DNA of 64,000 nt, taken from Orobanche coerulescens (lineage: Eukaryota; Streptophyta; Magnoliopsida; Lamiales; Orobanchaceae). The notes below the pieces were generated by a model that worked only from the letters and a program-made list of their open reading frames with translations, had not been told where the DNA came from and made no database searches. Position numbers and translations under genes: made by a program. Shown one piece after another: positions 1 through 64,000 of the stretch (position 1 is its first letter; each line of letters opens with the position of its first letter). The stretch covers positions 21,047,501 to 21,111,500 of the forward strand of contig CM065814.1 in assembly GCA_033398695.1 (NCBI GenBank). Reading direction: 5' to 3'.

Positions 1-316
1 CAAAAATTCTTTCAATAGCCAAAAATAGCTTATAATAAATGACATGACCCCGCGCCAACAGTTCTACAGAGTATAAAATTACAAGTAAATAATAAATCAG
101 AAACATAAAAGGCATATAACACTCCTAAATAGTCTTCGAACCCAAGCATGGCTGTAGAGATTAACAATCTCAGAGATCGCAAGGAAAAAAAGCCGACCAT
201 TTAAAAAGAAAAAAACTGGGTTCAAACATCTACACTAACCCGTATTAAAATTTACTACCTCTAATGTCTGTGTCGAGCATTGTCAGCTTTTGTTTTGTAT
301 GTCCCTAAAATGATTC
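1..316 (-). other. 3' flank / probable 3' UTR of HSP70-17
   Basis: This stretch lies directly downstream of the TAA stop of the minus-strand HSP70-17 gene. It is AT-rich and has no convincing reading frame on either strand. It probably contains the 3' untranslated region and polyadenylation site, but I could not pick out a clear signal. Confidence 0.5.
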
Positions 317-3050
317 TTACAACTCATCGTGAGGCTTGGACTCGGCATTTGCCGTGTCACCAGTGGTCGAGTCTTTTGAGGAGGTTGTTGTCTCTTCAGA
401 TGCAGAGTCTGTGGAATTTGATTTGTCGGTTTCCACCTTGGCATGTTTCTCAACTTTTGGCTTTGGCTTGGGGATTCTGTTCACGCTTGTAACCTACACA
501 CATGAACCATGAAACCATCAATAAACATCAATAAATATTAGGTTCATTACTAAAAAAAGGTACCCTTGAAGTTTGTCTAATTACAGAAAACCGGATTATC
601 TTTCAAAATCACGCATGAGAATGGCTTTTTGAGTAAGAAATAGGAATAAAATCTGAACCATTATCTTTTTGTGATCTACGGTCCAGATTAGCGTATGCAT
701 AAAATATATGCATCTCATGCATTAAAATTAAACATTATATGATGCGTTTCATGAGAATAAATCTTGTTCATTTAATCAAGATCTATGGACCAGATTCATT
801 TCTATTTCTTAACTTAAACCCCCCATTCTCACCAGAACCATTATATATATATATATATATGAAAAAAGAGCACGGATAAATACCTTGTCCTGGAGATCTA
901 AAACCTTCTCATATACTTCATCAGATGTGAATGCTGGTTTGTTAAAAGCAGAAGTCCTGTTGGAGATGAAAATTAGGACTTTGCAGCATAATGTTAAAAG
1001 TGACCGACTTGGTGAATCGTTCAAATGAACACAATTTCTTTATGAAACCCTGTCAAAGTGACCGGAACTCTATTCAGGCAATCAACTATTTCCAGCCAAA
1101 ATGAATTAGTGAGCTAAACCCAAATACGTGCTGATACGATCTAATCCAAACAAAAAAAAAACTAACTCCATGCAGATGTTCATAAATGAACGATATATTG
1201 ACCAACATTTTTTGTATCATTAACAGAAAATGGTAGACTTACCTAAAAACAAAAATTAGCAAAACGTTTATTTGTGGTTAAACCAAAGATAAATAAATTA
1301 TTTCATATTTGGTCTCGAATAAACGAGTCGATATATTCAATTATGCTCATTGTTTCCAAGAACAGAACGTGGAAACACCAGGAACAAGAAATATGAAACC
1401 GGCAAACACCCGGAAACCCAAACATCAGGAGAAGTGTACAAATCCATGTCATGACCAAAAAAAAGGATAAAGCTTACTTCTTCTGCTCAGCCTCCTTGTC
1501 ACTTAACCAACTTTTCAACTTTTCAGCTCCATGTACGACCTAGAAAACCACAATACCAACGCGAGGTCTAAAATCCATTTCTCCAAAAAAAAAAAAAAAA
1601 AAAAAAAATGAGATCAGAAGTTAAAACCACCTCATCTATTCTCTCTCTTGGCAGCCAAGATTTGTTTTTTTCCCATCCTTGCAAAATCTAAAGATTGGGA
1701 GAAAAAAACAAGTTAGAGTAGGTACCTGGTAATGCATAGAAGTCAAAGTACACATCTCAAAATTCAAAATAGAAGTGCTCCTACTTTTTGAGCATTAGTG
1801 TCTCGATAATATGCAGTTGAAAATGGTTACTTCATAATCTAACGTGTTCAATGAAGTAAAAGTTGATCATGTAATGCAAACTTCGCATACAAATCAGAAT
1901 CAGTACTTTGTTGGGTGACTAAAAACCAAAGTTCAGCCTTCTCAAGACCTCTGAAGTTAATATTTGACTTTCGCCCACACATTCCACGCAGAAAAATGTT
2001 TTCGAATGTGAACAATCAAAGAAACCTATCATCACTAAATCATTGACAATAGTAGCCGTCTAGGAACACTGTAACATAGCATATCAAAGCAGAAGACACA
2101 TCACATCCACTTTTTCCTTCCGTTCACTGAAGGTTGAGGTTTAATTCTACATTTTCAAACTTTTTTCAATCACTGTCACCTACTCAAAATAATAATAGTA
2201 GCAGTAGCAGTAGCAGCAGTAGTAGTAGTAGTAGTAATCATGGTTATTACATCGCCCGACTAGTCAAGCAGTCGGTCAGGAAGGATCGACTGGAGCCCTC
2301 GACTGGCTGCTTGTCACTATTTCGAGCGACTCGCCATCGACTGGTCGACTGAGTCGACTAGGCGGGTCGACTTAGCGACCCAGTCGCCCGACTGGTTCAG
2401 AATTTCCGACCCTGTTGCAAAAAGCAAAGTATTAAGTAATCTAATTTTAACCTAATTGTATTTGTATACATGGTTATTACATCGCCCGACTAGTCAAGCA
2501 GTCGGTCAGGAAGGATCGACTGGAGCCCTCGACTGGCTGCTTGTCACTATTTCGAGCGACTCGCCATCGACTGGTCGACTGAGTCGACTAGGCGGGTCGA
2601 CTTAGCGACCCAGTCGCCCGACTGGTTCAGAATTTCCGACCCTGTTGCAAAAAGCAAAGTATTAAGTAATCTAATTTTAACCTAATTGTATTTGTATACA
2701 TACGCTCAGAAATCGCGACCCGTCTCCATCGCCTCCAGTCCATCGCTTCGTGACCCAGTCGGCTCCATCGCCGTCGCCTCCATCGTCATCGCCTCGTATA
2801 TATATATATATATATTATATATATAATTACATATACAGTACAGACTAGTTGATTGTTATATATGTTGAATGTTATAATTTGGCTGCTTGCTGCTGTATTA
2901 GGTATGTTAGAAACATATATTATTCTACATATATAATTATTATTTATTATTTATACCTTGTCGACTAGTGTCGACTAGTCTACGACTCGACTTGCCGGAC
3001 CCTCCGTCGACTGGGCTCGACTGGTCGACGTAACAACCATGGTAGTGATG

Positions 3051-3130
<80 letters not shown>

Positions 3131-6100
3131 GTATCATTATTACACATTCTCTCACAGATCCCACCATTTTCCAACCGTCTCATCGAATCATTTTACTATT
3201 TCAATATCACATCAACTTTTATTACTATATTTTTCTCTCATATTCTACACACTTCCAAGATTCAGCCTTCTTTCACTTTATTTTTTTAATTACAATCCTC
3301 TAGCAGGAAAAAGAAACAAATAAAAAGAGGGAAAAAAGTCAAATGAAAGGATCTCTAATTGCACGCGGACCTTCCCGCTGTTTAAGCAATAACTTAATAC
3401 TTCAGAGTTCAGAAAGTGTTCATGAAAGAACACAATTTCACCTGTTGCAATTCCGTAAGGTATCTCAGTGTATGTTCAGATGCAGCGGGACGTGCAATCA
3501 GTTCGTTATATCTGTATAAACACTAACATGTAAGGGCCACCTTGCCAATATGAAAGAGCTTTACTAACCTATTTAATTGACTAAAGTGACAAACCTAAAG
3601 AATATGGGATCACCAATAGCTTTCAACGTGTCTAAGCGTTCTTCAAATTCAGTGGCAGAGGCATCTTCACCATCAGTATACAACCAATCTTCCACCTAAA
3701 TTAATGGACGACTTTAGCCAGTATTTAAAAGAGATACTTGACAAGAAAGTCTGGTCTGAAAATCCATGGGACAGCAAGTACATACACACAAGAAGCCCAC
3801 AGACCAAGGGGTAGGGGAGGGAGAGAGGGAGAGAGCAAACCTCATTGAGTTTTTCAATAAAAGACTGCCGCTCTTGCTGGGAAGATATTCTTCCGAACTC
3901 CTCCGATTCAAGCTATCATATCAACAATCAAGAAAATGCTAAGTTACTCAGACACAATGAATTAAAGGATGCTTAAAATGAATACTGAATCATAAACAAA
4001 AATAATAAACAGTACACTAGTCCTCAAAATAAGAGACAAAAGTGAAACCACCTTAGCACTATCCAGCAGAACCAAGGTAGCAGGGAATGGGGAGTAAAGA
4101 AAGCAGATGAAGAAAATATCAGCGAATAGTCTCAAAGAATGTTTGTGGCAGAATGGGCACATGTTTATGAAACCTTTATAGAACTAGGTAGCCTAGTCTA
4201 GGCGAAGTAATGTACCCATCAGTTACAGTAGAAATACTGGCCAAAGTGAGAAGAATATTGAAACATCAATGGGGGTGTTTTAATATTATACCCACTAACA
4301 TCTAATTCTTAAAACAAAGTAAGTGCAAAGTGTTAGGCATGACCATTGACCAACGAGGCTATGTAGTCATGGATGTCAAAAGTCTACATAAACAAAAAGT
4401 AAATTTCCTACCTTGTCTTTAGTAGAATATATGTATCCTTCCAGGTTATTTTTCAATTCTGCTGTTCTTCTCCTTTCCGCATCCTTCTTGTCCAATACTT
4501 CCAATTTCCGTTTAGCCTCAGCAAGAGACTCTTTTGAGAGAGGCATTCCAGGCCCTGTTGTCTTCTCAATAACCTACAGAAACATACAAACAGGATTCTC
4601 AAGATAATAAAGAATTCAATTATTGTAATCTAAGAGTGGTTTATTTGGATTACCTTGAGGGGAACTCTGAAAGTCCTTTTCTTCAGCTTCTTTTCAGTAC
4701 CAAGATCCACAGTGCTAGAATCATTAGCACCAGAATCTGAAATGTTACTGTTGTTACTTGTCTCCAATTTGTCACTATTTTCCTCTGAAGGATTCTTGGT
4801 ATCAGCGTCTGTAATGTTGGCAGAAGCAGATGTTGAATTGTCCACTGTGAGATTCTTTCTTGGGACTTCAACCCATTCAGTGATCTCAACGACAGCTTCT
4901 GCCCGATCCAATGAAAATATACCACTTCTACTGAGAGAGAAGTGTAAATTGGTCTTAATTGGGGAGGAAAGGTTCCTTGATGAGTACCTGAAAAATACCG
5001 GGGCATTAAGAAAATAGAGTCTGTAATCAAATGAAGTTGGACTATTAAGAAACAAAAAATTCTTACTTTTCACTTGCGTCTGTGAGACCTGACACATCAT
5101 ATTGTGCAAATACCAGCGAAGAGGCTCCAGGTGGTAAGAGATCTTCACTCTCATAAGAAAGTGAAACTTCAAAATCCATGTTGTGGTTAATAGATCTGAA
5201 CATCTGTATTTAAAGTAAAAGCAAATCAAATTGATACCATGGGATGAGACATACCACTCCTTGTATCAAAACTCTTCTTACCCTGCTAGGTAACTTTTTC
5301 ATTCTCGGTACAATAAGCTGTCTGGTGTTTACATCTTTCAAAAGACCTTCACCATTCAACTCAAACACAAAACCATAAGTAGAACCATCGATCATTCCTA
5401 GCTTACGGTTTAATTTAATTCCGTCACTTAAATTTGCAGCATGGAGTGAGGCACCTAGAACAATAGCTTCATCGGCGTCCAGATGTTTGTCCAACTCCTT
5501 CCTTCCAAGAAAATCCTGAAGCTTAGCCTGACGATGAAGTCGGGATTCAATCATCAAATGAATCAAATGAAAACTATGGTAAAATAGATTGAGAAGCTGG
5601 AACATTTGATTTTCATTGCTCCAAGCGAAAATCAGCATTAGCAATAGCCCCATTAGCTATAAGAAAGCATAGAGATCATAATATTATTACTTGTAAGTTG
5701 ATCTGTGTCTAAACGTAACATTGACAAACATAATACTTCTTGAGCAACTCATGGCATGTCTGTTTAAGTTTTAGATGTGAAGTGAAGCACCCCAAAGTTG
5801 GCACAGGGCTTTCGTTTTAAATCAATCTCGCTGTCTCCTATAAGCTCAAAAGTGCACTTTTTTTATTGACTATAAGAAAGCATATTTGTAAGCTAATCTC
5901 AGGGGCTGTTTACTTGTGACTTAATCAGCTTAATGGTAAAATGTCTTATTCACTCAGACGTTTGGAGGTGTTTACTTGTGGCTTAATGGCTTATTCGCGC
6001 AGACAAAAATGACTTATTTATTAAACATGAAAAGGGGTGTGTTGTCCCCATTAAGACAAAAAAATGACTCCCCTACCCCTAATTGAAAACCACACATTTA

Positions 6101-9100
6101 TATATACAATATAAAAAATTTAGGTTTTAATATAAATGAATGTAATATATATTATTCATATATAAATAATATACATTATTAATTTATATATAATATTTGT
6201 TACTATATATTATTGTATAAATAAATGTTTGTATCTACAAAATATCATATATATTATGAATATATAAATAAATATTATATATTACTTATATATTAACATT
6301 TATTCATATGTATAATATTTATTATATATGTTCTTATCTATTTAAAATATATTTCTATATACAAATATATATTGTATATTATACGTATTATTTATATATG
6401 TATTAAATATTTTATATATTACTTACATACAAAATTGAATCATTTATGTATAATATTTTGTTTAAATTTAAATAATATATATAGAAGATGAGTCAAATTT
6501 GATTTTTCAATAATGTTTAAATTTGTCTACTTTGTGTTTGAATTTGGCTACTTTGTGTTTGAACTTGACTTCTTTGTGTTTGAAATTGGATTTTTAAGTA
6601 CTTTATGAATTTATGTTTTGATTTTTGGATTATATCATTTATATTGCTTAAAAAATAAACAACAATTTATAAAACAGCTTATAATTCATATTCAGGGGTA
6701 AATCGGTCATTTCTGTTATTCAGACAGTTTATTTAGATGAAAAAGTAAACGGCAGGATCAATTTACTCAGACATCAATTTACCGAGATAGACACATTTAC
6801 CCAGACATATAATTTACCCAGACATCAGTAACAAACATAATACTTCTTGAGAAACTTAAGACATGTCTGTTTAGGTTTTAAATGTGAAGTGAAACACCCA
6901 TTTCTAATCAAAATCCAATAGAGAAAATGAATGTAGAAGTCAGATGTTACCAACCTGCAACTTTGGAACTCGAGTGGCACCTCCAATCAACTCCACTGCA
7001 TATAAATCATCAACATTTAATCCAGAATGCTTAAGAACTTCTTTCAAAGGAATAAGGGCCTTTTCCCACATATCTCCACAAATCTCTTCAAACTTCTCAC
7101 GAGTTATTGTGCTCCTAGAGAAAAACAAATCCCAGGAGAGGCAAACAAAAAAACGATACATCATTCAACCAATGGTGTGTGACAAAAGAATGAGACATTG
7201 GAAATCATAAGCAGCACAACTAACATATCAGAATCGGATCTGACACGATCAACAACATCCAAGTCTTAATCCCAAAATGATTTGGGGTCAGCTAAGATAA
7301 ATCATCCTTGAAACCGTGAACGACCAAGAAAATCCTTATTAGCAATAAAAACAAAAAAAAAACTACAAAAAAAATAAATGAAAATACGAAGTGTAAATAA
7401 AAATCAAAGGATTCCAGAGAAAAAAAATCATTCAAATAAATGGCTCTGACACGATCAGGTCATAAAAATCATAAAGTGGGAAAGACCAAGGAAAAGTGTA
7501 AGGAGCTCCTACATGAAGCCATGGTGCCAATTGTACATATAAGCTAAATCAAAAGCTTATTATAAAAACTTGAGTTTCTTACATCAGACATGAGAAAATT
7601 GCACCGAGAAATCATCACAAAAGACAGTAAGATTATTCATAAACCATTCGCAAGTCACCAGCATCTATGGCATAATAAGTAAATAACTGATTCTAGTTGA
7701 ACATATCACATGATACGTTTCTTATTAATTACTGTTTAGGGTTTTAATTTAGGTTAGCGAATAAATTGGCTCGTAGGCTTAATTGCTTGGGGCTGAAGTT
7801 AGGGTTAGGGTTTTTGAGTCTATTTATATTTGCTTTTGTGTCTCGTAGTTAGATTATCTAGAAGATCATTGTTTACGGCTTCGGCATGGAGACGGAATAT
7901 TTTCCATAGGAAATAGGCTATTGGCTTGGGACAAGATTAATCCCGTTTTGTTGTTTTTCTTTTCTTCGTTTCGAACTATATTTTATTTTCTATATTTGTG
8001 TCCTGTCTATTAGTAAATTCTTAGAATTCCCCTAGTGATCTTGTGTCTCAGCCATTGACTCTATCAATTGGTCCGACCTGCCGAATGACGAACACAAGGA
8101 TGGAATCTCGCATGGAGACGGTAGAGAAGGGTTTGGAGGATGTCTGGCGAGAATTATCCAAACAAGGATTGCGGTTGGAGCGCATCGAGGCGATGCTGGA
8201 AACTTTAGTACTGGGCAAAAGGGCTGTCGGCGGCAGCAGGGCTGAATCTGCCTCCTCGGACCCCGAACCGCCGCATACACATACGACAGCAGAACCGCGA
8301 CAGGCCGCAAACTCGATTTTCCAGCTTTTTCAGGCAATGACCCTAACACACGGCTCTCACGCGCGGAGCAATTTTTCCGGGTCCACCGTAACCCCAACTC
8401 GGCGAAGGTGGATTTGGCGTTGGTGGGACTGGACGGCACCACGTCGCAATCGATGCAATGGCTTCTTCGCTGCCAACCGGACATGACATGGCCAAACTTC
8501 ACGCGCGCGCTTCTACAGCGGTTTGGTGACAATCCGAACGCCAACCATTACGAATCCCTGACGGCGACGATACACATGGAAACAGTCGATGAGTTTGTAG
8601 ATGCGTTTGTGGCAAAGGCCTGCTATGTGCATGGAATTTTTTCTCGGGCTGTTTTTGAATGGACTACGGGCTGATATTCGGGCCCGCATTTGATTCAAGG
8701 ATGCATCTGATTTGTTTGGGATAATTCAATTAGCCCACGAGATTGAGCAGGAAATTTGGGCTGCCCACGGTCCCCCGCGCAGCCTATTTGCCTCAACAAA
8801 CCTTTGCAGGGCCAGTTGAGGCCGGGGGGTTTGGAAGCCCGTCTCAATGCCCGCGACCACCAGCACACTTCCTGAGTTCCACGGGTCAACCCCAGACGGT
8901 GGGGCATCACGACCCGGACTGTTCGTAGGTTCGGGTGCGCCTGTGATCTCGTCTCCATCCGTCGGGTCTGCGGATCCAGGAAACCAAACTCGACAACTGT
9001 CTCGTCTGAAGTTATGAATCTCAAGGGAAAAGGGTCTTTGCTTCAAATACCGTGAGCCGTACCCTCCCTTACACAACTGTTCAAACAAGTCCCTTCATGT

Positions 9101-12026
9101 CTTAATTGCTGCAAAAAAGGAGTTTGATGGCGGGCCCAATTTGAGAGAACCTACGGATCCGCCTTGAGGACAAGGCTGCTTTTAAGGGGAAGGTAATTGA
9201 TACACTTCTTATTAATTACTGTTTAGGGTTTTACTTTGAGTTGGTGAATATATTGGCCCATGGGCTTAATTGCTTGGGGCTTAAGTTAGTGTTAGGGGTT
9301 TTGAGTCTATTTATATTGCTTTTGTGTCCCTTAGTTAGATTATCTAGAAGATCATCGTTTACAGCTTCGGCTTGAGACGGAATATTTTCCGTAGGAAATC
9401 GGCCATTAGATTGGGACGGGATTCATCCTGTTTGTTTTTCTTTTCTTCGTTTCGCAATATATCTTATTTTCTATATTGGTATCCTATCTTATAGTAAATT
9501 TCAGAATTTCCCTAGTGATCTTGTGTGTCAGCCCTTGACTCTATCATCACATGCATGGAATTTATTTGTTTTATTAAAGATTGTAAACAACAAGAGATTG
9601 ATCAAACATATAACTCATGTCTACAAAATAGAATCTGAAGCATTTTATAACCAATGTTCAAACAAACATATGTCCATAGCAAAGCTTATAATATGAGGGG
9701 ATCAAAAACAGATTCGTAAGCAAACAAAAAACAGAACAAGCAAGGAGTACTCAGGCGAAGGAGGATAAGAGGGGCGGTGATAGCAGATAAAAAGATTTAC
9801 GTATAATGTTTGATAACTTGATTTTGGAAATACACTGACAACTAAAAAAAAGTATTTTTAGAGAGATAAAAAAAGGTAAAAAAAAAAAAAAAAAAACAGG
9901 TCATACACCTAATGCAGTTTCATCAATAAAGATAATTCAATTCTTATAGTTCGTATTCTTCTTTCATTCTTCTCTTTTTTACACAAATATCAGTTATGTA
10001 AAAAAATCCATGAAATTTCAATGATTATTGATACCTGCTTAGATCCGTTTGATAGTTCACAGATAAAGTGTCAGAATAGTTAAATATATAAATCTAGTGA
10101 TCTAAGCTAGACCAAAAACTGGAAGATGGACAATGAAGAAACACAACTTCCTTAGATGGCAGCAAAAGATGGGACAAAATGCACTTAACTATTATGAGTA
10201 CAATTATATAGTGGTCAAAGGAGTACAATACTCATATGCTCGGCAAAATGAGTACTACTGTTCTAATAATATGAGTATTATTTAATTCATATAATATGAA
10301 TACTATTTTACTCATGTAATATGAGTATATGCACCCATAAAAAATAAAAATAAAAAGGTGAGTACTATTGTACACATGTACTCAGCCAAATGAGAAGAGT
10401 AGTACTCATATAGCTATATGAGTCCAGTAGTACTCATATTCATATGGTTAGTAATAGGAGTACCGTAGTAATATGAGTAGTTGCACCCAAAAGTATATAT
10501 AAAAATGTGTAAAGTCCCAAGCCCGAAAGCTGGGTCAGCTATATGTAACCTGAAGTCAGAAAATATATCTTGAAAAGACTGGTGCATTTAAAAGGTCGAG
10601 TAACCTGAGGTCACTGTCGTCGTATAAAGATTCCACAGATATTGGAGCCACCATATTAGCACTCAAAATCTCTTTTGTGCGCTTAACTTGTTTTCTCAAT
10701 TTGGCCATCGCCTTGGGGGAGTTTCTAATGTCGACCCCATTGCCAAGCTGTTTATTGAACTCATCCGCAAAATACTCCACCATCCTCAACTCCATACTTT
10801 GACCCCCAAGATCTGCGTCCCATTTGACATCCTTCACCTGGAACAATATAATCAATACCAAATGTCAAACTACCCACATCAGCACTTGCCATAGAATAAA
10901 CTTTATAATGTCAGTTCGGTGCGTCCTAAGTATTTAAATGAAATCAAAAGTTGGTTACCTGATGGTCATTTCTCTCACACAATCATTTCATTTTAGCGAC
11001 TGAACAAACATCTAACGTTAACCATGACATCAATAAAAAGCGATGATGTGTGCATAATATTCTGTAAGATGTACGAGACACCACCAACAAAGCAACAGTA
11101 AACATTCAAATGCGTGCAATAACAACTTATATATGAGAATGGGTTGTTACTCAAATGCAAGTTAAAATACAAATTTTGAAACTCAAAAATTGAGGATAAC
11201 ACGTCCAACACGTGAATCGCAACCTCCACAACTTCGCTGTTCAAGTATTAAAAGAAAAATTCACCTGAAATTGATTCACAGACACGGCCTTTCCCAATTC
11301 TTTAGCATTATAAGCTGAAAAATACACCAATGCAGCATACGTACTGCTCGCCCCCATGTCGTAAAAAACCACATGCCTTGATCCATTAGAGAAATCTTTA
11401 TCAATTCCATACTGCAAAGCAGCTCCCGAATGTTCATTCACCAAAGCCAGCACATTCAGCCCCGCCAAATCCGCTGCAGCCAACAGTCCCCTCCTCTCAG
11501 CCACCCCAGTAAATGGAGGCACCGTGATCACCACATCCTTCACACTCGTCCTAGCTTGAGTATCCGCCAGCCCCACTGCGTACTTCAGCATCATCCCGAC
11601 CATCTCCTCCGCCGTGAAATTCCCATTCTCCGCTTTAAAAACAGGCACCTCTTGCGCTTTCTCGGGGGCCATCTCGTAACCCAAATACAGCTTACGGAGG
11701 AAATCTCGCGCAAAATTGTAGGGTTTAGCGAGGAGCAAGGGGAGATTGGAGTATACCTTGCTAGGATAACGAGCAAGGAGATTAAGCGACTCCTCGCCGA
11801 TTAACCGAGAATCGGCGTGGAAACTGATTAAAGACGGGGTTTTGCGCTTCGACATTTCGTTAATGGCGATCGAGATCGGTGGCTGTCCGGGCTTGAGGTT
11901 CACCACGGCGACCTTCATCCATTCGGATCCGAGATCTATGCTTGCCACCGCCGATTCAGAATGAAAAGAATTCAGTAGAAACAGTGACAGGAGGAGCAAA
12001 CCGCGGAGCGAATTCGCCGTCGCCAT
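317..12026 (-). CDS. HSP70-17: Heat shock 70 kDa protein 17 (ER-lumenal HSP70/GRP170 family), 14 exons, apparently intact
   Basis: Exons on the minus strand are 12026-11265, 10837-10605, 7114-6955, 5527-5282, 5203-5067, 4987-4654, 4573-4412, 3912-3841, 3695-3595, 3511-3442, 1687-1631, 1539-1478, 956-884 and 493-317. Every junction reads GT...AG. The exons sum to 2646 bases, that is 881 codons plus stop, close to the roughly 870 residues usual for plant members. Residues 1-27 look like a signal peptide. The ATPase domain follows: IDLGSEWMKVAVV at 30-42, VVITVPPFTGVAERRG at 165-180, the phosphate loop VFYDMGASSTY at 220-230 and ELIGGATRVPKLQ at 373-385. A substrate-binding region comes next, with an Asn/Ser-rich acidic insert near 545-605, a helical lid, and a C-terminal HDEL for ER retrieval. 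Proteins of this family act in the ER lumen as large HSP70s and nucleotide-exchange partners of BiP. Introns 2, 3 and 10 are swollen by transposable elements, yet no coding exon is damaged. Confidence 0.95.
2189..2238. repeat. AAT/AGT/AGC trinucleotide microsatellite
   Basis: A run of AAT, AGT and AGC triplets lies in intron 10 of HSP70-17, immediately left of the hAT-like element. The last eight bases (gtagtaat) are the probable left target duplication of that element. Confidence 0.85.
2239..2698. repeat. Perfect tandem duplication, 2 x 230 bp, of the element's left end
   Basis: The unit 2239-2468 is repeated at 2469-2698 with no difference that I could see. Each unit starts with CATGGTTATTACATCG, so the left terminal inverted repeat of the host element is present twice. 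Confidence 0.9.
2239..3041. mobile_element. Non-autonomous hAT-like DNA transposon in HSP70-17 intron 10
   Basis: The left end reads CATGGTTATTACATCG and the right end, on the other strand, reads CATGGTTGTTACGTCG, giving near-perfect terminal inverted repeats. The flanks gtagtaat (2231-2238) and gtagtgat (3042-3049) form an 8-bp target duplication with one mismatch, as expected for the hAT superfamily. Both ends are dense in GTCGACT and CGACTAG motifs, which give subterminal inverted repeats. The middle is AT-rich and includes a TA dinucleotide run near 2798-2826. No transposase is present. The superfamily call rests only on the duplication length and the ends. Confidence 0.65.
3050..3129. 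repeat. (TAA)n microsatellite, about 26 units
   Basis: An uninterrupted run of TAA/ATA triplets lies directly right of the hAT-like element in HSP70-17 intron 10. It continues the trinucleotide tract found on the left side, so the element probably inserted into one compound microsatellite. Long homopolymeric Ile or Tyr frames across it are artefacts. Confidence 0.95.
5724..6900. repeat. About 70-bp direct repeat pair flanking an insertion in HSP70-17 intron 3
   Basis: A block beginning acaaacataatacttcttga occurs at 5724-5792 and again, diverged, at 6831-6900. Both copies continue into a matching stretch that ends near aagtgaagcaccc or aagtgaaacaccc. The segment between them contains the Harbinger-like element. 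The arrangement looks like a local duplication rather than a normal short target duplication. Confidence 0.7.
5902..6756. mobile_element. Putative Harbinger-like MITE relative in HSP70-17 intron 3
   Basis: The left end reads GGGGCTGTTTACTTGTGACTT. The right side, on the other strand, reads CTGCCGTTTACTTTTTC, giving imperfect inverted ends. The subterminal stretch near 6690-6735 (ggggtaaatcgg followed by ttattcagacagttta) matches that of the better-defined element at 26215-26921, so both are probably one family. The interior is extremely AT-rich. No target duplication is evident, and the right boundary is uncertain. Confidence 0.45.
7711..8066 (+). repeat. 5' LTR of the intron-2 element
   Basis: This 356-bp terminal repeat runs from TGATACG to CTATCA. 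It is followed directly by the internal region beginning attggtccgacctg. It differs from its partner at many positions, so the insertion is not recent. Confidence 0.87.
8043..8710 (+). pseudogene. Degenerate gypsy-type gag fragment
   Basis: Two overlapping frames are needed, so at least one frameshift is present. The first (8043-8486) carries a helical segment, METVEKGLEDVWREL. The second (8408-8674) carries SMQWLLRCQPDMTWPNFTRA followed by LLQRFGDN and then TVDEFVDAF. This is the pattern of the retrotransposon gag domain (W..F...L..RFG). A stop follows at once, and no zinc knuckle, protease or polymerase can be found. It cannot support transposition on its own. Confidence 0.65.
9198..9546 (+). 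repeat. 3' LTR of the intron-2 element
   Basis: This 349-bp copy of the terminal repeat runs from TGATACAC to CTATCA and is followed by the right target duplication tcaca. Confidence 0.87.
10180..10500. repeat. Degenerate ATGAGTACT / AGTACTCAT repeat tract in HSP70-17 intron 2
   Basis: Variants of atgagtact and its complement (agtactcat, tactcatat) recur every 15-40 bases through this AT-rich stretch, in both orientations. The tract could fold into several short hairpins. No coding potential is seen and I recognise no known element. Confidence 0.6.
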
Positions 12027-12257
12027 TTTTGTGGAATTTTCGAGCTCTCACCTCTCAATATGGCATCAACGGAGTCCAGTGGGGAAAGGGGTTTTTCTAG
12101 GGGGGGGGGAGTTGGGAAATGGTAGGGGTTATGGCGAATAGTGAAATGACACGTAGACGAAAGGACACGTGGTTGGATCTTAGTCGCAGGGTGCGTTGTT
12201 TGGCGTTGTCTTTTATCATAACGCTAAATGGTTCAAAGTAAAAGCAATTGAAAGTGA
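12027..12257 (-). promoter_or_regulatory. Probable 5' UTR and proximal promoter of HSP70-17
   Basis: This stretch lies between the HSP70-17 start codon and the left end of the hAT element. On the gene's strand it carries two ACGT-core motifs: CCACGTGT at 12165-12172 (G-box-like) and TACGTGTC at 12148-12155. Both are of the type bound by plant bZIP factors. ER chaperone genes of this family are commonly induced through bZIP factors in the unfolded protein response. No full ERSE element is seen, so that regulation is inference. Confidence 0.4.
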
Positions 12258-12982
12258 TAGGCGTGTGAAAAAAATCGATTAAATCGAAAAATCGTATCGC
12301 ACCGTAAAACTCGTACCGAAAAAATTGATAAACCGCTTATATCGATATATATGATTTTTATTTTTTATAAAATCAAAATTTCGATAACGGTATGGTATTT
12401 GACTTAAATACCTAAAAAAAAGTATTGTACCGTTATTTCTATTGAATATTTTTATGGTAATATATCATATATATATATAGTAGTAGATATATATATATAT
12501 AGTACTTACAGACATGAATATTGCATTCTCCGTCGCCTTCTTTTTCCCATAAAACCCTAGCAAAAAGAGCGCAGCCTCGCCCATTGCCCCATTCTCCGTC
12601 CGTCGCCTTCTTCTCCTAGTAAACGCCGGTAAGTATTTCATCATCTCTCTCGTTTCTGCCTCTCTCCTATTTTCTTCTGTCATCCGATTCTTCAGTTTTG
12701 CCAAAAAAAAACCTTTTTTTCAAATTTTGATTCCTTTGTAATCTAAGATGGGGTGATCCATTTGTTCAGAAGAGTTCATTAGGATTTAGGTTATGGGATG
12801 TATTATCCAATTCATCTTACTGCAAGTTGTCTTAACATCCCTGGTTCACTTTAGGTGTAAGGGTGTAATATTAGAATTGAAGGACATATCCGGGGACAGG
12901 TGTCATGTTCCATTTGTGTGTCCACCTTATCAAAGATCACTAATCTTAATGCTTATAAGTTAACATGATTTTGATATTGCAG

Positions 12983-13842
12983 ATGGAGACACCTATTGAA
13001 GTTGATGATCAAAATCAAGAGGAAAATTAAGGGACGGGGGTTAAGAACGACACAGTTAATGAGCATGCAAATGAAGAATCTGGAAAGAACGATGAGTCTG
13101 TGCGGAAGACGAGGTCTATCGTCTGGGACCATTTCAAATATGTAAAAGGTGCAACCAAATTTGAATGTCCTTACTGTAAAGAAAAGTTGAAATATATTTA
13201 TAAGAACGAAACACAGGGTCTTAAGAATCATTTAGAGAACGTTTGTAGGACATCTCCATTGCTAAAAAGGAAAAAAGGTGATATGAGTGAACAATCGGTG
13301 CTGAGTTTTAAACCATCAGTGAAAGGGGAGGCTTCTCTTACTGGTCAGTCTTTTAACGCAGAAAAGTGTCAAAAAGCTCTTGCTAGGATGTGCATAAAGG
13401 ACAATAGGCCTTTTAGTGTAGTGGATGACGAAGGTTTCCAAGAATATTCGTTGGAATTGAACTCTTTGTTTAAAATCCCTTCACGATGGACAGTAGCAAG
13501 ATAGTGCTTAGCGATTTACAAAGAAGAGGCTAATGTTATCAAAAAACTTTTGGAAAATCAAACAATCTCTCTTATTACTGACACTTGGTCGTCTTGTCAA
13601 AATATCAATTACATGTGTCTCACTGGGCATTGGGTTGGATATTAAGAAAAAAGATCCTAAACTTTTGTCCGATAGCTAATTATAAGGGAGGAACAATTGG
13701 AAAATTGGTCTATGGATGTCTGCAGAAATGGGGTATCGGGCGGGTTTTTACGATTACGGTGGATAATGCGTCATCAAATGATGGGGCTATAAAATTTTTG
13801 AAGACTATGCTTAGAGGACCAAATTCTGTAATGGATTGTAAG
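12983..13842 (+). pseudogene. hAT transposase, N-terminal part (BED zinc finger)
   Basis: A probable intron acceptor (ttgatattgcag) precedes the ATG at 12983. An in-frame TAA at about 13028 breaks the first codons, so translation may now begin at 13100. The BED finger is clear: SIVWDHFKYV, then FECPYCKEKL with a CxxC pair, then GLKNHLENVC with the H...C pair. Further on is the start of the catalytic core (LITDTWSS near 13570-13600), interrupted by a stop at 13502 and a frameshift. The frame ends at ITVDNASSNDGAIKFL just before the LTR element inserts at 13843. The protein is of the plant ZBED/RICESLEEPER type. Confidence 0.85.
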
Positions 13843-14385
13843 TGTAACACCCCCAAGTTATTCAGGGTATATTAGAGCGCCGTGAGCCCCGCCGTGGGAC
13901 CCACAAGGCTATTCATGCGCGGAACTGTAAAATTTGACCGAGAAGGTCTAGATACAATGAAAAGAAGGACAATACAAATGGTATTCAAACCATAACCAAT
14001 GAAACCATATACATCACCACCACAAATCAAAACCTCGGCAACACATGCCAGAACAACAAGGAAAACTGAAAAAAAACAATACTCGAGTATTCAATAACCA
14101 TTCTAATACAACAACACGAAATGGAGAAACACAAAACACAACCAGAGGAAAGACACAGTATCACACTTGCCCATCATCTTCATGCCGACCCGATACCTGC
14201 CTGTCCGCTCTCCTGGAACCTGAAATACATGAAAAGTATTTTCCCCATAAAGGGGTTAGCCGTCGAATAGCTAGTGCAAGTATATCAAGTATGAAACACA
14301 ATACTCCTCGACAATAAAGTAAATGTAACCGTCAATTCATCAATTCAAGACTAGTATTCCGGAATAACTAAATCTCATAGCATCG

Positions 14386-14585
14386 CATCAATAGATATAT
14401 GAATACCGTGAAACCGCACCAGAGGTTACGGAACCCTTAGGGGACCTGTCGGCCCGCCCCAAAGTGGTTCGTTCATATCATCCGTCATCAATACATGTAT
14501 GAATACCGTGGAACCGCACCAGAGGCTACGGAACCCTTAGGGGACCTATTGGCCCGCCCCAAAGTGGTTCGTTCATATCATGCCA
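14386..14585. repeat. Two tandem 100-bp units inside the B-type LTR
   Basis: Units starting catcaatag and catcaatac each contain gaataccgtg, aaccgcaccagagg and the phrase cggaacccttaggggacct. The same pair occurs in the partner LTR at about 20790 and 20890, so the duplication predates insertion. Confidence 0.8.
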
Positions 14586-15356
14586 TCAATATATCTTACT
14601 TTCAAAGTCGAGAACTTACAATCATAATATATACTTGCCTTGGAGACATCGAGAAATCGAACGGAAAATGGTATGAGTTCGGTAGGTCCAAGAATGCGCT
14701 TCCGGCACCTAAACGATTCGCAAGGAATATGATAATCAATTATCCATACTCAAATTACACGAATAAATTCCCGAAACCCATCTACGATTCATGAAAATAC
14801 ACGGATAAACAACTAGAGGTTGGAAAATCGCCCAAACTCCCACAAGTCCAAAAACGGCACAATCAAATCTGTAAAATCATAGGAAAAGCATGCATACGGT
14901 ATAGATACATCATAATCTCAAGGTTCTCAAGCTTCAAATCGGATAAATCGGACGAATCTACGAAAAACCCCAAAATCCAACACAATATTCAAAGTGTTCT
15001 TGAATAATCCTTCAATAATCCAACGAATAATCAAACATGCCCATAATCATGCGTATATCACTTCATACAACATGATCTTAACATCCAAAACATCATTACT
15101 CAATACAAAATCGAAATCCAAGAGGTTTGATGAAATTACCTTTGAAGATCCAAGTACTATGATCCGAAGAATACGCGATAGATCGATGATCCGAGCTTCA
15201 CAATCGAAATGAGATGAAGAAAATCACACACTCAAGTGATAGATGATGAAACTTCTCTCTCTCAAGCCTTCCCTCTCGTGTTGGTTGAAGAAAAGGGAAG
15301 AAATGGGTTGATCTCGCCCAAAAAAAACGCAGATATATTAGTGCTGACTGCACTGT

Positions 15357-15545
15357 GTGCCGCGGCACAAGTCCAAAAAATGGCTCCCAGTGGTCGACAG
15401 TTTGCCGCGGCCCGGCCAAGTGTGCCGCGGCAGTGACTCGGCAGTGTGCCGCGGCCCTGCTGGCATGTGCCGCGGCACAAGGTACAGATGGATTGGCCAA
15501 CAATTGAACACGAGTGTGCCGCGGCCCGGACGAGTGTGCCGCGGC
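15357..15545. promoter_or_regulatory. Array of GTGCCGCGGCAC-type palindromes in the U3 of the left B-type LTR
   Basis: About seven copies or half-copies of GTGCCGCGGCAC lie within 190 bp. On the minus, sense strand they lie just upstream of an AT-rich TATA-like stretch at 15331-15340. A matching array sits in the partner LTR. The position suggests promoter or enhancer elements, which is inference. Confidence 0.6.
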
Positions 15546-16199
15546 GATGACTTCGGCGGCGTGCACCTTTCGGCGTGCCCACCATCGCTCGGCCAGTGCC
15601 CGCCATCGCTCGGCCAGAACCCACAACCGTCCGGCCAGTGCCCGACCATCAGGGCTCGACGACTCGATTTCCGAAAAACGTATGGAACGAACACGACGAA
15701 AAGTTCGCGGACAACATCAACGACCCGAAATGAAAGGATAATGCAATAATTAATCATACGCGTCCGAGAAAAGGGTCGAGACAATGAATACAGAGACGGA
15801 TACCCATAACTTTGGGTAAATTACAAAATGGCCCAAAACGCCCGAAAATCATGATACGTGATCGAATAAACCGAAGTTCACAACACGTCTAACAAAGTTA
15901 AACGGACTTACGGGAAACTCGAAACAGGAGTTTAGAACGAGATTCGCAAGAATCGAACTCAAGTGCGGAAAAGTCGCTAAAAAGCATGGAACTCAACAAA
16001 ACGACATCGAAACGAACTCGGATGTCAAAAAGTGTAGAATTAATCATTCTCAGGATGACGAAACGGTCCCAAGTGAGTCGTCAAAACGGACTTCCCCAAA
16101 AAAAAAGAAAATTACCGGAAATCGAATTTGCGGATATTACATTCTACCCTCCTTAAAAGAAGTTTCGTCCCGAAACTTAAAACAAGTAGGGAAAAAAAT

Positions 16200-19100
16200 A
16201 TCCCGCTAGGAAAAACTCAACTAGATACACAAGAATCGAAAACTTACGCCCAAACGGCGAATCATCAATATAGAACACTACAATACGTTACCCGAAGGTA
16301 AACCAAACCAATGCCGAAATAGATACGAATCACAATGCCCGAAGGCTCCAACGGAAAATACCGATACATCACAATGGCCTGAAAGCCGAACAGCCCGAAG
16401 CTGTAAATCATCCCAATATAGATCTCAAAGAAACAAACCTGACTGTCGGACGTACCCCTCGGCGTACGAACAACCAGTCGCAAATCGTCGGACATATCCA
16501 ACACAACATGGACTACGAACGACCAAACAATAAGGCTCAAGAGGGACATCACAGTACGCCCGATCCGGAAATGTGTCCGTGCACATGTCCACCCCGTATA
16601 CAGAATCCAGAATATATACGTGTGACAATGTACCTAATTAGCCTCACGAACTACGTCTCATGTGCACGGTCCAATGCGGAAACATCCACGCATGACCATC
16701 GTGTGCCCGGCTAAAAATCCTACACATAACCATCGGCACGCAGATATGATTCCAGATATGCCATGATACAATATGATAACGAAACTCAAAGGATAATATA
16801 TCCAATACGGATCATACGACTCACCAAGTGAACGATGACACATGAATAATGAAAGATCGACACGACCAATAATATTCAAAACAACCATCCTGGGATCAAA
16901 ATCTCTAAGGACCGATTAACACGAACAACAATCACAACATAACCATCCGGGAAATCCTCAACCTTCAGCGATCACAAAATTACCGAGTTCACAAGAATAA
17001 TAGTGTGCTGCCTTGAGTCGGCCAACACGACAATAATAACTCACGGATGGGCACTATCCTCGGCTATTCCAATTCAATACCTCGATTGTCTTAGAACGAC
17101 CATTCGATAACGACTCAACGGATGGGAACTATCTTCGACAGTCACAAATCAATACTTCGATTACCTTAGAACGACAATTCGATAACAACGATACAACGGA
17201 TGTCTCGACACATTTAATCAGTTACCGATAACGAAGATGATAATCGAATACATCAATGCCTTCAATCGGTTAATATAATATCAATAGAAAAACACCGATA
17301 TCAATAACGACGATCACCACAATATCTCAATGGAACATCCATCACAATCACAAACGATACGTCGATACCGCGAACCGGCTATTGACAGGAACTTTACCAA
17401 CAAGTATTGCAATGCCTTGAACCGGCCATTTACGAACAACAGTAACATTTGGCATAATTTGCCGACGGGTGTCGTATCAAACAATCCCCTGATATCAACA
17501 AAATCATAAAGAGACCAAGTCTCGAAATGATACACACATTCGTACACTTACATGATAACATTAATCTCGTTGATTAGTACAAGTATAAAACTTGCCTCGA
17601 TATCAATACAACGAACTGTTACCAATTCAGTTAATTTCGTCTACGAGTTCCTCAGTCCCGACCAAGCTAATTACGAACTCTTCAACCTCAACCGCAACAC
17701 AATAGTCATAATCCATGATCAAACATCATATCTTATTGTAAAACGAAGGATTAATAATCAACAGGTTCGATGACGATCAATATCAATACAACAAGGCCAC
17801 AACTCATCGGTTCCACAATATCTCGATTAAACACAGTCTGAACTATCCAACTCAGACCCTCACGAATCCATGTCCACAATACGAGCCGAAATCCAATGAT
17901 CATATCAACAACAAATTCGGACCGATAATAAGGGTCTAAATGTTATCGATTCCAAACTCAACTCTTAAATACGAATTGACAAGGTTCCCTTCTCGTAAAT
18001 CCATCGTTAAAATTTACCTATGACTATCATTAATTCAAACCATCCGATTGGTTCAAAATAATAGATAATCATATTAAAAAGGTTATCAAACAATCCAATC
18101 ATTCGACTTGAATATTTGCTCCATACGTATGGGTTTCCAAATTCAGAGAAGAATAATAGTATCATCAAACTCATAATCACATTCGTATTCCTATACGAAT
18201 ATTATTTCAAACACATAATTTATCTCTAGATATGAATATTCCATATTCATTTTCAAAACATCAACACTTCTTATAAAGTTTCAGCACCTCGTATAATTCA
18301 AGAGTTCTTCAAGAACATGAAATATCCGAAATCACGTTCAGAACAACATATCCGAGGTATATATCTCTATGTTACCATTTTCTTCATCATGCCATTCACA
18401 CAACCTCAAGAATCGCAACAAAACCATCATCATCGTATGAAGAAGATGTCAATAGTCATATCAACATCCGAAATCTCTTATTACAATTCCAATAAATCTC
18501 ATATAACATTATCACCTGATGATCCCAACATGCTCCCTCTCAAGTAGTAATCCTTTAAAAAAAGAACCACTATCAAAGGGATACGAGGATTACCTTGTAT
18601 GGACGAACCACGAAGAAGAATAATTGAACTCCATTCCAAGAATCATCAAAAACTTCAAGAATAAAACTTAAATCTGAGCTCTCCATCTTAATCTTATTTA
18701 AGAGGATCATCTCTCAATGTTTAGGAACTTCAAGTACTTCCCAAGGCTCTCTCTATTGACTGAAGGAATGAGAATGGACAAAATGCCTCTCAGCACTCGT
18801 CTATCCTCTCTATAAAACACATCACTAGCGCGAGCTAGACCTTATATTCAGCGTGCGCTACAAAACTAGCGTGCGCTATCCTTCCTTGAAAGCGTGCGCT
18901 ATCGGGCAGTCCAGAAGCTACTGCATTGCTTCTAAATTCATCTAACGTACGTAATGCCCATGCATTAGCGTACGCAAACAGGCATTGACTTGCCACAGTG
19001 AAATTCTCAGTAGCGTGCGCTATTCCTTGACTTTAGCACGCGCTAATCGTCATTGACCCGACAACCTGTACCATCCCAGAAGATGCTCGGGTCCTACACG

Positions 19101-19684
19101 CCGAAAGCAACCAATAAAGCCAAGATTCCCTGTTGACGATCTGAAATTAGCGTGCGCTAACAACATGCATTAGCGTGCGCTAATCGCCGGTTATAAACAA
19201 TCTGGGCCTACCTGTCGGCCACTTTCCGGACCTTATCCAGAATACCTTACGTACGTTAGGGGTCCTCCTTAGCGTACGTAACTTAAACCTCTTAGCGTGC
19301 ACTAAGTATGTACCGTGGCGTACGCTAAGTATATATATCTTAGCGCGTGCTAGGCATACCTTGAAGCGTGCGCTAACGTGGCTGTACTTATCCATTTTCT
19401 GCTATTCTTGTCCGTCGTCTTGATATACTAGATGTATATACACGACATATTGAATACATATATACAACCTGATAATATTCTCATATGATATACCCAATAT
19501 CAAAAATACGATAACATGGCACACGATATCTTCAAATGTAATTGTCGACCAACTACGACAATTATACTAATACAACTATCTCAGTCTTCCAATTATTTTA
19601 TCCACACTGTATAGACACCAATCTATCCAGTATATCTCAGATAAAATAGCGCGAAAAATTCATACTGAAATTCCAGATATTACG
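16200..19684 (-). repeat. Truncated A-type LTR-like segment inside the LARD-like element
   Basis: On the minus strand, from 19684 the sequence GTAATATCTGGAATTTC, then TATGAATTTTTCGC, parallels the start of the A-type LTR at 34002 and 35699. Further in, the minus strand at about 16760-16500 parallels plus 38508-38760 (shared phrases include GTGAGGCTAATTAGGTA and the CGGACACAT...TCCGGATCG stretch). The last kilobase or more of an A-type LTR is missing before the polypurine tract at 16142. The lower boundary near 16200 is approximate. Confidence 0.6.
18835..19376. promoter_or_regulatory. Array of TAGCGTGCGCTA-type palindromes
   Basis: About sixteen variants of TAGCGTGCGCTA lie here, including a few TTACGTACGTAA-like copies, in the A-type LTR-like segment. 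They sit where the A-type LTRs at 34371 and 36071 carry TTACGTACGTAA. A possible AT-rich promoter stretch lies beyond them on the minus strand near 18811. Confidence 0.6.
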
Positions 19685-20223
19685 TACTAAAAGTCGGGAT
19701 ATTGCCTTAAAATAAGTTTCATCCTCGAAGCTTGCAATCTTGTCACAAACAACAGATCAATCCAAAATTTCCCAACTCATCACGAAAGCAAACAGACGCC
19801 GCCACCAGCGAATAACCAAAACAGTATACTAACAGGTACGTGAAGCTGATGATCTCCCGTGATATTAGCATGCGACTCCCAAACAAGGTCTCAACACAAT
19901 ATCGATACACACTAATATCGCAATTAGCAATCTGACAAAATCTCAAGGAAGAGTTCACGTCCGTGACTACAGCCACGACTCTTTCTCCTTACAGTCAACA
20001 TTATGAAGGGCACACACGTGCGTAAGTATAATCCAAATCGCATATTCTCGAAGTGACCAATTCCCAAGAATACCAAGCTAAAAACGAAACGATTAAGAAA
20101 AATACAAGAAGAGTGAGAGGATTTACAAGTACCGGTCGCACTGTGATGATGGCAGAGTAGTGATACTGTGGGCAAATGACGACTCAATCGACCCAAAAGA
20201 CCGACAGCCTAGGTATCCATAAA

Positions 20224-20240
20224 CCTAAGCACTGATACCA
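20224..20240 (-). other. Primer-binding site of the LARD-like element (tRNA-Met type)
   Basis: The minus strand reads TGGTATCAGTGCTTAGG five bases inside the 5' LTR. This is one change from the common plant initiator-Met primer site TGGTATCAGAGC. It fixes the orientation of the element. Confidence 0.8.
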
Positions 20241-20245
20241 TATTC

Positions 20246-22580
20246 TGTAGCACCCCCAAGTTATTCAGGGTATATTACAGCGCCGTGAGCCCCGTCGTGG
20301 GACCCACAAGGCTATTCATGCGCGGAACTGTAAAATTTGACCGAGAAGGTATAGATACAATGAAAAGAAGGACAATACAAATGGTATTCAAACCATAACC
20401 AATGAAACCATATACATCACCACCATAAATCAAAACCTCGGCAACACAGGCCGGAACAACAAGGAAAACTGAAAAAAAAACAATACTCGAGTATTCAATA
20501 ACCATTCCAGTACAACAACACGGAATGGAGAAACACAAAACACAACCATAGGAAAGACACAGTATCACACTTGCCCATCATCTTCATGCCGACCCGATAC
20601 CTGCCTGTCCGCTCTCCTGGAACCTGAAATACATGAAAAGTATTTCCCCCATAAAGGGGTTAGCCGTCGAATAGCTAGTGCAAGTATATCAAGTATGAAA
20701 CACAATACTGCTCGATAATAAAGTAAATGTAACCGTCAATTCATCAATTCAAGACTAGTATTCCGGAATAACTAAATCTCATAGCATCGCATCAATAGAT
20801 ATATGAATACCGTGAAACCGCACCAGAGGTTACGGAACCCTTAGGGGACCTGTCGGCCCGCCCCAAAGTGGTTCGTTCATATCATCCGTCATCAATACAT
20901 GTATGAATACCGTGGAACCGCACCAGAGGCTACGGAACCCTTAGGGGACCTATTGGCCCGCCCTAAAGTGGTTCGTTCATATCATGCCATCAATATATCT
21001 TACTTTCAAAGTCGAGAACGTACAATCATAAATATATACTTGCCTTGGAGACATCGAGAAATCGAACGGAAAACGGTATGAGTTCGGTAGGTCCAAGAAC
21101 GCGCTTCCGGTACCTAAATGATTCGCAAGGAATATGATAATCAATTATCCATACTCAAATTACACGAATAAATTCTCGAATCCCATCTACAATTCATGAA
21201 AATACACGGATAAACAACTAGAGGTTGGAAAATCGCCCAAACTCCCACAAGTCCGAAAACGGCACAATCAAATCCGTAAAATCGTAGGAAAAGCATGCAT
21301 ACGGTATAGATACATCATAATCTCAAGGTTCTCAATCTTCAAATCGGATAAATCGGACGAATACGAAAAACCCCAAAATCCAACACAATATTCAAAGTGT
21401 TCTTGAATAATCCTTCAATAATCCAACGAATAATCAAACATGCCCATAATCATGCGTATATCACTTCATACAATATGATCTACATCCAAAACATCATTAC
21501 TCAATACAAAATCGAAATCCAAGAGGTTTGATGAAATTACCTTTGAAGATCCAAGTACTATGATCCGAAGAATACGCGATAGATCGATGATCCGAGCTTC
21601 ACAATCGAAAGGAGATGAAGAAAATCACACACTCAAGTGATAGATGATGAAACTTCTCTCTCTCAAGCCTTCACTCTCGTGTTGGTTGAAGAAAAGGGAA
21701 GAAATGGGTTGATCTCGCCCAAAAAAAACGCAGATATAGTGCTGACTGCACTGTGTGCCGCGGCCCAGGCCAAGTGTGCCTCGACACAGGCCCAAAAAAT
21801 GGCTCCCAGTGGTCGACAGTGTGCCGCGGCCCGGCCAAGTGTGCCGCGGCAGTGACTCGACAGTGTGCCGTGGCCCTGCCGGCATATGCCGCGGCACAAG
21901 ATACAGACGGATTGGCTAACAATTGAACACGAGTGTGCCGCGGCCCGGACGAGTGTGCCGCGACAGTGACTCGGCAGCGTGCCTGCTCGGACAGTGCCCG
22001 CCATCGCTCGGCCAGTGCCCGCCATCGCTCGGCCAGAACCCGCAACCGTCCGGCGAGTCCTGCAACCATCCGGCCAGTGCCCGACCATCAGGGCTCGACG
22101 ACTCGATTTCCGAAAAACGTACGGAACGAACACGACGAAAAGTTCGCGGACAAGATCAACGACCCGAAATGAAAGGATAATGCAATAATTAATCATACGC
22201 GACCGAGAAAAGGGTCGAGACAACGAATACAGATACGGATACCCATAACTTTGGGTAAATTACAAAATGGCCCAAAACACCCGAAAATCACGATACGTGA
22301 TCGAATAACCAAACCGAAGTTCACAACACGTCTAACAAAGTTAAACGGACTTACGGGAAACTCGAAAGAGGAGTTTAGAACGAGATTCGTAAGAATCGAA
22401 CTCAAGTGCGAAAAAGTCGCTAAAAAGAACGGAACTCGACAAAACGACACCGAAACGAACTCGGATGTCAAAAAGTATAGAATTAATCATTCTCAGGATG
22501 ACGAAACGGTCCCAAGCGAGTCGTCAAAACGAACTTCCGCAAAAAAAAAATTATCGGAAATCGAATTTGCGGATATTACA
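20246..22580 (-). repeat. 5' LTR (B-type) of the nested LARD-like element
   Basis: This 2335-bp terminal repeat pairs with 13843-16141. It carries the same tandem 100-bp units and a GCCGCGGC palindrome array at 21754-21966. A few of these palindromes are decayed, for example gtgcctcgacac. Confidence 0.85.
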
Positions 22581-22585
22581 GTAAG

Positions 22586-23152
22586 TACATGCATTTAAGA
22601 TATTGTGCACACATAATAAATCTTGTTGTGAGAGGGCTTGGATGAGCAGGATTAATCTATTGCAAAAATTAGAAATGCATTGAGATATGTTAGGTCATAT
22701 CCTGCTAGGGCTGCAAGGTTTAGATAATGTGTTGAAAAAGTTAAAATTGATTGCAATAAAAAACCATGTCTTGATGTTGAGACTAGGTGAAACTCAACCT
22801 TTTTAATGTTAGAAACTGCAGTTCAGTATGTTGATGCTTTTGACAGAATGAATATGATATATTATCATTTCAAAGCATACTTTGGTGGTGGTGATGAAGA
22901 TGAGTGTGGGAGTAACACAAGAAAGAGAAAAAGAAAAGACATAGTTGTGGGTCTTCCGGAAGCAAGTGATTGGGAGAATGCTAGACAGTTCCTTGAATAC
23001 TTGAGGGTATTTTATGATGTTACAAATTTAATCTCTGGGTCAAAGTATGTTACTTCCAACATGTTCTTTAATAAACTTGTTACTATGCATGCAAACATCT
23101 CACAAATGTGCAATAGCGCCGATGAAAATAAGAAGAAAATGGCTATTTCAAT
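22586..23152 (+). pseudogene. hAT transposase, middle part
   Basis: After the right gtaag duplication the transposase frame resumes with a motif reading HLRYCAHIINLVV. It continues through KPCLDVETRW-type sequence with a frameshift near 22795. From 22806 a clean frame carries LETAVQYVDAFDRM and then GLPEASDWENARQFLEYL, typical of the hAT catalytic region. The frame stops at NKKKMAISI, where the hAT-type MITE inserts. Isolated stops, for example near 22640 and 22730, show the protein is no longer made whole. Confidence 0.8.
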
Positions 23153-23788
23153 TAGGGAAAATGGGCGGGCTCGGCCCAAACGGGCCGGGCAAAAAACTGG
23201 CGGGCCTTTTTTGGGCCGGGTCAAAAAGGCCCGTTTTTTCTGGGACAAAATTATTAGGCCCGTGGCCCGGCCCGGCCCGCGGGCCTCGACTATTTTTTTT
23301 TTGAAATATTAATTCTGAAATAAATATACAAATAGTTTTCGATCCTTAATTATTATATTATTCGCTATACTATCACAATCAGATAAATAAATGTACAATT
23401 ATTTTTATTTGATAATTACATTATTTATTACAATATCACAATCAAAAGACAAATATACAAATATTTTTATTTGATCATCATATCATTTCTCACTACTACT
23501 TTCTTATAAAATCATAAAATAATATTATTATTGATACGAGATACTACAAAGTAATCACAAAGTCCCAAAAAAATAAAATTACATCAATAATTGATATATA
23601 GATGTATTATAATATAACAAACAAGGAAAAAATTTAATATTATAATTACACACAACATAAATTAAAAAAAATTGGGCCGGGCCAAAAAGACCCGATTTTA
23701 TTTGGGCCAAAAATATGCAGCCCAATACCCGCCCAAAAACGGGTGGGCTGGCCCGGCCCACGGGCCTGGGCCTATTTTGTCGGATCTA
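23153..23788. mobile_element. hAT-type MITE with GGGCCGGGC-rich ends
   Basis: The element is flanked by a perfect 8-bp duplication, atttcaat (23145-23152 and 23789-23796). It starts TAGGGAAAATGGGC and ends CCTATTTTGTCGGATCTA. Both subterminal regions carry repeated GGGCCGGGC and AAAAAGGCCCG motifs in inverted arrangement, while the middle is AT-rich without coding potential. It inserted into the transposase gene of a related superfamily member. Confidence 0.8.
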
Positions 23789-24385
23789 ATTTCAATGAAG
23801 GCTAAATATGACAAGTACTGAGAGAATATGGACAATATGAATTTTTTGTTGTATGTTGCGGTGGTTTTAGATCCCCGGAATAAAATGTCTTTTCATGACT
23901 TGTGTTTAGAACAAATTTATGGAATAGGTTCTCCGAAAACCAAGGAAATTCGTAGAGTTATAAAGACATTAAATGATTTATTTGATCACTACAAATTGAA
24001 AGCGGAAAAGGTGGGTGGTGAGAGCAAGGGTCAATCTTCAAACTCTACCAAGGCCTCTAGTTCTATCAACATCGATATTAAAATAAATTTGGAATCAAGT
24101 TTCTTGAAGTATTTGGAAGAACATGGAGGTGTGACAAAGAAATCGAAAGTTGAGATATATTTATCGGATGGAATGGTGAATCGGGATGAGAGGCTTGACA
24201 TTTTAAATTGGTGGAAGACTAACTCTTTGAAATTTCCAATCCTTTCCAAAGTTGCTAGACATGTATTGGAAATGCCAATATCCACCGTTGCTTCGGAGAC
24301 AGCTTTTAGCACTAGCGGTGGGGTGATTGACCCATTTAGGATTTTTCTTACTCCTAAAACCGCCGAAGCTTTAATATGCGCATAA
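23789..24385 (+). pseudogene. hAT transposase, C-terminal part with dimerisation domain
   Basis: The frame resumes right after the MITE with SMKAKYDKY, a stop in place of Trp, then NMNFLLYVAVVLDPRNKM. A linker rich in Ser follows. The hAT C-terminal dimerisation domain then begins: SSFLKYLEEHGG, EIYLSDG, LDILNWWKTNSLKFPILS and VASETAFSTSGGVI. The frame ends at 24385 with a stop just before the usual last residues. This domain is well preserved, which points to a relatively young parent element. Confidence 0.88.
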
Positions 24386-25124
24386 GATTGGATTCGTTCT
24401 ACACCACAGATATTGAGCTACCGGATGTGCATGCTAAGGCTATTGTGGAATTGCAAGACAAATTGGAGAAACTTGAAGTTGGTATGGTTTTTTGCATCAT
24501 TATATCATTTCTTTATTTTATGTACTAAATTATACAATATATATAATGAAATGTTTATTTTCTTGTAGATGCATTTGAAAGTGGACCAAAATTCTTCGCC
24601 ACGTGTATGATCGATGATTAATTGTTATCTGGGTAAGATGCATTTTATTCCATATGGATTTGAGACACTTGTTTGTCTTTTTTTTTCTTTTTATCCTCCA
24701 AAATTCGTAAAATATTGTATAAACTATTTAAATGGTTTTGTAATGAAAATGTCTGTTAATAGTGAATTCAAAGCCCTTCAGCACATTGACCGTAATAATG
24801 TTGGTTTTTCGGTTCCACTAGTAATTTACACCTATCCGGATGTTGAGTTTTGCATGATCCTTATTATTACATCAGTCGCATTAACTGTTCACTCTCAGAC
24901 ACCTATCCATTCACATTTGAGTATTTTTGTCTTATTAATATTCTCAAGTATTAAGTAGAAAAACCGAAGAAATACCGTACCGATGTAAACCAAACCGAAA
25001 TACCGAACTAGCAAACCGAAAAAATCCGTATGTTTATGGTATTAAACCATAATAAACCGAATATATTTGGTATGGTATCGGTTTTACCCTAAAACCGTAC
25101 CATACCGTACCATGCACACCCCTA

Positions 25125-25320
25125 GATAGTGGGTTCGAGACTAGTCCTAAATTCTCAATAAAATAATTAATATAAAGTATAACTAGTAAATATATGAAAA
25201 TATATTTATAATGATTGTAACTAAATGAATTTGAAGTATTCAGATAAAAATAAAAGCATCACGTATATATGAATAACATTAAAACCAACGGAAAAATATA
25301 TTTACAATATTTTTACACAT
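25125..25320. other. Unassigned AT-rich spacer
   Basis: Between the right end of the hAT element and the Helitron helicase relic I see nothing recognisable. The first eight bases are the probable hAT target duplication. Confidence 0.4.
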
Positions 25321-25644
25321 TACAAAGGACTTTTCTATAAACCACATTCGTTGTCGTGTTGGACTCCTTGTTTTCCTTATCACATATTAGGATTTTTAGT
25401 TCTTTTGAGTGAGTAACCCTTGACATAGCCGCATTAAGTTGATTGTGACCGAAAATTGGTTTCCTAAGAAATAGTCAAACACGCGACAACGACTGGCCTT
25501 GAATTTTAGTATTGTCATCACAAACGACACCATTAGGGGAAACGACCTTTTTGTGAATTTAAAAGTCAATCTCGGATCAGAATGCGTCAACGACATCCTG
25601 AGAATCTGAGCTTTGTGTCCTGCGTTAATTTCATGTAGTATCAT
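25321..25644 (-). pseudogene. Helitron (Pif1-like) helicase, C-terminal relic
   Basis: The minus strand encodes NAGHKAQILRMSLTHSD, then FKFTKRSFPLMVSFVMTI and then, after a frameshift, ELKILICDKEN and TTTNVVYRKVL. This order (RMxLTPSD, PFxFxRRQFPxxxSFAMTI, LKILI, TNVVYKEV) is the C-terminal end of plant Helitron RepHel helicases. The SFAMTI motif VI equivalent is altered and the frame is broken, so it is inactive. No Rep domain or Helitron 3' hairpin terminus was identified nearby. Confidence 0.72.
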
Positions 25645-25983
25645 CGGTTAAGTCTCAAACATTTGTCAATTGATTTAACCGTGGCACAATCCAATAGTAA
25701 CTCCAGCTTTTTTGTTGTAGGATATATGAATATATGATTAATATGAGCTATTATTCACCATTTTGTGATTTATGAGATTTATGATATATATACCTCAACA
25801 ATATTCGTAATGATATCTTCAATTTGTTCGGAAGAGTCTCTTCTCCTTTGATATATCGACTGGGCTTGGCAGCAAAATGTCCGAAATACTACACTGTGGT
25901 GTGTTCTTGTTTGTTTCTGTCAACTTAAGCAAAAAAAGGAACTAATGATTAATCAATTTTAGGAATTAATGTATATAAATTTC

Positions 25984-27325
25984 TCACCTTCGCTTGAAAT
26001 CTGTGAAGATTTCAATATCTTTGTTGATATGCATGTGCATGACGAAAAAATCGTCTTGTATGGTATAATAACCATTATACTCCTTAGACTTGCACATGTG
26101 GATAATAATTATGATCACTTCCTTTCCATTGACCTCTATATATTTCAGTAGCTTGTCAACATGCTTCTCGCATAGAGTACGAGAAAGCATTTTCGCCTTT
26201 TGTAGTAAGATTTAGGACCTGTTTGGTAGCGGCTTAATTGGCTTAATAGGATCTTGACTTATACGCTCAGCTCAACACGGTTGTTTGGTAGCGCCTTAAT
26301 TGAAAATATCTTGACTTAATCGCTAAGCTTTGTCGAAACACTTGTATCCATTCAGTCACTTGCCTCCGCAAAATACCCTTCTCCCTCACTTCACATTTCA
26401 CAGGCAAAGAACGACAAAAAACATCTCTCGTCACCATGACTCCCTCCCTTAATCTCTCGTCGACACCAACACTCCCTCCCTTAATCTCTCGTCGACACCA
26501 ACACTCCCTCCATCACTGGCACCTCTTCTTACTCCGTCGCCTGAACCGTTTCTTCCCTGTCGACGGCACTGTTTCTTTCTCCGTCACCGACATCTCTGCT
26601 CCTTCCGTGGGTGGATCATTCCTCCGTGGTCGGCATCTCTGCTCCTTTCATGGGTGGATCATCTCTGCTTCTTCAATATTTTATGTGTTTCTTCTTCAAA
26701 AATTTCTGTCAATCGACCAGATTTGTTTTGCAAATCGACCAGAATGTGGATGATTCAACAAAACAAAGAAGAAATGAAAGGGTAAAATAGTAATTTTTAT
26801 TATTCAGACAATTTATTCAGCACAACAAACAAACAATATCTTTATTTATCTATACAGACAACTTTATCCATACAACTAACTTTATCCATATGGGACTTAA
26901 TGATACCAATCAAACAACTCCTTAGTTGTATCGAATCTAAGTAACAACATTTTGTTGTTTTTTATTATATGTTAAATGGTAATATACTTATTGTAGTTCT
27001 TCAAGGATGATATTCTCGCCACAATCAGTGCCTTTGTTGCATGTATGCGAACTCCCTACAAATCATAAACAATGATGGAAAGATGTACGAAAAGTAAGTT
27101 TTGCTAGATTTTGAAATTACATATCCGAAGTTCACTCAAGAAATTCTATTGAATAAATAATATGCAGATTCATATTTTTCAATACAACATTTTATTTGAG
27201 TTACAAGTATTAAAATACGAAATGCAGTTGGGAAGTACCTGTGCGTCGGTGGTCTTGGTTTCATCTCTATTCCATTCAAGTACGCGATACATACTTATCA
27301 ATTGTAGTCGCATATGGTCTGCCAT
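25984..27325 (-). pseudogene. Decayed RPA70-like OB-fold gene, probably Helitron-associated
   Basis: Three pieces on the minus strand fit a replication protein A large-subunit gene. Piece 27325-27239 reads HMRLQLISMYRVLEWNRDE and ends at a GT donor. Piece 27055 to about 26985 starts after an AG acceptor and reads GVRIHATKALIVARISSL. Piece 26190-25984 reads HVDKLLKYIEVNGKEV, then a hydrophobic strand, then EYNGYYTIQDDFF. RPA70-like genes often travel with plant Helitrons, and a Helitron helicase end lies just downstream. A Harbinger-type MITE splits the gene. The assignment rests on short motifs and needs a profile search. Confidence 0.5.
26215..26921. mobile_element. PIF/Harbinger-type MITE with TTA target duplication
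   Basis: The left end reads GGACCTGTTTGGTAGCGGC. The right end, on the other strand, reads GGAGTTGTTTGATTGGTA, and TTA flanks both sides (26212-26214 and 26922-26924). The inner left part is C-rich and contains a tandem 32-bp duplication near 26440-26505. Its subterminal sequence matches the element in HSP70-17 intron 3. No transposase frame is seen. Confidence 0.75.
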
Positions 27326-27632
27326 ATTTCTCGCTTGAAGATCTTTGACCAATATTCAGATTGGAGCCACAATTGTCTGCAGTACTTTTTCTAGGATGCA
27401 GTGAGTTTCTTCGATTTTTTAGAGGAGTCTGTATTTTGAGGCTCGTTTGTTTTGATATGGTTTTGAAAAATTGTATTTATATTAGAATTTGTATGAATTA
27501 AGTCATGGAAGAGTTTTTGTTGGTGTGTGATTCTTTTACTATTTTTGAAATTTGTATTTAGTTATAATAATCCAACTTCCATGTTTTAAACTTTTTGAAA
27601 TTCCAAAATTTCAGCAATAAATAATTTCTTTT
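26925..27632. other. Host sequence of the RPA-like relic plus unassigned AT-rich DNA
   Basis: Apart from the two RPA-like pieces at 26985-27055 and 27239-27325, this stretch shows no recognisable feature up to the copia LTR at 27633. Confidence 0.4.
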
Positions 27633-27784
27633 TGTTATAAACTTGAGAGAAAAAAAGAGAAATTGAAAGAGAAGAAGAATAATGTGTGTATTCTTATGAG
27701 GGCCAAAAGCTTTTATTTATAGGTACACATATAGGGTTTCAGGGGTATAAAGGTTATTCATTAATAAATACATTAATTACAACA
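27633..27784 (-). repeat. 3' LTR (152 bp) of the minus-strand copia relic
   Basis: On the minus strand it starts TGTTGTAATTAATG directly after CAAGGGGGAG and ends TTTATAACA. It contains a TATA-like stretch (ctataaataaaagc on the minus strand). The length and the TG...CA ends suit a small copia LTR. Confidence 0.65.
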
Positions 27785-27833
27785 CTCCCCCTTGAATGAC
27801 CTTTAATACATGCTGCCTCATTAAAACCTTGTC

Positions 27834-28247
27834 GGGAAAACTCAGTGGGAAAAAAACCGATCGAAGGAAAAAGAGTACAGCTACTCCCCCTGAAATCGAT
27901 TACATAAGATCTTTGAGTTGACGCATTCCGATCTTGTGTACTAGTCTTCTGAATGTTGATGTCGGCAACACCTTTGTGAATAAGTTCGCCGACTAATCAC
28001 TTAAGTGAATATTTGATGTATCTACCATTGAGATACAAGTGACATCGTCTTCATACAATAGTTCCTCTTGAATATTATGATGTTCATGCCTCATCAACTC
28101 CTTCGGAAAAACCCTGTGGGAAAAAACCGATAGAGAAAAAGAGTACATAGTATAAATTTGCTCATGTGTTGCATTGGTTGCCTCGTTAAAAACCTTAACT
28201 AAGAAAACCCGGTGGGAAAAAACTTAGAAAGAGAAAAAGAGTACAAC
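27834..28247. repeat. Three copies of a GTGGGAAAAAACCGA-type motif near the copia 3' end
   Basis: Similar 45-bp phrases occur at 27834-27880, 28108-28152 and 28203-28247. Each has aaaac(c)c.g(t)gtgggaaaaaa, then a variable part, then ga(a)aaagagtac. They lie between the RNase H relic and the LTR. Similar sequence is familiar from the 3' regions of plant copia elements, but I cannot give it a function. Confidence 0.65.
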
Positions 28248-28410
28248 CATTTGGTCTTCAGGACCTTTTGACCTTCAGGGTCGACATAATCTTCAAACTG
28301 ATTTAAAAGTTATCACTTATCCCCCTCCAGATAACAATCTTGCACTCCAATACCATGAATATAATTTTCAGACATGGAGAGATTTAGTGAATAAATCTGC
28401 TAGATTATCA

Positions 28411-30113
28411 TTATTGCTCTTTTGAAGCTCGTGTGGAAATAAATTTCATCTTACTTGCCCAAACATTATATGCGACACATAAATGGAGAATATTTATCAT
28501 CATAATAAATAGGCAGTATGAGAACAAATATGAGATCATAATCCCTAATAGCCACCAATATCGAATCTCGATCTCTTTCATGTAATAAACCAATATGGTT
28601 AACACCATTCCACATTCTCCTTCCTGGAGAAATATTAAATTTTGCTAGCATGTTAACTTCAAATTGTATATCATGCCTGATAATGTAATGCTTCAATAGC
28701 ATACAAGTACGGAACTTCTGGTCCTCTTATATCTTTGTTATTTTCTTGATATCTATATGAGTCGGTATCCACTTCAAGTGGTAAGACAACCTTTAGGTAG
28801 CTAAATGGATAAAAACTTTCCATCATATATTCCCGATCTACAAGTCGAGACAATACTAATACTTAATTTTATCTAAGTTTTTCATTTTGAACTTGTATTT
28901 AGACACGAGTTCAAATAATTCACATATATCCTCTTCAGGAGGAATTCACTTAGTCGGTTGATCCACCAGACTATTTCAAAATGTATAAATATTTATAACT
29001 CAAAATAGTACATGTTGCGAATTTCCTGTTCCTATTACTCTAGGAACCTCAAGTCCGTCAGGGACTTTCATATAGATATTCGCGTCCAATGAACCATAGA
29101 AAAATGTGGTGATGACATCACTAATTGAATATCTATATTCATAATAATTGTCATATGTATATTAAATGACGAAATTTAGTGCCAACGGGAGAATATGTTT
29201 TGGGTATGCGCTTAAACCCTTGATATGCTAATCTCGCTTATCTTTCACCACTTTATTTTATTTTGCGAGTTAAGCTTTGTCTCAAGTGCTTATATTTTAT
29301 TTAGTGCTTCAGGCACTCCACTAGCAATTGTTGTGACACAAAGTGTTGTCGATAACTATCATTCTTATAAACAATTCTCCCATATTCACAAAGTCAATGA
29401 CAACTTCAACAAAATCAAATATTCAACATTTCCCATAATATTTGATTTGGTCGTCCCATAATCCAATACTGTAATTATTTAGTGCACGTGCAAATTAAGG
29501 TATTGAGATTCTCATCTTCGGGATGATCCTCTTCAGGAGGTTTTTGAAGTGATGTTATAGTTTAATCTATTTGTATTCTGCGGATTTTATCTTTAATACC
29601 AATAAAGAATACGTCTCTCACGCTTCTGGCGTTGAGGAGTATCAACAAATATATTTCGTTCACATTCGACTTTAATTCTTTATGGTACATATACAACTGG
29701 TATATGAGATTTCATCACTCCTTTGTCAATCAATAACTTGTTGAACTTCGAGTTCATAGTGCGTAAATTTAAATATCCAACTTAACGAGAATTTTTCGAC
29801 TTTCTCTTATTTATATTTTATATCTCCCACTAATGTCGGAGATAGTTGGAATTGGATTATAAAATCAATCCTCTTCAGGAGGTGCACTAATAACAGAGGG
29901 CGTGACCCAAATATTGTGCCTTTGATATGGATACTTGAATTTGAAATTCATCGCAACATGATCATTGGATAAAATATTATATCGCTTATAGTTAATTCGA
30001 TACTCATTGAATAAACTCCTTTTAGACCGACAATAAGAATATTGCCATATGAAATTATACCAATCCTTCGGGGATTGTCTTTCCATTCCTCCAGTAGCAA
30101 TTGAACAAATCAA
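28411..30113 (-). pseudogene. Copia reverse transcriptase / RNase H relic
   Basis: The minus strand encodes RGPEVPYLYAIEAL, then ISPGRRMWNGVNHI, matching the copia segment GPEVPYLxAIGAL...RPTRRHWNGVKHI between reverse transcriptase and RNase H. Further upstream are KVPDGLEVP and, at about 29865-29900, an acidic APPEED stretch like the linker between integrase and reverse transcriptase. The frame is broken by many stops and shifts, and several hairpins fall inside it. No YVDD box could be read. Confidence 0.55.
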
Positions 30114-30210
30114 TATGACATAAAGTTATGTATTTTTTATTTGAAATAAATACATGCAACTTCAAATGTAAGTTGCTCACCACGAGCATGTGTTTTTCTT
30201 CAAGAATATT

Positions 30211-30432
30211 AATTGTGCTAACTCAGGAGCAACAATTTAAATCAAAGATAATCATATATTACCGGAAATATGAAGTACTCATCAAAAGTATGTGATATTT
30301 TTCAAAAGTATCAATTATGCTATCTTGGGAGCAACAATTTATAAACATATAACACCCAAAATATAAATTACTCTAAAGAGTATGTAAATATTAATTAAAA
30401 GTATTAATTGTGCTACGTTATGAGCAACAATT
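30211..30432. repeat. Three repeats of an AATTGTTGCT-type hairpin
   Basis: Copies at 30211-30237, 30313-30339 and 30406-30432 each have an arm aattgtgct (or aattatgct), an 8-base loop and the arm agcaacaatt. Spacing is about 100 bp. The left arm lacks one T in each copy, so the shared defect predates the duplication. Confidence 0.7.
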
Positions 30433-31776
30433 TATATCAATGTGGTGATAATAGAAGCAATTCAATAACACAAGGCCATATAGAAAATATTCAAAATAAT
30501 GCCTTTTTTTTGTTTAATATTCTTCAGGAATATTAACTTTAACTGATGTGTTTATCATAAATACTATCATAAAAATATGACTATATATCGTTGTGTTTTA
30601 TCAAGAACATCAACAATTTCTTTTTAATAATCTTCTGGATTATTAAAATTACAAATTCATATTTCTTCGGGAAACCATGAAAATATATTAATGTAATGTA
30701 TTAAAAGAATCATTACAAATAATTTTATATCAATGATACAAGTATTATCGTCAATATAATATGTAATAACTATCGTTATTACTCTTCTTCCAGAAGAAAG
30801 CGCAATAATTATTATGAAATTAATCCAACATCTATAAGATGCTGATGAAAATTGGTCAACTCAAAATAATACAATTTTAAGTGTATAAATATACTTCATG
30901 ATATTTACTAGTAATTTGTGATATTTATCATACAATATGTGTGAATTTGTATTAATATATCTTCAGGATATATATCATAAATAAACATATAGTTAAATAA
31001 TATATAAAAATAATATAAATAGACTTTAACACCAAACACGTAAATTTAAACATGTAAATATTGAAAGTATTGGGATTAATAGACTTCTGGTCTAATAAGT
31101 GGTGAATATTATTTACATTGATATTTTTTCTAATACCAATTTCTTTTCTTCAGAAATTGTATATGTCATTTGTTTGTTATCGCGGAATCATACATATTTC
31201 AAGCGATAGTTTAGAAATCCATAGATTTATCGATACTTAGAAGATAATAGTGCAAAATCTTCGACCATGTAGGAAGAAATTTAGTGGTTCTTCATGAACT
31301 GTTAATAAATTTAGCACTACCTTTTTTTTTTCATACGAAAAGTATCATTCTAAAGATATCATGCATATTTGCACTTTGATGAGACAATAAATCATGACCA
31401 TTATTTAATCCCAAGAACTTGGTATTCTATTCATAAAAAGAAGAAACAAGATAAGCCAAGAATTTGAATGATACAAATATCTTCAGGATATTTGACCCTT
31501 TTATCACTAATTATATAGCAACGATCAATTCAAATCATACTCCAGGTATGCCATCAACTAGGTATTCTCATGTTTGCTTGATGCGTATAGGGTTTTCACA
31601 ATGTATACTTTAAATCACATGTATAAATGAAAACAGTAAGGACGGAATGTAAAATGCACAGAGATATAAGTGGTTCGAGGTAAACCCCTCTACGTCCACT
31701 GGTCCTCCACACAGGAGTAAAATGTTTATTAAAATCACTACGTACACAACTACGTGACTTTAACTAAACCTGTCTC

Positions 31777-33697
31777 TGTTATTAGGAATATGCCCTCGAA
31801 TGCCACTCAAAGAATGAGAGAGTGAGAGCATTGTATTGTTATTATGAATATTAAATTAAATAAGGCATTAATTATTTCTATATTATTGAATATCACGGGG
31901 ATTATAATTTGTTATGTAGAATAATAGTCCTTGCGTTTGAGAGCAAACATTCCACTCCTAATGAAGATAAAGAGATAGGTACTGGAAGCGTTTAAGGCTC
32001 GAATACTTAATTGGTTCGCAAGTCGATAAAACTTAACTGGACAGTAAGTTTAGACAAGGTTTGTATAACGTGTACTCTGACATGTAGAGTGACTGTCTTC
32101 ACTAAGGATTAGTGGGAGCACACGTTATAGGTATGCTAATGGGATTAGTATACTCGAACACGACTCACCTCGATTCGGTCACATGGATATCACTCATGGA
32201 TTGTCAATGACTGAATCGAAAGGTTGTGAGAAGGTATACGTGAACCTTTGACTTGAGGTTTCACTAGGAGATGTGCTTGTGATATTAAGTTAGTCATTAG
32301 AGTAGTTCGATCCAATCGCTGAAAGGTGGGTTAACCTCAAAATGCAACTTAGTGGGCATACCAAGATAGGATTCTTTCTCCTGTTAGTGAGCAGGTAAAT
32401 GTCCTATGCGGTTAATGGCAAATGAAATCATAAGTCTTTGGCCAAAGCAGTTAGATCTAGTTGTATTTGATACACAAGAGCTCAGTGATCTCGGTCTGTA
32501 TTAACAAATGTATAGAGTCAAGTTATAATAGGATTTGACTTTACCGTGACCCTAATACTTGACCGGGATATATGATTGAAGGGTTTATACATATACAATA
32601 TTCACGACATAATGGTTTTGAAATGATCCGATCATTCGTTCTTAGTTGGGTTACGGTACGGAGCACTAAACTGGCTAAGTGTTACCCGTACTCCTTGGTT
32701 CCTCCCATTGCCGACTAAGACGGACCTATGGAGTCGCGCACAAGGATATTTGATGGATAAAATATGTATTTATTATCTCTTCATTGATATTGGATATTAG
32801 ATATCTAATTTGATTTATTTGATAAATCATGCGGTCTAGTGAATTAAAATTAATTACCGGGTAATTAATTTAATTCATAAATAATTATTTCTTGAAAATA
32901 TATTATTATAATTTTTTATTTGCTAAAATTAATTAATTGGATTAATTAATTAAGTATAAATACATTTGAGATAAAATGAAGTGTACTTAGCAGACTATAC
33001 ATGCGAACGTCCGGTACACGAACCGAGTGGCTCGGCTCGTTTTCTCATCTACATCATGTGGCCGCCCCTCCTCTTTCCTCTAAGCTTCCATTTGGCTCCA
33101 TATGATGTGGGGTGTGTTAGTTTCATATTATGAGACGAGGACAAATGGATGAGATATCTTATCTCATCGATCTTATTTTTGTTTTATAAAATATGAATGT
33201 CTTTCATTTGATGATGACTTGTGAAAAAACACATACACACCAAAGGGCAACCGTGAGCAAGAGGAGAGGAGAGAGAGAAATAATTATCTCCATCTTATTC
33301 ATCTTTGAGAGAAAGAAAAGGAAGAAGAGAAGAGAAGAAAAATACTGTATCAATTCATAGTCGTGTTCTTTGAGAATGAAGTGATAATTTATTTTTCCGA
33401 TCAATATTCGACGCATGATAACGTAGAGACACTCGGCATCTTCGGTGTTTTGATCTTACAACGAATTGGATTCGTGTTCGTGTTGGTGACCGGAAACGAT
33501 CAAAGTTTGGCTCGCGAATTTTTCTTGAAGAAGATATTATCAAAGGTCTATGACAGTATGATCTCTTAATTTTATCCTCGTCGTTTTATATTCGTATATA
33601 CGATGCTTGATCGACCCGTTTTTGGGGTTTGGTTTTATCCAGTTGGACCAATTTATTTTCCACTGCATATCTCGATTTTAATCACCGAATCCCAATA
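31777..33697 (+). repeat. 5' LTR of copia-2
   Basis: It starts TGTTATTAGGAATATG (a short insertion relative to TGTTAGGAATATG of copia-1) and ends ATCCCAATA. A TATAAATA box lies at 32955-32962, and a near-perfect hairpin (acgaaccgag/ctcggctcgt) at 33018-33040. Confidence 0.8.
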
Positions 33698-33698
33698 G

Positions 33699-33714
33699 TG
33701 GTATCGGAGCGAGG
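33699..33714 (+). other. Primer-binding site of copia-2
   Basis: The sequence TGGTATCGGAGCGAGG begins one base after the LTR. It resembles the initiator-Met tRNA site TGGTATCAGAGC used by plant copia elements. Confidence 0.75.
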
Positions 33715-34001
33715 TCTATACGATCGTATATTCGATATTTGCATTTGGAATACTTGGTTATTTTTTTTATGATTTAGAAGCATAATTATTTTAATTGTTA
33801 ATGTTTAAATTGTTCATCTAAAAATCAATTTTCATGATTTTATGTTATAATATAAATCTATTTTTCTTTTGAAAAACTGATTTAATTGTGTAATATAAAA
33901 TTCGAAAAATATTATTTTTGGATTCGGGATGAAAAGACGAGCCGTAAAAATGGCCGGACCGGCTGAAGTGGTCAGGATCGCCCGGCAAGAAGAAGTCACT
34001 T

Positions 34002-35318
34002 TGTAATATCCTAGAATTTCACTATGAATTTTTCGCATTATTTTATCAGGATGTCTTATGCAGTGGGACCGACACGATATGAGCGGATAATTTTGGAAAT
34101 CGTGACAGTCGTGCCAGTATGTCATCGAGGTTATTTTGATTCTAGGATATTACATGCTTGATGTGTTTTTCGATGTCGGATATACCGTATGAGTATCTAT
34201 ATGATTGCCGTACTTGGTCGACAGTTGTAATTGAGGATATCGTGCATCAGACGTACCGTACGAGAATATTTTCGGGATTTCTTATATGTGTTCAGTATTG
34301 TCGTATGTTCACATTTGTTATGTCGAGATGTTGGACAGGAATTGCTGGAAATGGCTAAGTATGGAAGCCATTACGTACGTTATGTGTTGAAGCTTACGTA
34401 CGTTAAATTGGTAGAGTTACGTACGTTATGGCCGAGACATTACGTACGTAACATGGGAATCAGACGATCGAGTCGTGGTCGACAGGTGGGACCCTGTGTC
34501 GGCAACTTTCGGCGGAGGATGTTGACAGGTGAGTCAACGTACGTGTTACGTACGTAACACGACCATTGTACTGTAGCAAGTCAACGTACGTATTACGTAC
34601 GCAACGGAATAAGTGTTACATACGTTACGGGGCGGCTGGCCGAGTCGTGGCCGAGATGACCTGGATGGCGGAGCATGGCCGACCGTGACTCGTGGGGATG
34701 GCCGAGCATGGTCGGCAGTGACTCGCTGGGGGCTAGGACTGGCCGATTACGTACGTAAGGCAGTGGCCGGTTACGGCCGTAATGGCCGATTACGTACGTA
34801 AGGGAGCTGCCGATTCGTCGTAAGTGCGAACAAAGCCGACGATAAGGTAGGCCCACGGCCGATTCGTCGTCGTAAGCGCGGCCGATTACGTACGTAATCG
34901 GCGGTAGGTCTCGGCTATAAGGCACTGGGCCAGTCATCTGCTCATTTCTTCGTTTTTCTTCGTTCCTTCCGCGATTTCTTCAGCAATTATGATGGTTTTG
35001 AGTAGAATCAACTTATAACAACATGTTTTGGAAGTTGGAATCATAGATTAACATCATCCTCCACCCGGATCGAAGGTAAGAACACATGAACTTTTGGGTT
35101 TTGGATGTTCTTGAGGTTTCTTGGTGTTTTGGCCGATTTGCTTCGTTTTGATTCAGATTATTGATAGAACTTGATTGTATACTCGTAATCATTCAATACT
35201 CTTGAAGTTTTGTGGAACAAATTCGAGTATTTCTTCGTTAAAATGATTTTAGCCTTGTGGGTTCCAATATGGGGCCCACGGCACTGTAATATTCCCGGTC
35301 AGTTTTGGGAGTGTTATA
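34002..35318 (+). repeat. 5' LTR (A-type, internally shortened)
   Basis: This 1317-bp copy matches 35699-36979 and 40247-40325 but lacks the 3.3 kb between them. The join lies at the shared nine bases aaaatgatt (35240-35248). Confidence 0.8.
34371..34897. promoter_or_regulatory. Array of TTACGTACGTAA palindromes in the A-type 5' LTR
   Basis: About thirteen copies or close variants of TTACGTACGTAA lie here, ending just upstream of a TATA-like stretch, ggctataagg, at 34914. Each copy contains an ACGT core in both strands. The arrangement suggests repeated factor-binding sites; the factor is unknown. Confidence 0.65.
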
Positions 35319-35323
35319 GAAGA

Positions 35324-35340
35324 TGGTATCAGAGCTTGGG
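35324..35340 (+). other. Primer-binding site of the A-type element
   Basis: TGGTATCAGAGCTTGGG lies five bases after the 5' LTR and matches the common plant initiator-Met primer site over its first twelve bases. Confidence 0.85.
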
Positions 35341-36070
35341 TTTCGTAAAACCCGGGCGTGTGTGTTATGTGGCTTTACCGGTGCGGTAGTAGCGTGACTT
35401 TTGAAAATGATTTTCTGACTTTTGGGTCAAACCGATTGTGGAGGTTTCAAAATTTTTGAAATATTTTCAAATTATTGTATTTGCGATGCTTGTGTGTTGA
35501 GACTTTTTATGGGAGTCGTATGCTGGTATCACGGAAGATCATCGACTTCACGGACCTGTAAGTGTGTTCTTTCAGTTATTTCAGTTTTGATGATGATTAT
35601 TTGAGTATGGTGTCGTGATTCTGAGATATTTCGGGATGGAGATCTTGATTGTGTGAGATTTTGAGTTTCGAGACGAAACTTATTTAAGTGGGTAGATATG
35701 TAATATCCTAGAATTTCACTATGAATTTTTCGCATTATTTTATACGGGATGTCTTGCATGCAGTGGGACCGACACGATATGAGCGGATAATTTTGGAAAC
35801 CGTGACAGTCGTGCCAGTATGTCATCGAGGTTATTTTGATTCTAGGATATTACATGCTTTATGTGTTTTTCGATGTCGGATATACCGTATGAGTATCTGT
35901 ATGATTGCCGTACTTGGTCGACAGTTGTAATTGAGGATATCGCGCATCAGACGTACCGTACGAGAATATTTTCGGGATTTCTTATATGTGTTCAGTATTG
36001 TCGTATGTTCACATTTGTTATGTCGAGATGTTGGACAGGAATTGCTAGAAATGGCTAAGTATGGAAGCCA

Positions 36071-36624
36071 TTACGTACGTTATGTGTCGAAGCTTACGTA
36101 CGTTAAATTGGTAGAGTTACGTACGTTATGGCCGAGACATTACGTACGTAACATGGGAATCAGACGATCGAGTCCTGGTCGGCAGGTGGGACCCTGTGTC
36201 GGCAACTTTCGGCGGAGGATGTTGACAGGTGAGTCAACGTGCGTGTTATGTACGTTATACAGGACGTGTTACGTACGTAACACGACCATTGTACTGTAGC
36301 AAGTCAACGTACGTATTACGTACGCAACGGAATAAGTGTTACATACGTTATGGGGCGGCTGGCCGAGTCGTGGCCGAGATGACCTGGATGGCCGAGCATG
36401 GCCGACCGTGACTCGTGGGGATGGCCGAGCATGGTCGGCAGTGACTCGCTGGGGGCTAGGACTGGCCGATTACGTACGTAAGGCAGTGGCCGGTTACGGC
36501 CGTAATGGCCGATTACGTACGTAAGGGAGCTGCCGGTTACGTACGTAAGGGTGCCAAACAAACTGGACAGTAAGGTAGGCCACGACCGGTTACATACGTA
36601 AGCCACGGCCGGTTACGTACGTAA
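36071..36624. promoter_or_regulatory. Array of TTACGTACGTAA palindromes and TATA box in the A-type 3' LTR
   Basis: Repeats of TTACGTACGTAA or near variants, together with ggttacggccgtaa, stop about 20 bp before TATATAAG at 36645. The array parallels the one at 34371 but has gained and lost individual copies. Confidence 0.65.
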
Positions 36625-38150
36625 CTGGCCGGTAGGTCTCGGCCTATATAAGGCCTGGACCGAGTCATCTGCTCATTTCTTAGTTTTTCTTCGTTCCTTC
36701 CGCGATTTCTTCAGCAAATATGATGGTTTTGAGTAGAATCAACTTATAACAACATGTTTTGGAAGTTAGAATCATATATTAACATCATCCTCCACCCGGA
36801 TCGAAGGTAAGAACACATGAACTTTTGGTTTTTGGATGTTCTTGAGGTTTCTTGGTGTTTTGGCCGATTTGCTTCGTTTTGATTTAGATTATTGATAGAA
36901 CTTGATTGTATACTCGTAATCATTCAATACTCTTGAAGTTTTGTGGAACAAATTCGAGTATTTCTTCGTTAAAATGATTAAATTGGATTATGCCTTCAAA
37001 GTGTTCGATGAAATGCCTCAATGAGTAGAACTGGGGAAATTCTATACGTTTTCGTACGAATGGTGATTGAATTGATATTATTGTGATTTAGGAATGAACT
37101 TTTGAAGGAAGTTGAATCGGTACCCTTCCCTTTTGTCGATCTCTTATGCCGTGCTATTCAAAACAAGTGATTACTTGTGTATTTCATCTTCTAGAGGTAT
37201 GTTCGATAATCCTCTCCTTGAATTCGGATTTTGATGTTATCGTTGAAGAAGGATTCGTATGAAGATGATTATGGTTTTGTTGTTACGATTCTTGCGGTTA
37301 TATGAACTATATGTTGAAGACATTGTTAGGATTATTGAACACCGAATTTCGGCTTGTGTTCGTATTGTTAAGAGTTGATACGGTTTGGTTTCGTACGATC
37401 GAGATACCGTTGAGTTTGATTGGTTGATGATACCGGTTGTTGATTGATTATTGTATTAGGTTGCATTAGATGATCGTTGATATTAACCGTTGTGCTGCGG
37501 TGAGTCGGGGCTGCGAAGCTTGTAGACAAAGACGACGGGATTGATGGTGGCTTCGTCGTATTGGTATCCAGGCAAGTTATGCTTGCTCAGTTCGTAATGT
37601 TAATAAATGATTTCGTTTTCATTTCATTTATGATTCATATAGCAATGGTATTATGGAATATATGAATTGTCGGAATGGTGGTATGTATGGTATTTTTGGA
37701 CTAAGATAAATCATAATGTATAGGATTTTAAGGATGTCTAGTGGAAATGGGAACGTGAATTATAATTTGGTCTATTGCATGAGAAGTTGGATATCAAGGT
37801 TAATTATCGTGTCGATGTTGAACTCGGGATGGTGGTTTGGTATTAGTTATGGACTGTACTTCATTTTGGATTGCCGAATAAACCGTGTATTCGTTCAGGG
37901 CGGTTGGTCGTGGAAAGGTTAGCGTCTCCAGCTTGAGGTAAATTACTATTGTTAGATTATGATAATCATCGTTGCATTATTGCATGTATGTGTTGATATT
38001 TCATGCGGTGAGTGTGCACCATTGTTTGTTACGTTCTGTGATGTGCTCTTTGTTTGAGCCGTAATCTGTGGGGCCGATGTGTTAGGGATAAAACCTGTAT
38101 GGTACCCGAATGGAAATGTGTTAGGGGATAAGACCTAAATGGCACCTATG

Positions 38151-38348
38151 TCCGGAGTATTCCTGAGTAGATGCTTAGTGACCTCATTTCTTGCCTTGGG
38201 AGTTTATGTGATATTGTCCGGAGTGTTCTGAGTAGATGCTTAGTGACCCTCATTTCTTGCCTTGGGAGTTTATGTGATATTGTCAGGAGTATTCTGAGTA
38301 GATGCTTAGTGACCCTTGGCTGCTTTGCCTTGGGAGTTTATATGCTAT
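38151..38348. repeat. Three tandem 66-bp units
   Basis: Units start at 38151, 38217 and 38283. Each contains gagtagatgcttagtgacc and ends with ccttgggagtttat. The third is more diverged. Confidence 0.85.
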
Positions 38349-39039
38349 TATTATATGCATTGTTGAGCATCTTTGTGGACTCTTGTGACGGAATACGACA
38401 TTGTGGTCGTGTCGGTCTTTCATGATCGAGTTATTGTTGCCCTCTTGGAAAATCTTCTGATCCTTGTTGGATATGCATTTCTTCGAGATCTGTTGTCATG
38501 TTGTATCGTGGCATATCTGGAGTCAGATACATTCTGATCGTTCATGTGTAGGATTTTCGGGATGGGCACATGTAGCATATGTTGGTTTCGACCTCATATT
38601 GAACCGTGCACACGAGACGTACTTCGTGAGGCTGATTAGGTATGAGACCAGACGTGTATTGATCAATACCCGTGGTTGGCTTGTACACGGACACATGTCC
38701 GGATCGAGCGTATCGTGACGTCCATCTTGAGTCTTATTGAGTGGTCATTCACAGTCCATGTATAATTGGGTCTATTCGATATTCGGGTTGTCTTTGAAAC
38801 CCCGTATATATGATTTGTATATGGTTGATGATTTTATTCTCTCGTGTATCTGTCGCCGTTGAACCTTTACTAATCTCGTTCGGAGTTACCATATCGATGG
38901 TCAACTCATTGATGTCGATCCTTTATAAATCTCGTTTGGAGTTCACCCTGTCATTGGTAATCTCGTTCGTTATTGATCCTTATTAATTCCGTTTGGGAGT
39001 TGTCTCACCGTTGGTATTCTTGGTTATTAGTCCTTGATT

Positions 39040-39480
39040 GATGTTATTGGAGTTTACCGTGTCGTAAGTATTCTCGTTTGTCGATTCCTTATTGCTCTTG
39101 TTGGAGTTTACCGTATCGTTGGTATTCCCGGTTGTTGGTCCTTATTGATCTTGCTAGAGTTTACTGTGTCGTCAGTATTCTCAGTTATTGACCCTTTATT
39201 GTTCTCATTTGAGTTTATCGTACCGTTGGTAATTCTGGTTGTCGACTCTTATTGACCTTGTTAGAGTTTACCGTGACGTCGGTATTCTCGGTTATTGACT
39301 CTTCATTGATCCTTACCGTGTCGTCAGTATTCTCGATTATTGATTCTTCGTTGATCCTTACTGTGTCGTCGGTATTCTCGGTTGTCGACCTTTTATTGAC
39401 CTTGTTGGGATTTGCCGTATTGCCGGTATTCCCTGTTATTGATTCTTCATTGATCTTGTTGGAGTTACCACATCATGGTA
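39040..39480. repeat. About eight degenerate 54-bp tandem units
   Basis: Each unit has the pattern ttattgat.ttgttggagtttaccgt.tcgt, a ggtattctcggtt phrase and a variable end. Because 54 is a multiple of three the unit gives a repeating 18-residue peptide in one frame, but no gene is indicated. Confidence 0.7.
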
Positions 39481-41208
39481 TTCTCGTTCGTGGTTGATCC
39501 CTTTGTCGATCTTGTGTGGAACTATCATGTCATTGATATTTCTGGTGTGATGTATTGATTGTTATCATTATTGATTGTGTGAGCATTCATGCTTTGTATT
39601 GATATCCGGGACTTGCCATTGTTTCGGGACAGTTGATTTGCAGATGTATCGTGTGATATCAGTTCCTATCGATTGGTTCCGATTGTGCGACCAGTAAGCG
39701 AGAATCGAACTTGACCAGATTATTCTATACTCGAGATATGTTTCGTTGGAAATCTTGGTAGTGTTTCGGATACTGATGTGATTACATTTGAATTCGTTCA
39801 TTACTTAAGGACACGAGGCGTGGGATATGGTAAGATTTGATTGTTATGGTTGTGACAGGTTGGTAAGGTTACTTCGGTGAGATCATATTGGAATTATTCT
39901 TACCTTGTAATTACATTGATATGTATTGTTTTTGTGATGTGATCGTTATCATTGTTGAGTATTATGGCTGACCCCGTCGTGGGCTTTATCTTTTAGGTAC
40001 TCGGAGTTCGAGCTAGTAGCGGTCGTGAAGGGATGAGCTTTCCAGTGATACTGGCTATGGCGTAGTTGTTGCGATTCGAGTGTTCTTTCTGGTTTTTATA
40101 ATTCTGCTGCAAATGTATTTAATTATGTTTCATCCGCTGTGTGTGTATGTTTCTAAATGGTTTTAGGTATTCTCTTGAACTGTGTTTTTATCCGCTGCGT
40201 GTGTGTGTACTTTCAAAGGGCCTTTTGGCATTTTTAAACGTTTGCGAAAATGATTTTAGCCTTGTGGGTTCCAATATGGGGCCCACGGCGCTGTAATATT
40301 CCCGGTCGGTTTTGGGGGTGTTACACCTGCCGAGAGGAGCAGGCAGCGGCCAGGCCAGTACTCGTCTGCACGGCCTGGGCTGGACAGCCCCCTGCTGGGC
40401 CGCAGGCTTAGCCCGGGCCTTGTGTTTTCCGACTCCTTTTTTTATATTTCGTTCGATAAATTAATTTTCTGCAAATTAAATTGGATTTAATTTGACTAAA
40501 ATATAATTATGATAATTTTATTTTTAAGGAATTAATTTAATGAAATGTTTATTTTGTCCGGAACAAACTAAAATTAACGGTTGTGTGAATTAATTGAATT
40601 AATTCTAATAGTTGGATTAATTATATATTGATTGGATTAATATTTAGATTAATTATTATTTGCCATTTATTTTAATGTAATGGTTGCATTATTATTTGAA
40701 TGGTGATGTAGTTCATGGACTTAGTTTATTGAATCTTTAGTCGATGGGGTTGTAATGGCCGTTTTGAGCCTTTTTTATAAATTTATATGGGATGTAAACT
40801 TTATAAATGTAATAAATTAGCTATGACGAAGAGCCAAGGACGAACCGCCATGAAAACGAAGATTCAAGACTTGTAATTAGACTACTTCTCTCTTTTATCG
40901 AGTCGATGAAGACTCGGTACTTAGGAACGGTCCATGAACTGCATGTTGTTAGTTTTAGGTTGTGTATGTTTTCATATTGTATGACAAACAAACAAACCGA
41001 CAAACCGCACTTATAAACAGATTAATGTGCAAAGTGTAAAAAATAATCGCGTTAAACTCCCACTTACAAACACCAAGTTATAAGGTTACGAGATTTCCTA
41101 CCCTCCGTCAAACTCATGGAAAATTGAAATCTAAACTGAAATATTATTCTTCTGAGTATGTCGGGGTAATATTTTTGGGAAAGGTTGATAAATTCCTAGA
41201 TTACATTA

Positions 41209-42451
41209 TGTTGGAACATTTTATTCCACACATTCATAATTGATGTTTTGATGATAAGTTGCTAAACAAATAAAAACAACAATGAATCAAGGAAAAACAA
41301 CAATGAGTCAAGAAATAGTCGAAGAAAAAAAAACTGGGCAAAAGAACAGTGAACGCACGCTAAATCAAAGATTAGCGCACGCTACATGAAGTGAATAACG
41401 CACATTACGGTGCATGAATAGTGCATGTAAGGAATAATCAATTACATATGCTACACTGGTCACTTAACGTACATTATGGAATATGAAGTTCGAATTCAAA
41501 TGAAATCAATCCGTTGGATTGATTCTAAAAAGTCAAAAAGCATGCAACATATATGAATATATTACGTACGCTACGAGGTTGTGTTTATGTAAGTTAAAGG
41601 ATGTGACATCATCAAGTATGACATAATCTCAACGGATATCTGAGTATGCAATCAAACATTGCTAACATACGCTACAAGGAGAACATTGCGTACGCTACGA
41701 TATATGTTAACGTACGCTATGTAAGAGACAGAAGCTACTGGACAGGAATGACAAGCAGTTAACATACGCTACACTGATGTATTACGTATGCTAAACGGAT
41801 TATGTACGCTACATAGGAGACATAACGTACGCTATGAAGGTTAAACACACCAACGGCTAGTTTAGGCTTTGAAGCCTATAAATACCACTTCATATGGTAT
41901 TCACCACACAACAACTCCAAGCAAAGTATTCATATATCTGATATTGTTATATTCATTATTGTTGTTGTAATCAATCTTAATTATTAAGTTCGAGTGTTCG
42001 ATACACTCAAACATACACGAGAGAAAAGAAAGGATTGTAGATTTGATTCGGTGTTATTAGGATCAAGGATCCGGCATTATTAAAATCACAATCTAAATCT
42101 GAGTGAGGTTTGTCTAGTACCAATCGAAAGCTAGATAGGTTGATTCCTCGTCCGATAGAAAAGGAAAACGGTTTAGCTTGGACCGACAAAAAGACAAGAG
42201 CATCACGATTTACCTTGGACCGATTGAAGACAAGATTGTAATGGTTTAGCTTGGACCTATAGAAGACAAGAGCATAAAGGTTTATCTTAAGGCTATAGAA
42301 AAAGATACGAAGAGAGGACGTAGGCACATTTGTACGAACCTCTATAAATCTTGTGTCATTTATCTTCCGCACTTTAAATACGCTTCCGCAAACGCAAAAG
42401 AGTTTGAAAACTCTATATCGTACTATTCAAATGGCAATACCAAACCCAACA
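41209..42451 (+). repeat. LTR of copia-3
   Basis: It starts TGTTGGAACATTTTATTCC and ends CAAACCCAACA, with inverted TGTTGG/CCAACA tips. A TATAAATA box lies at 41877-41884, just downstream of an array of ACGTACGCTA-type palindromes. Confidence 0.75.
41351..41835. promoter_or_regulatory. Array of TAACGTACGCTA / TTAGCGCACGCTA motifs upstream of a TATA box
   Basis: About twelve related near-palindromic motifs, such as ttagcgcacgcta, taacgtacgcta and ttacgtacgcta, are spread over 490 bp. They end about 40 bp before TATAAATA at 41877. The motif resembles those of the gypsy-like A- and B-type LTRs although this LTR is copia-like. Confidence 0.6.
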
Positions 42452-42493
42452 ATTTGTATTGGAGCGGTATCTCTAAAAGTTGGCTTTACATCC

Positions 42494-43481
42494 TGTTGTG
42501 TCGAGATTTATACATCTCAAATGGTGATCGGCATAGAGACCGGGCGACCGAGCCAGAGTCAAATAGCCAAGGCAGACTTGCCGATCGAAGGACCCAGAAT
42601 AGGATCCAGCACCGAGCGATCGACTGCCAAGGCGATCGTCTCTTGGCACCTAGCGATCGTCCCAAGTGCCGAGCGATCGACATCCAAGGCGATCGTCTCT
42701 TGGCACCTGGCGATCGGCTCTGGTGCCCGGCCAAGGGCGACCGCCTCATGCCACGCGCAAAGCCAACATCAGTCTAGTCTGCGAAGGCCGAAACTCGAAG
42801 CAAGGACCCATGTGCAGATCCGCGAATGGCGCCGCAGAACATGGATCGTTTACCACAGCCTGTCACCAATCTCACCTACCGACAGACCCGCCAAAAGGTG
42901 CAAGTGGGACCTACCGTGACAGCAACTCAGGATGCGTGCAGACTTCTCATTGGTCCGCATAACTGGCTGCCAGCAACAGCCATGGACTTTAAGGCAGACA
43001 TCCCATGTGCTAAAAGACGATCGCCCCCTTATTATAATACAGGAAAGGCGGCCAGTCCTATAAATAGGAAGCCTCCAGCAACGGAAAAGGGGTTCAGAAG
43101 TTCAGCTTGTAAATTGGCTTCTCTCTTGGCAACGCTATACACTTCGGACATCTTTCCATCTCTCACTCTCGGAACCTTTTACTCCTAAGACGGTCGGCAG
43201 AAACGAGAATAAGAACTCAGAGCAACTCTAGTTCTTCCGGAAAGCACTCAACAGCTAGATAACTAGGATCTTTTACACTCATTGTAATTGCATTCTTACA
43301 TTAATATTTGTACTCAAACATATTCATATTAATAACATCTCGCGAGAGCATTCAAGCCCGGCCCTAACAAACCCGGAAAATCTTGTGTTATTTCCATTCC
43401 CACGGACGTGCTCTCGCACTTTGTTTGCTGTCCGTCCATTCCAGCAATATCTATCTCCGGATAATATTTCGGGTAGCAACA
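42494..43481 (+). repeat. 5' LTR of the gypsy element
   Basis: This 988-bp LTR has a GCGATCG-rich array at 42579-42733 and TATAAATA at 43059-43066. The strand between them also holds gacgatcgccccc just upstream of the TATA box. Confidence 0.85.
42579..42733. promoter_or_regulatory. GCGATCG palindrome array in the gypsy U3
   Basis: Seven cgatcg palindromes, most within agcgatcg or ggcgatcg, occur in 155 bp. A 55-bp unit containing gcgatcgtctcttggcacct is repeated. The array is present again at 45896-46053. As in the other LTRs it lies in U3 ahead of the TATA box. Confidence 0.6.
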
Positions 43482-43689
43482 ATTGACGCTAGAAGAAGGA
43501 CATCTAAACCTTCATTTTTATTCCTACTGTCTCGAAGAACACTCACTGTTCTCCGGGGCATATACTTGAAGAGACACTCACTGCTCTTCAAAGAAAGCTT
43601 TCAGAATCATGAATTCTGCCTCCACATCGAAGAAAGCCGCTGGCTGATCCACCGGACGCCTCATTCCGTCTCAATCCAAGCCCCAGCCT

Positions 43690-44850
43690 ATGGCGGAGGG
43701 TAGCCACGACGACCCAAGACTCTCGATCCCGCCCCCGAGGGACGTCCCAAGCCTCTCGCTCGATCAGTTCCAAACCGCGGAACAAATCGAAGAGACCCTC
43801 GCCATCCTACGGGAGCAACAGAGAGCATTCAACGCGCCCGCTATAACCCCATCGGCCATCCTCCGCGTGAGCAAACGGAAGTTCAAGGGGTTGCTGACTG
43901 AGCGATCGCCAGGAGGCCCCGATTCGCAAGAAAAGGCGCTCGCAAGGCGGGACACCTCCGTCTTCAGCCACCTAGGAAGCGACCCATCGTGGCGACCAGG
44001 GCATTCTGGTCCCAGCCATGAAACGACGGAGCCCGAATCCGTCACCAGGAGTTCGGCATACCCAACTCCCAGAAGGCAGGCCAACCATATGACTCCTCTC
44101 CGAAAAACCAAGATCGGCGGCGACGACCTCATCGCCTACCGCGGAGTCAGGAGATCGGTACACGATCATCTCGGCACCCGCTCCGAGAGCCAAACCACGA
44201 GCGACCAAGCTACAGCGATGGCCACGACGCAACGCCAGCTCGACGACATGGAGGCGCTCCTAGAAACTGGGGCAGGCGCCAATAGCAAGATCGCCGGGCC
44301 GAGCGAGCCACTCGCAGTCCACATCGAGCTCGCTCCCGTGTAGCGTAGGATCGCTCCTCCGCAAACACCTCTGTACGAGGGAAGGTCGGATCCCAAGACT
44401 CACCTGAGCAAGTTCCGGATCTACATTACCAGGTGTGGGGCATCAGACGCAACCAGATGCTGAATGTTCCCGCTAACGCTGGGCGACCTGGACCATAGAT
44501 GGTACACTTCATTGCCACCGCGATCCATCAGCTCCTTTGAACAACTGGCGAGCGTCTTCACGTCGTACTTCGCCGCCAAGGTCGCTCGGCCGGAAGGTCC
44601 CCATCGCATGATGCAGATCAGGCAAGGGGAAGAAGAGTCCGACGCAGACTACATCGATAGGGTAGATGAGATCATCCTCAACGGCGAGCCCATAAGCGAC
44701 GAGATCGCCCTCTACTCGATCCTAGGGGGATTCGATGGTATTTCGCCTATGTTCAGGCATCTTACAAAGGACATCCCCCCGACCTATGCGATCTTCCGCG
44801 CTAAGGCCGCAGGCTTTTTGGCCAGGCAAAGGTTACTTTTCTATCTGTGA
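43690..44850 (+). pseudogene. Gypsy gag, split by one stop
   Basis: An open frame runs from ATG 43690 to a stop at 44341-44343. It has a Pro-rich start and a helical stretch, AEQIEETLAILREQQRAF. The next part continues in related frames: KTHLSKFRIYITRCGASDA, a stop near 44461, then from 44464 GDLDHRWYTSLPPRSISSF, QLASVFTSYFAAK and ADYIDRVDEI. This is the retrotransposon gag domain as found in Tat/Athila-type gypsy elements (W...L....I.S...L...F...F). No zinc knuckle follows. It probably once produced the capsid-like protein. Confidence 0.78.
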
Positions 44851-45012
44851 ATAGCGCAATCGGCGACCGAACGACGATCACCAGTCTCCCGACCCAATCG
44901 CCTGAATCAAATGCCACGATCGGCGTCGGATCGACGATCATCAGTCTTCCAATCCGAACGCCAGAATCAAACAACATCTCCCAAAATCGGAGGACTCGCT
45001 CGCCATCTACAG

Positions 45013-45500
45013 TTCATCATCTAACTTGGTGGACTAAGGCACGAGATCGCCTCCCCCGCACAACATACACCGTCGAGGGTCGGCATCTAACATGACGATC
45101 CGAGGTAGAAGAGTGTAGCCATGGTCCTGGTGGTCGATGGAACCGACTGCTTCGGCCATGCAAGGTTCCTTTGGGCTGCGATCGCTCGCCCTTCGTTTAA
45201 ATACGAGGCGGGCGTAGCCGAAGGACCCTCCAAACAAATCAGTGGACACGCTCGCCCGCCCTCAAAGGTTCATCATCTAACTTGGTGAACCCGGACAATG
45301 CGACGCGTCCCTACCCCCGTCACAACGTATACTGTCGAGGATTGCCATCTAACATGACGATCTGAGGTAGAAAAGTGCTAACAAGCCGCGGACGTGGAGT
45401 CGATTAATCCGACGACGCCCCGCGCAAGGACTCCTCCAGACCAAGACCGCACGCCCTTCGTTTAAATACGAGGCGAGGCGCAGCCTAACGGAGGACCCTC
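45013..45500. repeat. Two tandem units of about 257 bp inside the gypsy element
   Basis: The phrases gttcatcatctaacttggtg, ggcatctaacatgacgatc (gccatctaacatgacgatc) and cccttcgtttaaatacgagg each occur twice at a spacing of about 257 bp. The region carries no coherent reading frame. Confidence 0.75.
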
Positions 45501-45813
45501 ATAATAAAATGAGTCACGAGACAAACCTACAGTTGGAATGTCGCTCGCGCACAAGACACGGTCATGGAGGTCGGTCCATCGAACTCCGCGACTGTGCACG
45601 GTTCCTCAACGACGAAACAATCAGCTTTCCACGAGGGACCGGCAAAATTAAAAATTGCAGGTACAAGACCGAAGATAGCTCGCCAATTGATCAGATCACC
45701 CAAATTCGAGACCAAAGTCCGCTCAACGGATCGCCCGTCCTTATCCTCAGCGATCGCCAGTAAGAACCACCTCACCCCATGTCTTCAACATCGGAGCAAG
45801 CTGGGGGGCAATT

Positions 45814-46803
45814 ATTGTGTCGAGATTTATACATCTCAAATGGTGATCGGCACAGAGACCAGACGACCGATCCAGAGTCAAATAGCCAAGGCAGACTTGC
45901 TGATCGAAGGACCCAGAACAGGATCCAGCACCGAGCGATCGACTGCCAAGGCGATCGTCTCTTGGCACCTAGCGATCATCCCAAGTGCCGAGCGATTGAC
46001 ATCCAAGGCGATCGTCTCTTGGCACCTGGCGATCGGCTCTAGTGCCCGGCCAAGGGTGACCGCCTCATGCCGCGTGCAAAGCCAACATCAGTCTAGTCTG
46101 CGAAGGCCGAAACTCGAAGCAAGGACCCATGTGCAGATCCGCGAATGGCGCCGCAGAACATGGATCGTTGACCATAGCCTGTCACCAAGACAGACCCGCC
46201 GAAAGGTGCAAGTGGGACCTTCCGTGACAGCAACTCAGGACGCGTACAGACTTCTCATTGGTCCGCACAGCTGGCTGCCAGCAGCAGCCGCGTACTTTAA
46301 GGCAGACAGCCCATGTGCTAAAAGACGATCGCCCCCTTATTATAATACAGGAAAGACGATCGCCCAACTATGGACAGCCCTATAAATAGGAAGCCTCCAG
46401 CAACGGAAAAGGGGTTCAGAAGTTCAGCTTGTAAAGTGTCTTCTCTCTTGGCAACGCTATACACTTCGAACATCTTTCCATCTCTCACTCTCGGAACCTC
46501 TTACTCCTAAGACGGTCGGCAGAAACGAGAACAAGAACTTAGAGCAACTCTAGTTCTTCCGGTAAGCACTCAACAACTAGATAACTAGGATTTTTTACAC
46601 TCATTGTAATCGCATTCTTACATTAATATTTGTACTCAAATGTATTCATATTAATAACATCTCGCGAGAGCATTCAAGCCCGGGCCTAACAAACTCGGAA
46701 AATCTTGTGTTATTTCCATTCCCACGGACGTGCTCTCGCACTTTGTTTGCTGCCCGTCCATTCCAGCAATATCTATCTCCGGATAATATTTCGGGTAGCA
46801 ACA
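45814..46803 (+). repeat. 3' LTR of the gypsy element
   Basis: This 990-bp copy pairs with 42494-43481. The first bases read TATTGTGTCGAG in place of TGTTGTGTCGAG. It has a second gacgatcgccc just before its TATAAATA at 46381-46388. Confidence 0.85.
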
Positions 46804-46808
46804 CATCC

Positions 46809-47722
46809 GAGGAGAAAAAGATCAATGGCACTCCATTTTACACCATTCGTAGGTCTCGCCTTAAACCGACATCCATTATTTGATGGATTGAATTTTATGA
46901 CGTGAAAAAATAAGATGTCTATTTTCATTCGAGCCTATGATATTGAGCTTTGTAAAGTTATATGTCTTGGTCCGAAAATTCCCACGAATTCTAAAGGAAC
47001 TCTCAAAAGCTTTGAAGAGTATGATGATACAGATTGGAAGAACGACCACTATAATTGTAAAGCAACATAATTACTTTAGTGTGCTTTATATCCGGAAGAA
47101 CACAACCGGATATCTTCATGTGATAGTGCTAAAGAGATTTGGAAAATACTTGAGGCAACTCATGAAGGAACATCACAAGTGAAGGAGACGAAGATCAATA
47201 TGCTTCTCCATGACCACAAGCTTTTTATGATGAAGAACGAAGAGTCCATAACAAACATGCTCGACCGATTTTTGGTCATTACAAATGGACTGGCTTGTTT
47301 GGGAAACTATTAACAAGTAGTGAAAAAGTGAAGAAAACCTTACGATCACTACCTGTTGAATAGGACGGGACGATTAAGGATATAATGAAATCTAAAGATC
47401 TCAACACTCTCGATTTTAGCGCCCTCATTGGTTCGCTAATAAACTATGAGATAATTTTAAAACCTAGAAATGTCAAGCCAAAACCCAAGGAGAAGACGAT
47501 ATCTTTCAAAGCTAAGATGTCAAGAAATGAAGAAGTCGTCCTGGTAGATGAAAATAATGAAAAATCGGCATATTATGCCAAAAACATCAATAAGTATCAA
47601 AACTTATTAAACTAGAGAAGAAAAGACATCTCGCAGGACCGGTACGACTCAAAGAAATTCGATAATAATTGTCGAAACTGTGGAAAACCAGGCCATTTTG
47701 CTAAAAATTGCCGAGGCTCGAC
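46809..47722 (+). pseudogene. Copia-3 gag, cut in the zinc-knuckle region
   Basis: Several frames together show a copia gag: FDGLNF before a W/K-containing segment, SAKEIWKILEATHEGTSQV, VKETKINMLLHDHKL and, after shifts, LNTLDFSALIGSLINYEI. Near 47664-47710 the zinc knuckle CRNCGKPGHFAKNC is intact (CX2CX4HX4C). At 47723 the Sirevirus-like LTR begins, so protease and later domains are separated. Stops at about 47310 and 47615 and frameshifts show it is dead. Confidence 0.75.
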
Positions 47723-48115
47723 TGTAGGTCACAAGTCGCCAGGAATAAGTCTAGAAGGGGGTGAATAGACTTATTAAACTCTTTTCCTGAAAGTCAGATG
47801 AGTTTACTCAGCTGATGCAGTTAACAAACACTTAACTGCAGATGACTTATGTCAACTGTAAAACTAAAGTTATGCGGAAGACAGTTGACTCCTATATGGA
47901 ACAGTAAATATGGATGCAGTAGATAATTATGATGAATGCAGTAAAAACACACAAGCAATTATAGTGGTCTCAGAGGTGGGGTAATTCTCTACTAATCCAC
48001 TTCTCTACAAACTAGTTGGATATAAATTCACTATAACTGACAACCAGTGATAAAGGTTACAACGAATTCACACAGTTACAACAGCTTCCAACCAGTGGAA
48101 ACCCATGGCCGTTGC

Positions 48116-50424
48116 TGTAATATCCGCATTTTATCTTTCCCGGTATTTTCATTTTTGGTGTATTTTTCATTTTTAGCAACTCGCTTGTAAGTGTATTAAT
48201 ATTTCAAGAATATTTAATACTGGACCGTTTGTCATCCGAGCTTGTTTCGGACCTGTTATACTCAATTTCGTGTTTATTGCCTTTTTGTCGCTATTTCGTT
48301 CGATTCTCATAATCGTTGTTCGGAACCACCGTCTCGGGGCGGCCGCAGACCCATCTCATGTTATCATGCATGTTGTGAGCTTTCGTATGTTGTTTCGATC
48401 GTGTATCGTGTGTTTCAGATGTTTTGGGCCGTTTTGTAATTTCCCAAAGTTTTGGGGTGATTACTAACGTTGTAGTTTTCCGAACCCCTGGGTAGTCAGA
48501 ATCGTGTTTTCCTTTAGCGCTTTGGTTCTGACTCGATCTTGTTGTTCGTGTGTCTTCTTCGGCCCGTTGTTTGGTGTCGGATTCGCGTTATTTTCATCCG
48601 AGGTGGAATTCGCTGTTTTCCATCTTTGGGGTGCTGTGTGTACTACTGTCTGCACCCGCTAGCGCGCGCTATTCCTGTTGTCTAGCGCACGCTAGTATCG
48701 TTGAGTAGAGCACACTATGTTCGGTCGGTAGCGCGTGCTAACGACTCGAGCACAGTAGTGACAGTGAGTTGTTTATGCTCTCTGTTCTCTGGACGAGCAT
48801 CCTAGCGCACGCTACATTGTATATTAGCGCACGCTATGGTCTGGACTTAGCGCTAGCTCGGTGATCGGTAGCGCATGCTAACTTGGTAGTCCAGACTGGG
48901 CAGAATGTTTCTGGACTCGGTCTAGTGTCCTGGTAGCGCACGCTATGGCCCGGTAGCGCGCGCTATCGAGGGGCCCTTAGCACACGCTATTCTCTAGTAG
49001 CGCATGCTAACGGGCTAGAACCATAGGTTCTGGACTGGTTTTTGACTGGGTAGCGCACGCTAACAATGGATCGTTAGCGCACACTAAGCCCTCTGGTTAT
49101 ATAAACCAGAGAGTTGACCCAGATCCGCCTCATTTCTCATTTCTTCTCCTTCTCCACGGCCGGGCGATCCTTTAGGCGATTCAGAGGCGATTTCTTCTTC
49201 CAATCACTTCAGAGATCATTTTCCTTGAGTTCTTGGTATAGATTAATAACATCTACTTGGGTTCTTCATCCTTAATCCAAGGCAATCTCCTAAAACCCTA
49301 TTTTCGGGAAATTTGGGGGTTTTGGGTTTTTTGTCCGATTCGTTCCGTATTGTTGATTAATCCACGATGTATATGATTAATCTTGGTGGTATTCACGTTT
49401 TCCCTATGATTTCATGGTAAGTTTCATGGTATTTGTGAACTCGAGAGGGTTCGGTTGCGATCCGTCCTCATTGTTGTTTTGTACAAACTTACATGAATCG
49501 TAGGTGGGGTTTCGGGTGTCTTCCGTTATCGTTATTCTTGTCGAATTGGTTGTAATGGTGTTTGACGAATCGCCTAGGTTCGGTGTGTCCAATTTCTCGC
49601 AACCACGATTGTTTCATCCCGTCTTTTCGTCGTGATAATCGAGGCAAGTACCCTTAATGAACTTACATGCTTAACATGGTAGTATTGCATGAGTAACGTG
49701 TTTGTGTATGCTCATTACGGGTTAGATCCAACAGGGTCTCGGTAGGGGTCCACGGAGACGTGGATCCACGAGCTTGGCTTTTAACCACTACGGGTTAGAT
49801 CCGACGGGGTCTTGGTAGGGGTCCACAGAGGCGTGGATTCGCGGTTAATTGTGGTGCATTTTATAGATGTGTTTTGGGTTATGGCATTTCCGGAAATGTG
49901 TGTTTTAAGTGATGTTTTCTCATTTGCATGCGTTGACTATATGTGCAAGGTGTAAGTTTCATTTGTTTACTTGTACTAGCGTAATTGCTAACCCCTTTGG
50001 GGATCCGTTTTGGAGAAATTCTTGTTATGAAGTTCAGGTTATGTTCAGCCGGACGATCGGTCACTGGGGCAGTACGAGGATGCTGGCCAGGGTTGATGAC
50101 GTGTGCAATTGAGTCTCTTTATTTTCGTTGTCCTTTTTGATGCGGTTATTTTTCTTTAAACTTGTGAACTTATAGAAAGTACTCGCGAGTACTTAGGCAT
50201 TTATATTGGGATTATGGTTTGTATTATTATATGTTATTTATGACTGTCAACGATTTCTGTTTTTCCAGTTATACCGGGCGTTTAATTTATTTTTCGTTTT
50301 CGTGATGTGTGTTTTCTCGCTAACTAAGATAGTTAGGCGAGTGGTATTTCTTAATTAGCCTGGTGGGTCCCATGTTGGGGTCCACGGTGCTGTAATATTA
50401 CCTGAATATCTTGGGGGTGTTAGA
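48116..50424 (+). mobile_element. Solo B-type LTR
   Basis: A single 2309-bp LTR starts TGTAATATCCGC, ends GGGGGTGTTAGA, and is flanked by a perfect duplication, gttgc (48111-48115 and 50425-50429). There is no internal region, so it arose by recombination between the LTRs of a full element. It is homologous to the B-type LTRs at 13843 and 20246 but carries a different palindrome array. TATATAAA is at 49098-49105. Confidence 0.88.
48660..49086. promoter_or_regulatory. Array of TAGCGCACGCTA palindromes upstream of the solo-LTR TATA box
   Basis: About fourteen variants of TAGCGC(A/G)CGCTA occur within 430 bp in either orientation and end 12 bp before TATATAAA. The corresponding place in the B-type LTRs of the element at 13843-22580 carries GTGCCGCGGCAC instead. 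Confidence 0.65.
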
Positions 50425-50482
50425 GTTGCAACTCCCTTGACTGCCTAGCACCTCCTGATTGAAAACCCGTGGATGCCTCAAC

Positions 50483-52329
50483 TGTTAGGAATATGCACTC
50501 GAATGCCACTCAGGGGATGAGAGAGTAGGGGCATTGTACTTATAATTATGGAATAATCAATAAAAAGGCGATTCGATTCATTCACTGTTTATTGTATTTC
50601 AATTGCATTCTTGACTTGGTAAATATTGAAATGAAGTCCATGTAAATAAATCGAACATTCCATTCTTGTTATGAGATAAGAGAAAATGCACTGGAAGTGT
50701 TTAAAGTTTATTTACGTAAATCATTCGCAAGTCAATAAGCTTAAATGGGCATTAAGTTTTAATAAGACTTGTATAATTGATGCTAGGACATGTGCATGTC
50801 TTGATAGCATAGTTATAAGTATATTGGTGGGACCAGTATACTCGAACACGACTCATACTTGATTCAGTCACACGGTATTCACTCTCGGAGAGTCAATGAT
50901 GAATCGAAAGGCTGTGATAGTATACGTGGACCTTTGACTTGAGGGTTCAGTAGAAGATGTGCCTGTGACGTTTAGTTTGTCATTAGAGTAGTTAGACTCA
51001 TTTGCTTAATTGCTGAGTCGACCTCGAAGTGCGGACTATATGGGCATGTAGCAGTCTTTACTGTACGCCAAGAAAGGATTCTATCTCCTGTTAGTGAGCA
51101 GGCGAATGTCCTATACGGTTAATGGCAAATAAGATCATAAGTTTTTGGCCAAAGTCGTATTAGATACACTATTAATCAGTCGGTCTTGATTTACATTAAC
51201 ACATGTATAGAGTCTAGTCAACAGTAGGGTTTGACTTTACCATGACCTGAAGACTTGACCGGGACATCTGATGAAGGGACTATACGTATATAGTATTCAC
51301 GACATAATGGTTCTAGAATGATCCCTTCATTTGTTCTCAGTCGGGGTTTACAGTGCGGCCCGCTAGGCTGGCTAAGTGCTGCCCGCACTCATTGGTTCCT
51401 CCCAATGCCGGCTGAGACAGACCTACGGATACGCGCATCAGGAGCGTTGACGGATAACTGTGAATTTATTATCTCTCTATTAATATTATATATTGGATAT
51501 CTAATTATGATTTATTGGATAAATCAAATAGCAGTCTTATGAATTAAAATTAAGTTACCGGGTAATTAATTTAATTCATAAATTATATTTCTTAGAGAAA
51601 TATATTTTTATTTGATATAATTAATTAATTAGATTAATTAATTAATATAAATACATTGATGATTAAACGGAGTCGTTTGACGAACGTCCTGTACACGAGC
51701 CGAGTGACTCGGCTCGTTTCTAGGAAACTTCCTTGGGACCGCCCCACCCTCTCCCCACCTCACATGGAATTATTTTCATGCATGTGTATGTGATGGTGGT
51801 GTTTTTGTTATTTTGTGTTGACATTTTATCTCATTATTAGACATATTAATTATATGTTTGAGAGATATATATTAAACACACATGATAACAACTAAAAACA
51901 CACACATACACATACTTTCTTGCTGCTCCTGGCCGAGAGTGATATTGAGAGGAGGGAGAAATTTTTTCATCTTATTTTCTTTCACTTTGAGTTGAGGAAA
52001 AATAAGAGATAAATTGAGAGAAAAAAATTCCTACGAGTTCCCTAGCCGTGTTCTTGGAGAACGGAGTCTCGTCGAATTTTTTCCGGGCAACTTCCGACAC
52101 GTGTGAAGTAGAGGCTTCGAAGTTTCGGTGCTTGGAACGAAGAAATTTCGTGTTCGTGACGGGTTCGTGATCATCATCCATTTTACGAAGATTTATTTCA
52201 AAGGCTTCAAGGGTATGATCCTTTATCTTCGTATTTAATTTTTCGTATATACGTTACTTGATCGATCCTGTTTGGGATTCGGTTTTTATTTTCTGCTGCG
52301 TATTTCGTTTTATTTTCGGAATCCCAACA
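50483..52329 (+). repeat. 5' LTR of copia-1
   Basis: It runs from TGTTAGGAATATG to GGAATCCCAACA. TATAAATA lies at 51646-51653, and a perfect 10-bp-arm hairpin (acgagccgag/ctcggctcgt, loop tga) at 51695-51717. Confidence 0.9.
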
Positions 52330-52330
52330 A

Positions 52331-52346
52331 TGGTATCGGACCGAGG
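52331..52346 (+). other. Primer-binding site of copia-1
   Basis: TGGTATCGGACCGAGG starts one base after the 5' LTR and corresponds to the initiator-Met tRNA 3' end with changes. Confidence 0.75.
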
Positions 52347-53113
52347 TCAATGATACCGTATATACGATTATTTGTGCATTTTGAATTCTTTTGGATGATG
52401 TTTATGACTTAGAATCATGTTTGGTACAATCGTAGATTTTAAATGATTCGTTGTAACATCACGTTTTGGAAAAGAGCCGAAAAAACGAGCCGAATGGAGA
52501 TTGGACTCGGCAGCCCAGGGCTGCCCGAGTCACTACCAGGCAGTGCCTGGCAGGGTGGCCGGACTAAGTTTGAAAAAGGTTACGAGGTTTCCTACCCTCC
52601 ATCAAACTCGTAGAAAATTGATACCCAAACTGGTGTGCTATGCTTCTGAGTTATCAGGGTAGTACATTTGGTAGAGGTTGAAAAATTCTTGAGTGCATTA
52701 GATCCCTTCGGTTGGTGATAAATTTCGCCCTAGAAACCTGATAGGTTGCCGGGTGAGATTCAATAGTCAAACCGATAGACGTTGATGGTCAACAACTTAG
52801 ATAGTCTGGATTGCCAAGAAACCTGATAGGTTGAGGGCATGAAGACTAAGGGTAAAAGAAGATCAAATCATTCGTTAGACGGGTTGGTGTTAGACACCAC
52901 TTTACAGAAATTAATTGGCAAGAAACCTGATAGGTTGCGTCTGTTAAAATTTGAAAAGAACTTGATCACCACTAAGAAGTCGTTCTTATCATGATTTCTG
53001 GATTATAACATGAGAGTGTATAATTCCGATAAAATTAGTGGGAGCCGAGACAAGAATTATACAAGCCCTTAAATTCTATACTCGGTCATAATAAAACAGT
53101 CACTAATTTAATC

Positions 53114-53665
53114 TTGTCTAAATCTTTGCAGAAAACGAAACCAAATCTCTCTAAAATGGCTAAAAACCTACTTGCAATACTACTTGAAAAGAATCTCCTA
53201 ACTGGCCCCAACTTTGTTGACTGGTTGCGGAATCTGATGATTGTACTCAGTTTGGAGTCTCTGGGATACGTCTTGGAGGCAGACATTCCACCGACTCCAA
53301 TCCGGACTAGGGGTAATCAGGAAGATATTGACGTCCATGAAAAATGGGTCAAGGATGACGTGCTAGTCCGTGGCTTTATGATGGGCTCAATGACAAATGA
53401 GCTGCAGAGAGCGCATGAGAAAATGACTTCTGCTAGGCAGATTCTCGCACACTTGACCGAACTTTATGGAGAGCACAGTAGGACTGCTAGATATGAGATA
53501 TCAAAGCAGTTGTTCAGTGCTAGGATGAAAAAAGGGGAGAAAGTGGGAGACCACGTCCTCAAGATGATCTCTATGATTGAGAGGCTCGACGTGCTCAACT
53601 TTAATATGGATTTATCACTTCAAATTGATCTCATTCTTCAATATCTCCCTGACTTTTTCATGTAG
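53114..53665 (+). pseudogene. Copia-1 gag, N-terminal part
   Basis: A 183-codon frame begins at 53114, or more likely at the ATG at 53156 (MAKNLLAILLEKNLLTG). It contains NFVDWLRNLMIVLSLESLGY, typical of copia gag (W...L...L). Later come RQILAHLTELYGEHSRTARY and DHVLKMISMIERL, the gag-2 domain. It ends at a TAG (53663-53665), and the following frame opens four bases later. This protein would form the virus-like particle. Confidence 0.8.
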
Positions 53666-53668
53666 GTT

Positions 53669-54844
53669 GTGATGAATTTCAACTGTAATGAAATTTCATG
53701 CACATTAGCTGGGCTAATGAATAAACTGGTGACGGCACAGTCTAACATGAAGACTAAACCGAGAGAGGCTGCTCTTGTGATTTCTTCTGGGCCTCGGAGG
53801 TCCAAGAACAAGAAGAAAAAGATCTACGAGCAGTACAAACCCAAGAAAGGGGTGCAGAAAGGAAAGGGCAAGGCCCAAAAGGTTCAAAAGGTAGGCGGTC
53901 CAAAACCTACGGACAAATGCCTTGAATGCGGTGAGCTGGGCCACTGGAGAAGGACTTCTCCTAAGATTAATGGCGCATCAGGTACGGAACTTTTTGTTTT
54001 TGAAACTAATTGTTCCGCTACTGTATATTCTGCTTCATGGATTCTGGATTCAGGTGCCACTTTTCATATTTGTACTATGAATCAGGATCTGGAACGAAGT
54101 AGGAAACTTGAAGCTGGGGAGATAATGATCACTATCGGAAGCGGACAAAGTGTCGAGGCAACCGATATTGGATCAATCCTATTGGGTTTAGAATCCGATT
54201 ATATTTTGACATTAGATGAAGTACTTGTTTTACCCAAGGGGCATAAAAACATTGTATCCATTCCAGTCTTGGACCGGAAAGGAATTTGTTTCTTCATTGG
54301 CAATGGTAGTTGTAAAATTTATTTTCGAAATAAATTGGTTGGCACATCTACATTATTGAATGGTTTATATCATCTGAACATGCAAAATAAAACAGCAGTG
54401 AACACTATAACTAGGAAACGTGGCAGGCAAGATACTATTCAAGCTCTTAAATGGCACCTTAGACTTGGTCATGTTGGTCAGACCAAGGTTCAAAAAATGG
54501 AGAAAGATGGACTTTTAAGTCCATTGGGTGTAGAACCCTATCCAACTTGTGAATCTTGCCTTAGAGGCAAAATGACCAAGTCTCCCTTCACAGTGACTTT
54601 TGAAAGGGCTGCCAATAAATATGGATTAGCACATACCGACGTTTGTGGTGCTTTAGAAGTGGCCAAAGACGGATATCAATATTTCATAACGTTCACAGAT
54701 GATCATACTATGTATGGGATTGTGTACTTAATGAAACATAAATCCGAAGCCTTCACTAAATTCAAAGAATTTAAGGCCCTAGTTGAAAACAAACTGGATG
54801 TCATATCAAAGCACTTCGGTCGGACCGAGATGGCGAATATATGA
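53669..54844 (+). pseudogene. Copia-1 zinc knuckle, protease and integrase N-part
   Basis: This 391-codon frame has a basic stretch, then CLECGELGHWRRTSPK, a zinc knuckle whose last Cys has been replaced. The protease has the DSG active site (SWILDSGATFHIC), then follow LPKGHKNIVSI and the GAG-pre-integrase segment LKWHLRLGHV...CESCLRGK, which is the HHCC zinc site. The integrase core shows HTDVCGALEV and FTDDHTMYGIVYL, carrying the two catalytic Asp residues. The frame ends four bases past the ATG of the next frame, so a short overlap or shift separates it from the third catalytic residue. Confidence 0.88.
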
Positions 54845-55551
54845 GCATAGAGTTTGATGAGTTCCTTAAGGAACATGGAATAGTTTCACAATTCATGCCG
54901 CCAGGAACCCCACAGTTAAATGGTGTTTCAGAAAGGAGAAATCGGATTTTGTTGGACATGGTTCGCTCCATGTTGAATTACACTGATTTACCAATTTACC
55001 TATGGGGGTATGCCTTACTAACCGCTGCCTATATCCTTAATAGATGTCCTTCCAAATCCATTCCTATCACTCTGCATGAGATGTGGAAGGGTAAGAAACC
55101 AAGCCTTAATCACATAAGGAATTGGGGATGTCCAGCCTATGTCAAGAAGGCTAAGGTGGACAAACTGGAAGCGAGGTCCATCAAAGGACGTTTCATTGGA
55201 TACCCGGAGGACTCGATGGGTTATCTATTCTACATGCCAGAAGACCATAGGGTCGTTGTGGCATTACAAGTGCACTTCCTCGAGGATGAATTCATTCAGG
55301 AAGGTGGCTTGGGTAGAAATATCAATTTGGAAGAGCATAATGAAAGTCCTAAGGAGACATCTGATCAGGGATCAGGAACCGAACCTATTGTAACACAACC
55401 TCCACTTCGAAGGTCTGATAAGGTGTATCACTTATCTGAGAGGTATGGCTATACACATGTCGAAGAACTGGGTCTCCATGACACACCTGATAGTCGTGAG
55501 GACGGCCCCTTCGATTTGATGAAGCAGTCAGAGGACTTTGACTTCGTGTGA
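54841..55551 (+). pseudogene. Copia-1 integrase C-part and linker to reverse transcriptase
   Basis: The frame reads EFDEFLKEHGIVSQFMPPG, then PQLNGVSERRNRILLDMVR with the third catalytic residue (Glu) of the DDE triad, then WGYALLTAAYILNRCPSKS and RSIKGRFIGYPEDSMGY. A linker with the pattern PPLRRSDKV follows, which normally precedes reverse transcriptase. It ends at a stop at 55549-55551. Confidence 0.87.
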
Positions 55552-56492
55552 AATGAGGAGGAACCATGTGTTTACAAAAGGGTCACTGGGAGCAACAATG
55601 CATTCTTAGTACTATATGTAGATGATATTATGCTTATAGGAAATAACGTAGCAATGCTCAGCACTATGAAGGCTTAGCTTTCTAAAACGTTCTCCATGAA
55701 AGACTTGGGAGAAGCTTCCTAATTCTAGGGATCCGTCTTTACAGAGATAGACCGCGAAGAATGATAGGACTTTCCCAAGCCCTCTATATAGATAAAATCC
55801 TGAGAAGATTCAAGATGGATGAATCTAAAAGAGATTTCCTTCCCATGCGACATGGAATTCATCTCACCACGAATATGTGTCCTCAAAGTGAGGAAGACAA
55901 GAGAGAGATGAGTAAGGTACCCTATGCCTCGGCATTGGGTAGCCACATGTACGCTATGTTGTGTACGAGACCGGACTTAGCCTACGCTGTGAGTATGGTA
56001 AGCCGATTTCAAGCAAACCCAGAAAGGGAACACTGGACTGCTGTCAAGAACATTCTTAAGTACTTGAGAATAACTAGAGATATGGTTCTTACTTACGGTG
56101 GTGGAGAACTGAAGGTGATTGGATTAACCAATTCTGAATTTCAAGGAGATAATGACGACTCTAAGTCGATATCTGGGTATTTGTTTACTCTCAATGGAGG
56201 AGCAGTATCTTGGAGGAGCTCCAAGCAAACCGCTACTGCAGATTCCACCTGCCAAGCAGAGTACCAAGATGCCTTAGCGGCTAGCAAAGAAGCATTTTGA
56301 ATGCAGAAGTTTGTGCAAGAACTTCAAGTGGTGCCTAATACGGAGCTGCCTATATCACTATTCTGTGATAATGATGGAGCTGTCGCCCAAGCCAAGGAGC
56401 CTAGGGCTCACCACAACACCAAGCATATAGAGAAAAAGTACCACATCATTAGAGAGATGGTTGATAATGATATGTTTCGTTGCAAAGAGTAG
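55552..56492 (+). pseudogene. Copia-1 reverse transcriptase (N-part deleted) and RNase H
   Basis: The reverse transcriptase begins in the middle, at EPCVYKRVTG, followed by LYVDDIMLIGNN with the YVDD box at 55615-55626. The first 150 or so residues expected between the integrase linker and this point are absent. A stop and a frameshift occur between 55675 and 55760. The next frame (55761-56300) runs through the thumb region to RNase H: TADSTCQAEYQDALAASKEA. It continues after a stop with LFCDNDGAVAQAK and HHNTKHIEKKYHIIREMV. The deletion alone would abolish reverse transcription. Confidence 0.87.
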
Positions 56493-56614
56493 ACTCAGAA
56501 GACAATATCTCTGACCCGCTAACTAAGCCATTATCTCAGGACGTCTTGGAAAGACATCTGAAAAATATGGGTATTGGATACCATGATGTGTGTCATTTAG
56601 TGCAAGTGGGAGAT

Positions 56615-58475
56615 TGTTAGGAATATGGACTCAAATGCCACTCAGGGGATGAGAGAGTAGGGGCATTGTACTTATAATTATAGAATAATTAATAAAAAGG
56701 CGATTCGATTCATTCACTGTTTATTGTATTTCAATTGCATTCTTGACTTGGTAAATATTGAAATGAAGTCTATGTAAATAAATCAAACATTCCATTCTCG
56801 TTATGAGATAAGAGAAAATGCACTGGAAGTGTTTAAAGTTTATTTACGTAAATCATTCGCAAGTCAATAAACTTAAATGGGCATTAAGTTTTAATAAGAC
56901 TTGTATAACTGATGCTAGGACATGTGCATGTCTTGATAGCATAGTTATAAGTATATTGGTGGGACCAGTATACTCGAACACGACTCATACTTAATTCAGT
57001 CACACGGTATTCACTCTCAGAGAGTCAATGACGAATCAAAAGGCTGTGTTAGTATACGTGGACCTTTGACTTGAGGGTTCAGTAGAAGATGTGCCTGTGA
57101 CGTTTAGTTTGTCATTAGATTAGTTAGACTCATTTTCTTAATTGCTGAGTCGACCTCGAAGTGTGGACTATATGGGCAAGTAGCAGTCTTTACTGTACGC
57201 CAAGAAAGGATTCTATCTCCTGTTAGTGAGTGGGCGAATGTCCTATACAGTTAATGGCAAATAAGATCATAAGTCTTTGGCCAAAGCATTCTGATATAGT
57301 CGTATTAGATACACTATTAATCAGTCGGTCTTGATTTATATTAACACATGTATAGAGTCTAGTCAACCGTAGGGTTTGACTTTACCGTGACCCGAAGACT
57401 TGACCGGGACATCCTGCGAAGGGTCTATACGTATGTAGTATTCACGACATAATGGTTCTGGAATGATCCCTTCATTCGTTCTCAGTCGGGGTTTACAGTG
57501 CGGCCCGCTAGGCTGGCTAAGTGCTGCCCGCACTCATTGGTTCCTCCCAATGCCGGCTGAGACGGACCTACGGAGTCGCGCATCAGGAGCGTTGACGGAT
57601 AAATATGAATTTATTATCTCTCTATTAATATTAGATATTAGATATCTAATTATGATTTATTGGATAAATCAAATAGCGGTCTTATGAATTAAAATTAAGT
57701 TACCGGGTAATTAATTTAATTCATAAATTATATTTCTTAGAGAAATATATTTGTATTTGATATAATTAATTAATTAGATTAATTAATTAATATAAATACA
57801 TTGATGATTAAACGGAGTCGTTTGACGAACGTCCGGTACACGAACCGAGTGACTCGGCTCGTTTCTAGAAAACTTCCTTGGGTCCGCCCCACCCTCTCCC
57901 CACCTCACATGGAAGTATTTCCATGCATGTGTATGTGATGGTGGTATTTTTGTTATCTTGTGTTGACATTTTATGTCATTATTAGACATATTAATTATAT
58001 GTTTGAGAGATATATATTAAACACACATGATAACAACTAAAAACATACACATACACATACTTTCTTGCTGCTCCTGGCCGAGAGTGATATTGAAAGGAGG
58101 GAGAAATTTTTTCATCTTATTTTCTTTCACTTTGAGTTGAGGAAAAATAAGAGATAAATTGAGAGAAAAAAATTCCTACGAGTTCCCTAGTCGTGTTCTT
58201 GGAGAACGGAGTCTCGTCCAATTTTTTCCGGGCAACTTCCGACGCGTGTGAAGTAGAGGCTTCGAAGTTTCGGTGCTTGGAACGAAGATATTTCGTGTTC
58301 GTGACGGGGTTCGTGATCATCATCCATTTTACGAAGATTTATTTCAAAGGCTTCAAGAGTATGATCCTTTATCTTCGTATTTAATTTTTTATATATACGT
58401 TACTTGATCGATCTTGTTTGGGATTCAATTTTTATTTTCCGCTGCGTATTTCGTTTTATTTTCGGAATCCCAACA
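56615..58475 (+). repeat. 3' LTR of copia-1
   Basis: This 1861-bp copy matches the 5' LTR with scattered differences. TATAAATA is at 57791-57798, and the hairpin at 57840-57862 has one mismatched pair (acgaaccgag/ctcggctcgt). Confidence 0.9.
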
Positions 58476-59089
58476 TCAACAACTCTCGAGCTGTCTATCA
58501 CCTTCCAATCAAGAATCCGTGGATGCGTTTACAATCTCTTTACTTTCAAAAACCTCGTTCAAGAAAGCAACCTCTCACTTAATCTTTAAAGACAAGCGTT
58601 TTTGTCTTATCCAACTTAAGAGCTTCTCAGAATATGGCTGTTTAAGCTTTGCTCTTGACGATGCTATTGTTCACTTTGATTGCTTTGTTTGCTTTGATCG
58701 CTTGATATATTGTTCGCATGCACTTTGCTCATTCTGATCTTCAGATATTTATAGTATGAATGAGCTTCTCTTCATAGCCGTTGCATCTTGTAACAAACAC
58801 GTTCGTTGGAGAGTGGACTTCTTTGTTTGTTCATTCATCTCTTTGCACGGCTTGACTTCATTCTTCAAATCTGTCCGTTTGAAGAATCTTCCCGTTGCAC
58901 CGCATTTCTTGATTTGTATATTTGGAAAGTCTTCCTGGCGCGGATCTTAAGGAATATTTTATTCCTAACTTTTCGGGAATCATTCACTTTGTCTTCTTGA
59001 AATAAGTCTGCACGTGTCTTTCCGTAATTGTTTACTTTCAACGCTTTGCTGACGTGGACTTAGTTCAGAATTCATCTGATGTTTCTGTT

Positions 59090-59480
59090 GAAAGAACTTA
59101 TATGAAAAACTTCTCTGATTTGTCTTGACAAAGTTCTTTGTTCTTTCAAGGTTCTCTGATATGCTCTGATGAAGTTCTCTGATATGCTCAAACAAAAGTT
59201 CTCTATTCTGAAAACTAGTCTGTTTTAAAACTTGCCTGTGGTCAAACTAGAACTCCTCTGATAAGTTGTCTGCGGTCAAACTTCTCTGATATGCTGAGTT
59301 GATCAGAACTCCTCTGACAGGGTGTCTGATTATAACTTGTCTGTGGTCAACCTTCTCCGATCTGTAGAGTTGACCAATACTCGACTGATGAAGACTTGGC
59401 TGTACTTTGGCTGCTACAATGTTTGGTCAAACCTCTCTGATAAATTCCGTTGACCAAAACTCAGCTGATAATTAACTTAT
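59090..59480 (-). repeat. TCTCTGATA-type direct repeats in the U3 of the Sirevirus-like LTR
   Basis: Short phrases such as cttctctgat, gttctctgatatgctc and actcctctgata recur more than ten times, interleaved with cttgtctgtggtcaa-type phrases. On the minus, sense strand they lie upstream of the TATAAATA at 58753-58746, where other LTRs in this window carry palindrome arrays. Confidence 0.6.
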
Positions 59481-59673
59481 CCGATATATAGACAGTTCTA
59501 TACTTAGCCTTTTTTCTAACTGATCAATACTTGATCAAACTAAGCTTATTTCAATGGATTTAGAAGATACTCATTTGGTTCTTCTTTACAATGCCTAGTA
59601 CTTAGAACATACATTTGAATAAATCACAAAATACAGGGATGACATCATCAAAATCTATCAAATATTCCTAACA

Positions 59674-59690
59674 ATTTCCCCCTATTTTGA
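59674..59690 (-). other. Polypurine tract of the Sirevirus-like element
   Basis: The minus strand reads AAAATAGGGGGAAAT immediately before the LTR start TGTTAGGAATA. This fixes the LTR boundary and the orientation. Confidence 0.8.
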
Positions 59691-59932
59691 TGATGGCAAA
59701 AATTAAGTATTTCAAATGTAAACAAGTCTGCACAAAGAGTAAAGTGCAAGAAAAAAATCAAACTCAGCCTGTTTGAGACAACTGGTGGTTGTCATTCAAG
59801 TGAATGTTATAAACTTTTCATTGTTTCATATTGCAATACAAAGCAGTTTTAATGAAAAGAATTATAGAGACATTACAAGTGAATGAAAAACTAGAAGTAA
59901 AAATTACAAGTATAAAAAAATACAAGTAAAAA

Positions 59933-62900
59933 TTATCTTCCTCCTCCTCTGCCTCTAATCTGCTGCTTTGCTGGAGGAAGTGATTTCAATGGTTTAGCTC
60001 CTATGGGTCTTTTGGTGACTGGTATTAACCTATATTTCTTCTTGACTACCTGGGAGGCAAACTGTTGTTCTTGAGAAGATGAAAACTTATTTTCAATGCA
60101 TATCTTTTTTATTTCTTCCTGAAGAGCAATCTCATATAGTTTTTCATTCATGAGATAGGTGCTTCTTCAGGTCTGAAATTTGGAATTATGGGATATGCAC
60201 CGAAATCCTTTTCAGCATATTTCTTCAGGACTTTCCAAAGTTTGTGATGGTTCATCTCCATGAAGTTTATGAAAGTTTTCTGTGGTGAACAGTCTTTGTC
60301 TTGAAGTATTTCACAGAGGTAATACTTCTCCATAAATTGCTTTCTTGCACTACACCACATTGGTTCTGCCTCAACTGGCAAGAATTCCTCTACAAACTGG
60401 ATTTCTTTTCCTTTTCATTGAAAGCTTACTTCTGAGTCTTGTCTGATCCTTTTTCTCTTGGTTGCAGGTGGGTCTTCAGATGCAGCTGGCTCTTTTCTTT
60501 TTAGGTTTGAACTTCCTGCCTGAATTAGAGGGAGGTCTTGTTGTCTTTTTGTTCTTACCTCTTTCTCTTCCCCCTTGATACCATCTTCCCCCTTTTTGCC
60601 AGCATCAAGGATCTTAGCTAGCTGATCCTCCACCCTAATCATAAAGTCAGACATGCCAAGGGGCATTCTGGAGCTTGAGGGTGGTGGGGAGAGTTCCTTC
60701 CTGTTGATAAGAGTGTCTATTTTGGCATTTAGGGACTGCAAGCTAGGCTTGACTTCAGTTGCCAGGAGTTTTGCAACCGTTTATTCCACAAGTCATATGA
60801 TCAGATCAGTGACCTCAGGTGATAGTTGGACTTCAGGTGATCAGTGACCGTTTATTTTGGCATCTTCCCCCTTGATGAGTGTTTTCACCTGAGCCTTCCT
60901 GTGCTGATTTCCTGGCTGTAGACTTTTCAGAGGGTAAGCTCCTATTAGCTGCTTTCTGATCTGATGGAGTTTTATCCGGGGTACCTGACTTGTCTTCTTC
61001 TGTTGGCTGATGAGATCTACATGCTTGATCAGGTGCATCATCCTCATCATTTCTTCTTTCCTCATCCTTCTTTTCTTCTTCCTTTTCTTCTTCCTTTTTT
61101 TCCTCATCTTCCTCCTCCTCATCCTCTTTTTCTTTTTCTTTCTTCTCTCCTTCTTCTTCGATCTTTTCTTATTTTTCTTTTTTCAACTCCTTCAGTTTCT
61201 TTTTCAACTTCTTCCTCTCTCTCCTCCACTACTTCCTTTTCAGCCTTTTCTATTTTCTCTTTTTCAACTCCAGCATTTTTTTCATCTTTCTCCTTTTCAA
61301 CTGCTTCTTCAACTTCAACAATAGTAGTAATATTGTTTCCTCTTCTTTCTCCTTCTTTCTCTTTTCTTCCTTTACCCTGACCATCAAACATTTTTCCTTG
61401 GAGTACATCTTTCATTACTTGAAGGATGAATTAGTCCGTGTTATGTTTAAAGTGGGAGATGAACCAATTCTCCTCTAGTAAATTTTCCACATCTGTCTAT
61501 TTACAGAAATACAAAACAAGCTGTTCTACAACAATAGGGTGCTCCCAAGTACTTCTCTACACAAATATTTTTAATTGAGAGAAGGTGAGGATTTTAAGTT
61601 CTCTCCATTCCTCATACATGTTAATAAAAGAGTAATTTAAAACTTCTTTTCTTACCAACTATAGTTGAGTTTTGGTAAGTCCCAAAGAATTATTTGTCCT
61701 TAGGTTGAATGACTAGTCTACAGCTGGTATTTCAATTATCTCTTCTGCTTCTTCTTCATCTGTTATGCTTGGAAGAGTTAGGAGGGGAATTACATCAGAT
61801 ACCAGGTCAGATGCATGCTCAGTTTGATCTTCAGACACTGCAGGTGCAGGTGATATGATCAGATGCATTTGATTTGATTGTTCTGCAACCTTTGCAGGTG
61901 CAGGTGATGAGGTCGTCTGCGGTTGGTCTGGTGCAGGTGCAGGTGATGTTGCAGTCTGCGGCTATTTTTCTTATTTTGAAGAGTAATCTACCAGACCTTT
62001 CTGTCTCTAGGAGGGTTGATCAGGTGAGGCGTAGATGTGGAAAACTTCCTCTGCTTCAGGTGACTTCTTCTTGTATATCTTGGACAGAGGAGTGTTGTCT
62101 GAGTCAGAGTCATCTGCAGGTAGCTTCTCAAATGCAGGTGACTTTTGTATCTCACCTGCAGGGAGAGCTGGCGTCATCTTCTCTGCAATTGCTTTAGATG
62201 GGTGTTGGGCAGCAGCATCAGAGCGAACTTCATCTGAGTCCGAAGGTCCTCTATAGGGAGAAGTCCTACTTGTCATCTCCTTCAGAATCTCAGTTGCTTT
62301 CCTCTGGTCTCCCAACTTCTTCAATGTTTCTTGGTCCAGGTTACCAAGTCTTTTGCTTCCATGAAAGGTATCTGCAGCTCCTTTAGCCTTCCTAAGGAAC
62401 TCCAAGATCTAACTGATCTGAGTTCCATAAGCCAGTTTTTGTCTGAATTTCTTCTCATCCTCATTCCAGCTAGCTTTGTTAACTTCCCAGACTAACTGCC
62501 TGTAGATGTAGTCAGGACAGTTAATCCTCTGTTGCTGGATTAACGCTCCCATCACTGTATACTTGGAAGATGCTAGTTGATCATAACTGTCTGCCATGCC
62601 CATGACGATTTTGTTCGTCATGTCAAGGACATACTTGTACTCCTTCTTAAGGTCGCCTCTCTTCGCCGTAAATTTGACCTTGTTTGACTACTCAGGTAAC
62701 TTGATTTCATACCAGATTTCAGTAGGGTTTTGTTTTAGGGCCTCGGCAACAATGCCCCTATTCTCCATCTTGAATGCGTCGGCGATGGTTTGTGGTGTGA
62801 TGGTGGCTTCTTCTCCAAAGATTGAACTTTCGATGCAATGCTCCGTGACTCACGCTTATTTGAAGAAACATATGCCAACTTCCTTGTACAACTGCTTAGG

Positions 62901-63074
62901 ATTGATGTCCAGAAAATGGTGGATACCATTCTTTTTCATCAGCCGAATTACATGACTCATTTCTCCCGTGTTGTTCGATTCTAGTAATCCCTCGAAATCA
63001 ACGACGATGCTGAATATTATTTGTTCCTTCACCAGCTTGAGATTCACTCCTTCTAAGTACTTGGTAGAGTCCAT
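59933..63074 (-). pseudogene. Third reading frame (env-like position) of the Sirevirus-like element, broken
   Basis: Between RNase H and the 3' LTR the minus strand holds a long coding-like region broken into at least seven pieces by stops and frameshifts. They are 63074-62856, 62929-62735, 62621-62409, 62405-62007, 61415-61119, 60741-60415 and 60381-59933. The first piece starts MDSTKYLEGVNLKLV. A globular part follows, then an acidic Ser/Pro-rich linker near 62000-61800. A strongly charged Lys/Glu stretch (61415-60841), likely coiled coil, follows, and the last part is basic with Gly-Arg repeats (RGRGGGR). Sireviruses often carry a frame here that has been called env-like. I see no clear signal peptide or membrane segment, so the function is open. 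Confidence 0.5.
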
Positions 63075-63621
63075 TTCTGCAAGAATAAGCTTTTCGATTT
63101 GAGTGCAGTGAATATTCTTAGAGCTTGAAGACGATAAAGTTTTCTTAAATAATTTCCGCCGTCTTATATACCTAGTTGAAAAGACCTTTTGAGTTTATTA
63201 ATAAAATAAGTAAGCGGTGATCCGAATTTTGATAAATAAGGAATGACGGTTGGAGTTTGATTGGACATCGTGGAGGTAGTGTGATCATGTGTTTTGTCGA
63301 CGTGTAAATGATATAATAATTATAAGTCGGTCAAGGAATGAGAGACTTAGCTGGTTGACCGTTTGACTTCTGATGCAGCTGTGATCTCAAGTTTTTCTCT
63401 GCTCTGATCAGAGGACTTTTCTTGTTTGTGCCTTTGATCAGCTAGCTTTCTTCATTGGTCATCTGCTTCTGCATCAGGTGGCTTCTTCGTATGGCCTGAT
63501 CAGGTAACTTCCTCGTCTGGTCTGATCAGGTGACTTCATCGACTCTTGTTTGCTTCAGGTATGATGACTTTTCTTATCTGGTCAGATGACTTTTCTTCTG
63601 TTTTTCATCTAAAAACTAGAT
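63075..63621 (-). other. Spacer between RNase H and the third frame, with TGATCAGGTGACTT-type repeats
   Basis: No coding frame is seen. Between about 63370 and 63600 variants of tgatcaggtgacttc and gatcagatgactt recur at least seven times. The same type of phrase (gcaggtgatatgatcagatg) appears in the linker of the third frame at 61800-61930. Confidence 0.5.
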
Positions 63622-64000
63622 TCCCAATCTAGTAATCCAAGATCCCTGCTAAGTTCGAGAAACTGTTCTTCTAGTAAGGGTTTAGTGAATATGTCAGCAA
63701 TTTGATACTCTGTGCTGACCCTTTTCACTCTGACTCTTTTGTTAAGCACATGGTCTCTGATGAAATGATGTTTGACATCTATGTGCTTTGTTCTTGAGTG
63801 CAGGACAGGATTGTTGGTTATAGCAATTGTGCTATTGCTGTCATACTAGATAAGAACTTCATTTGCAATGATATTGTAATCCCTTAGTTGTTGTCTAATC
63901 CATAAAATTTGAGCACAACAGCTACCTGCAGCTAAGTATTCTGACTCAGTTGTGGATATTGAGTTAGATACTTGCTTCTTGTTGAACCATGATATTAGTC
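63622..64000 (-). pseudogene. Copia RNase H of the Sirevirus-like element, partial at the window edge
   Basis: The minus strand encodes STTESEYLAAGSCCAQILW, then YDSNSTIAITNNPVLHSRTK, then HIDVKHHFIRDHV and ADIFTKPLLEEQF. This is the conserved end of copia RNase H: the TESEY motif, the catalytic D..S region, HIxxxxHFIRD and DxxTKPL. One in-frame stop lies before YDSNS, and the N-terminal part is outside the window. It ends with a stop shortly after the TKPL motif. Confidence 0.88.

Follow-up and report, generated by a model that had tools for sequence, protein, structure and literature searches.

The hairpin array in this stretch of Orobanche coerulescens DNA belongs to a gene-less, copia-derived LTR retrotransposon, and selection on the hairpin structure itself is supported by the loop specificity of the array and by compensatory differences. 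The window, i.e. the whole stretch analyzed, comprises 64,000 nt (GCA_033398695.1, CM065814.1:21,047,501-21,111,500, forward strand). The sense strand of the element is the minus strand of the window, on which the motif reads stem-C[NNGAA]G-stem. Direct observation covers the array, its restriction to the element in the DNA examined, its maintenance across copies, the mere background frequency of hairpins with other loops, and the sites without counterpart in the coding relative L163. We give about an even chance to the reading that these are RNA hairpins under selection, binding a protein supplied in trans, the likeliest being Gag, for packaging. The original prediction had described more than twenty hairpins with a near-constant loop, and 22 perfect ones are present; the C-G closing pair, announced as almost universal, occurs in 22/22, and all 14 listed arm pairs were recovered (coordinates, stated for two of them, are right for one and off by 1 for the other). 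The window copy contains the following features.

27633-27784, minus strand: 3' LTR, ~152 bp, running from TGTTG to AACA in sense orientation; other copies have matching LTRs
27785-27793, minus strand: polypurine tract AAGGGGGAG, read in the sequence; adjoins the LTR; same position in several copies
27815-28246, minus strand: 3' linker, in which the motif GTACTCTTTTTC...TTTTTTCCCAC occurs three times; linker also in L163
27903-27989, minus strand: RNase H tail remnant, inside the 3' linker
28253-31550, minus strand: array of 22 perfect hairpins, nearly all C[NNGAA]G in sense orientation
28253-28265, minus strand: hairpin, 4-bp stem, sense loop CTGAA
28270-28282, minus strand: hairpin, 4 bp, CTGAA
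28374-29119, minus strand: broken copia RT/RNase H remnant with stops (tblastn, copia proteins against copy L011)
28615-28631, minus strand: hairpin, 6 bp, AGGAA; none at the aligned L163 site
28769-28781, minus strand: hairpin, 4 bp, TTGAA; aligned L163 site has TTGAT and a 2-bp stem
28929-28943, minus strand: hairpin, 5 bp, CTGAA; none at the aligned L163 site (4-base gap within)
29051-29067, minus strand: hairpin, 6 bp, CTGAC, in the RT remnant; L163 has a hairpin too, with a compensatory pair
29303-29317, minus strand: hairpin, 5 bp, CTGAA
29512-29526, minus strand: hairpin, 5 bp, CCGAA
29528-29540, minus strand: hairpin, 4 bp, CTGAA
29620-29632, minus strand: hairpin, 4 bp, CAGAA; aligned L163 site reads ACGT CAAAA GCGT
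29742-29756, minus strand: hairpin, 5 bp, TCGAA; none in L163, where the alignment is poor
29870-29882, minus strand: hairpin, 4 bp, CTGAA
30061-30077, minus strand: hairpin, 6 bp, CCGAA
30514-30536, minus strand: hairpin, 9 bp, CTGAA
30622-30648, minus strand: hairpin, 11 bp, CAGAA; L011 carries a duplicate in its 5' part, with a compensatory pair
30662-30674, minus strand: hairpin, 4 bp, CCGAA (in L011: 5 bp, CTGAA)
30783-30797, minus strand: hairpin, 5 bp, TGGAA
30955-30973, minus strand: hairpin, 7 bp, CTGAA
31080-31094, minus strand: hairpin, 5 bp, CAGAA
31287-31299, minus strand: hairpin, 4 bp, ATGAA; in copy L026 G-C has become C-G, both sides changed
31474-31494, minus strand: hairpin, 8 bp, CTGAA
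31536-31550, minus strand: hairpin, 5 bp, CTGGA
31556, no strand: position at which the window copy is truncated on its 5' side; full copies run ~1.5 kb further to the 5' LTR

Read on the forward strand, 20 of the 22 loops are TTCNN, the others being GTCAG (29051-29067) and TCCAG (31536-31550). Perfect stems of 4-11 bp surround 20 of the 87 TTCNN pentamers in 28240-31560; of the 1313 such pentamers in the window outside this region, 4 have a perfect stem of at least 4 bp. The control proposed at the outset, dinucleotide shuffling, upholds the array: 500 shuffles of its region yield 0.6 hairpins on average (maximum 4) versus the 20 TTCNN hairpins observed, and a mean of 0.036 (maximum 2) when the C-G closing pair is required. 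With both strands counted, 20 element copies (108.6 kb) contain 432 C[NNGAA]G hairpins; their flanks have 2 in 88 kb, and the window outside the array has 4. The viral background, 80 of 120 viral stretches matching a 14-base linker pattern, contains 26 such hairpins in 711 kb, and no 5.4-kb length of a single strand has more than 2. A chance origin of the array is therefore ruled out by the shuffles, the flanks, the rest of the window and the other contigs. In copy L011, good stems accompany 24 of 134 NNGAA sites (12 of 1245 in the rest of the window), and 42 of 5286 sites with other loops, which equals the overall rate of the window (0.8%). Stem length correlates negatively with GC content (rho -0.73, p 1e-4, n=22), AT-rich stems being longer, a trend to which chance extension in AT-rich DNA may add. 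The claim that the longest stems are AT-rich thus stands, but the contrast drawn between coding and non-coding parts falls, the whole array now being non-coding; nor are the arms all unrelated between hairpins, CCTC/GAGG recurring three times in the window and TATTC/GAATA four times in L011. Hairpin spacing shows no significant regularity (P 0.08), and copy L011 matches no described family in Rfam, its two hits having E values of 0.12 and 0.32 and scoring 22 and 18 bits where the gathering thresholds stand at 100. Known motifs were also compared. One hairpin contains the TTCnnGAA of a heat-shock element, a reading discarded on inspection since the flanking bases vary along with the stem; mimicry of the tRNA-Phe anticodon, for which the motif is CUGAAG, is ruled out by the variable second loop base; and the Smaug recognition element has a CNGG(N) loop, different from the NNGAA of the array.

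The element forms a family in the 3.65-Gb plant genome, with 2827 first-look candidates, of which 40 were scored, the scored copies being 94-97% like the window copy. Full copies measure ~5.4 kb and carry ~152-bp LTRs, and 15 of the 20 places fetched match L011 end to end, with a conserved internal domain. The LTR pairs of 15 copies range from 128/141 to 152/152 identical positions (nine at least 97%, one 152/152), and a 5-bp target-site duplication is visible by eye in 13 of the 15, L026 having 4 of 5 bases and L014 being unreadable. In the two full copies translated, L011 and L017, the longest sense stop-to-stop frame has 86 aa, which agrees with the lack of protein-coding capacity that characterizes LARDs. 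Given its LTR pairs, target-site duplications, polypurine tract and internal domain, the element is a non-autonomous, copia-derived LTR retrotransposon of the LARD-like kind. The original prediction of a decayed copia element was thus right about the copia origin but not about a single dying copy, since this is a gene-less family with some recent members. Similarly, the extent of 28256..31550 given for the array holds for the window copy, but full copies extend it by ~1 kb (five more hairpins in L011, six in L017). The linker pattern has 0 matches in the viral and genome contigs, a copia protein search of the viral contigs confirmed none, and the X-masked RT/RNase H remnant has no protein match at E 0.001.

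Two duplicate segments, A and B, are 61% alike and have kept three aligned hairpins; inside the shared stems, judged by eye, three pairs have changed on both sides and one is broken. Across 34 copies compared with L011, 108 pair cells are changed, 107 of them on one side and one on both (L026, G-C to C-G). Covariation among copies, put forward as a check, carries little information here, given scored copies that are 94-97% alike and a predominance of one-sided changes. Variable sites amount to 72/294 in stems versus 1446/4965 in flanks (p 0.10), and to 23/188 versus 675/3516 when only A/T sites are taken (p 0.016), and the ratio of shared to single changes gives p 0.17; constraint on the stems inside the family is weak. 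Distinct stem changes to G-U (30) and to A-C (25) are about equally frequent, so that the mutations do not tell the folding strand, and the predicted pairing of the antisense strand (0.75) is no weaker than that of the sense strand (0.66). An origin from a duplicated hairpin module was rejected, as only A and B look like duplicates: masked hairpin flanks resemble one another no more than random windows do (9.6 on average versus 11.1), in a rough test where masking itself lowers the flank scores, and the two top-scoring pairs are A/B pairs.

The coding relative L163, whose LTR is ~80% similar, contains four C[NNGAA]G-type hairpins in the 4.0 kb read, downstream of its 5' part, three of them in its 1050-aa frame. 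Three perfect hairpins are reached in 3 of 1000 synonymous shuffles of this frame (mean 0.3), and the count observed with looser stems (score at least 10) in 35 of 1000 (mean 0.8); two of the three in-frame hairpins sit on Val/Ile-Pro-Glu-Gly codons. These shuffle counts and this placement make the hairpins at most candidate signals of L163 itself. A single hairpin, at 4020 (L011 coordinates, as below), is common to the element and L163, with a compensatory G-C/A-T difference. L163 has no hairpin at four other alignable sites (3453, 4143, 4304 and 4456), calls that rest on weak alignments (blastn DNA identity of 56% and 71% for two pieces, the others in translation only). At 3453 and 4304, the differences from L163 affect loop and stem alike, and at 4143 a gap combines with several changes. 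The polarity of these differences rests on L163 and on short stretches of five coding copies, whose coverage is limited to site 3453 and the RT site.

With other loops at background and compensatory differences both between A and B and against L163, selection on the hairpin itself, as originally proposed, is the best explanation. The element RNA would carry about two dozen stem-C[NNGAA]G-stem hairpins. These would serve as repeated binding sites for one RNA-binding protein, which would recognize the loop and accept any stable stem. We infer that the likeliest ligand is Gag, supplied by coding relatives whose LTRs are related; it would package the gene-less RNA with high avidity into their particles. 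Relieved of coding constraint, the element could gather more sites than its relative, and we tentatively suggest, at somewhat less than even confidence, that this parasitic RNA, once non-coding, accumulated some two dozen docking sites for the helper Gag by small changes and thereby out-competed the helper RNA. Loop-reading host proteins that accept varied stems do exist, as in the Smaug family, and a host RNA-binding protein recruited by avidity (for export, stability, localization or translation control) would fit one loop, any stem, many sites and a gene-less RNA too. The tests run do not tell such a ligand from Gag; a host motif might, however, be expected elsewhere, and such hairpins are scarce both in the flanks and in the window outside the array, which leaves a host protein an unlikely but serious candidate.

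Explanations that dispense with an RNA ligand fare worse. Reverse transcription could make or mend palindromes without selection, through template switching or correction of one arm by the other, as the perfection of most stems, the two-sided change of L026 and the gap with several simultaneous changes at 4143 might suggest. Such a process should hit any loop, yet hairpins with other loops are at background, the loop letters GAA also differ from L163 at 3453 and 4304, and 107 of the 108 changed pair cells are one-sided, so that we hold it quite improbable. A role of the DNA itself, in cruciforms, recombination, chromatin or transcription-factor binding, would suit the fact that hairpins are predicted on either strand and the RNA strand is not singled out, but sites read in duplex DNA should not have arms that vary and yet stay complementary, and arms of 4-5 bp are hardly long enough for a cruciform to extrude; we judge it quite improbable. 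The protein-level repeat raised originally as an alternative, with Pro-Glu codons as its core, finds an echo in the two L163 hairpins on Val/Ile-Pro-Glu-Gly codons. It is scarcely credible for the element, where L011 and L017 have no sense frame above 86 aa, the sense frames of the window copy are full of stops, and the arms vary and yet remain complementary.

The array is a direct, testable candidate for the cis packaging signal of a gene-less LTR element, and since its genome also contains coding relatives, one can ask where sites were gained. If the reading of a parasitic RNA with an inflated set of packaging hairpins is true, the array offers a natural, countable case in which an LTR retrotransposon has been selected for packaging signals dispersed genome-wide, and with Gag as the ligand the idea would extend from viruses to plant retrotransposons. 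The bacterial sponge RNAs CsrB and RsmZ likewise present one motif many times to one protein within a single RNA, through GGA-loop hairpins, but the motif differs and they are unrelated to the array. Literature searches (open-licence papers; titles and abstract starts) found no retrotransposon with such a hairpin array. LARDs (e.g. Sukkula) and other non-autonomous plant LTR elements share LTRs, a conserved gene-less interior and many copies with the present element, which differs in its LTRs of only ~152 bp, its copia-derived interior and its loop-identical hairpin array, a feature not named for LARDs in the text available. BARE2, a parasitic copia subfamily packaged by BARE1, cannot make Gag either, yet VLPs take up its RNA, in keeping with conserved dimerization and packaging signals; the accessible portion of that paper describes no dispersed hairpin array (PMC3735527). 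The array resembles the dispersed packaging signals of RNA viruses and HBV in its multiple stem-loops with a shared loop motif (for the viruses, a coat-protein motif), distributed genome-wide, the accessible portions speaking of three conserved signals for HBV (PMC6281560, PMC7612645). These known signals, as far as the excerpts go, are viral and their binding was measured, whereas the array lies in a retrotransposon and its ligand is putative. The RM boxes of Sireviruses are also high-copy palindromes of plant copia elements, but the part of the paper available describes a single palindrome for each element, located either in the LTRs or upstream of env and almost always built on a CGG-CCG core (PMC2829016). 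In the array, by contrast, the arms are variable, the loop is constant and the location is the internal region.

A scan of the window for pentaloop inverted repeats recovers the TTCNG-loop hairpins claimed at 28256-31550. Perfect arms of at least 4 bp flank 20 of the 87 TTCNN pentamers of 28240-31560, with arms of exactly 3 bp at one and shorter arms at 66; for the rest of the window, the corresponding counts are 4, 20, and 1289 out of 1313. Once the GTCAG and TCCAG loops are included, the array comprises 22 hairpins, all 22 with C-G closure. By comparison, 500 dinucleotide shuffles of the region return a mean of 0.6 hairpins, and of 0.036 with C-G closure. Stems lengthen as GC content falls (rho -0.73), a relation that fits stability mattering, and chance extension in AT-rich DNA may contribute. 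Within the same element, segment 30176-30440 contains a diverged tandem repeat with two to three units of ~100 bp.

The hairpins are carried by an LTR family in which no genes can be recognised and which includes recent copies; its window member is 5'-truncated and lies on the minus strand. Searching the 3.65 Gb genome with the window region gave 2827 first-look candidates; scoring the best 40 yielded 42 rows. One is the window itself; the other 41 are 94-97% identical to the window copy, and 36 of them end at window position 31556. Copies were taken for analysis from 20 places with flanks and 14 more without. The family assignment holds because 15 of the 20 fetched places match the full-length copy L011 (~5.4 kb) end to end (the remaining 5 are shorter or divergent near one end), with a ~152 bp LTR, an internal region, a polypurine tract (PPT) and a second LTR; because the LTR pairs compared in 15 copies are 128/141 to 152/152 identical (at least 97% in 9) and a 5-bp duplication is visible by eye in 13; and because neither L011 nor L017, the two copies listed in full, has a sense stop-to-stop frame above 86 residues, while copia RT and RNase H remnants are legible on the window minus strand. 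Database matches of the window copia proteins include plant proteins. The 3' ends of copies L010, L013, L016 and L027 are more divergent than the remainder of the copies (last 300-430 bases: L013 81%, L027 89%; LTR pairs: L010 140/149, L016 136/146 plus gaps), perhaps through recombination or conversion with another subfamily.

The sense-strand unit is stem-C[NNGAA]G-stem. Of such hairpins whose stems are perfect over 4 bp or more, L011 contains 23 and L017 24, each count including one CTGAC loop, spanning ~590 to 4836 of the 5.4 kb, with none in their LTRs or 3' linker. The 20 copies (108.6 kb) hold 432 C[NNGAA]G hairpins vs 2 in 88 kb of flanks; the window outside the element has 4, both strands counted, and 80 viral contigs (711 kb), chosen through a 14-base match, have 26, with at most 2 per 5.4 kb of strand. 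The excess is limited to one loop type because, when good stems are defined by a score of at least 11 (one mismatch or G-U tolerated), they occur in L011 at 24/134 NNGAA pentamers vs 42/5286 other pentamers. Elsewhere in the window, they occur at 12/1245 NNGAA pentamers and at 0.8% of all pentamers.

Besides the relation of stem length to GC content, signs of selection on the hairpins come from internal duplicates and from coding relatives. Within L011, segment 494-1126 is 61% like segment 2290-2967; the two share aligned hairpins at 607/2411, 641/2444 and 948/2774, whose common stems show, by eye, three pairs altered on both sides without loss of pairing and one pair that is broken. One further pair fails just outside them, and the remaining hairpins of either segment lack a clear partner in the other. 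With the database protein P0121 as genome query, many of the 150 hits scored, out of 45907 candidates, have open frames. One coding relative, L163, encodes a 1050-residue frame, has the same linker and an LTR ~80% alike, and carries four C[NNGAA]G hairpins in ~4 kb, three inside the frame. Synonymous shuffles of this frame give a mean of 0.3 hairpins and reach 3 in 3/1000 (looser stems: mean 0.8, observed level reached in 35/1000). Comparison with the gene-less element covered sites 3330, 3453, 4020, 4143, 4304 and 4456 (L011 coordinates) and L163 site 1785. Hairpin 4020 aligns with an L163 hairpin, with loop CTGAC vs CAGAA in L163 and a G-C/A-T exchange. At the alignable sites 3453, 4143, 4304 and 4456, L163 has no C[NNGAA]G hairpin: it reads ACGT-CAAAA-GCGT vs ACGC-CTGAA-GCGT at 3453, and ACACTTGATGTAA vs CCACTTGAAGTGG at 4304. 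The 3330 hairpin is not present in L163 either, the alignment being poor there, and the L163 hairpin at 1785 has no gene-less counterpart. Short stretches of five further coding copies show the RT-site hairpin perfect in 4/5 (L166 with a G-U pair) and the 1785 hairpin perfect in 3/5 (one with loop CCGAA; L170 with a G-U pair; the L172 stretch non-homologous); the gene-less 3453 hairpin occurs in 0/4 where the site is readable.

Other results are neutral or weigh against selection. Within the family, stems are only slightly less variable than flanks, and a two-sided compensatory change was seen once, in L026. With columns dropped if represented by fewer than 15 copies or if fewer than 2 other copies agree with L011, variable sites number 72/294 in stems vs 1446/4965 in flanks (p 0.10), and 23/188 vs 675/3516 for A/T sites (p 0.016); the shared-to-private variant ratio does not differ significantly (p 0.17). 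Besides that L026 change, the 108 changed pair cells comprise 71 broken and 36 turned to G-U, the decay expected of copies no longer moving. The mutations produce G-U and A-C in roughly equal numbers, and therefore do not single out the folding strand. Over 28 L011 positions, mean predicted pairing is 0.66 for the sense and 0.75 for the antisense strand, several sense hairpins being predicted weak, and a test for even hairpin spacing was not significant. At the first loop C (CHG context) of CTG/CAG-type loops, private variants reach 1.10 per site vs 0.41 at flank C, as expected if copies undergo CHG methylation.

Starting from the observed array, loop specificity, family status and differences from L163, we think that the hairpins are putative repeated Gag (or nucleocapsid) sites, because loops that stay constant while the stems vary freely are the signature of a protein that recognises the loop and requires nothing but a helix, because an RNA without genes depends on another element's Gag for packaging, and because the same genome contains coding relatives whose LTR, linker and PPT are related, L163 being the one read. 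The differences from L163 would then be gains by selection, the RNA would fold into hairpins in cells, Gag would be the protein that binds them, and more sites would bring more packaging. The main rival is that the hairpins bind a host protein instead. The element and its array have partial parallels: published accounts describe, in barley, the copia subfamily BARE2 as a parasite that BARE1 packages (PMC3735527), LARDs as lacking genes and having conserved RNA structures (PMC7215508), and dispersed packaging signals sharing a loop motif in several RNA viruses and HBV (PMC6281560, PMC7612645). The comparison with Sirevirus RM boxes fails, since these are constant palindromes (PMC2829016). The literature searched yielded no account of a comparable array in a retrotransposon.

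Other features of the window are as follows.
50483-58475, copia element with long pol frames; LTR pair 50483-52329 / 56615-58475, 95.8% alike
31779-33042, LTR-like piece, 75% similar to that copia LTR, starting 0.2 kb past the truncated hairpin element
13843-16141 / 20246-22580, long direct repeat
34002-35248 / 35699-36979, long direct repeat
42496-43481 / 45815-46803, long direct repeat
11241-12047 and 4630-5656 (minus), open frames

The three direct-repeat pairs, 93-94% alike, probably stem from other elements, as LTR pairs or as tandem duplications, and the open frames look like parts of an HSP70-family gene. In the protein collection, the copia-like fragments P0021, P0023 and P0103 are labelled Escherichia, Klebsiella and Enterobacter, probably owing to plant DNA contamination.
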